DNA of 64,000 nucleotides from Druceiella hillmani. Taxonomy: Eukaryota; Arthropoda; Insecta; Lepidoptera; Hepialidae. Location: positions 21,757,501 to 21,821,500 of the forward strand of contig JAYKKI010000005.1 of assembly GCA_039881145.1 (NCBI GenBank). The letters are read 5' to 3'. The notes under the pieces were generated by a model that was not told the origin of the DNA, searched no databases, and saw only the letters and a program-made list of their open reading frames with translations. Positions 1-64,000 of this stretch are shown piece by piece. Within the stretch, counting starts at the first letter, position 1. Every line of letters starts with the position of its first letter. The translations under genes and the position numbers were made by a program.

Positions 1-740
1 TCCATTCGCCATTAATCCTCGCATCTTGAAATTGTAACTTAAAAGACTAAAATCAATTATAAAAATTCTTTACATTAATAGATGGTATTAATGGGTGGTC
101 AATTTTTATTCATGCATTTTTATATTACAATTCGTGAAGATATGTTGTTTATAAGCTAGAAGATTCTTAATTTTCATGTCTTCTATTCTAGTTTTATAAT
201 TAGATTTATTCAGTCCATTCCGCTTTATTGAAAATTCGGGAAAGATCGAATCTTATATCCAATAGCATTAAATAAAACTTTTTCAAAAACGTACCGTTAA
301 ATAATTTTAAAAATATGAATATAACACCAAGCGTCCACACTGGAAGCACTGTTATCAAAGCATATCACTATTGCAGATTCAGCTTAATGACTGTGGCATA
401 CACGTTAAGGTAGTTGTCGTGTGAAACGCGTTGTCGATTGAATTTTTGATATATTATTTAAAATATGAAATATCTAACTTATTTTAAATTTTAAAAATTT
501 TTTATTCGCTCAGTTTTGCTACAAAACGCTCTCAAAATTATACAATTAACATACATGAAAAGTAGATATATAACAACTCTTCATTTTATTTAAAAAAACG
601 CTTTAAAAATGAAATAATAATTTTTTTTCTAAACTGTTAAAATGATGCTATATTAAAAGTTGGGGAAAAAATATTTTCAATAAAAAAATTTATAATAATT
701 TTTGGATTTTAATGCTTAAGTTAAATCTATTCCATGGTTA
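1..740. other. AT-rich non-coding DNA
   Basis: No coding pattern, RNA gene or recognisable repeat seen. The stretch is very AT-rich with homopolymer runs and ends at the left arm of the fold-back element. Confidence 0.6.
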
Positions 741-1102
741 ACAGTTGTTACTCTACTAGCTATATAAAAATGACGATAGTAGAATAAGTTTTATTAAGAA
801 GTGTTAGATTACTTGCTGAATATCTAATAGTAAAGTACTAATAAATATAATATAATTGTGAAACTATTGCGTCTACCTTTAACGATTGTCGAAAATTTGG
901 TGTTTAGAACTTATATAAGAATTTTATATAAATTCCAATCACCAAATTTTCGACAATCGTTAAAGGTAGACGCAATAGTTTCACAATTATATTATATTTT
1001 TTAGTACTTTACTATTAGATATTCAGCAAGTAATCTAACACTTCTTAATAAAACTTATTCTACTTTTGTCATTTTTCTGTAGCTAGTAGAGTGACCACTG
1101 TT
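741..1102. repeat. Long inverted repeat (fold-back / MITE-like element)
   Basis: The left arm (about 741-902) and right arm (about 940-1102) are inverted copies of each other over roughly 160 bases, separated by a 37-base AT-rich spacer. Inner arm segments such as TTTCGACAATCGTTAAAGGT match exactly; the outer ends (ACAGTTGTTACTCTACTAGC against ACAGTGGTCACTCTACTAGC) differ at a few places. There is no coding capacity. Ends starting CAGT, the size and the strong fold-back suggest a non-autonomous DNA transposon, but no clean target-site duplication was seen, so a local inverted duplication is also possible. Confidence 0.8.
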
Positions 1103-2250
1103 CAAAGATTGAAAATAAAAAAAATGATGGTTTGTTTATTTGTTTGTCATCGAACATATCACCACATCATGTATATGATACTGCTATAAAATACATCTAT
1201 TCTAGTAAAGTATACTAAAATAATTTAAACTATCCCTTGGGAGGTGGAATGCGAAAGATTGAGGTGATCACTCAAATTGACAAAAAATTGAAAGAAAATA
1301 AAAAAGTAATTATTATCAATACATAATCAATACGTCGGAAAAAAAATAGGATAAAGGATACGAACGGAGGAATGATAGAGTAAGGAAAATTAGAAAAATT
1401 TTGAGATAAATTTTCAAATCATATGTAAACAGCGAATTGTTGATGTTTTAACTGAGTAATTGTATAATTTGATGGCGTAAACAGGGAAGGAATATTTATG
1501 GAAAGAAAAGCATTTGTAGATCTTTTTACGTAAAATCAGGCCATTAGTAGCTAAACCAAAAAAATATTCGAACCGATATGAAATGTGGTGTTTTAAAAAT
1601 ATCATTACGTCGCTAAAGGAAATAATTAATGTTCCGCTCACGGATCCCATTACCTTAAAAACATAAATGAAATCGTTTTCTGAACTTAAATATGCAACGA
1701 ACATAAATATTAAAGGATTTTTAAATTAACGGACACGTTACACGTCCGTTGACACGTCCTTTCGTTCAGCGATTTTCTAGTGGGATTTGAATAGGAAGTA
1801 AAAATATTTGACATAAGTTTAGAATATTTTAGAGGGCATATTCTGCTGAATGATCTATGACTTAATGATTAAGATTTTGTTCGATGAATAAACCCATGTC
1901 CATTATGGTGATATAACAATATTGTGAGGATAACAATATTTGTTTAACCATTTCTGAGATTAATAATTTACGCTGATGGAAAGAAATCTCTTATTAACAT
2001 CACTAATAATAAAAACCTGAAAGTTGATAGAATTGACTAACAAGTCACATTTGGGCCATTGACTAATCGGATTGTAATTTTAATTAAAGATATTAATCGG
2101 AGTATGACTACTTGTATAATCGGTATGTAAATCCCATATTGTCATGTTTTTTAAATGGGTTTTAATAAATTAATAAAAAAATAAAGATATGTCAAATCTG
2201 TTCTGAATTTGGAAAATTAACCCCGGGAAAGCGCAGTAGGACTTTTTTCC
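1103..2250. other. Non-coding, no gene seen
   Basis: A 96-codon minus-strand frame at 1414-1704 has AT-driven composition and no recognisable family; I treat it as chance. Around 1888-1965 the sequence resembles the link between the two tandem copies that follow, so the 184-base repeat may extend back in eroded form. Confidence 0.5.
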
Positions 2251-2552
2251 GAAGTAGGACTTTTCCTAAATATTATATACACGTAGGGAAAAATTCTTTG
2301 AAGGTTTAATATAACTAATATACGACTAGATTAAGCTGCAACTACTTGTTTACCTAAAATAATGATATAAATGAGCATAACAATATTAGTGTGACGATCT
2401 CTGAGATTAATTGCGAAACGTTACGTTGCTTTGCGAAGTAGAACTTTTTCTAAATATTATATAAGCGTAAGGAAAAAATCTGTAAAGGATTGATATAACT
2501 AATTTACGACTAATATGTATTATTAAGTTGCAACTATTTGTTTAGCTAAAAC
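2251..2552. repeat. Diverged tandem duplication, period about 184 bp
   Basis: Copy one (2251-2361) and copy two (2435-2552) both start GAAGTAG and share CTAAATATTATATA, GATATAACTAAT or a close variant, TACGACTA, and a final segment close to TGCAACTACTTGTTTACCTAAAA. They differ at many positions, so the duplication is old. There is no reading frame. Confidence 0.7.
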
Positions 2553-3039
2553 AAATTTAAGATTTATTATTGTAAACGTTAACGGTTTATGACATGAGTC
2601 GAAAAATGAAAATGTGGGAAAACTGAAACTCGGAATTTGAAAGATAATTCCTCTCAGGTATTATTTTTGATTTGCAAGTACCGAAATTATAATTTAATCA
2701 CCCATCAATTTTTATTACTATAAATTTCAAAAAGAAAAAGAAAGCAAGTCGATTTATTTTTGGAATTTGAATAGCTAAAGTAGATGTTTAGCTATTCCAA
2801 GAAATTTTCAACGCATTCATAGCAAACATTTATTTCAGATCAATATCACTTCAATCGTCTAGTTCTGTGTATATGTCCAATACATGTCCATATATCTAAG
2901 CTATATATATACAAAATTCAGATATGCCAAAGTGCAGACTTTGTGAGCCTGTCGTAATCAAGTGAAAAAAGAAAACGAACTGGCGGATGAGAGAAAATAG
3001 GAAAACGCTAAAATATAATTTCGCAGAGTGCAAGTGGCC

Positions 3040-3400
3040 ATCGGGCATTTGGAGCCGAGAGAGATTGTAATCTGATCGCCTCTGCGTTCTCGTTTCTTCT
3101 AATTTGAAAACGGCGCGCCGGCGCCGCACGCAGCGGCAAATGAACCGAACGAGGTAAATCGAGGCTGCACGCGAAAACTGTTCGCACTCTCTAAACCGGC
3201 GGTGGTCGGCGCAGTTCTTTTGTCGAACAAAGCCTATTAAAATAATATAAAAGTGTCGACGTGAAATATAATTATAGTTACACTTCCGTAATTGGACGGA
3301 AAACGAGTTTTTTCGAGGCGCAATTCGATGATGCACTAGAAAGGTACACACGCTCGCCCGGTGTGCTCTCGGCGAAAGGAGGTAAACGAAGCTGTGGAAA
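3040..3400. promoter_or_regulatory. GC/CpG-rich block, candidate promoter or first exon
   Basis: Composition changes abruptly from AT-rich flanks to a CpG-dense core near 3110-3215 (for example CGGCGCGCCGGCGCCGCACG). A plus-strand open frame of about 58 codons runs from about 3235 to 3418 and contains a possible splice donor (GGAGGTAAAC, near 3379). A 151-codon minus-strand frame also crosses the block. Neither protein resembles a family I know, so I call composition only and leave the role open. Confidence 0.35.
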
Positions 3401-3694
3401 GAGATGGGATATCAAATAACACTTTTATAATTTGAGTTTAAAGTAAAGTAATCAACATATGATGATGAAACCTTAACGTTAGAAGTTTATAATTTACTGG
3501 TAAAACAATGTATTGGCGTTAAATTTAGAATCTGGTAAAAAATCATAAAGGTGAACAATCATATCGACACCATTTTCTTCTGCAGCATCTGTTAATCTTT
3601 AATATGTTACACAATTTATGTAATTTTAAGTACAATAAAGGCGACGGCATTAGAATCGTTAATATTATTTTTTTAAATAATTTTGGATATTCGC

Positions 3695-3860
3695 TGTGAT
3701 CGTTTTCATTTTTTTCTTATTGCTTCCAAAATTTTATTTTCTTGTTTTTTCTCCAGAACTTGCCTTTCTTTTCTGTTTATTTTTTCACTTTTTTCTACCT
3801 TTATTTTTTTACTGCCCTACACTTTTCTGTTCTTTTTCAAAGTTTTGTACCCCAAAAAGA
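3695..3860. other. Polypyrimidine tract
   Basis: About 150 bases are dominated by T and C on the plus strand, ending in AAAAAGAAAAAAAAGGG-like purines. Two overlapping open frames here are F/L/S-rich because of this composition and are not genes. Confidence 0.75.
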
Positions 3861-4109
3861 AAAAAAAGGGAAACTTGTGAAATCACTCACGTGTCTGTCA
3901 CAGCCACCTTTTTAATAATCAATTTAAAGTAGGACGGTGAAATTTTTCATAGTAATACAGCATATTAACATGAATATATTTCCATAGTTGTTACTCTAAA
4001 ATATTTATATAAAAATTTTAGATTGGGTAAAAAGTATTTTTTTTAGTATATCATCTAGGATATCAATTATAGTAAGTTATAAAGACATCAGAACACTATT
4101 TTGTAGACT

Positions 4110-4330
4110 TTTACGTAAGAGAGTTCAAGAGATATAGTTGAAAATATCCGCAAAAATATGTTCCCTTCACCTATCTCCGAACCTGCTAAAGTTAAACTTA
4201 TGACAAAACCAGTGTTTCTAGAAGTTTATTTAAAACATATTGGAAATATAAAAAAAAAATTTTAAATTTTATAATTTTCCAGAAATTTACGATATTTTAC
4301 GCCTGTGAAAAGTGGTGAAAAATATAGGTG
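4110..4330. repeat. Dispersed repeat, copy 1 (LINE-like tail)
   Basis: Shares a diverged block of about 90 bases with 18205-18305: a CAAAAATATGTTCCCTTC-type phrase, then ATCTCCGAA, then CTAGAAGTTTA at the same spacing. The wording is typical of 3' untranslated tails of insect LINEs. A possible third, weaker trace (GGTCTACAAAAATGTACCGC) is at about 10699. Confidence 0.5.
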
Positions 4331-4585
4331 AAAAAAAATATTGAATCTATAATTAACTTTATTTAACTTTTTCTTCTAGTTCAACTTTAGAGAAAAGAGG
4401 GAATAATCATATTATTTCGCCTTAGTCGTGTTTCTCTTATCTTCCTTTTCTTAGGGATATAGGCATTATAGATCTTGGACTCATTGATTTAAACATTCTG
4501 TAATGTGCCACGAGTTCGCAGAAACGATTTGGAACTCTGTTGATTATCAGGTAGGTTGGAACTGTTTGTCATGATTCGTCCAAGG

Positions 4586-4637
4586 TCATTGTGCATTTAT
4601 GGATTGTGCATTTATGGGAATAGTGTGCATTTATGTT
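4586..4637. repeat. Short tandem motif TGTGCATTTATG x3
   Basis: Three close copies of TGTGCATTTATG, two of them separated only by a short GGAT/GGAATAG-type linker. Confidence 0.7.
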
Positions 4638-5244
4638 TACATTTTCGTTATCTGGGTAAGTAAGTTAGTATATTTCATAGCTTTTCATTTTAAAATGACC
4701 TACCTTATTTTTTTGGGTGTCAATGATAATAATTATGGTAAGTATTATAAGTCCCAATCTCATATTTTTTAAATATATTAATCGATGTTTTCACGGTATC
4801 ATCTTAAATAAAGATAAGATTAATTTTTTTCTTATCTTTTAGAGTGAATATATGTGACGATTTTGGATATCAGAAGCAATAAAATAGAGCGTTTTCAGTT
4901 TCTTCATTGAATTCAATAAATTTCTTGAATTATTTAAAGAACAGTGATACTTTTATAAAAAAATCCGTTTTAGAAAATATTTCGACTTGTTTATTTTCCA
5001 TCATGGCAATAATATTGCATCTACGTTTTGGGGCTACCAACGCCGGTTTCTTTCGTATTTTATACTATCTCTATTGTGCACAATAATATTTTTTTGATAT
5101 CTTAGGAATAACTTACTGTTTTGCAGTAAAATAATGACTAATTTTATTCTCTACGACACTTAAAACTTTATTTTTTGTTTTATTTTCTATAAATTTTCTT
5201 TTACTTTCAATTTTACGAATTTAATATTTCATAACTCTGAAAGA

Positions 5245-5495
5245 GAAGCAGATGTAATAATTCGTCTCATAAGAAATCTTGTCTCTTTGTGAACATCTCA
5301 TTCTCAATAATACCCCTCACTCAAAGAAATGAAATCGTCACATAAGAAATCTTACGTTTTTGTGAACATCCCCTTCCCATATTACTCCTTTAAGTAAAGA
5401 AGCGAAACCGCCATTTAAGGAATGTTGCCTTTTTGTAAACACCTCATTCCCCATTTTACCCTTCCTATTGAATCAAAATCGTCACATAAGATGAA
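5245..5495. repeat. Degenerate tandem repeat, period about 72 bp, about 3.3 copies
   Basis: Successive copies share the order CGTCACATAAGAAATCTT, TTTTTGTGAACATC, CATTCCC and a TTACCCCT-type end. Copies begin near 5260, 5333, 5405 and 5476 (partial). Identity is moderate, so this is an old array. It is AT-rich and not coding. Confidence 0.7.
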
Positions 5496-5719
5496 TATTA
5501 AGTATTTAATTATGTATCATATTTCTTAAATTCGGGTTATTTAGGGGTTATTATAAGTCATGGTAATGGACAACATATTTTTTGGTCTTAGTAGAATTTT
5601 ATTCCGCTCCTTTTAGGTCACGTTCAAGTTATTTAGCTACAGTACTATTTACACAAGTAATACATTGAATAAGGTAATCAAAAAGCTTTTGAAAAAGTAT
5701 TTTTTCTTAAGTGTATTAT

Positions 5720-6700
5720 ACCGTCGTGAGTTGCTTTTCCAGGGAACTTTGGATTACATAAGAATATGACATATCCAGTTCTGAATTCAAAACGTATTAC
5801 GCGACATATAGCTACTAGTGTGCATATACCTCGCTTGCAACGGCCACGTCCATACGGGCTCGCTCTCTGCTCCACTTGCGTTGAGGCCGCGGGCGTCCTC
5901 TCCCGCGGGCGACCGCCGAGCTACTCTATAATTACAGCATCTCGTTGTACCTATCGCATCGCGTTTATTGCACTAACGATAGGTGTAATTTAGCCGTATG
6001 GACGAGCGTGGCGAATGCAGACTCGCGTCCGTAACATAACGGATGAATTTTAACGCACTTTTTATGTGGAAGTACGCGCACCGGGTCATGGCGGTACGTC
6101 GATCGTGCGTTTATTTGATACATGTAAATGAAAGTAATGAGAGTTTCCTCAATTACGCGTGAGTTGGATTGCTTCGACGGCGTAACGTCAAGAACAGTTT
6201 TCGTTTCATTTAGCTTTTCGTCGTTCTCTTCGTATAGATTTCTCTTGGCTAACTGTTTGTCATAGGGATAACGCGTTAAAAACGACAAATCACGGCGTAA
6301 CATCGTGTAACGATATTCATAGGGTGACTAACGTGTTGACTACGTACTTGATATATCAGCAGTCCATTAGTAAAATGTGTCGAACGTCTTCTCGAATTCA
6401 TTGTCATGAAATATCGTGTATTTTGACGTGAATACGTCTTTAAATTTGCTACCATACGGGGACAATCCAAAAAACCTAATGACAACAAAATCGTGGGATA
6501 CAGTTTGGCGTTGCAGTTTCGAATCTAGCCTCTACATCAAAAATTAAATTATACCACTGGATAGCTAAAGAATCAAAGAATTCATTACGATAAGCGAGAA
6601 CAGTGACGCATCGCGTGCGGTGGAGGGGGAAGCGCCGCCATTTTGAGGTTGATTGTATCGAGATTTGCAATTAGTATAACTTGATTCGGAAAAGCTATGA
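5720..6700. promoter_or_regulatory. Moderately GC-rich, CpG-containing block; candidate promoter region
   Basis: A 1-kb stretch is clearly less AT-rich than its surroundings, with CpG-dense sub-blocks near 5830-5925 and 6600-6645. Several overlapping frames of 64-112 codons lie on the minus strand and 75 codons on the plus strand; I recognise none of them, and the absence of AT-rich stops alone would create such frames. A YY1/Pho-type site lies at 6634-6645. A regulatory or 5' region of an unseen gene is the most economical reading. Confidence 0.35.
6634..6645 (-). promoter_or_regulatory. YY1/Pleiohomeotic-type motif
   Basis: The plus strand reads GCCGCCATTTTG, so the minus strand reads CAAAATGGCGGC, an exact match to the extended YY1/Pho consensus AAnATGGCGGC. 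Such sites sit near transcription starts in animals. On the minus strand it also contains an ATG that opens an 18-codon frame. Confidence 0.5.
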
Positions 6701-6827
6701 TGTTCGTTTAAGTTTTAATCGTCAGCTGTCGTCAAAATCTATCGATTTTAAATAAAACATTAGTTTAAAATAGTGACAGTGAATATAATAAGGTGTTAGA
6801 ATAAAAAAATATTATCAAAAATATGTA

Positions 6828-7016
6828 ATGTCGGCCTATACGCTTCGAAATGCCAAAACCAAATACAGAGATCGTATACGGTTGGAAAGGGCTTCTAAAG
6901 AACAATTGAATGGTAATAATAAAACACCATATGACGAGTCAAGCAGTGCCGGGAACGAAAAAAAAGGAATGCATTACATAGACGTATTCACGTACAACAC
7001 ACGGCCGTGTCCATGA
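6828..7016 (+). CDS. Unrecognised 62-codon ORF downstream of the CpG block (weak candidate)
   Basis: An ATG-started frame encodes a hydrophilic, charged peptide (start MSAYTLRNAKTKYRDR, end NTRPCP, stop TGA). Its composition is less AT-driven than neighbouring chance frames. It begins about 190 bases after the YY1-type site, where a 5' exon might lie. I recognise no domain, signal peptide or membrane segment. A first coding exon (for instance using a GGTAATA donor near 6911), a small protein and chance are all possible. Confidence 0.2.
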   Translation: MSAYTLRNAKTKYRDRIRLERASKEQLNGNNKTPYDESSSAGNEKKGMHYIDVFTYNTRPCP

Positions 7017-8112
7017 CACCGCCACACCCCATTTTTAATAGCGATACGTAAACGATTCTCATTTAAAAAATGTTAAATGTTGACAAAGATTCGTGTACAG
7101 TGTTTTGTCTTTGTTATAAACATGTACTAGGTAGTGCGCAATTTATAAACACGAGGAACAAACATCGATCTGGTCTATCGTCATAACCCCTCCATTTGTT
7201 TCATCTCTTGAGTCAGCCACAATTATCTTATTTCTTGAATTTATTTAGTTTCAATGTATTGAAGTAGATTTTTTGAATTGGGACAATTATACTAGTAGTA
7301 CTAACTCAATGTAAAATATTTGTTAAATTTGGTTCCATTTACTTATATCCATATTGCACAAATAAAGTTGAAACGTATTAAATGGAATCAACGGTATATG
7401 AAAATCCAGAGGCCAATCCTTACAAAAAATAAATTTTTAAATTAACAGGTTCACGTACTTTTTTTAACATTTTGCATTTTATTTAATTTATTATTGAAAT
7501 TTTTGATTATATAAAGGAGACCGGTAAATAGTTTTGGATATAAGCATGATATGAATAAAAGCATGCTCTTCTTAATAAAAAAATATCTTTTTAGAGTCAG
7601 GTTATTCCTCATAACAGTTTGTAAATGCTATTTCTATGAACTCTGTGAACAATCATGATGAAACAAATTGTAGATTATTTCTGGTTGTATCCTTTATATA
7701 CAGATGTAATATACTAATCCATGAAATTTTTAGGCATTAAAGGATCATCGAAAAAACACGTAAAACGCGAAAAGAGCGAAAAAGACACTCATTTCGACAA
7801 CAAAACGAATGTCAGTTAACAGTTTATTTTTAATTAGTTTAGGCAATGACTGCAAGTATGACTACAAGTAAACTAATTAAGAGTAAAAAAAATCGGTACT
7901 GATTATATTTTACTATCGTTTATAAAATTTATTTTGCACTTCTTTAGATTTTTATTGTCATTTTTCTTTCCTATAAAATTTTTTTGATGTATTGAAATAT
8001 AAAAAAAAAAATAAAATAAAATAAAGCGTATGCATTTATGAATTATCGCCTTTTGATATTCTGAATAATATTAGCTTTTCTAAAAAATTTTTCATGTCGA
8101 GGGTCCATAATA
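7017..8112. other. AT-rich non-coding DNA
   Basis: No gene, RNA or clear repeat seen; contains poly(A)/poly(T) runs. Confidence 0.6.
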
Positions 8113-8168
8113 ATGAATCTAGTACTTAAAATATATCGAAGTAAATGTAGTTTTGTAGACTGCTGCAC

Positions 8169-8262
<94 letters not shown>

Positions 8263-8318
8263 GTGCAGCAGTCTACAAAACTACATTTACTTCGATATAT
8301 TTTAAGTACTAGATTCAT
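8113..8318. repeat. Perfect 206-bp palindrome around a (TA)n tract
   Basis: The outer 61 bases of each side are exact reverse complements (ATGAATCTAGTACTTAAAAT to CTGCACTCTAATA, and its mirror), with about 86 bases of alternating AT in the middle. The two strands therefore translate to the same first 48 residues, which is why frames appear on both strands. It would extrude as a long cruciform or hairpin. Confidence 0.95.
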
Positions 8319-8320
8319 AC

Positions 8321-8360
<40 letters not shown>

Positions 8361-8400
8361 ATATATATGTGTATGTATGTATATATATATATATATATAC
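8321..8400. repeat. (TA)n/(TG)n microsatellite
   Basis: Alternating TA with interspersed TGTG steps, immediately to the right of the palindrome. Confidence 0.9.
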
Positions 8401-8887
8401 GGTGAGGACGAATTTCATTAATTCATTGTTTATATAAATAAATTATAAGAACATTCTTAAAAAAATCATTTAATTTTATTTCATACTTTCTTTATTTATA
8501 TTAGTATATGTCATGCAAAGGACTTTCGATATATTTCTTTAATTAGTTGACAAAACTATATTATTTGGATACACAAAAATCAGTCGATGATTAAACGTAT
8601 CCAAAAGATGTTCCCTGGATATTTGTGTATACACATGAATCGGTATGTTTAATTCATTTTGCTGCTCTCACATATTAATTTTTTTTCGATTGTTATATGG
8701 AAATATTATGTATTTCGTGTTGTCTACAAAATATTAATCTACCTAATAATATATTGCACTCATATCTTTATAACACAACATTTTTTAACTGAATTACAAA
8801 TATACCGAAATATCCGCTTTTCCATGCTTTTCAGATATTCAATCAGTTGATCGAGGTAGCATCACAGTATGATTTTTTTATAATCAG
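8401..8887. other. AT-rich non-coding DNA
   Basis: Nothing recognised; a 63-codon frame at 8659-8850 has AT-driven composition. Confidence 0.55.
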
Positions 8888-8974
8888 TGAAAATAATTTC
8901 GTTGAAATGCGTCGTCTGTATGTATATACAGAATATGTATATACAGACGACGCATTTCAACGAAATAATTTTCA
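8888..8974. repeat. Hairpin with 33-bp perfect arms
   Basis: The left arm (8888-8920, TGAAAATAATTTCGTTGAAA and on) is the exact reverse complement of the right arm (8942-8974). The spacer is itself a near-palindromic TGTATATACAGAATATGTATA. Confidence 0.9.
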
Positions 8975-9275
8975 TCATATATTATAACGTTATAGGATTT
9001 ATAAACTCTTATATGTATCAAACAGTAAGTAATTAACAATAAGTGTCTCCATATAATACAAAATTATATGATAGTTTACTAATAAGTCCTCTTATAACTA
9101 ATGAATGTATAGGCTGATATAACTGTAATATTTCTATATGTATATGCTTTATAATTACAAGTAAATAAAATATATCTTAGGAAGAGAAAAAGATTCCGAT
9201 CTATAGAACGTATGTACGTTTAATACATAGCATAAAGATCAATGAGCCATTCGAATATATACCATTTAAAAAATT
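8975..9275. other. AT-rich non-coding DNA
   Basis: Nothing recognised between the two hairpins. Confidence 0.55.
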
Positions 9276-9361
9276 ATATTGAGATTGGAAACTAATCTTA
9301 GATTTCGAAATGGTCGAAATAGACCATTTCGAAATCTGAGATTAGTTTCCAATCTCAATAT
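9276..9361. repeat. Hairpin with 40-bp arms and 6-nt loop
   Basis: Arms 9276-9315 and 9322-9361 are complementary except for one position (CTTAG against CTGAG), which would be a G-U wobble in RNA transcribed from the plus strand. Weaker pairing continues outward for about ten bases on each side. The loop is GAAATA. Confidence 0.92.
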
Positions 9362-10880
9362 ATATTTTTTAAATTTTTAACTTAAAAAAACAACAAAAAA
9401 AGACGAGCTTAAAATGCTTTGCTATCTTTATGATTCTAAGACATGCTGTGAGCGTTATAGGTAGAGAGATAAGTCTTCATAACGCTTATCCTTTCACGAG
9501 TGTCGAACAAAAATACTTTAAACTAGGAAATGCGATTAAGATAATTTGGTTTCTCACCCTTATGTACTGAACGCCATCCTAACAATTTATTCATTTTGCG
9601 AACCCCAAAGAATTAACGAATTGAATACTATATACATATTTCACGAATCCTAAGTAATCGATAACTTTACATCCCCAAATACACAGCTATGGATGTAATT
9701 GAATTTCAAAATTATTTCTTTCTCCTGAAATTTATCTCGTCTTATCAGCGTTCAAAAGAGGAAATAAATATGACAAAGAATAAATTAAATACTTCAAACG
9801 ACAAACGAACTTGAGTTTCCGGTCACGGATAAGGAACGTGGATCTTATGTTTTTTTGTATTGTCCAACAGAAAAGCGATCCTTTGTGTAATATTGTCTTT
9901 GGCATCGCTCGCTCTGCCGATCTACTCTCTCTCTTCTTTGACGTCTTGGCCCATAGAGAATATATTTAATTAAGCGAGGCATTGAACCGTTAAGTAGTAA
10001 TTAAAACGTGGCAAACTTTTGCATTTCACGAATCGACGGTCAAAGGTTGTCGAAATATTAATTTGACATTTTACTCGGCGGAAAATGTTTAATTAACTTG
10101 TTTACCTCGTCACCTATATTCCGGCTTGCTATACGCGCAGCAGTGTAATTGTTTTTTTTTGTATTTCGATTAACACCGGCAATAACCCTCCGCGTTTGGC
10201 ACATGATAGACAGTGTAGAAAATAATGAATTAAATATAAAATTAGTTAAGTTAATTTATGATAGTAAATTTATGTTTAAAAATGTAAAAATACATGAAAT
10301 GCCTGGAGTGTGCCATAATAAAAACGTAATGTGAAAATAATTGGTACGGGAGAACTGAATTAATTTTTAGATACATAAATAAAAGTATATTTAGGTAAAT
10401 GAGTATAAAATCGTGCAAAAGTGTGCAAATTTCGTCTAAGTAAGAATGGATGGATATACTCGTATGAAACTTGACCCATTTAGAAAGGTCCAGAGAGAAA
10501 ATATCGATAGAGAAGCATCATTATCATTTTAGTCGAAGTCTATAGTTTAGACGTTATGATTTCTTTAATTGAAGAAAATGTTCTATTTTTTCACAAAAAT
10601 CAACATTACGTGATAACTGTTCAACAGAATGAAATTTGAAATAAATGTTGTGTTTTTTTTAACTTGAGCAAAATTTTCAAAATTTAAAAAAAATTAGTGG
10701 TCTACAAAAATGTACCGCTTGATATGTGATCATGATTTAAAAACTGTCTTGATTTACTATAATTATGTGGACTGATATTGCACTTGTGTGATTATTGCAA
10801 TATTAACAATCGAGGTCATATATGAAACAATTAAAAAACAAAAGTTCTGTCCCACTCTAAATTAATTAATTTGAACAAAT
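9362..10880. other. Non-coding, no gene seen
   Basis: A slightly GC-richer patch at 9830-10200 has no interpretable frame. A 61-codon frame at 10149-10334 has AT-driven composition. A trace of the dispersed repeat seen at 4.1 and 18.2 kb may occur near 10699. Confidence 0.5.
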
Positions 10881-10882
10881 AA

Positions 10883-11850
10883 ATGCACTTCTTTTCAAAC
10901 TTAATTATTGAAACCGAGATTAACTGGAATATTAGTTTAAAGCTACCTGGAATTAAATGGCATCGCGTAGAAATAAGAACAATAATGGTGGTCTACAAGG
11001 CAATGTGTGACATCCTGCCAGCACAGCGTGAATACTTTGAACGCCAGGCGGGAGCAATAGTGCGGCGTTTGTTTGGCTCCCGCATTTCATCAAACAGCCT
11101 AATTCTTTCCGGACAGAGTTGTTCTTGATTTGCCTGGTCGAAAACCTGGATGAGTCGATTTATATTGTGAAGATGTTGTCTTTAAGACAATACCGTATGA
11201 TCCCACCATAAGTTCATACAACTCGTAAGACGTATTGGCATCCCACGAATTTCATTACAACAGAAAATCCATACCCAGATTATTAAATAAGGGGGAAATT
11301 TTGCAGACGGCTTCTGTAAGGAAATTGAGGTCGTAATTTTTTTATAATATGCTAAATAGTGATGGGAGTATGATTGAAAGGTTTGCGTTTCTTAATATAC
11401 ACAGTTCTTAATTTTTTATTGTACAACCCAAGTTAGCATGAAATTTTCGAAAATACTACGGCGTTAACTTCTGGAATGGAATTGTGAACCGGAAATTCAT
11501 AGGTTGGTTTGATTTACCTGAATGCAAATGTTTATCTGCACTTCTTACTAAAAAAGCCATATATAATGTATATACAGCTACATGATGATGCTACTTTACT
11601 TTACGAGTAAAGCAGTATCCCGATGCCAACAAACAGTCATTAAAAGGTTGTACTGGGACCATCACTTGGTTTCCATGACCACTAGATCTTAATTCATTTT
11701 GCAATATACTCAAATAGATCAAACCAGTCGGATGAATCGGTTCGAATGAACAATTGAAATATCAAAGAATGTGTGCATGTTCCTGAATGTACTTTAGAAC
11801 ATAATTTGCGCCAAAGAATTGAAATGATCAGCAGATAATACGGCAAAATG
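10883..11850 (+). pseudogene. Decayed Tc1/mariner-like transposase
   Basis: Fragments of one transposase lie in the right order but in all three frames. The N-terminal piece starts MVVYKAMCDI at 10985 and contains FERQAGAIVRRLFGSRISSN. A helix-turn-helix-like piece, VRRIGIPRISLQQKIHTQ, is at 11225-11278 in the same frame. A catalytic-core piece, VNFWNGIVNRKFIGWFDLPE (family pattern VNVWxGIVGxxxIGPYFLP), starts at 11463 in a second frame. LHDDA (family QHDGAPAH, second catalytic Asp) is near 11578 in the third frame, and VPECTLEHNLRQRIEMIS is near 11779. Terminal repeats were not found. The order and spacing make chance unlikely, but each match is weak alone. It cannot encode an active enzyme. 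Confidence 0.5.
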
Positions 11851-12306
11851 ATCAACCAGTTATGAGTTTGAGATAATTTTTTTACGAAAATTGCATAATA
11901 ACGCGAAGAAGATAATTTTAATTGTTCTTTGCTTTCTCTTTTTGGTTTTTGTGTAAAGAAGTATGTTTTTCGTGAAAATGGTAGTTTTAAGAAAGGATTA
12001 ATTAATTTCTAAAAACTACCACTTCAATTTAATTATGCTAAATAATTATTATTTTAACGACATTATTACGTATTCGGTGTTAAATTTAAACTACCACACA
12101 AATTAAAACTACCACACGAAAATTTTAAAAATTGAAAACTATCTTCGAAAACAAATTAGAAAAAAGAATTTTCACCTATCATAATCAAAAAAAATTTCGG
12201 CATGTTTTATGGATTTTTTAAATTTATTTTTAAAACTATTTCTTTGATATCCTTCGTTATGAATATGTGTATAATGTATAAATAAGTATGATATTTAATA
12301 AATCTC
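11851..12306. other. AT-rich non-coding DNA
   Basis: Nothing recognised; a short phrase 'AACTACCAC' recurs three times between 12010 and 12120. Confidence 0.5.
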
Positions 12307-12398
12307 GCTCGTTAAAAATTCAAATCCTATTTTTATTTTCAAATAATATTTCAAATAATAAAATGCTCGTTAAAAATTCAAATCCTATTTTTATTTTC
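12307..12398. repeat. Perfect 34-bp direct repeat, 58-bp spacing
   Basis: GCTCGTTAAAAATTCAAATC and the following 14 bases occur at 12307-12340 and again, without change, at 12365-12398. The intervening 24 bases carry a smaller CAAATAATA doublet. Identity is complete, so the duplication is recent. Confidence 0.9.
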
Positions 12399-13419
12399 TC
12401 ACGTTGGACGAAATAGTGATTCCCAACCATCATATTACATGGATTGTGACGTCACCTTCTCTGAGAACACACAAACGATTCTAACGATAGCTCATTTGTT
12501 CAAAACAAATGTTCCCTTACGGTCCTGGACGTTAAGAACCTTACAAACCCTCACACATATAAATAATACGTACGCAGACTGATAAATGCAATATGCTTCT
12601 TGATGTATCGCAACCGTGTAACAAACGCCATTGGTAACCAGTTATTACCCCTGCATAGTTATATGTTTTGAACATTTTATTAGTCTCAATATCCCCTCTA
12701 GTGACATTATGATCCTCGACTATTTTACGTTTTTCAGTTTTTTTGGTCAATATTTGTATTCTCATGTATAAACGATGCAATTAGAACGCTTTGCTTTGGT
12801 GCCGAAATAAGTTTAATATTCAGTCAGGTGTAATCATTGCCAATGAGGCTGTATCAATATTATGTACCAATATTATGTATCTGTACCAATGAGGTTATTT
12901 TTCAACTAAATTTTCCAGGTTTAATACACAAATTGTTTGAGCATCTATCAAAGATTACATTTTTATACAAAATTTATTAAGCTTTGGTGATATAATCTAT
13001 TTAAAACCGCAGTATCCTCTAAATTAAATAATTTAAACACCTTCATTTCGGTGGAGAGAAATAGCCTAAAAACAAAGAGTAAATCTGTAAAATATAATAA
13101 TTATTTCAATAATAATTATATGCAACATCAGTTTGCATAATTATGAAATAATAACATATGCCATCCGACACAGTAACACTTAAAACTACACCCGTAAAAC
13201 ACGGACCGATGAATGTCGTGAAATAAGACGCCTGCGTTCAGCACGAGCCACCCTACATTTTTCCTAACTATTAACTATGAAGTTATGCAATCTCTCATTA
13301 TGCTGGCGACGATGACGAAGAAATAAGCTCAAATATAATTAGTCAGTGTGAGAAATCAATGCTCGGGTATGGGAAGATTGTGTTTTTATTAATATACAGT
13401 AATATAGTATCTATTTGTA
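12399..13419. other. Non-coding, no gene seen
   Basis: A minor duplication of CCAATGAGG and ATTATGTA phrases lies at about 12838-12895, and an imperfect hairpin of ATAATTATTTCA type at about 13100-13160. A 79-codon minus frame at 12541-12780 was not recognised. Confidence 0.5.
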
Positions 13420-13761
13420 GTAGTAGAATATACTTGAAAATAGTTCCAAAAATAATGTAAATATAAAGATTATAATAAGTAAATAAATAAAAACCAGCAT
13501 GAATAAGGCAGTAACATTAAAAGCGTGGGTATCAATAGAATTCAGTACAATTCGGCTTAAAGTTTGAACTGAGATATGAAATATTTTATCCCACTCACGG
13601 TATGTTTGAGACAGTCATTATTCAAGCGAATGTATGTTGCTCCGGCGAAGGATAATTTTGAGATGACATTATTGTTACTAAAGAAAAATTTTGCAATAAA
13701 AGAAAAAAAAATTGTAGTAAGTAGAATATATTTGAAAATAGTTCCAGAGATACAGTAAATA
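13420..13761. repeat. Local tandem repeat, units A-B-A'
   Basis: Segment A (13420-13463, TAGAATATACTTGAAAATAG) recurs as A' at 13714-13761. Between them lies B (13548-13693, starting CGGCTTAAAGTTTGAACT). B recurs in the same orientation at 15107-15253, on the other side of the Tc1-like element. This is consistent with an older tandem array of about 290-bp units into which the transposon inserted. Confidence 0.7.
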
Positions 13762-15050
13762 CACTCTTTTGCATAAAAAACGGGCGGTTTTGATTTTGTC
13801 ATATTATTAACAAAATATTATTTATTTAGAGGTTGTCTTAATTGTAATTGTTACTGGCAGATATAGTGTGTTCTGGCACATAAAAACGAACGTTCTAAAT
13901 TTGAAATTTATTCTTTTTGAATGAAAATTCTCTTTCGCTGACAAAAACGTATTTTTTGGCGGTAAATGAAATCCAACACTTATTAAGTTCTTTTTCATTT
14001 GTTACGTTTTTTATTTTAACGAATAAATTTTAATTAAATTTCTGGTGTTTGCTGCATTAGTTCACTTCTGTTTGCTGTTCTCAGTACGGTTGAAAAAACG
14101 ATAAGAGCTAGTAAAATTATTGCGCTGCTTGAAGAAGGCTGTAGCCAATGTTATGTGTCTCAACAGTATAATGTGAGCCGTTCCATCGTCCAAAGGACCT
14201 GGCAACGATACCAAGAAACGGGCTCCGTCAGTAGAAGGCCAGGTTCTGGAAGAAAACGGTGCACTGAGCTACGGGACTACCGCTTCATAGTCAGTCAAGC
14301 GCTACGAAATCGTCAAGTTACGTACGTGGATCTCAAACAGAACCTCGAGGACGTATACGAGTAAGCCTATGGACAGTCAGAAGGAGACTTCAGGTCGTCA
14401 ATATAAGTAGCTATTGCCCAGCTCGGGGCCCTACATTACTCCATGAGCATCGAGTTGCCAGATTGAGATTCGTTCAAAATTTTTCGTCGTGGACTCAACA
14501 AGACTGGAATAGTGTTTTATTCTCCGATGAAGCTCGTATATCGATTAGTGGTGAGGATCAACGTAGGCGAGTCTTACAAAGACCTGGAGAATGCTTCGCA
14601 GAAGTGTGCTTTGTGGAAATCACCCCTTATGGTGAAGGCTCCGTAATGTTTTGGGCTAGTATTAACGTAGATGACGGTACCGAGTTAGTTTTTATTGAAA
14701 ATGGCACACTTAATGCGCAAAGGTACATAACAGAGGTTCTTATTCCTCATGCTCAACCCGCATTAACAGCAGTTGGAGGCGAGTCCATTTTTATCGACGA
14801 CAACGCTTGCACCCACAGCTCTAGAGAGGTTGATGGGTATATGCAGGAGGCCGGAATTCGTCGGTTAGACTGGCCAGCTAGAAGTCCTCAGGCCCTTAAA
14901 AATGTGATCGTCGCTGAATGGGATCGTATTCCTCAGGAAATTATAAAAAACGTAGTCGAAAGCATGCCTACCAGATTAAGCGCATTATCTTTAGCTAGAG
15001 GAGGCCATACTCGTTACTAAATTTTCAAATTTTAAGTTAATGACTGAAGT
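13762..15050 (+). mobile_element. Tc1-like DNA transposon, defective, right end missing or unrecognised
   Basis: The left end is placed at CACTCTTTTGCATAAAAAAC, directly after a TA dinucleotide (13760-13761), the usual Tc1/mariner target. About 320 bases of non-coding sequence then lead to the transposase frame. The matching inverted repeat is not present after the transposase stop, so the right boundary is an estimate. Direct copies of a host repeat on both sides (B at 13548, B' at 15107) support insertion in a tandem array. Confidence 0.7.
14092..15020 (+). pseudogene. Tc1-family transposase, frameshifted and internally deleted
   Basis: This would be the DNA cut-and-paste enzyme of the surrounding element. 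The N-terminal helix-turn-helix part (EKTIRASKIIALLEEGCSQC, then YNVSRSIVQRTWQRYQETGS) runs to a stop at 14362. Homology continues in another frame from 14361 (VSLWTVRRRLQ), so a short deletion has shifted the frame. The core keeps the first catalytic Asp in LFSDEARISISGEDQRRR and the second in IFIDDNACTHSS. WPARSP is followed directly by QALKNVIVAEWDRIPQE, where the family has about 30 more residues including the third catalytic Asp and NPIEHxW. The frame ends in the canonical GGHTRY and a stop. No clear ATG was seen at the N-terminus. Family confidence is high; the protein must be inactive. Confidence 0.92.
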
Positions 15051-15106
15051 AGGTAAAAACGATATCTCAATAATAAATAACAATATTTTCATCATATATA
15101 TAAACT

Positions 15107-15253
15107 TTGGCTTAAAGTTTGAACTAAGATATGAACTATTTTTATCCCACTCAAGGTACATTTGAGACGCGGTCATTATTCAAGTGAATGTATGTTGTAC
15201 CAGCGAAGGATAATTTTGAGATGAAATCATTATTACTGGAGAAAAATTTCGTC
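15107..15253. repeat. Second copy of unit B flanking the Tc1 element
   Basis: Same orientation as 13548-13693 and alike at most positions, including CATTATTCAAGTGAATGTAT and GCGAAGGATAATTTTGAGAT (one base differs in each). Being direct rather than inverted, the pair is not the terminal inverted repeat of the transposon. Confidence 0.85.
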
Positions 15254-16329
15254 GCAAAACTAAAAATATATACGTGAACTAAACCACGAGTAAACGCTAA
15301 TATACACTAAAGACGATCGAAATTTGATAGTAATGTACGAACTATTATAACGATAAAATAAAACGGCGGAGTCACGAAATTTTAATGTAAAAATTTGTAG
15401 TTTAAGGTAATTGAAAGTTCGATTTAAAAGAATATTTAAATGCCACGTCGGTTCTTAAAGAGCGAAAGATATTCATTTTTATTACTGTCTGAATATAGAT
15501 TTATTATTATCATTATACATACAATTTATTATGGGTACTATGTATAAAATGTGTAAAACCATAGATAAAAAACTTCACAAATAGGGTCAATAACCTCGCG
15601 TGTACATAAAGTTTACGATAACTCGATATTATTTATCTTCTAGGACATCTTTCTTTATATTCACGTGCACACTGCACGTGAAGCGGGTTTATATCGGTCA
15701 TTACGTAATCCGTAAATAAAAAGCAGTTTGAAAGCATGGGCCTTGGAATAAATTGTGGCGCATGGCATCCTGCCGGTAAAAGCAAAAATAATTTATCATG
15801 AACGTGTCAGATAGTCGTTATGTTAAGAATTAGACTATTTAAGTATTTTTCATTTCATTTTACTTAACCTTATACCTAAAACGACAGTAATGTTTAATGA
15901 CACCAACAAATGACACCAACAATTTTTGTACTTTTAACTAGAAAAATTTTAATGTAACATGAAAAAATAAAACAAGTACCTATATAATGGGAAATTTACT
16001 TGTTTTTATAACAATAGAAAAACTTGAAACTCGACAAAATATCAGTTACGTGATCCATGCGCGCGGCAGCATAATAATGTAAATAACTTAGTATAAAGTA
16101 AGTTCGTGACTTATTAAATCGTGTACCCCATAAAAATTGTAGCTTTGTGTCATGTTAAATCTATAAGAGCTATTAGTACTGACTTAATGACTTCTGCCAG
16201 TTAATGGTGTCTGAGCCCTGAGGCTAATATAAAATGTTTAAAAAGATGCATAAGAAAAGGTCAAATGGTTGCAATTTTAAATGTTGCAGGTTGCAATATT
16301 GTTAGTTGCTGATATGCCTCAAAGATATA
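15254..16329. other. Non-coding, one small hairpin
   Basis: No gene recognised. TTCACGTGCA-CAC-TGCACGTGAA (15660-15682) is a perfect 10-bp stem with a 3-nt loop, containing the E-box CACGTG twice. Confidence 0.55.
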
Positions 16330-16660
16330 CATTTAGATTTTGAAGCGTCCCGATAGCTGCTTCGTCTGATTGCGTCCATGCGGTTCCACTTCACCAATTA
16401 CTCTTTCGGCTCACATATAATGCGGCTCATTTATTTATTCACAGTTGACACGTCTCTCATAGCACTTTTGAAACGTATACATCGGTTGTAACTGTTAACT
16501 GCACGCTAGCACGTTACGTACTCGTACGAACTACCAGTCAATACGACTTACGCAACAACGTACAATGAATGAAGTTCAACAAACTCTCGCTCCTAATGCT
16601 GTTAGTATAGATCGACCGAAACGGCCTTTTTCATTTTCAGTCTGAACGTACGTACTTTCA
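16330..16660. promoter_or_regulatory. CpG-containing block with a 26-codon ORF; candidate 5' region
   Basis: Base composition is more balanced than in the flanks, and CpG and TACG steps are frequent. A short ATG frame at 16565-16645 ends RPKRPFSFSV and a stop. FSV resembles the start of an eh1 (Groucho-binding) motif, but the stop cuts it. CCTTTTTCATTTTCAG at 16625-16640 also looks like a splice acceptor. Both readings are unproven. Confidence 0.25.
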
Positions 16661-17377
16661 CCATATTTTCCATTTAATTCCATTATGTATTTATTATTTT
16701 TTATCTTAATAGTTATGTTCATGTGTAATTTTTAATTTTTTCGATTTCTCATTTTGTCTTTTTCCAAACTTTAATCCAGGTTATTCCAACTCATTTTTTT
16801 ATTATCTATATTATGTATAAATTTTCTATTATACAAATTTTTAGATAATATTTTCCTGTGCTGAATAACTGATAACGAAATTAGTTTAACAATGTATCTC
16901 AGAATAAAATTAGTCAGGAATATATAGCACATACGGCACGTATTTACATTATATCAAATATTGTAAAGAGTTTTTGTCGATTTCTTCAAAATTTTCGAAT
17001 TCGCTGTCGGTTGCTAATATTGGTGGCTTTTGTAGTTCATACCGACATTGTATAAAACCCCCTTACAGTGAATTAATACACTTAAAAAACTGAAATATTT
17101 ATTAAACTTTTTTGGCAATCTGTAAAACTGAATGTACGGATGGTAAACTTATGGTAGCATTGCAAGAGATTTTTAAAGAAATATTAGTACACAGGTACAA
17201 AAGAATAAAAAAAATATTGTGTACAGAGATATATCAATAGTACTGGTATACTTTTTTTGTAATAGGTTTTCATGAATGCCGACCACTATTAGTTGCTTAA
17301 TTAGCAAAACACGTGGCAGCTTACGGTTAAGTATAATTTATGGTAAGGTATTGCTAAAAGATTCAAAAGCATTGTGT

Positions 17378-17620
17378 ACATCTGTATGGAGTTTTTATTT
17401 TGACATTTATAATCGAATTAGGATAACGATGTAGTTTATATAATTAATTAGGATAACGATGGATTAATTAGGATAACGAATTAATTAGGATAACGATAAT
17501 TTAATTAGGATAACGATGTAGTTTATAATCGAATTAGGATAACGATGTAGTTTTTACATCTGCATGGAGTTTTTATTTTGAAATTTATAATCGAATTAGG
17601 ATAACGATGTAGTTTATAAA
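17378..17620. repeat. Clustered 15-bp motif AATTAGGATAACGAT, seven copies
   Basis: Seven copies of AATTAGGATAACGA(T) lie at irregular spacing of 14-60 bases. The first and last are embedded in a longer duplicated frame (CATCTGTATGGAGTTTTTAT, TTTATAATCG, GTAGTTTATA) at 17379 and 17556. A lone similar AGAGGATAACGATGG is at about 26837. Confidence 0.9.
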
Positions 17621-18340
17621 AATTATAAATGTGAATAAATTTTAAATTTTTCTTTTAAAATAATGTTATTTTTTGAGTAGGCTTACATTCTCTTTGCGTT
17701 GAAATTAGAAGATAGGTTGAAGATAGGTAATGATAGGTATTCGGTTTGGTGTTATTTAATATGAAATATAATTGAATGAAAATTACATTTTTATTACTAG
17801 TTAAACAGTTCGTAATTGAATTCTAACAAGAAAAAAATATTTTCGTTGTAATAAAATTTTGTCTATTATTTGGGTTATGTAGTCCAAAAGGAAGAAAAAC
17901 AGAACCCTGATGTGTCTCTCCATTTTTGGGTCGGTCACGGTCGTTTTTGTTAGAAACTGTTTGACATGGAATCTTGAAATTTGGCAGTGATAAAATACAT
18001 AAACCCGCTTAAATTGATTAAATGAGTATTAAAATACAAGCGAATTAAAATTATTTAGACAGAAATCTTAAAGTGAGAAAATAAAATAATTGATTTTTTT
18101 AAAGTTTTTTCATAAAAAGCGTGGGATCTCAATTGAAAGAGCAAGTTAGAATAATTTCAAAACTATTTTTTGTTTGTTTTTTTAATAGTTTAAAGGATAT
18201 TTTGAAGAGGTCTACAAAAATATGTCCCCTTCCCGAATCTCCGAAACAATTATAATAAAGTCAAAATGAAAAAAAACTGTTACTAGAAGTTTACGTAAAA
18301 TTTACCCAAAAACTATAGCAATGATTCTAAACCGCATATT
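17621..18340. repeat. LINE-like 3' tail fragments, including dispersed repeat copy 2
   Basis: 17900-18000 reads like a retrotransposon tail (GAACCCTGATGTGTCTCTCC, then TTGGGTCGGTCACGG, then CTTGAAATTTGGCAGTGATA). 18205-18305 matches the repeat at 4.14 kb (CAAAAATATGTCCCCTTCCC, ATCTCCGAAAC, CTAGAAGTTTACG). No open frame remains. Confidence 0.5.
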
Positions 18341-19252
18341 TTTTTAGATATTCACGGTATTTTTACATCTAAGAAGAATATACTAGTTAATATGGTGAAA
18401 TATAACACTAATTTTAGTGAATAGTTTAATAGAAAAACTAAGTATTCTGAAATGTTTATAACGTGCCTAAGTATATATAGAGCTCTTATACTGCAAATCT
18501 ACCATTCAGAGACAAACTAAACTGAATGTTAGACGGATTATTCCGGTTGCTGCTAGAGATTAGGATAGAGAATATTACGAATATGATTATTACTAATCGT
18601 ACTTAACAATTTATCTAATAAGTGAAAAAAGTTGGAAAACAAATATTTTATAGAGAATTTGCTAAAATAATAACATAACTTTTAAATTTTACTAGTCAGA
18701 GTATTATATTGCAAGCATTGCGTGCCAACTTAACTAGAATGAAAAGAAAATTAAATTCTGACCTACATCCTGACAAAAACGAAAGTCATTTATTCTATCG
18801 TTCCCTAGCGACTATGTAATTTACTACAACGACATGGTGCTTTCGTCGTAAAATATTTCGCAGTGTAAAGTATCCTGACGGTTTTCATTTCTATTTTTAG
18901 TATTTTTTTTATTTAAAATTTATGGCCGCTTGTAACGACATTATCTTTTTAATAAGAGATAAGTTTAACCATTCCTTTACTCAAAGTCTACTGAAATTAC
19001 AATCGGGGGTCATAATTAATTTTGGTGTGGTGTTCAAGTTGCGTGTCCATGCGAATGCTAGTATGTTCACTTATCTTTAAAAAAACCACTTTTATTTATA
19101 GGGTTTTATTAAGATATAAATGTTATTGAAAAAATGTAACGTTTTATTAAACAACTAAAATCCGATTTGCTCTTTTAGTTTTGCATGTACGTATTAAGTA
19201 TAAATTGAACGAATCTTCTGAGGAGATTTACAGAAAACCCAGCTTTACGGTC
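18341..19252. other. AT-rich non-coding DNA
   Basis: Nothing recognised. Confidence 0.5.
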
Positions 19253-19735
19253 TTGAGAAAGTATATCTCTATGGAAATCAGGTAGGGTGAAACATATAAT
19301 GAGGAATTCAAATATTCATTGAAACTGGGTATGAAATATTTAACCAATGCATTATTTACTATGTGTTCTTGGGTGTTCTCCCCGGATGAGTAAGTAATTT
19401 CAGTTCTTTGAGACGTCAAATATTTTTACTTTTTTACACATTCATTTTAAATATTATAAAAGTTACCAACTCTATTTACTGAATCATGAAAACCGCAAGA
19501 AGAAAGAAAGGGAGAAGAAAGTGAAACCGCAGAAAGTCGTGAGAAAGTATTTCTATAAATATATATAATAGGGTATTGAAATGTTCATCAGAGCTGGGTA
19601 TGAAGTATTTAATTAATGCGTTATTTATTCCATGTTGTTAGGTATTTCTTCCAGGATGAGTGAGTATTTTTCTGGAGGATGTTGAATATTTTAATTTTTT
19701 ACCCAATTGTTTTACATATTATCAAATTGGCGAAC
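19253..19735. repeat. Diverged tandem duplication, period about 285 bp
   Basis: The copies at about 19253-19460 and 19538-19735 share GAGAAAGTAT, an ACTGGGTATGAAATATTTAA-type block, ATTATTTA, then GGATGAGTAAGTA or its variant, and a GTC/TGAATATTTTxACTTTTTTAC end. They are unequal in detail, so the event is old. The 63-codon minus frame in copy one is not conserved in copy two. Confidence 0.7.
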
Positions 19736-21220
19736 TTTGATTATGGTATCACGTATTTTAAAAGTTTTGTGTAAAATGGTAATAAGAAAAAGCGAAAAAC
19801 AATTCATCTTTTTTCACATCTACTTCCTCTTGAGTTTGTTTCTTCAGTTTAACTAAAAATTAAACTAAAAGTATTTAATAACTTATATCCAAGGCATACT
19901 ATATTAGCATTTCTTCAAAATATTCGATATTTCGATGTAAATTATGTGATTAAAATTTCAATTCACGTTGAAAAATTATATTTTTGGTACAATATCTTAC
20001 TGTCACATGTAAAATTAAAAAAAATACGACGTTAATTTAATTTTTTTTTTGCAATAATCAATCAATTTTATATTTTTTGACGAGGGAAACTGCGCTAATG
20101 AGAGGTTAATGATGATTTAATACATTTTAGCACATAATTATCGAATTTTAAGTCTTTACCTAAAAATCTGAAAATAATAATTACTTTCATTTAGGCATGA
20201 AGCTAAAAAATAAATACAATTTACAGTATAATATAGGCATATGGTATTAGTTCTTCACGATAATTTCACTACCTAAAAAGTAGTGAAATCTAAAAATTTA
20301 CGTTAGGAAACATCCGCTATTATTCACGGTTCGTAGTCAACTGATCGATGATATGTACCACTTTTTCATTTGCGTGTATACATTTTTAACGTATTTACTT
20401 ATAAAGAAATGGTAATTGTAAAATGGATCTTAGACAGTTTTCAGTTATTTCATTCAATGACGTTATATAAAACAGACATGTTCATAAGGCTCCAAAAATG
20501 GTCCTTGAAAAACATAGTAATTACATCGTCTTCACTAAAACTATCTCGTTTATAAACATATTTTCTTTAACTTTCTCTTTTATTTAGTTCGCATATGAAT
20601 GCTTCCTGCAACCCACTTTTTTGTTCGCTTTATAATGTGCCTAGTTAAAATAACGTTTTTGACTTCACTTGTATATTTAATATATTCCTTTTATTACATT
20701 ATAAGTGTAGTTCAAGGATAACATTTTACATGAAAAAGTAATGGTGGATTTTTATACAACCGACTCTATTGTTCAGTTCATAAATACATACACATAGAAT
20801 CAAATAACACCTGTTAAAAGATATTTAGTTTGGACACTGAATTTACCTATAATTAGGGAAATGTTCAGCTACAAGATAACTGAGTGACAATATCGGAGTA
20901 TTAGTTGAAAACGTGGCATCATACGTAAATACATTATGATGTGTATTACACTTGATGTTATTTATGTAAACTTATTATTATAAGCTAAACTATATCCCAA
21001 AAAACATACTAGTTATAAAAAAAGATACAAGGTAGTATTAGTACAAATACACTTTATAAAAATGGAATTATGTAGGTAATAACAATGTGCGGGAAAGCCC
21101 AATTAAAATTTTCCTTTTTAGCATAACGTCACGTATAAAAACGAGTCGGTATATTAAGGATCGAATAAATTGCTCTCAGAGAGTTCGTTATAAACAGTCT
21201 TTAAACAACGTTATACTTAA
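19736..21220. other. Non-coding, one small hairpin
   Basis: ATTTCACTAC and GTAGTGAAAT (20263-20289) form a 10-bp perfect stem. Short frames in this stretch are AT-driven and unrecognised. Confidence 0.55.
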
Positions 21221-21229
21221 TATGTATAC

Positions 21230-21284
<55 letters not shown>

Positions 21285-21292
21285 TATATGTA
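21221..21292. repeat. (TA)n microsatellite with TGTATA interruptions
   Basis: Alternating TA with regularly spaced ATGTAT interruptions. Confidence 0.95.
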
Positions 21293-21329
21293 CCTCTTAA
21301 TGTTCAATTTGTCCAATTTAAAGAGCAGA

Positions 21330-21547
21330 GCTGGCAGATAGCGACTTCTCCCGTTTCTGTGTCATAAATAATCGTCTCAATCTAACAATTGTATTCATCT
21401 TTTTTATTTCAACTCGCGACGACGTTACTTCATTATGTTTGGAGACAATTGTAATTGGCTTTTCGTATGCAGAGGAAATGTTGCATGGCAACCGAGTCGT
21501 TACTCGTAATAAACGTTCGCTTAGTGACTAACGACTGTTGGATATAG

Positions 21548-21548
<1 letters not shown>
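21330..21548. other. Balanced-composition segment between two microsatellites
   Basis: About 210 bases are clearly less AT-rich than their surroundings and contain GTTGCATGGCAAC (21480-21492), a palindrome one base short of the RFX X-box GTTGCCATGGCAAC. No frame of note. It could be a conserved element. Confidence 0.3.

Positions 21549-21549
<1 letters not shown>

Positions 21550-21624
<75 letters not shown>
21550..21624. repeat. (TA)n microsatellite
   Basis: Uninterrupted alternating TA; the overlapping minus-strand frame is an artefact of it. Confidence 0.97.
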
Positions 21625-21626
<2 letters not shown>

Positions 21627-22845
21627 TTTTCTTTGTTTTGATGTAAGTACTGGGATAAATTTTAAGTATGAAAAGTAATTCTCCGGTAAGGAAAAAAGGT
21701 CAATGTTTTGAAGTGAGTACTCTGAAGTAAACATAGAAGAGATTAATAAATGAAATAAAGTATGCATTTACATAAAAAGAAAACAATGAATTGTTAATGT
21801 TATTTTAATGGAGGTTTGAACCCTTGGAGCCATTGGAAAACGCAATTAGCCGTAGTTTGTGGGCATAAAATGCAACCCTGATAATAGTCTTGTCAATTGA
21901 CGCATAATCAACGTTCAAACCATATTTTATTGTCTGCATCTGTATAATTATTTATATCTTTTAAATCTATATCTGCTTAAACAATAATTTATTTCTGCAT
22001 AGAATGACGTGAGAAAATAAGCAAAAAATTTTAATATATCGATATATGTGGAGAAAATGCGAGCAGGAAAGAAAATGTTTACGGTTTGATACGTTGGCCC
22101 ATGAAAAATCCAAGACCGTGCCACCTAAAGAACATAACTGAATGATCTAAAGTTTACAGAACCAGTTGTGTGGTCTTTAGATATGTAGATGTGTTTTTTC
22201 TATACTCAAACGTTCAAAATACAATTTGCATGTTGAACAATGAATTAAAACCTCTTTTAATAACACTTTGAATTTCTTTCTGTCGCCCCTAAAAATTTAA
22301 TAGCGGTGACTGGATACAGTATGCCCTATTTTTTATAAACGATAAGCAGTTTTATATAGTTTATTATCTTAAAATAATATGTTTATAACGGTTGCAATGG
22401 CGGTGTAAAACGAACCTAAGCTCGATGCATTATTTTGCACAAGAACTGGAGGGTTGCTACAAAACTAATTTTCTTTCTCATTTTATCCAATTAATCCACA
22501 TTGAATTCAACATTCAATGTGGATTTATTTTTATCATAAAGAAAATATTTTATAATATCAAATCAATGAGCTGTAGTTCGTTAATATTTATGTACAAAAC
22601 ACTTAATGTTTGATAAATAATGTCATTACGTGCAGGTAGCCATTTTTGATGGAACAAACTGATTTTCTTGTCATCGATTTTATTGATTTCTAGTGTGAAT
22701 CTTATTGCATACTTTATTTAATTGTCTTCGAGTGATCTGAAAATTTCGCATCAGTGCCGATGTGATCCTTCGTGTGAAACTAGCCTTATTCTTAGTTTTT
22801 TTTCAATAAATTGATTTGTTCTTATTTTAACAAGATTGTAAATTA
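21625..22845. other. Non-coding, one small hairpin
   Basis: AATCCACATTGAAT-TCAAC-ATTCAATGTGGATT (22493-22525) is a perfect 14-bp stem with a 5-nt loop. No gene recognised. Confidence 0.6.
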
Positions 22846-23040
22846 TAGTTTACTAGCTGTGACTGCGATATAATTAGCGTGAAATTCGGAATTAGAAAAA
22901 GTTATTATAATTTTTTCTCTCTCGTATATTGCTTTGGCGTATACACTATTACTATACCAAATTTTATCAAATTCCGTTCACTAGATTCCGCGTGATTAAT
23001 GAATAAATTAACATACAGACAGACAGACAGAAAATCTAAA
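22846..23040 (+). repeat. LINE 3' tail, degenerate
   Basis: Begins TACTAGCTGTGACTGCGAT and continues through GTGAAATTC, a CCAAATTTTATCAAATTCCG phrase, CGTGATTAATGAATAAATTA and (ACAG)n. This is the word order of RTE/CR1-type LINE tails common in insect genomes (tactagctgtgcccgcg... accaaatttcatc... cgtga... acagacagacag). No coding sequence is attached. Confidence 0.65.
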
Positions 23041-23770
23041 AATAGGTTTTCTGGCTTCTTTTGTCATTCTTTACGCTAAATCAATCGCTCTTTTTAAAAT
23101 ATTTTCCATGTACAGAATTCATTCTGTTACAATTTTATTATTAATACAAGGTACTCAAATTGAATGTACTTTATTAATACTAATTATAATAAACAATTTA
23201 GTAATTTTGAAGTCATTTCTTTCGAACTTAGAGAAATTGTTTATAGTGGATGCATTCTTTCCACTCCGCTAATGTATTCTTTTATTCTGTAATGATTTTA
23301 CTACCAAATTATTCTATTGATAATTTTATATTAGAATGAACTGGCTTAGATGAGGTATTTCTTATATTTTACCATTACTTTTTGGAAATATGAAAATATA
23401 CGCTAAAATAATTTTATATAAAAATCCTAAATGTTTTTCGTTATCAGCAATTTTCGATGAAGTCTATCTATATTTCTTTAGGAATCGAACATCATAAAGA
23501 ATGAACCTATTTAAGAAATACGCTCGAAAAGATCAAATAAACAATCAGGAATAAAAGACGAATTTCAAAACGTAAAATTAATAAAAGTAATCACTAAAAA
23601 TAATTAGAAGTCATAAGCTTGTAAAGAAAGTTATTGCACAAATCTTTCCGGAGATAAAAGATTGTATAAGTTTTGAAAAAGGAAATTATATTTAAGATAA
23701 TTTCATAGAGAGCTCACTCACTACATTATTATCGGACCTCTTTTTATTTGAGTATAGTAAACTTTTTGCA
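23041..23770. other. AT-rich non-coding DNA
   Basis: Nothing recognised. Confidence 0.55.
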
Positions 23771-23819
23771 GTGCACAATGAACAGAATTCTGACACACTA
23801 TCAGATAACAATATACAAT

Positions 23820-24240
23820 TAATCCGGAGGCTTCTAAAAACGGCCCAAATGCAGCTCCCGGCTAGTACAATGCAAACGGCCCGCCTCCTCCGATATAATC
23901 GCGCCAGACAACAAAGTGCTGTGTCGCAACACTGCCACCGCGATCGCGGAGCGCGCCGCAGCGAACCGGCTTGCGCAAGACTCCGGTTTGCGCAAGCTAT
24001 CAACAATTATTTTTGTTAATACGTTTGTGCAACGTGCAGTGGTAATTATTATGATTAGAGTTGGTCGGCTCGACGGTTATGGAGCTAGCGTATTGGGTAA
24101 GGCTTCCATTAGTCGGATTTCGGTACGACATACTGCAGGGTGTTGGCTGCCGAGTATGGTAGGGTCGGGTGGAACAGTGCTGTCGTTTCGCTTTGAAGTA
24201 TCAAATAGTCTTACAAGAAGCGGGGAAGTTTATTGACCTT
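23820..24240. promoter_or_regulatory. GC/CpG-rich block with overlapping unrecognised frames
   Basis: The core at 23855-24000 is CpG-dense (GCGATCGCGGAGCGCGCCGC) inside AT-rich flanks. Frames of 82, 104 and 106 codons overlap on both strands; none resembles a known family. GCTTGCGCAAGACTCCGGTTTGCGCAAGC-type doubling of TGCGCAAG occurs at about 23969-23998. Candidate promoter, first exon or conserved non-coding element. Confidence 0.35.
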
Positions 24241-25050
24241 TAACATTGGTAGATAGCCTTATACCTTGACAGATTGACGGTGAAATTATTTCTGTGTTTT
24301 ATGTTTGCCAAATATCCCCGTATCATTATAATTATCCAACGTAATAACAAGAAATTATCTTTTGGTTCTACATCAGTTTAAGAAAACTATGCAAAAAGTA
24401 ATTAAACATCTTCAAGGTTTTCCTAAAATGAAGGTGTCCACCGTTTTGTAAACTGTGACAGGTCATATTTCGCCGACAATAACTTTTTTTTAATGTAAAT
24501 TGCATTCAAAAGGTGAAATTCTAAGAATATTATAATAATGTAAAGGACATTTTACTATGTGAGTAAAGCACTCGGTAGATATTGTAATCGCTATTAAAAT
24601 AAATACAATTTTCCATTGATTGAGTATATTTTCAGGATTATAAACCTCAAAAGGAAAAAAGGAACTGTTACGGGATTTTTTGTCACGAACGCGTGCAGGT
24701 ATGAAGTTAAAATTAATATCAAACACTTAGGTCTACGGTTCCTTGTCGTTGTAAAAATCAAGCTTCTAAGTACAATAAAAAATACGGCCATTTGTGACGT
24801 ATGTTTTGACACTCGCAAATAAATTAAAACTTACTTCCTATTGACCCATGTCATTTGGCAAGAAGCAAGATCTCACAGCACCAGTAAAAAAAAAACAATC
24901 GTTAAATTGTAGTTATATCACATAAAAAAATATTTTTTTAAATATGCGCCTGTGGAAGACATAGTAGGAAATATATTTTCGTTTTAAACAATTAAAATTT
25001 TGTAAATATTTTAATAGTAATTTTATGTAGTAAATTTATTAAATATTTAT
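24241..25050. other. Non-coding, no gene seen
   Basis: Overlapping frames of 68-78 codons at 24490-24822 on both strands have AT-driven composition and no family. Confidence 0.5.
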
Positions 25051-25130
25051 AAGTATCTAAACGTCTATAATATCCTCGTAGTGCGAGTTTCATTCGTGCT
25101 TGTAGGTTCTTTTTATATTTTTCGAGTTTT
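25051..25130 (+). repeat. LINE 3' tail of the TACGGAACCCT family (fragment)
   Basis: ATCTAAACGTCTATAATATC, CTCGTAGTGCGAGTTTCATT and CGTGCTTGTAGG followed by T-rich sequence match the tail found at 60.6 and 60.85 kb. Confidence 0.55.
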
Positions 25131-26690
25131 GAGGAAATAAAGCTATTTCAGTTTGGCAGTGAGAATTTTGTGTGAATAATATGAATTAAAAAGGCCGATA
25201 ACTGGGTATATAAATAGAGGCCGATAAAGTGGAGTATGTTTGATACTTGACGAGTGATAGAATAGAGATACCACACGATGTCGACTTCCTTTAAAAACTT
25301 TTTACTTCCAGTTAATCTTTTCTGTATAGATAATGATTTTTTCGTGCTTTAAAATCATCGTGGGTATAATTAATCTTAGCAGTAAATGTCAGTGTCAACT
25401 TTTTTTGCAAAACGACATCTTTAGTATTGAAAGTATGATTCATCGCACTCAGTTTCAGTGTAATCTGTAGCATTCCGGAACTTACTGATCATGGAATTAC
25501 TTTAGTAGTAAACTGAAAAATAAATTATACTAGGAAAGTAATAAATCTGCATATAATAACAATAAACACAGTGCTACCTTAAACTAGTTTTTCTCTGAAA
25601 AATCTATACTCAATTAATTTCTTAGATATCTGGGCGTTCTCATCATATGTTTTAGTTTATTTTTTTTTATGAAATACTGCTCCAATTACTTTGTTACATA
25701 TTCTACATACTTTTTTCGCTGTCAAAAATTATTATGAATTAAATGCTCAATCTTACTTTGACGACCGTCAACAATCCACCAAGTTGTTCTGTTGTTTTAT
25801 AGATTTCTATAGACCAGTACCGTGAGTTTTTCATACTTCTGTATCTATAGAATGGAATATATTTAAGGTAGCAGATATTTTAAATTTTATTTTGTTAATT
25901 CATTCAAATATATAGGAAAAACAAATGTTTTTAAAAATATTAACCATTTATTTATAAACGAGGGCTATTTATATGAAGTCGAAGGAGCTTACTCGCAGTA
26001 TGCGCAGGATGGATGGCATAGCCACAGCGATGATATGGCTCCAACTTAGTGAGTATACCAATAAACATTTTCGTTTACTTTCATAGAACCATCTTAATTA
26101 TTGAAAAAGTCATAAAATATGATACAACTGACCTCTTTAACTTTCAACCTCAGTCTTTCTTACGTCTTACTCAACGACAGAGAAAAGGGTCATCTGCAAT
26201 TTATCTTAAAAAGAAACAGAGTGCAGGTGTTTACAGTAAAAGGCAGTCTCATTAAAATCATAAATGTTGAAACACCCAGGACAAGTTATCTTTAAGGTAT
26301 AATAAAGTTTTGAGCTAACAAAATTCTTTAAGTTCAATGCAAGTTCAAAAGCAGTTCTCCATGCAACAATGTTAAAATGTGATAAATTCTAAAATTAAAT
26401 ACTATCAAATTTGAACTTGACAGGTTTTTGTGATGGTAATCTTGTTTTCACAACTTACCAAATAAACTTACCAATTTCTAATCTTAATATATTAAATTAT
26501 TCATTCAGTCGGAACACAGTAAACTGTCACAGAAGAAATGCATCAATATGTATGTCGAAGGATCGTGACCAATCCCACTCATACTTGACGGATTTCATAA
26601 TTATTTCACAATATTTAAATTATTTCACAATATATTAAAAAATTCAGAATGTTCAGAATTATTAAAATTATTCTAAAGTGTTTATGACCT
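25131..26690. other. Non-coding, no gene seen
   Basis: AGGTAGCAGATATTTTAA at about 25867 recurs as AGGTAGCAGACATTTTAA at about 27374, a small dispersed match. Short frames at 26049-26255 and 26411-26638 are not recognised. Confidence 0.5.
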
Positions 26691-26880
26691 CTCAGTGAGT
26701 GAGTCAGTCTCCGAGGACCAAATTTAATATTTTATTTTTAGATATACATCTTAGGATCTGTTTAAGCTACAGTAATGAAATTTGGTATTCTACAAGAGAA
26801 ATAGTAGTATAATACGAGATATAATTTAGGCAATAAGAGGATAACGATGGTAGGTTTAATTTTACAAATTTATCTCAAAT
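26691..26880 (+). repeat. Probable LINE 3' tail fragment
   Basis: GTGAGTGAGTCAGTCTCCGA followed by a GTTTAAGCTACAGTAATGAA-AATTTGGTATTC phrase is typical of retrotransposon tails. The assignment is by wording only. Confidence 0.4.
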
Positions 26881-27384
26881 ATGAATTGAGCTACACGGAA
26901 GTTAAAAGTGGCTCGAAACGGTTCGTGTAAATAAAACCCGTTTTTACGGGAGAATTTGTCCTGGGCACTACCAAAGGCTTGGATTCTAAAATTTTCTGAA
27001 AATTCTATTTAACGATCTTATACAAGTTTCGTCAATAATTTCAAACATTTTGGCCGACAGTATATTTTAATTTTGCCAGTAAATAAAGACAGATTTTTAA
27101 TTTAGCTTATTGTAAGATTTCCGTCAGTAGTTTCAACCTGAATTGTAATATTACAATGTACCTATTATCTATTTCTTTTCACCTTTTTAAAATTAAGCTC
27201 AGGAGTAAAGTGCGGTTTTTATTGCATTGCAGTTATTGATTTTACTTTCATAAAATTAGTCGAAACGTGATCGCCTACTTTCAATGTTTTTTAAAAATAA
27301 TCAATCAGGGTACTTTTTATTGTATTAAAATTTCACTTGGCCATCTTTTTTGTTAAACAATGTCGTACAATTAGGTAGCAGACA

Positions 27385-27476
27385 TTTTAAGTGATGTAAA
27401 TTGTGTGTATATAAATTGTAATGTGATGTAGATTTAAATTGTAATGTGAAATAGATTGAAACAGTGATGTAAATTG
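27385..27476. repeat. Degenerate short tandem repeat (TAAATTGTAATGTGA)
   Basis: Five or so imperfect repeats of GTGATGTAAATTGT / TAAATTGTAATGTGA. Confidence 0.6.
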
Positions 27477-27938
27477 CCTTTTAAACAAATACGAAAAATG
27501 ATTAACCTGCTAATTGTATGAAAATATGAGAATTCCATAATTATCAAAAGAGGCAAATAATAAATTATATTTTCCAACCTTGTTAGTGTTGTATTGAAGT
27601 CTTACAATATTTTTCAATATAGAGTCGATCTGTTAGAACTTTGGTATTATTTTTTTTGTACAATTGAATCCATTACATTATATTTTTAGAAGATGGGATA
27701 TCAAGGAAAAATAGGAATATTTACTGATGTGTAAATTGTTAGAAAGATTATTATTACTGTGCTGTGGTATATCAGAATTATTATTTCATTGTGTTTACAT
27801 CCGAACAAAAGCTTTACGAAATAGGTCGATATACCTCGATTTTGATTTTCTCCCTAAGTTTACTTAAGATACTGTATGCGAAATTGCAAAAAGTTACAAA
27901 GTAATGTGTGCTATTATTGATTCCATTAATTTAAAATA
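27477..27938. other. AT-rich non-coding DNA
   Basis: Nothing recognised up to the transposon boundary. Confidence 0.55.
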
Positions 27939-29253
27939 CAGGTGTCAGTGGCAGATTTCAATGTTTGAAAAATTGTAAAAAAAACTACACCTCTAATACA
28001 AAGTAGGTTTATTTTAACTTTATAACAACAAATGCGGATTTCATTTTTTAAAAACCTCGTTTTCCAAATGGCGGGCATCGAGTCTGACACACTCTTCGAG
28101 TCTAGCACGCATGTTTTCAAAAAGGCGTTTGCAGAGCGACTGGGGTATTCTACTGACTTCGGCTCGAATATTTTCTTTAAGTTATGTCACAGTACTCGGA
28201 TTTGTTTTGTAAAGAACGGATTTTAAGTATCCCCATAAGAAAAAGTCACATGGGCTTAAATCGGGTGACCTAGGTGGCCACGGTAAGGTACTGTTTCGGG
28301 ATATGTTTTTTTTTCTGGAAATAACTGCCGCACTGCATTCATGGACATACTAGCAGTGTGAGCTGTGGCCCCGTCCTGCTGGAACCATGTGTTTGGTTGA
28401 AGGATGGACTATTATGTAGTTCTACTCTGAAAAAGTTATTTAACATCTGGGCATATCTCTCCGAATTTACAGTTACAGTTTGGCCACGTTGATTTTCAAA
28501 GAAATAAGGCCCTATGATTGCAGATGCAGACATGGCACACCAGACTGTTACTTTAGGCTTATGTAAAGGCTCTTGATGCATTTGTCTTGGGTTGTGGACA
28601 TCCCAGCAACGAAAGTTCTGCTTATTCACATATCCTCCAATGTGAAAGTGAGCTTCGTCACTAAAGAATATGTTGCCCATCCGGGTAGCAGCACGAAATC
28701 TCAACAACATCACCTCCGCGTAAGTTTTTCTTAATTCAAAGTCAGAATCGTGTAAATCTTGAACAATTTGAATTTTATATAGATGGAACTTGAGCTTTTT
28801 TCGCATTATTACCTGTAAAGTTGTTTTCGGAATTCCCAATATCGATGAACGTGTACGCAGTGATAAACGGGGATTTTCGACGACAGAAAACATAACACGC
28901 TCGACATTTTCATCCGTGGCCAATGGTGTAGGTCCTGGCTTGGGCCTATTTAATGTTGATCCTGTAGCTTTGAACCTTGCTACCCATAACTGAATGAAGT
29001 TGATCGATGGTCCATCACGTAATCGACGAATACTGTAACGATTATTAAATCGACGGCGTGCTACAGACAGCGAAAATACACTCGAAATGTACGCCTCGAC
29101 GACAAAAGCGCGGTGCTTTCCACTCCACTGTTCCATTGCTACTAAAACATCCGCACCGCTTGCGCTTCTAACGTTGTCCCCCGCGCCCCTCTTATGTGTT
29201 GCGTTCAGAAACTATGTTTGTTCAAACTTTGAAATCTGCCACTGGACAGCCTG
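27939..29253 (-). mobile_element. Mariner-type DNA transposon with both terminal inverted repeats
   Basis: The left end (27939-27971, CAGGTGTCAGTGGCAGATTT) and right end (29221-29253, which reads CAGGCTGTCCAGTGGCAGAT inward on the minus strand) are inverted repeats of about 32 bases with a few differences. The left end is preceded by TA; the right end is followed by TG where TA is expected, so the target duplication is not intact. The length of about 1.3 kb and the single transposase frame are normal for this insect family. Confidence 0.9.
28041..29136 (-). pseudogene. Mariner-type transposase, two frameshifts and one stop
   Basis: This would be the transposase of the enclosing element. ATG at 29136 opens MEQWSGKHRAFVVEAY, followed by a helix-turn-helix region, NPRLSLRTRSSILGIPKTTL, then the first catalytic Asp in FFSDEAHFHIGGYVNKQNFR and the core phrase HKPKVTVWCAMSASAIIGPY. 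The frame breaks near 28393, and homology resumes as WFQQDGATAHTA (second Asp). A run of nine T (nine A on the coding strand) near 28306-28314 breaks it again. PWPPRSPDLSPCDFFLWGYL (third Asp) follows. A TAA lies near 28175, and the tail RLEECVRLDARHLENEVFKK ends at 28041. All three catalytic residues are visible, but the gene cannot make one protein. Its decay looks modest compared with the other relics here. Confidence 0.95.
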
Positions 29254-32160
29254 TGTATCAAATTGAATATCGTGAAGTAATTATATTCTTAAATGAGGAA
29301 GAACTCCTCTTTTACTTTCCACTATTAACAACTAAAGAAATGCTAGTTAAAAATTAAAGAAATAGCAGATTCAAAAATAATGTTACCCACTTTTACATGA
29401 TATGAAAAAAATTAGCAAATTAAATCAACGCAAGATGGCACCATGAAATTATGTTTGCTGTTCAAAGAGAGCGACGTGTGAAATGTTGCTCATATTTTTT
29501 TGTCGCTATGAGAAAGTCATCAGTATGAAACCATGGTTCTTTCACGTAATCTTTTGTCTAAACAGAATTGATGGAATAGCATCCTGAGCGTGAAGAGCTT
29601 TGAGCTCGTAAAGGCAAAAATGACTAATTACGAATAAAGTAAACCTCGAAAATATTGCTAATCGATTTTAAATAAAACTGTACCACTGTAATAGGTGAAT
29701 ATAAAGCTTATTTACTACATCACTTGAAGAATACTATTAAATAAAAACGTTGAGGACAATAGTCACTAGGGATGTTTGAGCTTCATGATGATGCACTGTT
29801 CATTCCTCAATTTTTGAAAATGTGTCTTTAATGATTTAGTTTTAATTTATTACTATTCTTCTGCAAATTAAATTCTGATCTAAGGAGAAGAAATATCGCA
29901 CCGATAAAGACCATAGCGCAATTGACAGTTTTGCTTACTTGGAGAACAAAAATTAGGAATATTTTAGGACTGTAGAAATAATAAAAGTGGCTGTTTTTAC
30001 TTTCGTCTATTAAATTGTTTTGTCCATTAAACAGAGGTTGTTTTATTTTATTGCAGGCCGAAAACCTTTGGATTTTATGAATTGAAGTCATCAATAACAC
30101 TCCCATATGAACATATAGTTAATTCTAAGTATGTTTTTATAGTGTTCATTTTATATGCATAAATTGTTATAAATTAGATTATCTAAGCTATGATTAAGAA
30201 AGGCAAGCGCGAAAGTTGCCGTATAAACCTGTGGCTACGATATTCGTAATTAATATTTTTACAAAATCGTCAAATACAGTCAGGTCTATTTCAAATGTAT
30301 TAGAGCGGGTGGGCTTCAATATTAATTGTTAATATAAAAGAAATCCGTTCCAGATTGTACATACTTATCCCGTTTGCCATAATTCTTGACGAATTCACCC
30401 TTGCCCGACGTTTGGATAACTTTCTTATTAATCTTTAAAAGTAATGGTTCAATAAGATAGGTACTTGATATATCTAATCTGTAAACTATTACACTTTTCC
30501 TGTGAATGTTCTTTTAAGCAATAGTCTTCTTATTGTAATAGAATTATAGTCGACAATAATAATGATTGTGTTTTTGTAACGTTCTATTATTGATAAACTG
30601 GCTATACTTTTTAGATAAATTATTTTTTAACAAAAGTTAAATTGCAATCAAGTAACAAAATTACTTTGGTGAGATCGTTATTTCTTTAAATGAGAAATTT
30701 TATTAAACCCAAATCCACGTTGAGAAATTTAGGGACAATGACCGTCGGTTATATCTTAGTAGCCTAGTAGTTAATATAATTATTAACATATTGATACAGC
30801 CAAAAATATATGAAGCGGGTCAAGTAATACAATTTTTTCTTGCCGTGGTGATGATAAATTGGACATTTGAATACTGATTTCTGAATGAACATCTCCGCTG
30901 GATTTGTGTAGCATTTGGGAAAACGTTTTCAAAAAACCATTCCAGACTGGAATATTAGAGAAACTCAGAGGGGTTATAAGCACCTTTAATGAAAATAATA
31001 TAAAATTGCAAAAACGGATAGGTTTTAGATTTTCCACAAAAAATATATTTATCACTTTATTAATTTTACTTTATCACTTTTTAAGAAAACAAATTAAAGG
31101 ATTAGAGATACTGCACTGGAAAACTGAAATTATTCATGAGCATGTAAAATTTTACAATCATATCACATTTATTTTTAAACCACTCAAAAAATTGAAATGT
31201 GTGTTATTTATTTTTCCTGTATCTTTCTGTAATAAATTTAAAATAGTTCCTTATTAAAAAGGTTTAAGATTAGATGTTCATTTAATCTTCTATTATAAAC
31301 AGCATCATGAAGTTGAATCATACAAGAAACCTATTTGTTTATCGTCATTTTTTTTACCCAGAAAATAAAGAAAGAAACCATTATATTCAACAATTGTTAC
31401 TCAATAATTTCTAAACAACGTTTATGATCTTAATCTTTAATATCCACTTTAGTTAATAGAAACAAATATTATTTTTTACATTCCAAATAGTCTCTGCAAT
31501 TGTATTTTATTTGTATTAGAATCAAATAAACAGTTTACACTAAATATTGTGTTTACTCACCATATATCATACACATGAAACACATATAATGACTTCAGTG
31601 TTCAATACAGTAGTAATTTATGTCCAATTCTAAGAAGGTACCATAATTTAATTAAGCAAAAGTTTGATTAATTACCGCTACTTCGGCTTAATTACGGTGG
31701 ACTTGCCTCATAACTGGCGTCCGTCAGATGATCGCCGATGCATAGCCGAGTGTAAATACATGTACGTTATCTACTCGATTTCACAATTAATCATTCCGCA
31801 CTGAATGTCATGAATATTTCAATATCGACGCGGTCGATCGGCTCCGTACTACATTAACACATTCAGTGCCCCCTGTGAAGTAAAAGTTCAACGCCGGACT
31901 CGGTGATTGATTTGTTTTTGAATTATATTTATTTTAAGTGACAATACGACGTTTTATAAAATGTACCGGCTAGAGAATGTTGCATATAAAGGAAAATATA
32001 TTATTAGGGTTGTTCCATTGAGAGCGCATGTTTGTAATTTTTGTAGCTTATGAGAAATATCACTAGATCGGTCATTAAACACGGTCCGAATTTATTAAAG
32101 TGAAAAGTGTTATGAAATTCAGATTTAGTGGAATAACGGAATTAGATCTTTCAAACATGT
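29254..32160. other. Non-coding, no gene recognised
   Basis: Contains a 90-codon minus frame (30783-31055) and a 117-codon plus frame (30904-31257) that overlap; neither shows a known domain. A more balanced patch at 31670-31900 (CCGTCAGATGATCGCCGATG) has no long frame and may be conserved non-coding DNA. Confidence 0.45.
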
Positions 32161-32710
32161 GGATAGTGAGCTGGGATACTTGTATGGATAGTGCGCTGGG
32201 ATACTTGTGTGGATAGTGAGCTGGGATACTTGTGCGGATAGTGAGCTGGGATACTTGTGTGGATAGTGAGCTGGGATACTTGTGCGGATAGTGAGCTGGG
32301 ATACTTGCGTGGATAGCGAGCTGGGATACTTGTGTGGATAGTGAGCTGGGATACTTGTGCGGATAGTGAGCTGGGATACTTGTGCGGATAGTGAGCTGGG
32401 ATACTTGTGCGGATAGTGAGCTGGGATACTTGTGTGGATAGTGAGCTGGGATACTTGTGCGGATAGTGAGCTGGGATACTTGCGTGGATAGCGAGCTGGG
32501 ATACTTGTGTGGATAGTGAGCTGGGATACTTGTGCGGATAGTGAGCTGGGATACTTGTGCGGATAGTGAGCTGGGATACTTGTGCGGATAGTGAGCTGGG
32601 ATACTTGTGTGGATAGTGAGCTGGGATACTTGTGCGGATAGTGAGCTGGGATACTTGCGTGGATAGCGAGCTGGGATACTTGTGTGGATAGTGAGCTGGA
32701 ATACTTGTGA
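32161..32710. repeat. 25-bp minisatellite, 22 units, with 7-unit higher-order period
   Basis: The unit is GGATAGTGAGCTGGGATACT plus TGTG[C/T]. Variants TGCGT and GGATAGCGAG occur as adjacent pairs at units 6-7, 13-14 and 20-21, and the T/C pattern of units 4-10 repeats in 11-17 and 18-21, giving a 175-bp higher-order period. Because 25 is not a multiple of 3 and the unit lacks stops on the minus strand, two long minus frames (222 and 227 codons) run through it; these are artefacts, not genes. Confidence 0.97.
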
Positions 32711-34639
32711 GTTAGGAAATCGTACAAAAACAACGATGAACAATAGGTAGAGGGATTGTAAACATACATAGCTGAGACAAGAGCAAGTAGGGATAGCGCA
32801 TCACGCAATATACGAGCTGTCGATTAATTTCTTCCATCTCGCGGTCTTTAGAAAGTTTCCGATAGCCACACGCTGTTTTCGTTGAGGTCGGGTGTTTGGT
32901 ACGGTACGAGTTTGATTATCCATTGACGTTAATCGGACATTTTCAGCTCTGTTTGGCCATATGACCCGACATTCTGAAACTGAAACTGTCTCCCTAAATG
33001 GCCACAAGTACTGTTAAATATTCTAATATCTTTAAACGATTCAAATTGATGACTTAAAATTACTTAATACACCAAATTATTATTACCTCGTTAATCGTCG
33101 GTCTCCAGAGGAGAAAAGAGATGGTTAGGGTTGACATAGGATTTATAATAACAAAAGCTATCCAACTATGTTTTAACCTTGAGGTTATAGCTGGTGGTTG
33201 CTGAGATAAGTTTTCAGCGTTTTCTTGTTTATATATCTTGTTTACAGTTTTATTTATGAGATTATTTATGAAATATATTCGCATCATAAGTTACGCTGTT
33301 GCTGAAATTCGAAGGGTTTTTGTTTGAAAACACTTGCTACTTGTTTCCTTTCTTTATATTGGAATACAGTAATCAATCAAATGTTTACATACGTAAAATG
33401 TTTAAAATAGAAATCTTTTTCAGTCAACTTTAATGAAAAGTAAAAGCCACTTCGATTTTTCCTGATAAAATAACAAATAATCAAAACGAGTACTTGTAAG
33501 TAATTAAAAAAAAAAGAAAATAAAAAACGGTCGTACCGTTTTCCATTTTCTTCTTTTTAAGGGTCAATAACGTATTAGGAAAATATTATGTATGTATTAT
33601 GATTGTATGTATGACTCAAAAGTTTTGATTTTAAGAAATGTACAATCAATATTAGTTTTATATAATTGCGCTTATAAAATTAGTTATGAAAAAGAAAAAA
33701 AATATGCATTGACAAATAATATATTGGTTAGATTAAGATTTTCAAAATTCAAGGTTTGAAAATTAGAGGACGAAGGCGGCATTGTACATTATTTTGAAGC
33801 TTAACATGTGCTAATAGTCACAAATGAACATAGAGAATAGAGCTCCAATTTTGTTTTGAAAAATCGTTCTCATAATGGAGTGCACAAAAAAATTTTCAAC
33901 TACTTTAGGTGTATTATATGTTCCAAGCATGTGGTTGCAAAATTTTATGCACGCAAGTCTAAAACTATATAAGATTTGAGGCTGTGGACATTCGATAGAT
34001 GGAGGAACATGACGAAAATATAAGGTTACCTTGTTTGCATGATGGAACATAAAACACATAGTGACAGATTCTAAAGTCCTGAAGATGCTTAATATTTCGC
34101 TTTCTACTAAATAAACAATTTTACTATGAATTTAGTCACAAAAATATACCATCGTGACGTTCATTATTAAAACGTCTAAGTTTGAAATCCGTTCTTTGGG
34201 ATTTTTTCAAGCGAGAGATATTCTTGCTCGTGTAAATAATGACAAATTATTACTTTTTATTTTGCTTCTGATATGCTTCTACTCAAAGTACTAAAGAATA
34301 TAAAGTGCAAGTTAAATATAAAAGTGTCCATTCAATTAAGAAATCCATTAAAATTAAATCCCTTTTATGTTAAACCGATAGAAACCAACGGAGAAGAAAC
34401 AATAAAGAAGACAATTGAGAGAAAAGCGTAAAGATAGGAGGAAGCTTACATCACGCTTAATCCTACATAACATATTGTCTGCTAAAATAACACAAAATTA
34501 CAGAAAGATAAAAACATTTAATTCAGAACAAATTATTATTTTTTGCGTCATTGTCGTCAAAATAGCACACAGCTCGTAGAACACCACACCTAGTAAGTAT
34601 TAACGTAAATATAATTTAATAAATGTCTGACGGTAAGTA
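32711..34639. other. Non-coding, no gene recognised
   Basis: 32800-33010 has balanced composition and a 68-codon minus frame without a known domain. A 75-codon minus frame at 33060-33287 could include a donor-like GAGGTAAT but has no family. The rest is AT-rich. Confidence 0.45.
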
Positions 34640-34905
34640 TTAACATCTCACACAACGATCAGCTCAAAGTGACCGAATAGCCACGGCTGCATCGTATAGA
34701 GTGCGCTGCCGTCCGCACCATTTCGGCCGTCGTCGCTCGAGTGGGGACTTTCTAAAAGCGGAGCCGCGCGCACCAGCGAGCGTGTTGGGGCAGGTCGCGG
34801 GTCGTCGCCCTCGCGGCCAGCGACCCCCGCGGCCCAATCCCGCCACCTATGTGTCACTACCGCTAGCCGAGGTGGACGAACTTTTTACAAATGTATTATG
34901 ATATA
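34640..34905. promoter_or_regulatory. CpG island-like block
   Basis: From about 34690 to 34860 the sequence is GC-rich with CpG every few bases (GGTCGCGGGTCGTCGCCCTC), the sharpest composition step in the window. Three overlapping frames of 60-69 codons on both strands are R/P/G/A-rich from composition and unrecognised. A promoter/first exon or a conserved element is likely; foreign DNA cannot be excluded. Confidence 0.4.
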
Positions 34906-35602
34906 GCCGGCTATAAAATTATACTGCTGAAGTGTATTATAGTTATCTCGTACTATAAGTTTACACATTTTAATGTATCACAGCGAGCACCGCTGAAACG
35001 GCCGTTGAGGCCGATTTGGTTGTTTTAGTTTAAGTAAATGAGTAACGGGCTCGAGTGATATTGCGTTGTCGGTTGAAATAATCAGAGATCGGCTCTGAGA
35101 CAGAGCGCTGATTTAAAACGATAAAGCGACGTGTATGGAATGGCCCGTATTGATATTGTGTTGCGTTAATTGAAATTATATTTGTAAGCGTATGGGCGTA
35201 ATTGTAGCCCAGATTGTATACTGACTTTTTATCACTGTAGTTTATCTCGGGTCCGATTAACTTAATTGCAGATTGTCGCTTCTAATAGTTGCTTTGAAAG
35301 CTTTGATTTATTTTAAACGAAGCATTTAAATAAATTAAATATTAATAAACTTACGTCATTTGGAAACTTCCACAGCCTTATTTAGAATTGTTTGAAGCAC
35401 GGAATCATTAAAGAGAAATTGTTATTTTGTCATGACAATTTAAGTATAATTATGTTGGACAGAAAAACGTAACGATAATAATACAGTGTATTGTCGTACT
35501 AATGCAAAGAAAATTGCGTCTCAGATAAAGTGGGCTTTCCTTTAAGATTCAAAGTGAATATGAAATAAACTGTGTTATAATATTGAATTGGCTTATAAAC
35601 GT
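34906..35602. other. Non-coding, no gene seen
   Basis: 34980-35170 stays moderately CpG-rich (CCGCTGAAACGGCCGTTGAG), as a flank of the island; beyond it the DNA is AT-rich. Confidence 0.45.
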
Positions 35603-35699
35603 TTAACCCTGCTTTTTGGTTTTTGGGTACCCAAGTGCCCTATTTTGGAACTTTCCTAACTTATGCCCAATTAAAATATATTTCCTAACATATTTTAAC

Positions 35700-35921
35700 A
35701 AATGAGGTCTTTAGCTGTTTTATCAGTAGCCGCTCTATGATCTCCTTCTGTTTCTGGGAATTGTAATCTAAATCAAAATAGCGGCCAGAATGAGGTTCTT
35801 CTTCAAGATCATAGTCCTCGTTCTTGAACTTCTCGAATCAAATTCTTGCAGTCCCGTGGGACACTGCCGACTCGTTCATCATATGACTCATGTTATTTGT
35901 AAAGGCGTTCGTAACGTGGCC
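35700..35921 (-). pseudogene. Mariner transposase N-terminal relic
   Basis: The minus-strand frame reads GHVTNAFTNN at its start, then NESAVSHGTARI, a TGA, and FEKFKNEDYDLEEEPHSGR. This is the second helix-turn-helix region and linker of mariner transposases (family pattern VSxGTARRWFEKFKxGDxxLEDxPRSGRP), with the conserved Trp changed to a stop. The catalytic domain is absent. TTAACCCTGC about 100 bases downstream (35603) begins unrelated sequence. It is a different, older family than the element at 27.9 kb. Confidence 0.8.
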
Positions 35922-36077
35922 TAAGTGGATCGTTAAGTAGAAGTGTCTGTTCTAGATGTCCATTTAAATCCATTTGATGCAATGTATTTAAATGTTTATC
36001 GCTGACTACCATTAGGGTGCGTACTTCGGTCTTTGTAATAAAATATTTTGGGACTTTCATTAATCTTTTTAGAATAC

Positions 36078-36078
<1 letters not shown>

Positions 36079-36170
<92 letters not shown>

Positions 36171-36176
36171 CATATT
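36079..36176. repeat. (TA)n microsatellite
   Basis: Alternating TA, interrupted by ACATAT and TTTATA; frames across it are artefacts. Confidence 0.97.
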
Positions 36177-38244
36177 ACAAAAATTATCTCAGCAGTGGCA
36201 ATAAGTTTAAACGAAATCGAAACGACGCAAAGAATAGAGCACTCTCATACCGGCTTTCATAGTAAATCTTTTCATCGAAAATACGTGTTCGTTAAGGCAA
36301 TAATGGGATCGTATCTGAAATATTAAGAGAAATTGCAAACTAAAATTACGTCTTACGTTAATGTCGTAAAATTATGTCTTACGTTAATTCGTCGTTAAAA
36401 CTTTTCTATTAATGTGAAGAAGACATAAGCTAACAGAAACAAACGACGTATAAATTAATTCATAAACCTTTTATTACATAGACATTTTTATAAATACTCT
36501 TGAAATCCACGAATGAAATGTGTTAGGAAGAAAAGAAAATCACGAGAAGGAGTACGATCGTATATTGGAGCACTCAACGTATCTAATCATGAACTGAATT
36601 TTAAGACCATTATCATAATAGATCACATTGTACATCCCGATATTTTGAATTTTCAAGTGTGGGTGTGTACCAATTGTGTATACTGAATTATTGATTAAAA
36701 TTCAAGAAAAACTGTTGTAAAATTTTCCCTAGTCATACGCAGATATATTGAAAGGATGGTAAAATTGGAGTTTACGTTCCTTTTTGATCACAGTTATTAA
36801 TTTTTGGAGACTATGCTGACTAAAATTGGATTATCACTACGTATTATTGGGTAGAATAAAAACCGTTGCCGACTTAATTTACATGGTGGGACTAAATTTT
36901 TTAATAACCTGACACGTTATTTCGTGCATACCAAATCGCCATTCCTAGATTTGTTGTATTTTACTTGTTTTTTTAATGCATTTTGTTATTTTATTTAAAT
37001 TTTAGAGTAATGTTTTCTGAATGATGTTTTGTGGATAATCTACCAGACGAAACAATTAGTATATCTGTTTTGTGTCGAAGGTATTAATTTTAATTTGTTT
37101 TTCTGCCTAAAAAGCTTATTAAACTATCTCGTGATTCTTTTAAATTAGAAGTTTCAAAAGTCACGAACTATTTTTACCATTCGCACAACACAACATGCAA
37201 ACATCCTGTAAAAATTGTTATCCAAGAACATTAGCAATATCGAACTAATCGACCGGAATGTTTGTGAGTATTAAATTTCAATATATTAAATTGAATCACT
37301 GTTTAACTTACGTAGATTACATATTGAGATTTTTTTGGGTTATGTTTCTTAGAAAAATAAACGAATTAAAATTTCTATATTTAATTCTCTTTTTACATAT
37401 TGTTTTCCATATGTGCTTTAATAATGATAGATTGTCATTATACAGTTTAAAATAGTTTAATAACAATTTGACTTTTCAGACTTGTAAATAAGCTTCAAAT
37501 TGTTGCAATTATTCGAGAATACAAATTAAATCATCTCCACTACCGAAATATTAGTTTTGCAATAATCTCATTCACATTGTTCGTTCTGACGAATGAACAA
37601 ATTATGATATCAGTTGAAAAAAAATGTCAAAATAAAAAAATAAATACTCTTCACTATCATATAATACAAACCTAAGAAAATTTAATCCTGTGACAAAAAT
37701 TCTATTACACAATATATTTTTGAATCATTACGATTCTTCTTGGATGGATTTTGTGGAACCTCACATAATTCTAATAAATGAAGAGTTCCATAATTCAGAA
37801 ATGGTTGCTTTGTGTATAGATTATGTGGAATATGAGCAATTATATGAAATTATACAATAATTTTCTTCAAGTTTTAACAGATTGGAATTATCCAATCGCT
37901 TTGATCATAGTCTGACAGCGCTTAGGAACGACTGACCTTACAGAAGATGCAAGTGGAAAAAAATCATGCATATAAACATTAAATAGAACGATTTATTAAC
38001 ATTTTATGCAACGCATCGACTTATCTAATAAATAAAACAAGTAAGCAAATATTTATTTATGCATCATGTTTATGCGATTCGAAACAACCTAATTCAGAAA
38101 TTCAAATGGATGCCGCCGTATGCAGGCTGGCGTGGGTAATGCATCGGTTCTGCAGTTCTGGGCCGTTGAACTGCGCAGCCTTCACTCTTGGTACATAGGT
38201 ACTCCATTTATACGGAAGGGAGCCACGTGATTTTTACCAATAAA

Positions 38245-38246
<2 letters not shown>
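36177..38246. other. Non-coding, no gene recognised
   Basis: Mostly AT-rich. A tandem ATGTCGTAAAATTATGTCTTACGTTAAT-type doublet lies near 36340-36390. A balanced patch at 38105-38230 (TGCCGCCGTATGCAGGCTGG) has no long frame and may be conserved non-coding DNA. Confidence 0.45.

Positions 38247-38305
<59 letters not shown>
38247..38305. repeat. (TA)n microsatellite
   Basis: Uninterrupted alternating TA. Confidence 0.97.
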
Positions 38306-38306
<1 letters not shown>

Positions 38307-38620
38307 CCTTATTCGCTATTTCTTAAATGAGCATTAAGTTGCATTTCGTCCAAAGATCTCAAGTTAGTCAGACGTTTTATAAAGATCCTATTGGATTTTT
38401 CCATGCTACATTTAGATCAAACATGTTAATTGTTCCAATCTGATAGAAAATATATGTAGTCTGGACTTAAAATGATATTCTTTCGTAAAAGAAAAATTGT
38501 GCATCACTGAAATAATTTTTGGCCCCAGCGAGATAATGACGGACTGTTATATGACTACATAATTCTAAAATTATCTAAAATATTTGTTTTTGAATCTGTT
38601 ATTACGTAATAATGTTATAC
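38306..38620. other. AT-rich non-coding DNA
   Basis: Nothing recognised. Confidence 0.55.
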
Positions 38621-38720
38621 AATACTAGCTAATCCGAGCCAAAATTCCGCATAGTATCGTGATCAAATAACAAATAGTAATAATATAACTAGATGTCAAA
38701 TTAATATATTTTTAGTAGTA
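38621..38720 (+). repeat. Possible LINE 3' tail fragment
   Basis: TACTAGCTAATCCGAGCCAA followed by ATTCCGC resembles the start of the tail at 22.85 kb. The resemblance is short, so the call is tentative. Confidence 0.35.
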
Positions 38721-39379
38721 ATACCATAAAAAGATGGCATTGCTAATGAAAATACGCTTTTCATAAAAAATAGTTTTAATCAATTTTTTAAACAACAACA
38801 TTAATTTTAAACTATTTTTTGTCAATAGCGGGGGATATAAGCTTTAAAATGATGTTTAAATCATTAATTTTAATGAATAATTAATGGAGATATGGCGTTG
38901 CCACAAAGAACACCATTGAGAAATAATATATATGATTTTATTGTAGTTAGATAATGTTAATTTCAATGAAATAATAATTCTATTAAATAGTTAATGTGAC
39001 GTAACTAGTGAAACGTCATTTTCTTTTTAAATACCAAATCTAATTGTTGCATTTTACTCGTAATTAAGATTGTTGCCTGGTATGATATAATTCATATGGC
39101 GACCTATTTGTTTGGTACAGGTAATTAGTTTAAGTTGCATTTTTTCGGTATTACGGTCACGCAGATTTTGGTTAGCAAGCAAAATAATCCTACACACGCT
39201 CGGGAAAGTAAATTGTCCTCTTTAAATGCGAAAAAAATGTGACGCATTCATGTCCTCTAACTGATATGTTGAACCAGGTTCTGTCGTTGACAGAAGTGTT
39301 ATAAATTTTCTTGACCTAAAAGATATTCGGGCAATTAAGATCAGTATAATAAACCTATTAAATACAAGTAGAAGACTTC

Positions 39380-39500
39380 CGTTGCTCCAGAAGACTTCCG
39401 TACATATTTAGGCACTTTTAAACATTTCAGGATACATAGTATTTCTTATTAATCTATTTACAAATATTAATTTTTCTAAATATTTTTCACAAGCTTAAAA
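39380..39500 (-). repeat. LINE 3' tail of the TACGGAACCCT family
   Basis: On the minus strand: ATACTATGTATCCTGAAATG, then GTGCCTAAATATGTACGGAA. This matches the minus strand at 40.87-40.96 kb and the plus strand at 60.6 kb, including the shared internal ACAAATATTAATTTTTC phrase (plus strand). Confidence 0.75.
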
Positions 39501-39589
39501 ACAAACTATAACAAAATGTATAATTCCACATAGAATTGATTTTAGAATCTGTTCTTTTCTTCTTTTTCTCAGTCATGCACTTTTGACAG

Positions 39590-39652
39590 AGTGGTCGTGG
39601 TTGCTCCGTAGATTTAGGCACTAGGTTGAGGGTGCTTGTACATGTCTATTCT
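39590..39652 (-). repeat. LINE 3' tail next to reverse-transcriptase relic
   Basis: GTGCCTAAATCTACGGAGCA (minus strand) follows the stop of the reverse-transcriptase fragment and resembles the GTGCCTAAATATGTACGGAA tail, linking that tail family to this LINE. Confidence 0.55.
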
Positions 39653-39874
39653 TCATTCGGTCTTTCTGGTCTGAAGTGCTTCCTTAGCAATGTCTCTCTA
39701 TTTCTGCCGGTTCGCTGCGCTGCGAGAGCACTCAGTTACGGTAGTTTGAGTTACTGATTTAATTTGGTCCGTTCATCGAGTATGTGATCGGCCTCTAGAT
39801 CTCTTGCCCTCTACGTGGCCCAACATCACCAGTCTTTCGATGGAATGCTCGTTCCTGGGTATGTGGCTAAAGAA
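39653..39874 (-). pseudogene. LINE reverse-transcriptase C-terminal fragment
   Basis: The minus strand encodes the end of a non-LTR retrotransposon polymerase. FFSHIPRNEHSIERLVMLGH is followed by VEGKRSRGRSHTR, a stop, TDQIKSVTQTTVTECSRSAA, NRQK, a stop, and RDIAKEALQTRKTE before the terminal TGA. This is the well-known GHIxRxDxxxxERLVxxGxVEGKRxRGRxxxRWxDxI signature. The two internal stops each replace an expected Trp. The upstream polymerase and endonuclease are absent (5' truncated), as is usual for LINE copies. Composition is more balanced than the flanks. Confidence 0.85.
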
Positions 39875-40026
39875 TTTTTGTTTTTTTTTGTTCCTTTACT
39901 AGTATTATAAAACCTTCCATTATGCCCTCTTTCAACTTTTTTAGTCGACCAGAAGTTCATATAGGTTTTGATGATCAGTGAATATGATTATGGTATAAAT
40001 AAAACAAAAATACGCTTTAAACGGCC

Positions 40027-40143
<117 letters not shown>

Positions 40144-40149
40144 TTTTAC

Positions 40150-40310
40150 AATAGGCTATAGATATTAATTTCAACTCGATATCTCAAAACATTTCTGAGA
40201 AAAACGGCTTTGACAAACAGATGGGCGGATGGAAAACCAAGCATAACCAATATAAGGGCACTATTTTTTCATTTTGAGGGACACAACCCTACAAAGGGCA
40301 AATAGTTTAT
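40150..40310 (+). repeat. LINE 3' tail, degenerate
   Basis: CAACTCGATATCTCAAAACA, TTTCTGAGAAAAACGGC, GACAAACAGATGGGCGGATG, ATATAAGGGCACTATTTTTT and GACACAACCCT follow, in order, the common insect LINE tail (ctgagaaaaac... gacagacggacggacgg... ataagggttccgttttttc... acggaaccct). Confidence 0.7.
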
Positions 40311-40839
40311 TTAATGGCAATATATAAAATAGATTGGCAATATAATAAACAGGTCGACAACGAAGAAATGATGAGATTCAATCAGAGTGCATTTAATTTA
40401 ATGAATGAATTCGTCTTTCCGTCTTAACTGCCTATGCAATTGGTATATTGTTTTGTTTCATAATTGACTATTATGAATCTGGTTTTGGCTCCAGATGGAA
40501 ATAACAAAAAATGTGGATAATATAAATTCATAATTGCAAATTAACGAGAAGTTCGTCGAATACAGGGGTGGAAATAGTAGAGACGTTGAATATTAATTTT
40601 TGAATATTAAGAGAGATGTTGAATATCAGTTTCATTATATTAAAAATCACATACTCGATCTCATAGAAATTTACATGTTTTGAAATATACTACTGTGCTG
40701 AAAAAACTTTAAAATCATGCGCGTTAAAATTACGCTGATGATTTAAATATAGCCATACATTTTTTAATGTTTGTTTTTTTTAATTTATACATATAATGTA
40801 AATGTAGAATTGGCATATGTCACAGAAGATATTTACGAA

Positions 40840-40960
40840 AAAAGCATGTAAAGCAGGAATAGAAGCCGCACTAAGAGGAGCCCGTACATATTTAGGCACT
40901 TACAGCCAAGGTTTTTTTAGTATTTGCAATAATATTTACAAATATTAATTTTTCAGAACC
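40840..40960 (-). repeat. LINE 3' tail of the TACGGAACCCT family
   Basis: On the minus strand, AAGTGCCTAAATATGTACGG continues into CTCCTCTTAGTGCGGCTTCT and CTGCTTTACATGC. It is a sister copy of 39.38-39.50 kb in the same orientation, about 1.5 kb away. Confidence 0.75.
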
Positions 40961-41212
40961 TTAATATATTGTACCCTATATCTTTCAAATGCCTTAAAAT
41001 ATGATGCATTCTTAAAACATTAAAAAAATATAAGATCTAGGTAATTGCCATAGTTTTCCTACAACTTTTGCGTAACCTCCTAAAAACTCAATTTTTTCAT
41101 AATTTCGGGTTGAGTACTTCGGAAATAAGGGAGGAAACGTAATTTTTTGCATATTTTTCAATACGTCTTTAAAGGCATGTTATGTAAAATTATGAAAAAA
41201 AACGTTTTTCTA

Positions 41213-41252
41213 CTACACCTAGACAGTACTGTACTACACCTAGACAGAACAA
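41213..41252. repeat. Tandem duplication of ACTACACCTAGACAG
   Basis: ACTACACCTAGACAG occurs twice, 22 bases apart, inside a non-coding retrotransposon-like tail. Confidence 0.8.
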
Positions 41253-41329
41253 ACTTCTTGTACCTATTTAATTTGCCTCCTAAAATTTCCAATATTATGG
41301 GGTGTTGGCCATTGAAATGTGTTCTGGTT

Positions 41330-41425
41330 AATATGTTTTTTACAGTGCCAAATTCCAAGTTTATACGTCCGGCAGTTTCTGAGGAAAATGACTCACAGAC
41401 AGACAAACAGAAACCTTAGTAATCT
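41330..41425 (+). repeat. LINE 3' tail, degenerate
   Basis: GTGCCAAATTCCAAGTTTAT, CGTCCGGCAGTTTCTGAGGA and CTCACAGACAGACAAACAG follow the usual insect LINE tail order. The 90- and 82-codon frames spanning 41147-41419 on both strands are therefore not genes. Confidence 0.65.
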
Positions 41426-41554
41426 TATTCGGGTTCAGATTTCAATTTGAGATCGGAATCCATCGTGTGACGTAATACTGGAAATGTTTTAAAGGAACTT
41501 AATAAAAATAATAGAAAATAATATATGTTTAATGTAAAACAATATGAATTTATT

Positions 41555-41660
41555 AGATCTGCCTGTTTGTCTGTGTGTATGTTCATTTGTTTGTGCGCAG
41601 CATGATAATCACTAAAGGGATTCTGTCATTAAATGTATTCTTTATATATGACAATCTGTC
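41555..41660 (-). repeat. Probable LINE 3' tail fragment, reverse orientation
   Basis: GCCTGTTTGTCTGTGTGTAT to TGTGCGCAGCATGATAATCA and AAGGGATTCT resembles the reverse form of retrotransposon tails. Confidence 0.45.
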
Positions 41661-42379
<719 letters not shown>

Positions 42380-42591
42380 ACTCTTGAACAGAACGAGTTG
42401 TTTTCGTGGTTTCAATATAAATATATTTTTTTAATTAAGTGTAGTAAATTTCTATGTTTTCAAACATTCTTACTTTCGAGCGTACCTAGGAGAGTACTCT
42501 ATGATTAAATGGTTAGTGATGAAACTGTGGTTATTTATATATAAATATAATACATATCCCATAAAAATAATTATTGAAAATTATATGAATA

Positions 42592-42605
42592 CCGCCATCT
42601 AGTGG
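42592..42605 (-). promoter_or_regulatory. CTCF-type motif
   Basis: The minus strand reads CCACTAGATGGCGG, which fits the core CTCF consensus CCASYAGRKGGCRS at every position. CTCF is an architectural protein in bilaterians, including insects. The 14-base motif can also occur by chance or inside transposons. Confidence 0.45.
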
Positions 42606-43435
42606 AGAATTTTAACACTATGCTTTGATAGTAGCTACTTAGAAAAAAAACAGGTGTAGCTGTCAATTAATTAAACTGTAGTAGTGTTGAGTAACAATTC
42701 TTGTGTTTTCTCTCGCAGATATTAGCCAGATCTACACGGCACGAAAATGCAGTTTCCAGAAAATTCGTCCAGTGATTTTTGCATGATACACGAATTATAT
42801 ACTCAAATTAGTTACTATATCATCATGTGGATAGACTAATCTGATACGAAATGAAAGTTTATGAACTCTGCGCAACGCCCAATAACATTTTTGCCGAAAG
42901 ATGTTCAAGGGTTTTAAAACATTGAAATATATTTTTTTGGGTATTTGAGATTTAATTTAATGTCTTTTCAGTTTAGAAGACGTAATTAAATTTTGTGAAT
43001 ACATAAAAAGAAAAAATATTTTTTAAGTTCCCATACATTTAACTCAAGTATAATCCTTCGTGGACTTCATTAGTATTGATATCGTTGAGAAGATCTTTTA
43101 GAATGTAGTTATTAATGTCTAGCAAAATTATTGGTACGATATCTCTGAGAGATAAGAGTCGTCAAAGAGTTTTTCAATGTATCCCTGATCCTCTAATTTT
43201 TTAATCACGTAATACGTCAGAAATCTGAAACTATTTGGCTAACGGCATCAATTGAATACTTCAATTTAAATTATTTCTGTAAACTTTCATGAATTAGGTA
43301 TTGGTAACCGAGTTACATGTTTTACGTTTTTTCCAAAAATATAACAAGAAATACATATTCGTATTTAAAAAGTAACATTACTATTTACAAATATTTTAAT
43401 GTAAATATCACGAAATTACAAGAAAGAACGATATT
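42606..43435. other. Non-coding, no gene seen
   Basis: A possible degenerate retrotransposon tail (AAATTCGTCCAGTGATTTTT) lies near 42762. The rest is AT-rich. Confidence 0.45.
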
Positions 43436-43505
43436 AAAAGAAATTTTTATATGTATGCAAGTGTTTACGGAAGCCTCGTAGTGTCAGCAGTTCTATTCGT
43501 ATATA
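43436..43505 (+). repeat. LINE 3' tail of the TACGGAACCCT family (fragment)
   Basis: GTGTTTACGGAAGCCTCGTA followed by GTGTCAGCAGTTCTATTCGT matches the CGGAACCCTCGTAGTGCGAGTTCTAC word order. Confidence 0.55.
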
Positions 43506-43543
43506 ACATGTTCATTAATTGATATTGAGCATATATATTATAG

Positions 43544-43660
43544 AATCTTTGCTAATATCCCACCTGAAGATATTGTAATACAACGAAACCTAGGTCGTGG
43601 TAAAGAAATTAAAGAAAGTAAAAATAATACTACATCACGTAGTTTCATTTAATTGTGGAT
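43544..43660 (+). other. Candidate exon-like open segment
   Basis: After an AG at 43542-43543 the plus strand reads IFANIPPEDIVIQRNLGRGK, then EIKESKNNTTSRSFI and a stop. The first half does not look AT-driven, and CGTGGTAAAG could be a donor. I recognise no family, the acceptor lacks a pyrimidine tract, and no linked exon was found. Confidence 0.2.
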
Positions 43661-44911
43661 ATATATTATAGATAATTATTTTCAATACATTTAAATTAAT
43701 ATTTTCTTAAGTAGTAAAGTTAGAGATAGGAATATTGCTAGATGTGTGTGTGAAAGTACAATATGGTACAAATTAATAAAATGTGAAGTTAAATATTGTC
43801 TGCATTGAAGTACCTAACCTGTCTACATTGAAGGGGAGAAAGGTGATTGGCATACGACTTTTTGTAAAGTCAAATAATATTTATTAATTCAAATATATGT
43901 TACATTACAAAAGTTATTACATAAATTAATCTCATAGCTTTGGAGTTAGATGTGGTAAATGAAAACGTACTTCAATAAAAGTAGTTCAATAACTAAGTGA
44001 ACATTTATTCGTGTACCGCCCTTTTGTTCTACCTGTACTACAATTTTAATTATGATGACGAGGCAAAATTTTAACATTACAAAAGATAATATCTATAAGC
44101 AGACATACATACACATATGTACATGAAGCATACGTCGAAAGGATGGATATTTTTAAAATTATTTGATTTAAAGTGTTCTGATTTCGTTTGTATTCTTTAT
44201 TACTGGCGGTCTAGTGTGTCTGAATTATTTTTGTGAAGTTGACATCTAACTTTTCTAAGCATTTCTTTTCTTAGCTTGATCGTAGGGAGTCCAGTGACCT
44301 GATTTATTTAATAGTTGGATATTCTTACTTGGGTTCATTTGAAGTAGCATACGCCTTATGTTTTAAAACTAGGCTGTCACTCTTAGTTCGCGAATGTCAC
44401 AAGAAAACCTTGATTAAGGAAAAAATAAATTATTTGAATAATATTAGTAATATGAATGATATTGTATTCAATAAAATATCAAACAAAACATGCTTGATAG
44501 TTACTGATATAGTCTAACGTCATTGGCTGATGTGATTGTAAAGCAAAATTGAGTTTAGATAATTTACACAAAGACATATGTTATTTTAGTCCATCTCCAG
44601 CTTTCATTATGCGAGCACGATACTTGAGGTGTCATTTGTTTTGTCGTTTTGCGCTTTAATAAATATATTCTCAGCACTTAGTACTAATTAAGATATTGTT
44701 TCTTAAATAGTGGAAATTTCCTAAAAATTCCAAAATATGCATAACGATCACTAGATTATAGAAAACGATAACAGAAAGAAATATTGAAAAAAGTGGAATC
44801 CGGAAAGATCCAGATGTTCGGTGTTGAGCATCAATGGTCTCGACACATCGCTTCAAATTTTAAACGTCAATCAGCCAAAATAAACCATTGCCTGATATAA
44901 TTCTTACTCAC
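43661..44911. other. Non-coding or intronic, no exon recognised
   Basis: Frames at 44329-44517 and 44671-44856 are unrecognised. If the enkurin gene continues, its last exon or exons should lie here or further left; I could not find the expected C-terminal enkurin sequence. Confidence 0.4.
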
Positions 44912-44979
44912 CTTTTAGCCATACTGACGCATTGATTTTAAACCAATTTTGAGTATTACTATTAATTTCTCTATATTTT
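44912..44979 (-). pseudogene. Putative third exon of the enkurin-domain gene, with a stop
   Basis: On the minus strand, GACCCCAG precedes and AAAAGGTGAGTAAG follows a 68-base segment. Joined in phase to the exon at 45987-46145 it reads NIEKLIVILKIGLKSMRQYG, then TAA and Lys. Its spacing fits the next part of the enkurin domain (pattern eLxxeLxxLPlxxdTlR). The stop would truncate the domain. Another frame of the same DNA is open for about 66 codons (includes RRVVDPRKYREINSNTQNWF), so the exon could be misassigned, the locus could be decayed, or the base could be an assembly error. Confidence 0.3.
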
Positions 44980-45986
44980 CTGGGGTCAACAACACGACGT
45001 AACTTAAGATTCTTTGAAAAGACATTTTGGTTTTGAATTAAAACAAGTCGGTTTTTAGTACGTTTAGTTATTTTTCTTGTTTCATTAGCACGTGTTATTC
45101 AGAAGTTAAGACCATATAACCAAATAAAAGAAACCCGTGTATATTAATCTTACTTTGATGTAATTTAAGACGTTCTCAGTCTACTACACTTGATTAAATT
45201 TACACATTGTAACTTAAGGTGTTTGCACTGTTTTCCTTATTTACTTCTTTTATTTATATAATTGGGCAACAAGTCAAAGCTGTTCTACTATATCTAAGTT
45301 ATTCAGTGACTTTCGTTTACTTTCAGTTAATGAATCCGGTTCAATTAAACGGTTCCGATTGACAAATTCAGTGTCGTTTTTGATGGCGGAAATTCTTTTT
45401 TCCTTGCCTTAGATTGCAATATTTAACCTCATACTTCTAGCATGGATATTGCACCACCATTTTGAATGTATTTCTGAAGCTTAATCGATTCGAATATTAA
45501 AATGATTTACCCTTTTCGTTTTTTGTCCAAGTTTTTGATAATATGACGTGCTTGAGAATTTCCATTTTCTTAGACAAAAATTAAGTAAATACGGAATGGT
45601 CAAGGACACATAAGGATGGAACTCTTAATCATTTTGCTTATTTTGCGGTTTGCTCCCTGGTGTGATACCTTTTAGGAAAATGGAGTATCTTTTTGGTTTT
45701 AATTATTAGGAGAATATTTTAATCTATTATTCCATATTATTAGTCAGTTCTTATTATTCTATAGTCATTCATAATGATTATTATTAGAACTGCAGTCTTA
45801 GAGTTGTGTACTAGTTTTGTTTAAGTTTTGTTTAGTTTTGTTTATTTCAATACTTGTTCCTGTATATGAATGTGATTTTATAAATTTATAAATCCCTTTA
45901 TTATGCAAAATTCGCTTTTAATTTCTCAGGAAATTACATGACAAAAAAAACATCTCAAACACTATGAGGAACATTCGTCAACTTAC
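44980..45986. other. Probable intron, no feature
   Basis: AT-rich DNA between putative exons. An imperfect hairpin (CAGTTCTTATT and its inverted partner) lies at 45745-45792. Confidence 0.4.
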
Positions 45987-46145
45987 TGTTTCGAAGCATT
46001 TTTAAAGTTTCTTTTCTTTCATTATCGGGTAAAGTTATGCGGCCAGGTGGACAGAATGCTAAATCAGCTTCATCTTTGTTTTCAGCTTCTTTTTGCTTTT
46101 CTTTCCTTACTCTTAAGTATTTGGGAACCACACCTTTTTGATAAG
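45987..46145 (-). CDS. Enkurin-domain protein, internal exon
   Basis: The minus-strand exon is bounded by an acceptor ATATTTGCAG and a donor CGAAACAGTAAGT. Its length is 159 bases: 2 + 52 codons + 1. It encodes YQKGVVPKYLRVRKEKQ, an acidic linker, then CPPGRITLPDNERKETLKML and RN. This is the first half of the enkurin domain (pattern GxVPKYLxxRK ... PPGxxxLPxxERxxTLxxL). Enkurin-domain proteins bind calmodulin or tubulin-associated partners and are found in cilia, sperm flagella and centriolar/spindle structures. The CPPG...ERxxTL form looks closer to ENKD1 than to ENKUR, but that is inference. Introns on both sides are about 1 kb. This is the only host gene I can name by domain in the window. 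Confidence 0.85.
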
Positions 46146-47157
46146 CTGCAAATATAAATATTATATACAGAATTTGTCACTGTTGAAACAGTGAGTATCC
46201 ATTACTAGCTGCAATTAGTTGCGTAAATATATTTTGATACCTTGGTTTTATTAAATTTTGAAAGTAAATTAAAATCAATCTATTCATATTGAGAGGTATA
46301 TTAGAAAGCTAATATTGAGTTGTAATTTTTGCATAATATATATCATATTAATAAATAAGAAAAACAATCCGTATATAATTATCAATGAATTCTTACCCCT
46401 ATTTATCAGTTAATTACACAATTATTAGTCAATTAAATTTTAAGTTAATTACTCAAATAAGGAAATAAAAAAACAGTCAATTACTTACTTATTTGAGTAC
46501 TAGTTTTATTTAAGAGCGAACATTGCTTCCAGTGTCAACGAATTTTGAGCAGTACAAATATAACGGTGAAAGGATTCGAAAGTCTTCAGTCAGGTAAGTG
46601 AAATTACTTTTAATATTGACCGTATAATTTTTCGTACAGTTGGTGTGTAATTTAGCCAGATTCATTTTAGATTCACTTCAAAACTGGTAATCTAGTTAGA
46701 TCAACAGATAAATAAAAAAGTGATATGACTTAATAGTTACATTGTATAATAAACTTGAATAGCTTTCAATTGGCTTTAGTTAAAATGGCAAATTTTTCCA
46801 AATAGTTCTCATATGGGCTGGTACCGCGCTAATATAAGAAGTCAGTTATGTTGATGTTTCAGCATTAAGTACAACTATAAACCTTTATTTTGTCGTAACA
46901 TTTGAGGTTATTGATGGTCATGCTATATTTTCTAGTTAAATGTAACAAAATTGTTGCAATGTATCATTTGTTAAACCTCAAGTACTACCTTATTATAAAT
47001 TCAGCCGTTATTCACGGCTTCGCCCAAGTTGAAATAATATTTCTCAGGAATAAAATTATCATATGTTTATTCCTTTGGCACAAGTTATATATACACTAAA
47101 TCATGATGATGGATTGAATATTTGAATCGTGAAAGAGGAACAAATAAGTAAACTTAC
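46146..47157. other. Intron of the enkurin-domain gene
   Basis: Contains an inverted pair (TTACTCAAATAAGG and its reverse complement near 46489-46502) and a plus-strand donor-like TCAGGTAAGTGAAA at 46593. A 65-codon plus frame (46902-47099) is unrecognised. No other feature. Confidence 0.45.
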
Positions 47158-47209
47158 TTGCGCTTTTATTATATCGTTCCTGGAAGAAGGAGCAACTCTT
47201 ATGATAATC
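47158..47209 (-). CDS. Enkurin-domain gene, likely upstream exon
   Basis: A 52-base minus-strand segment lies between acceptor TTAGTTTGCAG and a strong donor GCGCAAGTAAGT. It reads DYHKSCSFFQERYNKSA and ends with one base that, joined to the next exon's two leading bases, makes Thr and continues into YQKGVVPKYL. The splice phases agree and the junction (QERYNKSATYQKGVVPKYL) looks natural for the family, where a short lysine-rich helix precedes GxVPKYL. It would start in phase 0. A candidate preceding exon with compatible phase is 48212-48264 (EKSRNKGSFSPLSKY), but its donor GTGAAG is poor. Signal peptide, start codon and promoter were not found. Confidence 0.5.
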
Positions 47210-50200
47210 CTGCAAACTAAGTATAGCCAAGTTACTTATTTGTGAAATATTGACATGACTTTGATTGTACTATCATTACAAACTTATCCATCTAAAAATT
47301 AGAATATATTTGTATAAATGACATTACACAGGTAAATCCATTAGAATCCTCCAGCAATGACGCGGCAATAACAAAATGGTAAGTATGTATTTATAGGCAT
47401 GTTTATTTTTAAGTTAGGTTAGTTTAAGTTTACATACAAACGCGGCCTATGTTGGTTGTGATGACGGTTAAAAAAGGGTAAGTATATACATATATGTATC
47501 GCTTTAGGTCGATAAATATGACTTGTAAATGTGATTTTTTAAATCATGAGTTTATTCCTGCAAATTATTTATTATTGTGACACATGCTGCAAAGGGAAAC
47601 TGAAATCTTTAGAATTCAAAAGTGAAATCATTGGAATTAATGAAATACACTGCACAAAGATTATTTCTCCCTAAGCAAATGCAGTTAAAGTAGTAGAACA
47701 TCACATGTGTTCCCCTACGCAGTATAAACCTTATGATATGGAAAAACTAGTACGACAATAGAACATTTTTTTCTAATCTTAAATTATCTTCAAATTCAAC
47801 TTTTAATTCAAAAATAAACCAGAAAATAGCCAATTTTGAGCCCGAGAGGCTATACCTAATATATTACATTTGTAGATATTCCAAATGCCCTTCCGCATCA
47901 TGAATAGCGTTTGACAAAGCAAGTTTTCTACATGTACTCCATACCAGTATTGATCATCATGAAACATGCACATTAGAAGGTAGGATTTACCACACAATTT
48001 AATGTTCTTATTTCTTCAAAATATATTAATTCTTAGAGAAATATACAAAATTTCCGCATATACTCTGCATAGAGTTGGTTCTTTCTTGAAACCTGGCTAT
48101 GTATCGATATCCATCTACTTCTTTTTTTTTTCTTTCGAATCTACAATTGTTTAAAACCTAGTATGTGACTACCTTGGTACATAAATATTTTTATAAAGTT
48201 ATTTACTTCACGTATTTCGATAAAGGAGAGAAAGATCCTTTATTGCGGGATTTTTCTGCTCCCTCTAATAAAATGCCTCCTTTGAGCATTTTTTGTTGAA
48301 ACTCAGTTGCTCGAAAACTTCGTTGAAAAGCGTTGAAGTTCGATAAGAAAGCACCGCTAAATCAAAAACACAAAAATCCGCCATACCACCTTCGAATTAC
48401 CTACGTATAGTCATCTTCCTTTTATTCTCACTTTACCTTCTTCATTCTCTGGTGTAAAGGGCCTCTTATATTTATAAATTTTACTGACTTATATTATTCA
48501 CCATTTTAAATGGATATATATGACTATAAGAAACCACTCGACGATTGCCAAGATATACTCCATGTACATTTAAAATAAATTTGCCTATGTCTAGAGAATT
48601 GCAGGTAACCATCACCGGGCTATGTTTCGCTAATGTGCTTATCTTTCCTGCGTCTTATAATTTAAACTCTCGCAAGGACATACATTAAATTTCACAATTC
48701 AATTTTTCCTAATTTTGAAACTAAATTTAACTCTTTTAGGGGTAGAATTTTAAATAATTCCTCCTTACGTTCAGTTTAAATTATGGTATAAAAGAAATGT
48801 TCCCTATAATTAATACTTTTTTTAACAGTTTTACTAATTATAAACTTTAAATCTCCATTCCGATTATTTATAATTAAATTGTAGTTATTAGAGTTGTAAG
48901 ATGCATATTACGAGTATAAGTATTCCAGGAGCAGTGTAGTCTGATTATCCTGTATGTTGATAAAGTATTGTAATGGCGTGTTAGGTGGATTGTCATGTGG
49001 GAATATATTTTATTATACTAAGCTACTTTATTACGACGGGAAAACGCGTGAAACGAATACAAGTAATAACAACAAAAGACATAATACAATAGAATGTGTA
49101 TTTCATTACTATTTTTTTATGTTTTTTTTATCATATAGTTCAGGTATATAACATATTTTCAAATTAAAACACTGTAAAGACTTCTTTTGCGTGTAAATTT
49201 TCAAAACTTGATGTGATACTGGAAAATGGAAGTATTTCGGTAATATATACTTTGAAAAAGCAAAATTGGTTATTAGGTGTAAAAAAGGTCTCGAAAAATT
49301 TTATTTTATTGATTTATGTATTTTATTATCTAATTCTGTTTTTTTACGATAAGAGATTAAAAATATATATTCTAAAACTGAAGTGTCTAAGATAATATAG
49401 CTTAAAATAGAGTAGCGGAAGTGATTAATAATGTACATCGCCATTATGAATTTAAGATGAAGATATCGGCTGGATATCATCATAGGTACCAACTTCGTAC
49501 TACCAGTGGCCTCCTTAAGAATCGCTGATTCGAATTGAGCTACTATCGTTTAGCGCAATCCTCTCTATTCACCTGTCACGCGTACCTACCTATCTCTGCC
49601 TTGCTATCTTGTACGACCTATTGCTTGATGTATTCAAGTATCGACTCTTTCGAGCAGGGGTTTCGAAGTTGGGGACTGAGCACTTTGCCTTGTAAGAGTC
49701 TTAATATCAGTAGTCATTCAAGTCGTCATGTAAATCCGTCGGAAGGGAAGAACTAATCATATTTTATTGATTTATATCGATCGTGAAAAAAATTATAATT
49801 TTGTTATACACTGATACCAGGTGCCAAGGATTTTATAAGGAACAGCTTAGCCACTCGGAGAAAATTTAGTTACTTCCTTTACATATTAAATTAGAACTGT
49901 AGCATTTTCTAAGGGTTTGAATAAAAATGGTAGTTGTTTTAAGTACCTAACCAATAAGTTTCTTGTGCACTCTGAGACAAAACTCAAAGAAGGTGTCTTT
50001 GTAGGTACGCAGATCAGGGAACCTTAGTTCCCTGGTCTGTAAAGACGAGCATATTCAGATATGTTCATGCATTATTTTTTTCAGTCCTCTAGAAAGGATT
50101 GGCATTAAAAAAGTTTTTGATATGTTCTTAAAAAGTAATAAAGGCCCAAACCATACGTAACATGTAAACAACATGTAAGAAAAAGAAGGTTGTAGTTATG

Positions 50201-50409
50201 TAATATTAGTCTAAAATTACTTTTACATCAAAATACTAATTAATGTGACATGGCAGTACAACAGTAATATTATTCCATTTTAGTTTCACATTTTAGAACT
50301 AATCGGATTTTAAATAATCACTGTCAAAGTTATGTCATACCTTTCTACTTTATTGTGCATGTCCGTTACAGTTGATTATTTAAAAAACCATTTAACGTAG
50401 AAACTTGAA

Positions 50410-50410
<1 letters not shown>
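47210..50410. other. Non-coding or intronic, no exon recognised with confidence
   Basis: N-terminal exons of the enkurin-domain gene should lie in or beyond this stretch. Frames at 47803-47997, 48954-49151, 49213-49395 and 49535-49756 were examined without a family match; 49500-49760 has balanced composition. AGATCAGGGAAC-CTTA-GTTCCCTGGTCT (50011-50038) is a 12-bp stem with one wobble position and a 4-nt loop. Confidence 0.45.
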
Positions 50411-50490
<80 letters not shown>

Positions 50491-50516
50491 GCGTGTGTGC
50501 GCGCGTGAGTGTGTGA
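50411..50516. repeat. (TA)n microsatellite followed by (TG)/(CG) run
   Basis: Alternating TA to about 50487, then ACATAGCGTGTGTGCGCGCGTGAGTGTGTG, an alternating purine-pyrimidine stretch with Z-DNA potential. Confidence 0.95.
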
Positions 50517-51771
50517 AAAATACGAGAGTTTTAGAGTGACCCATTAAATACATTGTTTTTAAATTTTATGTATCGTAAGTGGTATCTTTTAAAAGCCTTG
50601 TTATTAGTATTTAAAAATATATATTTTTTTAAATTACCTTCTCTCCTTACCTGATTCAGAGGCTGCTAGAACACCATGGCAATCTTCACCTTATCTCAAA
50701 AGATATTCTAATATGTAATTTTATAGGGGTAATAAAGTTAAGCTTTTAAATCTCTTATCTGTACTTGAGTATGTAGAGAGTTTCATATACACTCAGGTAT
50801 ACATAAAAGTCAAAGTATGAGTTCTGTTCGTACTTCTCAGATTTTTACTAACTAAATGTGAATCATATAACGCATAATATTCATGGGTTAATATAACATA
50901 GGCAAAGGATTAAGACCTAGGCAAGACTTGAAGACATAAATAAAAGTTGATAGTATCCATGATTATTAAATAAAATTTTACTGCATGCCAAATTATTAAT
51001 GATTTCTTCTTTTGTTTAATAAATTTCGTGACAAAAACTAAGCGTAACCAATTACTTTGCAATATGGATTAACAGAAATTGAATTATTATATACTTGCAT
51101 TTCTACACAAATGGTGTGTGGTTAATTTTTATATTGAATCACGAGTGAGTATTAATAACTAAACTGAATATTGATAACTAAGCTTTCATCACACGACATG
51201 TTTTTTTTTTATTTTGCTTTGCGTTTCAAAATTTATTGTGAATGTTTATGATATATCTGTTAAGATGTTTATTGATATGTAAACTTTTTGCGGCTAATTA
51301 CATGTTGTACATTTTGATTCTCAGGAAGATTTAGATCTTGTTTATTATATCATTATTAAATAATGCAGTTTCTGATGTCTTGTTGATTTCCTTTTCCAAC
51401 TGTTTCTTTTTTTCGTTTCCGATGGAAAAATGCCAAAGTTCGTGTTTGTCTATTGAAATTGCTTGAATTTCAACCTGTTTATTTTTTTTCTATTTTTGTA
51501 AATAAGTTATCGATCAGAGCTCTATAAAGTTATATCAACACCACAGTTAAAATATATAAAGTAAGGAGACTACAATTTTCTTCAGAATTAGTGGTGGTAG
51601 CTTTTGACGACGTTTATGGTGTGGTTATTAAACCGGAATAATGGACTTCACTGTACTATCCAATATGTGACTAATAAATCTGATTCTCATGTGTTTTCTG
51701 ATCTATTGATTTATAACCAGTGTTAACTTATTTTGTAACTTCTATGAAGTAATATAAACCTATTTTATTAA
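50517..51771. other. Non-coding, no gene recognised
   Basis: A 53-codon minus frame at 51331-51489 (contains DKHELWHFSIGNEKKKQLEK) runs on a purine-rich strand; it might be a terminal exon, but I see no family or convincing acceptor. Confidence 0.4.
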
Positions 51772-51840
51772 TGTGTGTGATTATGTTCATAATATTGTAT
51801 TATTTGTGTGTGTGATTATGTTCATAATATCGTATTATTT
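51772..51840. repeat. 35-bp tandem duplication
   Basis: TGTGTGTGATTATGTTCATA and the following ATAT[T/C]GTATTATT occur at 51772 and 51807, with a single substitution. Confidence 0.92.
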
Positions 51841-54520
51841 ATTTGATCGGCTCAAAAAAATTAAATTTATTTATTTTAAAATACCAGGGTAGCCAGTTTA
51901 TAGCATGAATCTTGTAGTAAACTTGTAGTAACTTTATATGAATATACTAAATTAGCGGATAAAATGATCCAATGGGGAATAAGTTATACTGCCCAATGTA
52001 TATAATAATTAAGAAACACCAAATTAAGTATAGTGAAAACAATGAGAGAAAATATTTAAAATGATCACCATCTATTAATTCTAACCCGTAAAAAGAATGA
52101 AATAGTTGTACTTTGTAACGATTGACATTTAGCGAATTGTATTATTGTAATAGTCCTTTTGTAGTTGCAGGTTATATTCCGCCGCCCTTCTAATATTCTC
52201 CACAAATTTTCTTCAGATAGGGAATGACATTTTGATACCTGTCAATTTAACTGACCTTACAGAAGTTCTACAGAGATAAAGTTGAGAAACCAAGCGGTGT
52301 GTTTTAGTCACGAATTCTAAATTTAGAAAAGGAATTGCAATTGCTTTTCTCGTCGAATCAAATGATCTTCTTCTAGTTTTAATAGTCCAATATTTTGTTA
52401 TTCTGTTCAACCAAGCATCTTTTTTGAAGGGCAATTACAGTTATTACGGTTTGCTTTGCTTGCCTATACCTACCTCAATAAGGATTATTGGAAATTGTAC
52501 CATAAATCCTATATCCATCCCGTATTAAGAGACTGTTTATCGCTTTTTCTCTTGTAAATTAATGATTAATTTTTGCGAATATTTTTTCGTGAAAAAGTTG
52601 TTATTTTATAGACCATAGATACACAAAAATGGCCAGAAATTTCACGAAATTACACTAAAGAATTTAATTTAATGTAAATATTTCTTGTTTAACAATTAGT
52701 GGAGAAGAAGAGAAAAATTATGTATACAAAGACATATTGTTTTTGTTTCAAGAAAACTAAGAAAGAAAACTTCACTAAAATTATTAATTTATAGAAATAT
52801 TCATGTCTCATTTTATTTCTGACCTTAACTTTCGGTATATATTCAATGATTTAACTAGTGGTTGAAATATTTGTGCACAATTCCAATGAAATCAATAAAT
52901 TACTTTAGACATAAAATAAAATCAAGAAATGTTGCTAAGTTTTGGAACTTGAAAAGTGAAAAACTAGAAAACAGAAGAATATTTGATAGAAAAAATAAGG
53001 CATTGTTGACTATTTTTAAACATATTTGTCAAGAATTATTTTCTTGGGGGCAGATTCCAAGGTTTCATTTAACATAAATTAATTTTTCAAACGAAGATAT
53101 GTGTCTCTTTTATGGTAATGATTACAGTAGAGATGCTTTTAGGTCCAAAGCTTTGGCAAGAAAAATATTTAAATCTATTACTATAATTTTGACTGAGAAG
53201 ACTATTCTACTATACTAATAATAATCATGAGTATGTGACGAGACATCATAACGATTCAATTGAGAAGCTACATGCATTCGGAAATGTGATCATAGAATTA
53301 CTAAATAAAATCATTATATTTCAATTCCATCCAGATCATAAATAATATAAATGTAATGTACTTGAAGTGTGTAAACAGTTACAAGTTTCCAGAAAATTAA
53401 AGAATTACGTAAATTTTGAAAATTGCCCTTAAACAGTTGCAACTTCGCAAAAAATGGTCCGGTTTGGAAAAAAATAAACCGCCATTTTAAAGCTGGAGCT
53501 TTTGGAAGCTGTTCACCACAGAACCATTTACCACTGAGCCCATACTTAACCTTACCTAAACTTAATTGAGTATCTTGCAGATTAGTTGAGTGACTTTTGA
53601 ATTGTGATTACAAATTTTCAGTAAATTTAGAAAAGCTATCATTACTTCTTCTTCATATTTGGAGGAGAATTACGTAGAGTGCAATATAAAGGTGCATTCA
53701 TAGACGAAACACCTGAAGACGGTGACTGAAAATAGAGGCTTTAGAAGAGGAAAAATTTTAGAAAGTCAACAACTCACACATGCACAAACATACACACGTT
53801 AATACGAAGTGTAAATTCTATTATGCAACCTCCTCGTGGTACGCTTAGAGAAATGCTATGATGGCGAAATCAAATTTTCTTTCAATTTTTTAATGGCAAG
53901 TACAATTTTAATATCACAACAACTTTCATTGATTTCGTTAAAAAGAGAAACAATAAATTAAAAATGGATAAATTTCTTAATTATACGTTCTTAAATATTT
54001 TAAGGGAACAATCATTATTCCGGAACCTAATCATCTTTTTACAGTTATTACTGGTCTGACCTCGTAGGGCGTAAGGGAAAAAAATAAACTCTTGGTTATT
54101 CTGCACGATTACTGAGAGTTATAAAAACGTAGTTACCTTTAAACAATCGTAAAAATTTTATTAATCTAATTATTTTTGAAAAAAAAATTTAATGAATAAT
54201 GGTTAAACACTTCCTTGAAAATAATCATAGAGAGTACAATAAAAAGTGATGTTAAAGAAATTTGATTTAAGATATAATAAGGGAATATTAATAATTTTTG
54301 CGAAAATAAATTATTTCATTGTGTAAAAAGTTTTAAAAATGATTTTAATTATATTCTGTAATCTGTTATTTTGCAAAAATTACAGATAACGTATATCCAA
54401 TAAAAGAAATAAAAATAAAAATCTTCGTATTAAAAGGGCGTTTTTTGTTCGGGTGGATTTATTAGTTTCAGATTTTTGCTTGACGGTTCTTTTTAGCCTT
54501 TCGCCTTCGCAATATACTCG
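51841..54520. other. Non-coding, no gene recognised
   Basis: AT-rich. Frames of 73 (52213-52434, minus) and 71 codons (52862-53077, plus) have no family. ACCGCCATTTT at 53478-53488 is a partial YY1-type match without GC-rich context. Confidence 0.45.
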
Positions 54521-54521
54521 T

Positions 54522-54632
54522 TCTGCAATCGTCCTTTAAAGATATCCTATATAGTGTTATCCGTCCTTATAATCGCCCTTTAAAGATATCCTATATAGTT
54601 ATATAGTGTCCTATATAGTGTCCGTTATAATG
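54522..54632. repeat. Small tandem duplication (CCTTTAAAGATATCCTATAT)
   Basis: CG[T/C]CCTTTAAAGATATCCTATATAGT is repeated at about 41-base spacing, followed by further TCCTATATAGTGT echoes. Confidence 0.85.
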
Positions 54633-54739
54633 CCGCATATTTGAGATATACTCGTAAAAGGTTTAAATGAAAAGTTAGTAAATGTGACCGTACTAAGTAG
54701 TGATAACTTTTGCTTTTAAAAAACCTCTCATTTTATACT

Positions 54740-55130
54740 ATTTCACGCGTGCAGGTACTTGGCAACCCCTGGTCCCGGTGTTTGTTGCATTCAATACATT
54801 ACAAATGTATGAACGCGAGTCGTTGCCCCCAAGAGGCCGCGCTTGCACGTGACGTCCGCATAATGCAGCCAGATCTGACATGGATTTTTTATAATGCGAT
54901 TCGTTTGGAAACATCTTAAGTGAGTCGGCCTGCGTTTCGCTTTAAATAATAAATTTCAATGTGCCTCCGCGACCCAGTAAACGTTCTAAGTTGTTTTCCT
55001 TTGGGAGCGCTTTGATTTTATCTACGTGATTTAATCCACTGGATGACGTCGAGTTTGAGTTGCGATGTAGAAGGCTGTGGAGAGACTCGTTATCGACATT
55101 TGATAGAAAAACAGTCATTCAATTATGTAT
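54740..55130. promoter_or_regulatory. Balanced/CpG-containing block
   Basis: Less AT-rich than its surroundings, with segments such as AAGAGGCCGCGCTTGCACGT and GATGACGTCGAG (a CRE-like TGACGTC). A 69-codon plus frame (54710-54919) is unrecognised. Candidate regulatory or conserved non-coding DNA. Confidence 0.3.
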
Positions 55131-55299
55131 TATCGTGACGTGTGTTAAGATGAAGGGATGATTATGACGAAGGGTGATGATTTCTACTTAGTCAATGTTT
55201 AAAAGGATTCTATTTTCTTTTCCGGCTACTACATCTCCGAAATTTAAATAAATTAAATTTTTTTATTAACATATTGTTGTTGTTTAATTGAAGTTTAGC
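55131..55299. other. AT-rich non-coding DNA
   Basis: Nothing recognised. Confidence 0.5.
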
Positions 55300-55373
55300 C
55301 CCTGAGTTGCTTTTACCCTGAGTTGTTTTAACTCTGATTTGTTTACCTGACTTGCACTCTGAGTTGTTTTTAA
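55300..55373. repeat. Degenerate tandem repeat, about 16 bp (CTGAGTTGTTTTAAC)
   Basis: Four to five imperfect copies of CTGAGTTGTTTTAAC, with variants CTGATTTG and CTGACTTG. Confidence 0.75.
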
Positions 55374-55851
55374 GTGAAATAACAGTAAAAAAAATGTATT
55401 AAGTTAAATACAAAGTTAAATAGAGGAAGAAAAAGTTAGGGAAGGTCGAATTTTCAAATTACTTCTGAATATATTTTTTCAAGATGTTTCCTAGTATCAG
55501 AGATAATTTAATTTCAATTTTGGGGCCTAGGCAGTAAAAGCATTTCGATAAAATGTTATTGAGCATGTTTTGGATTAAATAAAGTGTATAAATATTCATA
55601 ATGTAACCAAAGGCAATGGAAGATACGTCCCTAAACTCACTAATGAGTAAATTTGATTTTTATGGACTATTTAATTTATTTTAGAAAAACTAAGTACGTG
55701 AACATGGTGTTCATGGCGAATCTTCGAAAGTTTGAAAAGCAGCCTGTGTGTTTTTTTTCTTAAAATTAATGATATAAAATAAATTAAAAATTTGGAGGCA
55801 TTCTAGATGAACGAGATTTTCTTAACTGCAATCAAAGAAACCCACGTCACC
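55374..55851. other. AT-rich non-coding DNA
   Basis: Nothing recognised up to the inverted-repeat element. Confidence 0.5.
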
Positions 55852-57072
55852 CTAGTCTAATCTTAATTAAAATTGAACCGACCCTATATATATAATATAT
55901 AGTATATGCAAAGGAAGAGTTTCTTCTTTTCTATTTTCTCTGTGTTTTGATGTCTTTAAAATAGCCATTAAAACCATCACATTTATGCTGATGGATTGCT
56001 AGCTTAGGCAAATTCTGAAGTTTATTAAACTTTTTTAGGGAGTGTTTGTTTTAACGGGTTGATAGTTTTGGGGATACTTAAGAGAGCACTGTGATGAAAC
56101 TATTTATATATTAGATGATTTGGATGAAGATTTTTATTCATCACTATGCTTAGATCTGTCATATTATATGTTGGAAATTTTATGGCACTGAACACAGATT
56201 CATAAAACCTTATATGGAAAGTTCTCTTTTTTCTATTTGGGGATTACCTGGGATATGAGGATTTTTTAATTTTTAAAAATGTGCTTTGACTACAGGATAC
56301 GGATTATTATAACGAAGACGCGTTATAGAAATATTCATCAAGAATATAGCCCCATTTGGGACCTCGATAGTTTATCGTAAATTTTTCTATAAATATTAAG
56401 ATTTTTAATTCTAACCGCAACAATTGTTGGCTAGTAATCTGGCTCTTCTTAATGCCAATACATTATCAGCGTACACGTAAAAGTCAATGTTCTAATATTT
56501 TGTGGAAACCTTAGGATAAACTACTACTATCATAATGTGCCATATTACTATCATTAGTACTTTTATACTGTTTTAAGTGTACATCTTTCAAATCTAAATT
56601 GTGCACACGGAAGACTTATTTATTAAGTGAATGTGAACATTTTTATTATTAACATTTTTTTGACTATTTATCCACTCAAAAGTTTCAAGTGATTCTGCTG
56701 AATATATTCCGAAGTATTTTTGTACAAAGCCATTAAATTTCTTGTAACTGTACAACGTCACGAATTAAAAGTAAGAGAGCGCACAATCAGCCAGCAGATT
56801 AAATGGTAAGGTGGGTTGGATTAAGTTTGAAAATTAGTCTTAGACAACCGGCAGCGTTTCGTGAATCTTTTGGATAATTCTCCGACCTATTAAAGTTAGA
56901 ATCTGCTAATGAGAGTCGATGATGTTTAACATAAAATGGTTGGTTATGGATGGCGCTTAATAAACTTTGGAATTTGTCTAAGCTTGCAAACTATCAGCAT
57001 TAGAAAGAAACTCTTCCTTTGTATATGCTAACTCTAAGGTCGGTCCGATTTTAATAAATATTAAACTATTAA
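55852..57072. mobile_element. 1.2-kb segment bounded by long inverted repeats
   Basis: The left arm (55852-56035) and right arm (about 56950-57072) are inverted copies: TTAAAATTGAACCGACC against the reverse of GGTCGGTCCGATTTTAA, then GGAAGAGTTTCTT, then a TGCTGAT block and GCTTAGGCAAATTCTGAAGT against the reverse of ACTTTGGAATTTGTCTAAGC. The left arm has an insertion of about 60 bases relative to the right. The interior has no transposase frame. It could be a non-autonomous long-TIR element or two oppositely oriented copies of one dispersed repeat. Confidence 0.65.
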
Positions 57073-57788
57073 ATAGAGTATCTGTGTTTATTAAGACAAA
57101 GTATTGGATATGTGTAAGTCCCAACAGATGCAAATGCATAGTATTCGAATTAACACTACAAGTAAACTACTAATATTTAATTATTAAGCATCAAGAAACT
57201 TCGTAGTCGTTCGCCTCAAGCAGTTAATGAAGCTGAAAATAGATAGTTATGGGATATTTTAAACTTCCAATGATCTAACCCAACATGAAAGTCAAAGAAA
57301 TTTTTTGTACTTTTGGAGTCCGGAAGCACAAAGTTTATTTATAGCCATGCGTTTATATTGAGTGACCTTAACATTGGAGGTATCGTGACTAATTTTAAAC
57401 TAGGCTGCCTATTGATTTTTGAGTGTTAAAAAAGGAAATTCGTTGGTGTGAATAATGTGTTTAAGGGCTTTGGAAAGTAATAGAATGGAAATAGTTTCGA
57501 AGACTTTCGGTTGTGCAAGTGAAATAATTTTAGATTTTCTCCTTCATTAGTATTAAAACTGAAGAGAAAATATAAAGAAGTGAACGATAAAAACTTAAGG
57601 AGTTACGTATAAAAGTGTAACTGACAAATAACTTTTCGTTCATACCATATGATGGACGTTTCATAAATATTATAAAGTTCCTTATTAAATCATAAAATAT
57701 CTACCAGTTTAGTGAGACATTTTTTGTTGGAAAAAGCGATTTTCAGGTTCAGCAACGGCTCCTATTCAGGACTCTCTTCTTTTTTAGG
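57073..57788. other. Non-coding, no gene seen
   Basis: Nothing recognised; the segment near 57710-57785 is less AT-rich and leads into a strong acceptor-like site. Confidence 0.45.
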
Positions 57789-57878
57789 CTCTTGCGGGGA
57801 GACATGTAAGGAAGAGAACTTTAGGGATATATCTTAAAAGTGTTGCTTTCAAAAGCTGGTCATCTGATACAGGCTGGT
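57789..57878 (+). other. Exon-like segment after a strong splice-acceptor match
   Basis: GGACTCTCTTCTTTTTTAG is an excellent acceptor. The next bases are open in one frame (ALAGRHVRKRTLGIYLKSVA, then FKSWSSDTGW and a stop), with CAGGCTGGTGAAAA as a possible donor. No family recognised and no partner exon found. Confidence 0.2.
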
Positions 57879-60409
57879 GAAAAGAAAATATACAAATTTA
57901 ATTAAATACAATTTCTATTCCACTATACAAACATATCACTGAAATAGGAAAATATGTGCGCAAAATTTGAGAAGTGCCTATAGATCGAAGATCGAAGAGA
58001 ATATTTTTTTTTAAAAAATATTCTTAACATTTCAAGAAATACCGTGAATTATGAATATATCGTCTAAAGTAATTTTCCCAAATAAATATTTATTATTTAA
58101 TGATGTGTAACATTCGAAATATACTTCTTAACTACTAAGAATAACTTTAATGTACATGGCAGCTAATATACGAGTATTGTAGTGTAAGTTTACCAGAAAG
58201 ACATGATATGTACGTTTTCGGGTTGCGTAGTTAAACAAAAAACTTTTATAATTTCGTCATGTGCGTTTATCCATCTTTCACAGTTTTTAAAGTTTCAGAT
58301 TTGTGTGCGTCAAATTTTAGGAGTAAATGCTTCTTATGGAGATCTAAATAAATACGTGTTTGCGACAAGCGTTAAAAAATATATATTGTTTATTTTATGC
58401 ATTTCACTACATAGAAGCGCATACCGGTATTACATGCAGTATCATAGGTTAGGGATTTTAAAATGATATTGAGGTTTCATTTACCATATTTAATTTTGTA
58501 AGTCCCACTTGCGAAATATTGAGCTTTATAGAAAAATGCAAAATTCTTCCTAATTAGTCAATCGTGAATTATATAATATAAAATTACGTAAATTAATCAA
58601 ATTTTATGAAATTAACTTATACAGATAACTAGAAATAGTCATATTAAGGCGAAGTCATCAGTGGATGAACACTTAAAGTAATTAATTCTCAGTGAGTTCT
58701 CATTGACGAAAAAGGCTGTACTGAATTATTCAGACTGCTGTATGTATGTATGAATGTATCCTACATTCATGTAAATTACTTTATTCAGAAGGATGATTAT
58801 TTAAAAGTAACATTTTTATAATCATACGACAGTAAATAGCATAACATGCTAAATGTCTTTTTTCGCATTTAATGAATAGCAAGATTCCAATGAAGCAACA
58901 TGATAGTTCAATAAATAAACGTTTTCTTCATTCACATGTAATATATTTTCCACAATGGTAATAAAAACGAACTAAGTTTAAATAAGAAATAGTAGTAATT
59001 TGTATAAAGTCTTGCAAATTGTTAAAAATGAGATTTTCTAAAACACAAAGTGAGAATTATATTAAAAAACGTTAATGAAAAATCTTGGATAATAAAAATT
59101 CTAGCTTTTATAAATATGGGCTTCAAAGTAATAAATAATAATACTCAGATCCTTCAGTAATAAAGTCAGAAGAAGATGCAGATCCTGCGATATTACCACA
59201 ATAGTCACAGTGAGCATGCGACTATGACGTACTTTAAATTTCGTCATGAATGGGTGGATCCTCAGATCATTGGATAAAATTTCATTCTCACCGCTTTATA
59301 ATTTTTTTAAGTCGTTGATTTTCTTCAGTTTTCTTACTTTGGACCTGAAATTTCTATGTTATCGCTTTTTCTTTTAATATTCTTTATTTTTCCTTTTTAC
59401 GTTCTTTGATAATAACGCGTAAATGAATTTTAACGTTTCCTTTTCTTTTCAATGGTCGTAGCGTTTGTTTTTTTTTGGTGATGTTGGTGCTTAGCCTAAT
59501 CCCATTGTTAGTTGTCTATATTTTTATCATATTTTTAAGGTTCATATTATTCGTCTCGTTAGACAATGTAGAAGTTATTAGATTTTCCTTTCGACATATT
59601 ATCACAGTATTCATAATTGATAAAATCGTCTGCTTTTCTTTATCATGTATTAGGCAATAAAGAATAATTTTATCACAGTCTTTATTAAAAAATATTTTAT
59701 TAGTTTTTCTTATAGAATCAAAGTTTTTTAAACGAACCATAATATTATGTTTTTCATCTTGTAACATTTCTTCAAGGTTTTATGGGGAAAAATCCCAATA
59801 CTGAAGTAGAATTATGTACATTGCGTTTAGTTTCAAAGAGTATGTTATACTATTTTCAGCACAAAACGAAAAAGGAGACTGAAATGTATTGTACCCTTTA
59901 CTGCGTTAAAAAAAGTTTTTAAATATCGTCTATTCATTCTCTGGACGCCCATATTATCTGAAAAGTGGTTATTATTATTATAATTATCTATCTTAGGTAA
60001 TCTAAGGATAATTTGTGCTGAATCTTTGAAGATCTGTCGCACTACAATCCTAGCTTTTGATATCTTTCCAGATTTCTTTTTACTATTTATTGATAGCTTC
60101 ATAGAAATAGAACCCTGTTACCTGAAGCCTGTTATCGATAAAACGGCAAAGTCACGAGCACTCATTTAAAACTTTTTCTATAGAACCTTTAACGTCCTTC
60201 GCTTGCATTGGAAAAGCGAAAGCCTTTTTAATAATCCAATTTTTAACCTTTCATCTTTCAGCGTTGATTGAAATTCAAGTTAGACTCGTATTGCGACCGA
60301 AACTCAATTTTCATCCTTTATAAGGTCCTTACCACTCTTTTTAAGACCGTTTTACTCGTAAACTATTGTACTATAAAGTTGAAATTTCAGTCATGGTTAT
60401 ACATTTTTT

Positions 60410-60410
<1 letters not shown>
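57879..60410. other. Non-coding, no gene recognised
   Basis: A plus-strand run near 59143-59212 reads SDPSVIKSEEDADPAILPQ and a stop, which looks protein-like but has no support. Frames at 58203-58466, 59475-59767 and 59845-60102 are unrecognised and AT-driven. Confidence 0.4.
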
Positions 60411-60460
<50 letters not shown>

Positions 60461-60470
60461 ATATATATTA
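60411..60470. repeat. (TA)n microsatellite
   Basis: Alternating TA with one TTTATA interruption; overlapping frames are artefacts. Confidence 0.96.
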
Positions 60471-60599
60471 GTAATATATTTACATATTTACACGGTGATA
60501 AATAATGTTATTTTAATATGCACCGCGTTTTTAGGTTTGCGAAATATACTGTATGCAATATATTTATATTGTGATACATCTATATTTGTATATAATTTA

Positions 60600-60700
60600 A
60601 TATAAATACTATGTACCCTTAAATGTTTATACGTGCCTAAATGTGTACGGAACCCTCACAGTACGAGTTCTACTATTGCTTCACAAGTTTTTTAATTATT
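60600..60700 (+). repeat. LINE 3' tail of the TACGGAACCCT family, best copy
   Basis: AATACTATGTACCCTTAAAT, GTGCCTAAATGTGTACGGAA, then CCCTCACAGTACGAGTTCTA, ending T-rich. It matches 39.4 kb (minus strand) over at least 50 bases. Confidence 0.75.
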
Positions 60701-60814
60701 ATTTAAATATGATTCATCACGCTATTTTAAATTCATTACGTCGATTTCGTGTTATTTTCTATGTCCACAGTGGAACGAAGAATGGGTAGATTTTTTACGA
60801 AATAATACATTTTT

Positions 60815-60925
60815 TATGTCTGTCTGTCACTTAACGCCCTTGTTTACAGGAGTCTAAATGTGTACGAAATCCCCCGTAGTGTGAGTTCTACTCGCACTTA
60901 CCAGATTTTTTTTCTTAATTACAAT
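60815..60925 (+). repeat. LINE 3' tail of the TACGGAACCCT family, second copy
   Basis: TGTCTGTCTGTCAC, then GTCTAAATGTGTACGAAATC, CCCCGTAGTGTGAGTTCTAC and CGCACTTACCAGATTTTTTT. This is the fuller right-hand part of the tail (GTAGTGCGAGT...CTCGCACTTACC). Confidence 0.75.
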
Positions 60926-62200
60926 TTATTTAATCTCAAAGAAACGAGAATTCCATGTTTGCATACACGGTTGTGAAAAGATTCGTAATTTTCCATTAGT
61001 TTTCGGGTCCTTTAAAGGGTTACTTTTATAAAATACGTAAACTGTTTATAACACAATTTAACAAAAGGATCAGTTTCGTTTTATTTTTGTGTTCAACGAA
61101 CTTTTGCCCTGTTTTATGAAATATTGAAAATATTAAACTATAATAATTAGAAAGTGGCTCATGAAAAGAACTATTAAGTAGTAGATGTGATAATAACAGA
61201 TAAAGAGTCAATGTTGTACGTCCATTTTCCAACAGTGCATGTCTCCTAGTTCTCTCGTTTAATGTTTTATGCAACCAAAACTTACAATACACGATCTGAA
61301 GTCCATTTGAAAAGACGGTGGTAAATTATAAACAGTGGTGGAAAAACTTTAAATTTATGATAGAAATATTATATTTTAATTAACAAATACTTATTACAAC
61401 TAGTCTGAACTTTATACCAAGCCAGGAAATAAAATCAAATTGGCAATTTCCCCCATACCTCCAATACGAACCATGTATTCATAATTATAATAATACTTAT
61501 GGAAACTTAAATTAAATTAAATTGTTTAAAGTGGTTATTAGGTCCATGTTTCAATGAAAAAGACTATTAAGGTAAAAGAGAAAACGCTGTTCTCGAATGC
61601 TGTTAGAACAAATTTATGAGTCAAGAGATTACGAAATCTCAAACAATCTGAATTTTCGTTTATTTTGTGTTAAGATATAAAGGTAAAGGTCAAGAAGTTG
61701 GTGTTTAAAATACTTTAATTAGTATACAGATTATTGAAGACTGTATGCAATAATTATTTGCAGACTATGTAGTTTATATTTATATAAATTTTTTCTTAAA
61801 AGATTCACTTCGGATTAGTCCAAATGAGCAAATTTTAAATTTTTCCGGGCGTGAAATATCTCAACTGAAAAGCCAAACGATGTCAAGCATCATTCTATAT
61901 TTTCTCGTAAAACTTATTATTTTTCGTTGTCGCGTTTCACTGATTAAAAAATACTAACTTCGCGCGATGAAAGGGATATGTGAAATGGGCTCTGCAGCGA
62001 ATGTGTTAAACGTTTTATTAACTTCAGATTCACGCTGCGCTGCTTATCAAACAAAAGTTTTTTTTTCAGTAATAAAATTTCCTTTCTTGATGCACTTATC
62101 AAAAATTCATCAAAATTTTCAGCTTGATACAATAATTAATATTGGCCTGAGATGTAGGATAGATTTCATAAAAAATGATGTACATACATATATTCCAATG
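60926..62200. other. Non-coding, no gene recognised
   Basis: An 88-codon minus frame (61026-61292) and overlapping frames at 61944-62260 have no recognisable family. Confidence 0.45.
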
Positions 62201-62204
62201 ACGG

Positions 62205-62252
62205 CATTTTGGCTATTTTTAGTGTTCCGTACCAAAATTGGCAATGAAAAAA
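62205..62252. repeat. Possible LINE tail scrap (TTTTTAGTGTTCCGTACC)
   Basis: Resembles the TTTTTAGGGTTCCGTACC phrase that ends many insect LINE copies. Short, so tentative. Confidence 0.35.
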
Positions 62253-64000
62253 ACTTATGAAATTACTTCAATATCCATCTTTCTTAGAGAACTGAAACCC
62301 AAATTAAAAAATGCATAATTTGTTTTTTCATATAAATTTTTTTAACGCTTCCCAAAAAAGCGCTCAAAAAGACCCCATAATAGTATCGCTCAATAAACTC
62401 TGAAAAATGTTGCGAATACTGGAAATGACACGTAAACTGAATTAAACATTTATAGGTTTGCATTACCCCATTCATTCTTTTTCACAAAAAATGAGTCCGG
62501 CGACAAACTTTCTTATGCTGTTTGATTTCGTTTTTATGTTAATGGTATCAAACTGCAGAACGAAGTTTAGGTTATCAGTCAGTTATAAAAAGAAACATTT
62601 CCAACGTTAGAATAGTCCATTCGATCCAAGTTAAATTTGTTACAAAGTTAAAAATGTTCGATTTGATCCAAGGTTATTTTAGGTAACGAAAATAAGTGTA
62701 TTAATGGATTAAGTAAGTGTATAATTGGATAAGTAAAGTGTATTACTCTTACGATGAATATTATAAAAATTCGGCTGTTTGGAGCCAATAGTTAACATTC
62801 GGTACGCTGTTGAACAGATGTTAATAAATTAACAATTTCATTAATTAACAAAAAGTAAAGCAATACTATCTCTGTACTCTTTTTGATACCCGTGATTCGA
62901 CAAAAATGAAAATATAATAAAGTTGAAAGCGAAAACTATGGTTTTAGATTTTATAAACAAACAGGCTTTCAAACTTAAAGATACATTTTTATCATACAAA
63001 TATGTAAAATCAACATAAAAAAAACAATTGGTCTTAAAGAACGATAATTATGCAATTACGACTTGCCTTTGATGATTTTTTTCACCCCACCTCTAACTGT
63101 CCCGTTTTATAATGATAGGATGTTATGTAGCAGAAATGGGAAATTTTTCATCACATTTTCTTGCTATGGGATAGTACGATGTTATAAAAATATAATTTAT
63201 GACTACTTGAGTGGATATGTACTTCTTGATATAAGTTAAATTGTATTATCTTGTCTATCCTTTTGATTTTCAAACTCAAAATAGTATTCAAATTTTTCCG
63301 TACTTGGTCATAAATTACATACGATATGTTTCAATACGATATATTTCAGACATAGTATTGTCTGATTTATCTTGAAGTAGTTTGATTTTAATAGGCATTT
63401 GGTTAATTAGTTAAAATGTTTTTTGATTACGTATCGATGTTGAAAGATGTAATATTTTTGATATATTTAACTGAAATATTTAAGTAAGATTATATCTTGT
63501 TTTATTTGCTGTAATTATATAGAAATATTCGCCTAACTTTGCCGGCAATTCATTGTTCTTTTCTATAAAAAGTATAGTTCCGTGTCTAGACCTGTTTTAT
63601 ATTCATATAATGACTTCATAATAATTGTATGTTTGGCGGTTGACGGCACGTTCATTTTTATTTTTTTATAATGCATGATGTAAGTTTGCTAATAGATCGT
63701 ATAGAAGATTAAGTTCAAGCTGAAAGTGGCACAGAGAGTATTGGATAGATCTTTGTATCTATTTACACCTTAAGAATATTACGGTTGTAGTGACAATTAG
63801 CAAGTCCGCTTGTGAGATCAAGAAATTATCAGGATTGCTGTTGAAGTTTTAAAATTATTATGTACATAGAGTACAGATATAAATGGAAATTAAGGTTAAA
63901 TGTTTGTATACTTGATATTAAATGTGTTTAGGTATGTAAATTAAAAATTATACTGGTTTTGTATAAATATTAAAATTATATCGAATGTTTGGGAACTATT
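62253..64000. other. AT-rich non-coding DNA to window end
   Basis: A degenerate AAGTGTATTAATGGATTAAGT-type short tandem lies at about 62693-62745. No gene or RNA recognised. Confidence 0.5.

Follow-up and report, generated by a model that had tools for sequence, protein, structure and literature searches.

A probable stray copy of the ENKD1 exon 3 region on the contig of the intact gene in Druceiella hillmani

An enkurin exon in the window

The window analyzed here is a 64,000-nucleotide stretch (C5:21757501-21821500) of contig C5 of the Druceiella hillmani genome, an assembly of 2,586,002,920 bases (2.59 Gb) in 181 contigs. On the minus strand of the window, at C5:21803487-21803645, lies a short open exon that is preceded by TTTGCAG and followed by GTAAGT, and which the sequence-only reading had described as an exon with canonical splice sites and an enkurin-domain signature. 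The translation begins with YQKGVVPKYLRVRK and ends with CPPGRITLPDNERKETLKMLR, and the reading of the exon in a single frame is YQKGVVPKYLRVRKEKQKEAENKDEADLAFCPPGRITLPDNERKETLKMLR. That description was borne out. The search of the exon translation against Pfam family PF13864 (Enkurin), which the same reading had proposed, gave a match with an E value of 1.5e-6 and 29 bits, above the curated cutoff of 23.6 bits. A profile built from relatives gave the exon 87.5 bits, compared with 4.6 bits for the next-best stretch of the window and a maximum of 7.7 bits in 20 dinucleotide shuffles. Because the exon lies above the Pfam cutoff and scores far over both the rest of the window and the shuffles, chance is ruled out and the stretch is, by sequence, a real enkurin exon. 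It spans only positions 1-45 of the 92 in the PF13864 profile, that is, the first half of the domain; neither the second half nor, accordingly, the complete domain with both helices of its C-terminal hairpin was found in the window.

Comparison with known enkurin proteins supports the earlier assignment of the exon as closer to ENKD1 than to ENKUR. In a search of the PDB with the 51-residue exon, ENKD1 was found at E 1.7e-4, and up to E 10 no ENKUR chain was returned, the sole other chain being a non-enkurin protein. A profile of three insect relatives matched ENKD1 at E 2.2e-32 and the best ENKUR at 8.2e-7. Judged by these scores, the window exon is of the ENKD1 type, encoding the first half of an ENKD1-type enkurin domain, and is clearly nearer to ENKD1 than to ENKUR/FAP106, the axonemal enkurin and microtubule inner protein.

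A protein search, the insect comparison that had also been proposed, found 213 relatives at E ≤0.001, the best 120 of which were examined. The named sources among these 120 are mainly moths, butterflies, wasps, ants, cockroaches, and termites, and several bear the name "enkurin domain-containing protein 1-like." One wasp record among the 120 bears the name C16orf48, an older name of ENKD1. Since such relatives are annotated across many insect groups, the family is already well known in insects; a literature search found nothing joining "enkurin domain-containing protein 1" with "insect" or C16orf48 with "centriol." In an exon-only tree (90 rows, 55 columns), the exon fell outside the rows of Lepidoptera and of Hymenoptera, with no starred branch.

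The borders of the exon were compared with 121 proteins. A DPYLPSG-like stretch occurs in these at 80 places, 55 of which continue into YQKG, while the other 25 either stop or go on differently; an intron at exactly this point would produce such a pattern. The sequence MLRNS or MLKNS is found in 53 proteins, of which 51 continue into the last-exon sequence and two (P0053 and P0080) into other sequence. The start and end of the window exon coincide with these two border points, and its borders and phase are the same as in moth ENKD1 models.

The intact gene and its partial duplicate

An Enkurin family search of the whole genome reported two exons that encode the last half of the domain, one at C5:21467700-21467858 on the minus strand and one on contig C49; the window exon and the exon 3 described below are both missing from its hits, and its result cannot be read as a count of first-half copies. 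The second of these exons, at C49:12045135-12045290 (locus L001, 1453-1686, plus strand), lies on a separate contig and, compared by eye with human ENKUR, is presumably ENKUR-like. The C5 locus also contains, beside this last exon, an exon 3 of its own. A gene model assembled from tblastn matches and splice signals within 50 kb round the locus revealed a four-exon ENKD1 gene at C5:21474319-21467676 on the minus strand (loci L003 and L004), with 346 codons, no internal stop, and three AG/GT intron pairs (Table 1). The encoded protein contains a whole Enkurin domain (83.9 bits, profile positions 1-92), with the second half of the domain provided by exon 4, and across residues 1-346 it shows 54-55% identity with the eight best-scoring relatives listed. 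All parts of an ENKD1 gene, namely the start, the N-terminal exon 2, the enkurin domain, and the conserved C-terminal end, are thus located together at this locus, which presumably still makes a microtubule- and centriole-associated enkurin-domain protein.

Table 1. Positions of the intact ENKD1 exons (contig C5) and of the copied segment and its flanking features (window)
Feature	Position	Strand	Remarks
Intact ENKD1 exon 1	C5:21474319-21474286	minus	34 bases
Intact ENKD1 exon 2	C5:21473764-21473078	minus	687 bases
Intact ENKD1 exon 3	C5:21468782-21468624	minus	159 bases
Intact ENKD1 exon 4	C5:21467836-21467676	minus	161 bases
Duplicated segment (ENKD1 exon 3 with adjoining pieces of introns 2 and 3)	45841-46483	minus	Source C5:21468480-21469137, minus
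Exon 3 copy	45987-46145	minus	159 bases, open frame; phase 1 at both ends; both splice signals (AG, GTAAGT) intact
22-base direct repeat, sense-5' side	46493-46514		TTGAGTACTAGTTTTATTTAAG on the plus strand; 20/22 identical to 45804-45825
22-base direct repeat, sense-3' side	45804-45825		TTGTGTACTAGTTTTGTTTAAG on the plus strand; probable duplicated target site
A-rich tail between homology end and repeat	45826-45840	minus	Part of a three-fold AAACAAAACT array

The window exon shares contig and strand with this gene, whose start codon lies ~329 kb downstream of it. When the window was compared by blastn with the 50 kb that surround this gene, the sole long match was a segment of 643 bases that contains the exon (88.2% identity over 669 columns, 37 of them gap columns). 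The seven other rows consist of two weak matches and five of a short dispersed repeat, which lies at 43535-43694 in the window and matches at 83-96% identity. Base-by-base alignment reveals that homology to the source stops inside both introns. Neither exon 2 nor exon 4 turned up in the window, whether it was searched with the profile from relatives or with the intact protein, which matches exon 3 only; exon 1 was not found either, but its 34 bases are too short for exclusion by a protein search. The copy is without a start codon, exon 2, second domain half, and stop codon, and in place of the start, exon 2, domain, and C-terminal end joined in one unit, it holds one exon of four with intron edges, the complete gene being elsewhere on the contig. 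On this alignment, the enkurin stretch in the window is a partial duplicate of the exon 3 region and no gene.

These data bear directly on the claim of the sequence-only reading that a spliced enkurin gene is hidden here, with an upstream exon at 47158-47209 (minus strand) and, in the fuller form of the idea, more exons outside the window. The exon is open, its splice sites are intact, and the phase of the donor at 47158 fits it. Moreover, in the nearest 1.3 kb, a phase-fitting candidate with a GTAAGT donor arose in only 4.5% of 200 shuffles (17.5% for any GTRAG donor), which favors 47158-47209. Over the 17.9 kb upstream, however, there are three phase-fitting candidate exons with GTRAG donors, compared with a mean of 4.5 in 100 shuffles, and the proposed upstream exon resembles neither the relatives nor the intact protein: its 17 residues match the 120 relatives over at most 4-7 residues (best E 1.7), and the protein of the intact gene, compared with the window, matches nothing there. 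Nor did the claimed extension of the gene down to 44912 find support, as the open frame at 45098-44907 shows neither a Pfam match nor meaningful similarity to ENKD1. Given also that the intact gene possesses its own exon 3, and that the exon in the window sits in a partial copy whose homology ends within both introns, we regard a functional hidden gene at this site as extremely unlikely. The 64-residue frame at 44907-45098 (minus strand) has a protein-like stretch, NLKLRRVVDPRKYREINSNTQNWFKINASVWLK, and a GTGAGT donor, and is possibly a fragment of another gene or element.

A reading of the locus as a single ENKD1 gene with introns of tens of kilobases, in which the window exon would be joined to the exon 4 match ~335 kb downstream, had arisen because the window showed no exon 1, 2, or 4; it is ruled out by the exon 3 that adjoins exon 4 at the intact locus. 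Indeed, it was the comparison within the genome that located the complete ENKD1 gene and exposed the window exon as a stray copy. The case serves as a caution: in a multigigabase genome, a gene call needs more than a lone exon, even one that matches Pfam, keeps a conserved phase, and has good splice sites.

Ends of the segment and possible routes of insertion

Both ends of the copied segment are flanked by features that suggest how it may have arrived. A pair of imperfect 22-base direct repeats (20/22 matching) brackets the segment, and on the sense-3' side the repeat is separated from the homologous sequence by an A-rich stretch. This stretch belongs to a tandem array at 45813-45844 with a period of 10 and 3.0 copies, within which the last 13 bases of the 45804-45825 repeat also fall. 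When random pairs of flanks with the same spacing were drawn from the window, 1 of 3,000 scored as high as the repeats, though this pair was possibly the same place, which was not excluded from the draws; and because one of the repeats overlaps the A-rich tandem array, the two are less independent than this count suggests. Together, the repeats and the A-rich tail, which are not wholly independent of each other, look like a target site duplication with its tail, although 22 bases is long for the target site of a retroposition event.

The copy retains sequence of both intron 2 and intron 3, where a processed retrocopy would have had its introns removed, and its source would consequently have been either unspliced RNA or DNA. 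Partial gene duplicates and retroposed gene fragments are similarly truncated, lack start and stop, and show direct repeats and an A-rich tail; in contrast to these, the window copy carries intron sequence and does not come from a fully spliced mRNA. LINE-type retroposition of a piece of unspliced RNA and templated repair of a break appear to us about equally probable as the route, since templated repair can leave the same end features as a target site duplication and the two are indistinguishable here.

The direct repeats and A-rich tail would also fit capture of the exon by a Helitron-like or SINE-like mobile element present in many copies, with the segment as its cargo, and the genome, at 2.59 Gb, is presumably rich in repeats. 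Yet all but ~25 bases between the repeats align with ENKD1. In addition, just two copies, and no third, were found in a search that took in the window together with 250 kb of C5 (21458001-21708000) ending 49.5 kb short of it, a sample far too small to exclude a low-copy element. Such an origin seems to us very unlikely.

Rather, the window exon is very probably a stray copied fragment of ENKD1, inserted on the same contig, most likely dead, and ordinary in kind. According to this model, a piece of ~650 bases, comprising the end of intron 2, exon 3, and the start of intron 3, would have been copied and inserted ~329 kb upstream, with the insertion probably duplicating a 22-base target site and leaving the A-rich tail. 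The four-exon gene would have kept the production of the protein, leaving the copy to drift neutrally.

Divergence of the copy and its surroundings

Between copy and source, 39 of the 475 intron bases that align are different (8.2%), while the exon differs at 7 of 159 bases (4.4%) and contains no gap, a difference in divergence that is not significant (Fisher P 0.16). Read as codons, four of the seven exon differences alter a residue (E/V, V/A, S/N, and H/R, source first) and three are silent. Two of the altered sites were counted across 93 of the 120 listed relatives; the remaining 27, which do not show the pattern used for the count, were dropped. At the H/R site, where the copy has R, H is found in 92 relatives and Y in one. 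At the E/V site, where the copy has V, the relatives show E in 62, D in 23, A in 4, and M, K, V, and N in one each, so that the state of the source (E or D) is shared by 85 of the 93.

This divergence fits that of a neutral copy, and the fragment is probably drifting neutrally. Some observations stand against a dead fragment: the exon is open, its splice sites are intact, it is gapless against 37 gap columns in the whole alignment, and one of the 93 relatives also carries V at the E/D site. The lower divergence of the exon (4.4% compared with 8.2%) would also fit weak constraint. However, with half of that 8.2% assigned to the copy, 159 bases should carry about six or seven changes, and we infer that the open frame is no sign of use.

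The intact splice sites, GTAAGT donor included, together with the open frame and the gapless exon, could likewise be taken to mean that the copied exon has been exonized into another transcript whose remaining exons lie outside the window or have gone unrecognized in it. This we consider very unlikely, as Pfam recognized no host gene in about two thirds of the six-frame window, and a near-invariant site has been altered in the copy. There is a small, though less slender, chance that a splice-competent exon with its intron edges, moved by retroposition of unspliced host RNA, could join a new transcript; if true, the locus would show exon shuffling at an early stage in an insect with a giant genome. 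As a stray copy, too, it is a splice-competent exon fragment of measurable age, given by the 8% divergence of its introns, and is useful for the study of exon movement.

On the plus strand, the Pfam scans covered the window except for one frame of 1-14700, the greater part of 14701-16599 and of 26502-36397, and all of 56100-64000; on the minus strand, they covered 1-16599 for a lesser part, mainly as single open frames, and the rest in full. Beside the exon, the scans found transposase-like frames (a paired-box match of 22.2 bits, cutoff 22, and DUF4817) and sub-threshold matches, while searches of the whole window for tRNAs and with Rfam (gathering thresholds) found nothing. At 14038-15020 (plus strand) lies the remnant of a Tc1/mariner-type transposase, with HTH_Tnp_Tc3_2 below its cutoff and the marginal paired-box match. 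A second such remnant, at 28339-29211 (minus strand), matches DUF4817 above the cutoff and, across 85% of its length, shares 81% identity with a protein of Parnassius mnemosyne. Finally, the window contains at 32158-32709 a tandem array of 22 copies of a 25-base unit (94% matches), which is open in all three minus-strand frames.
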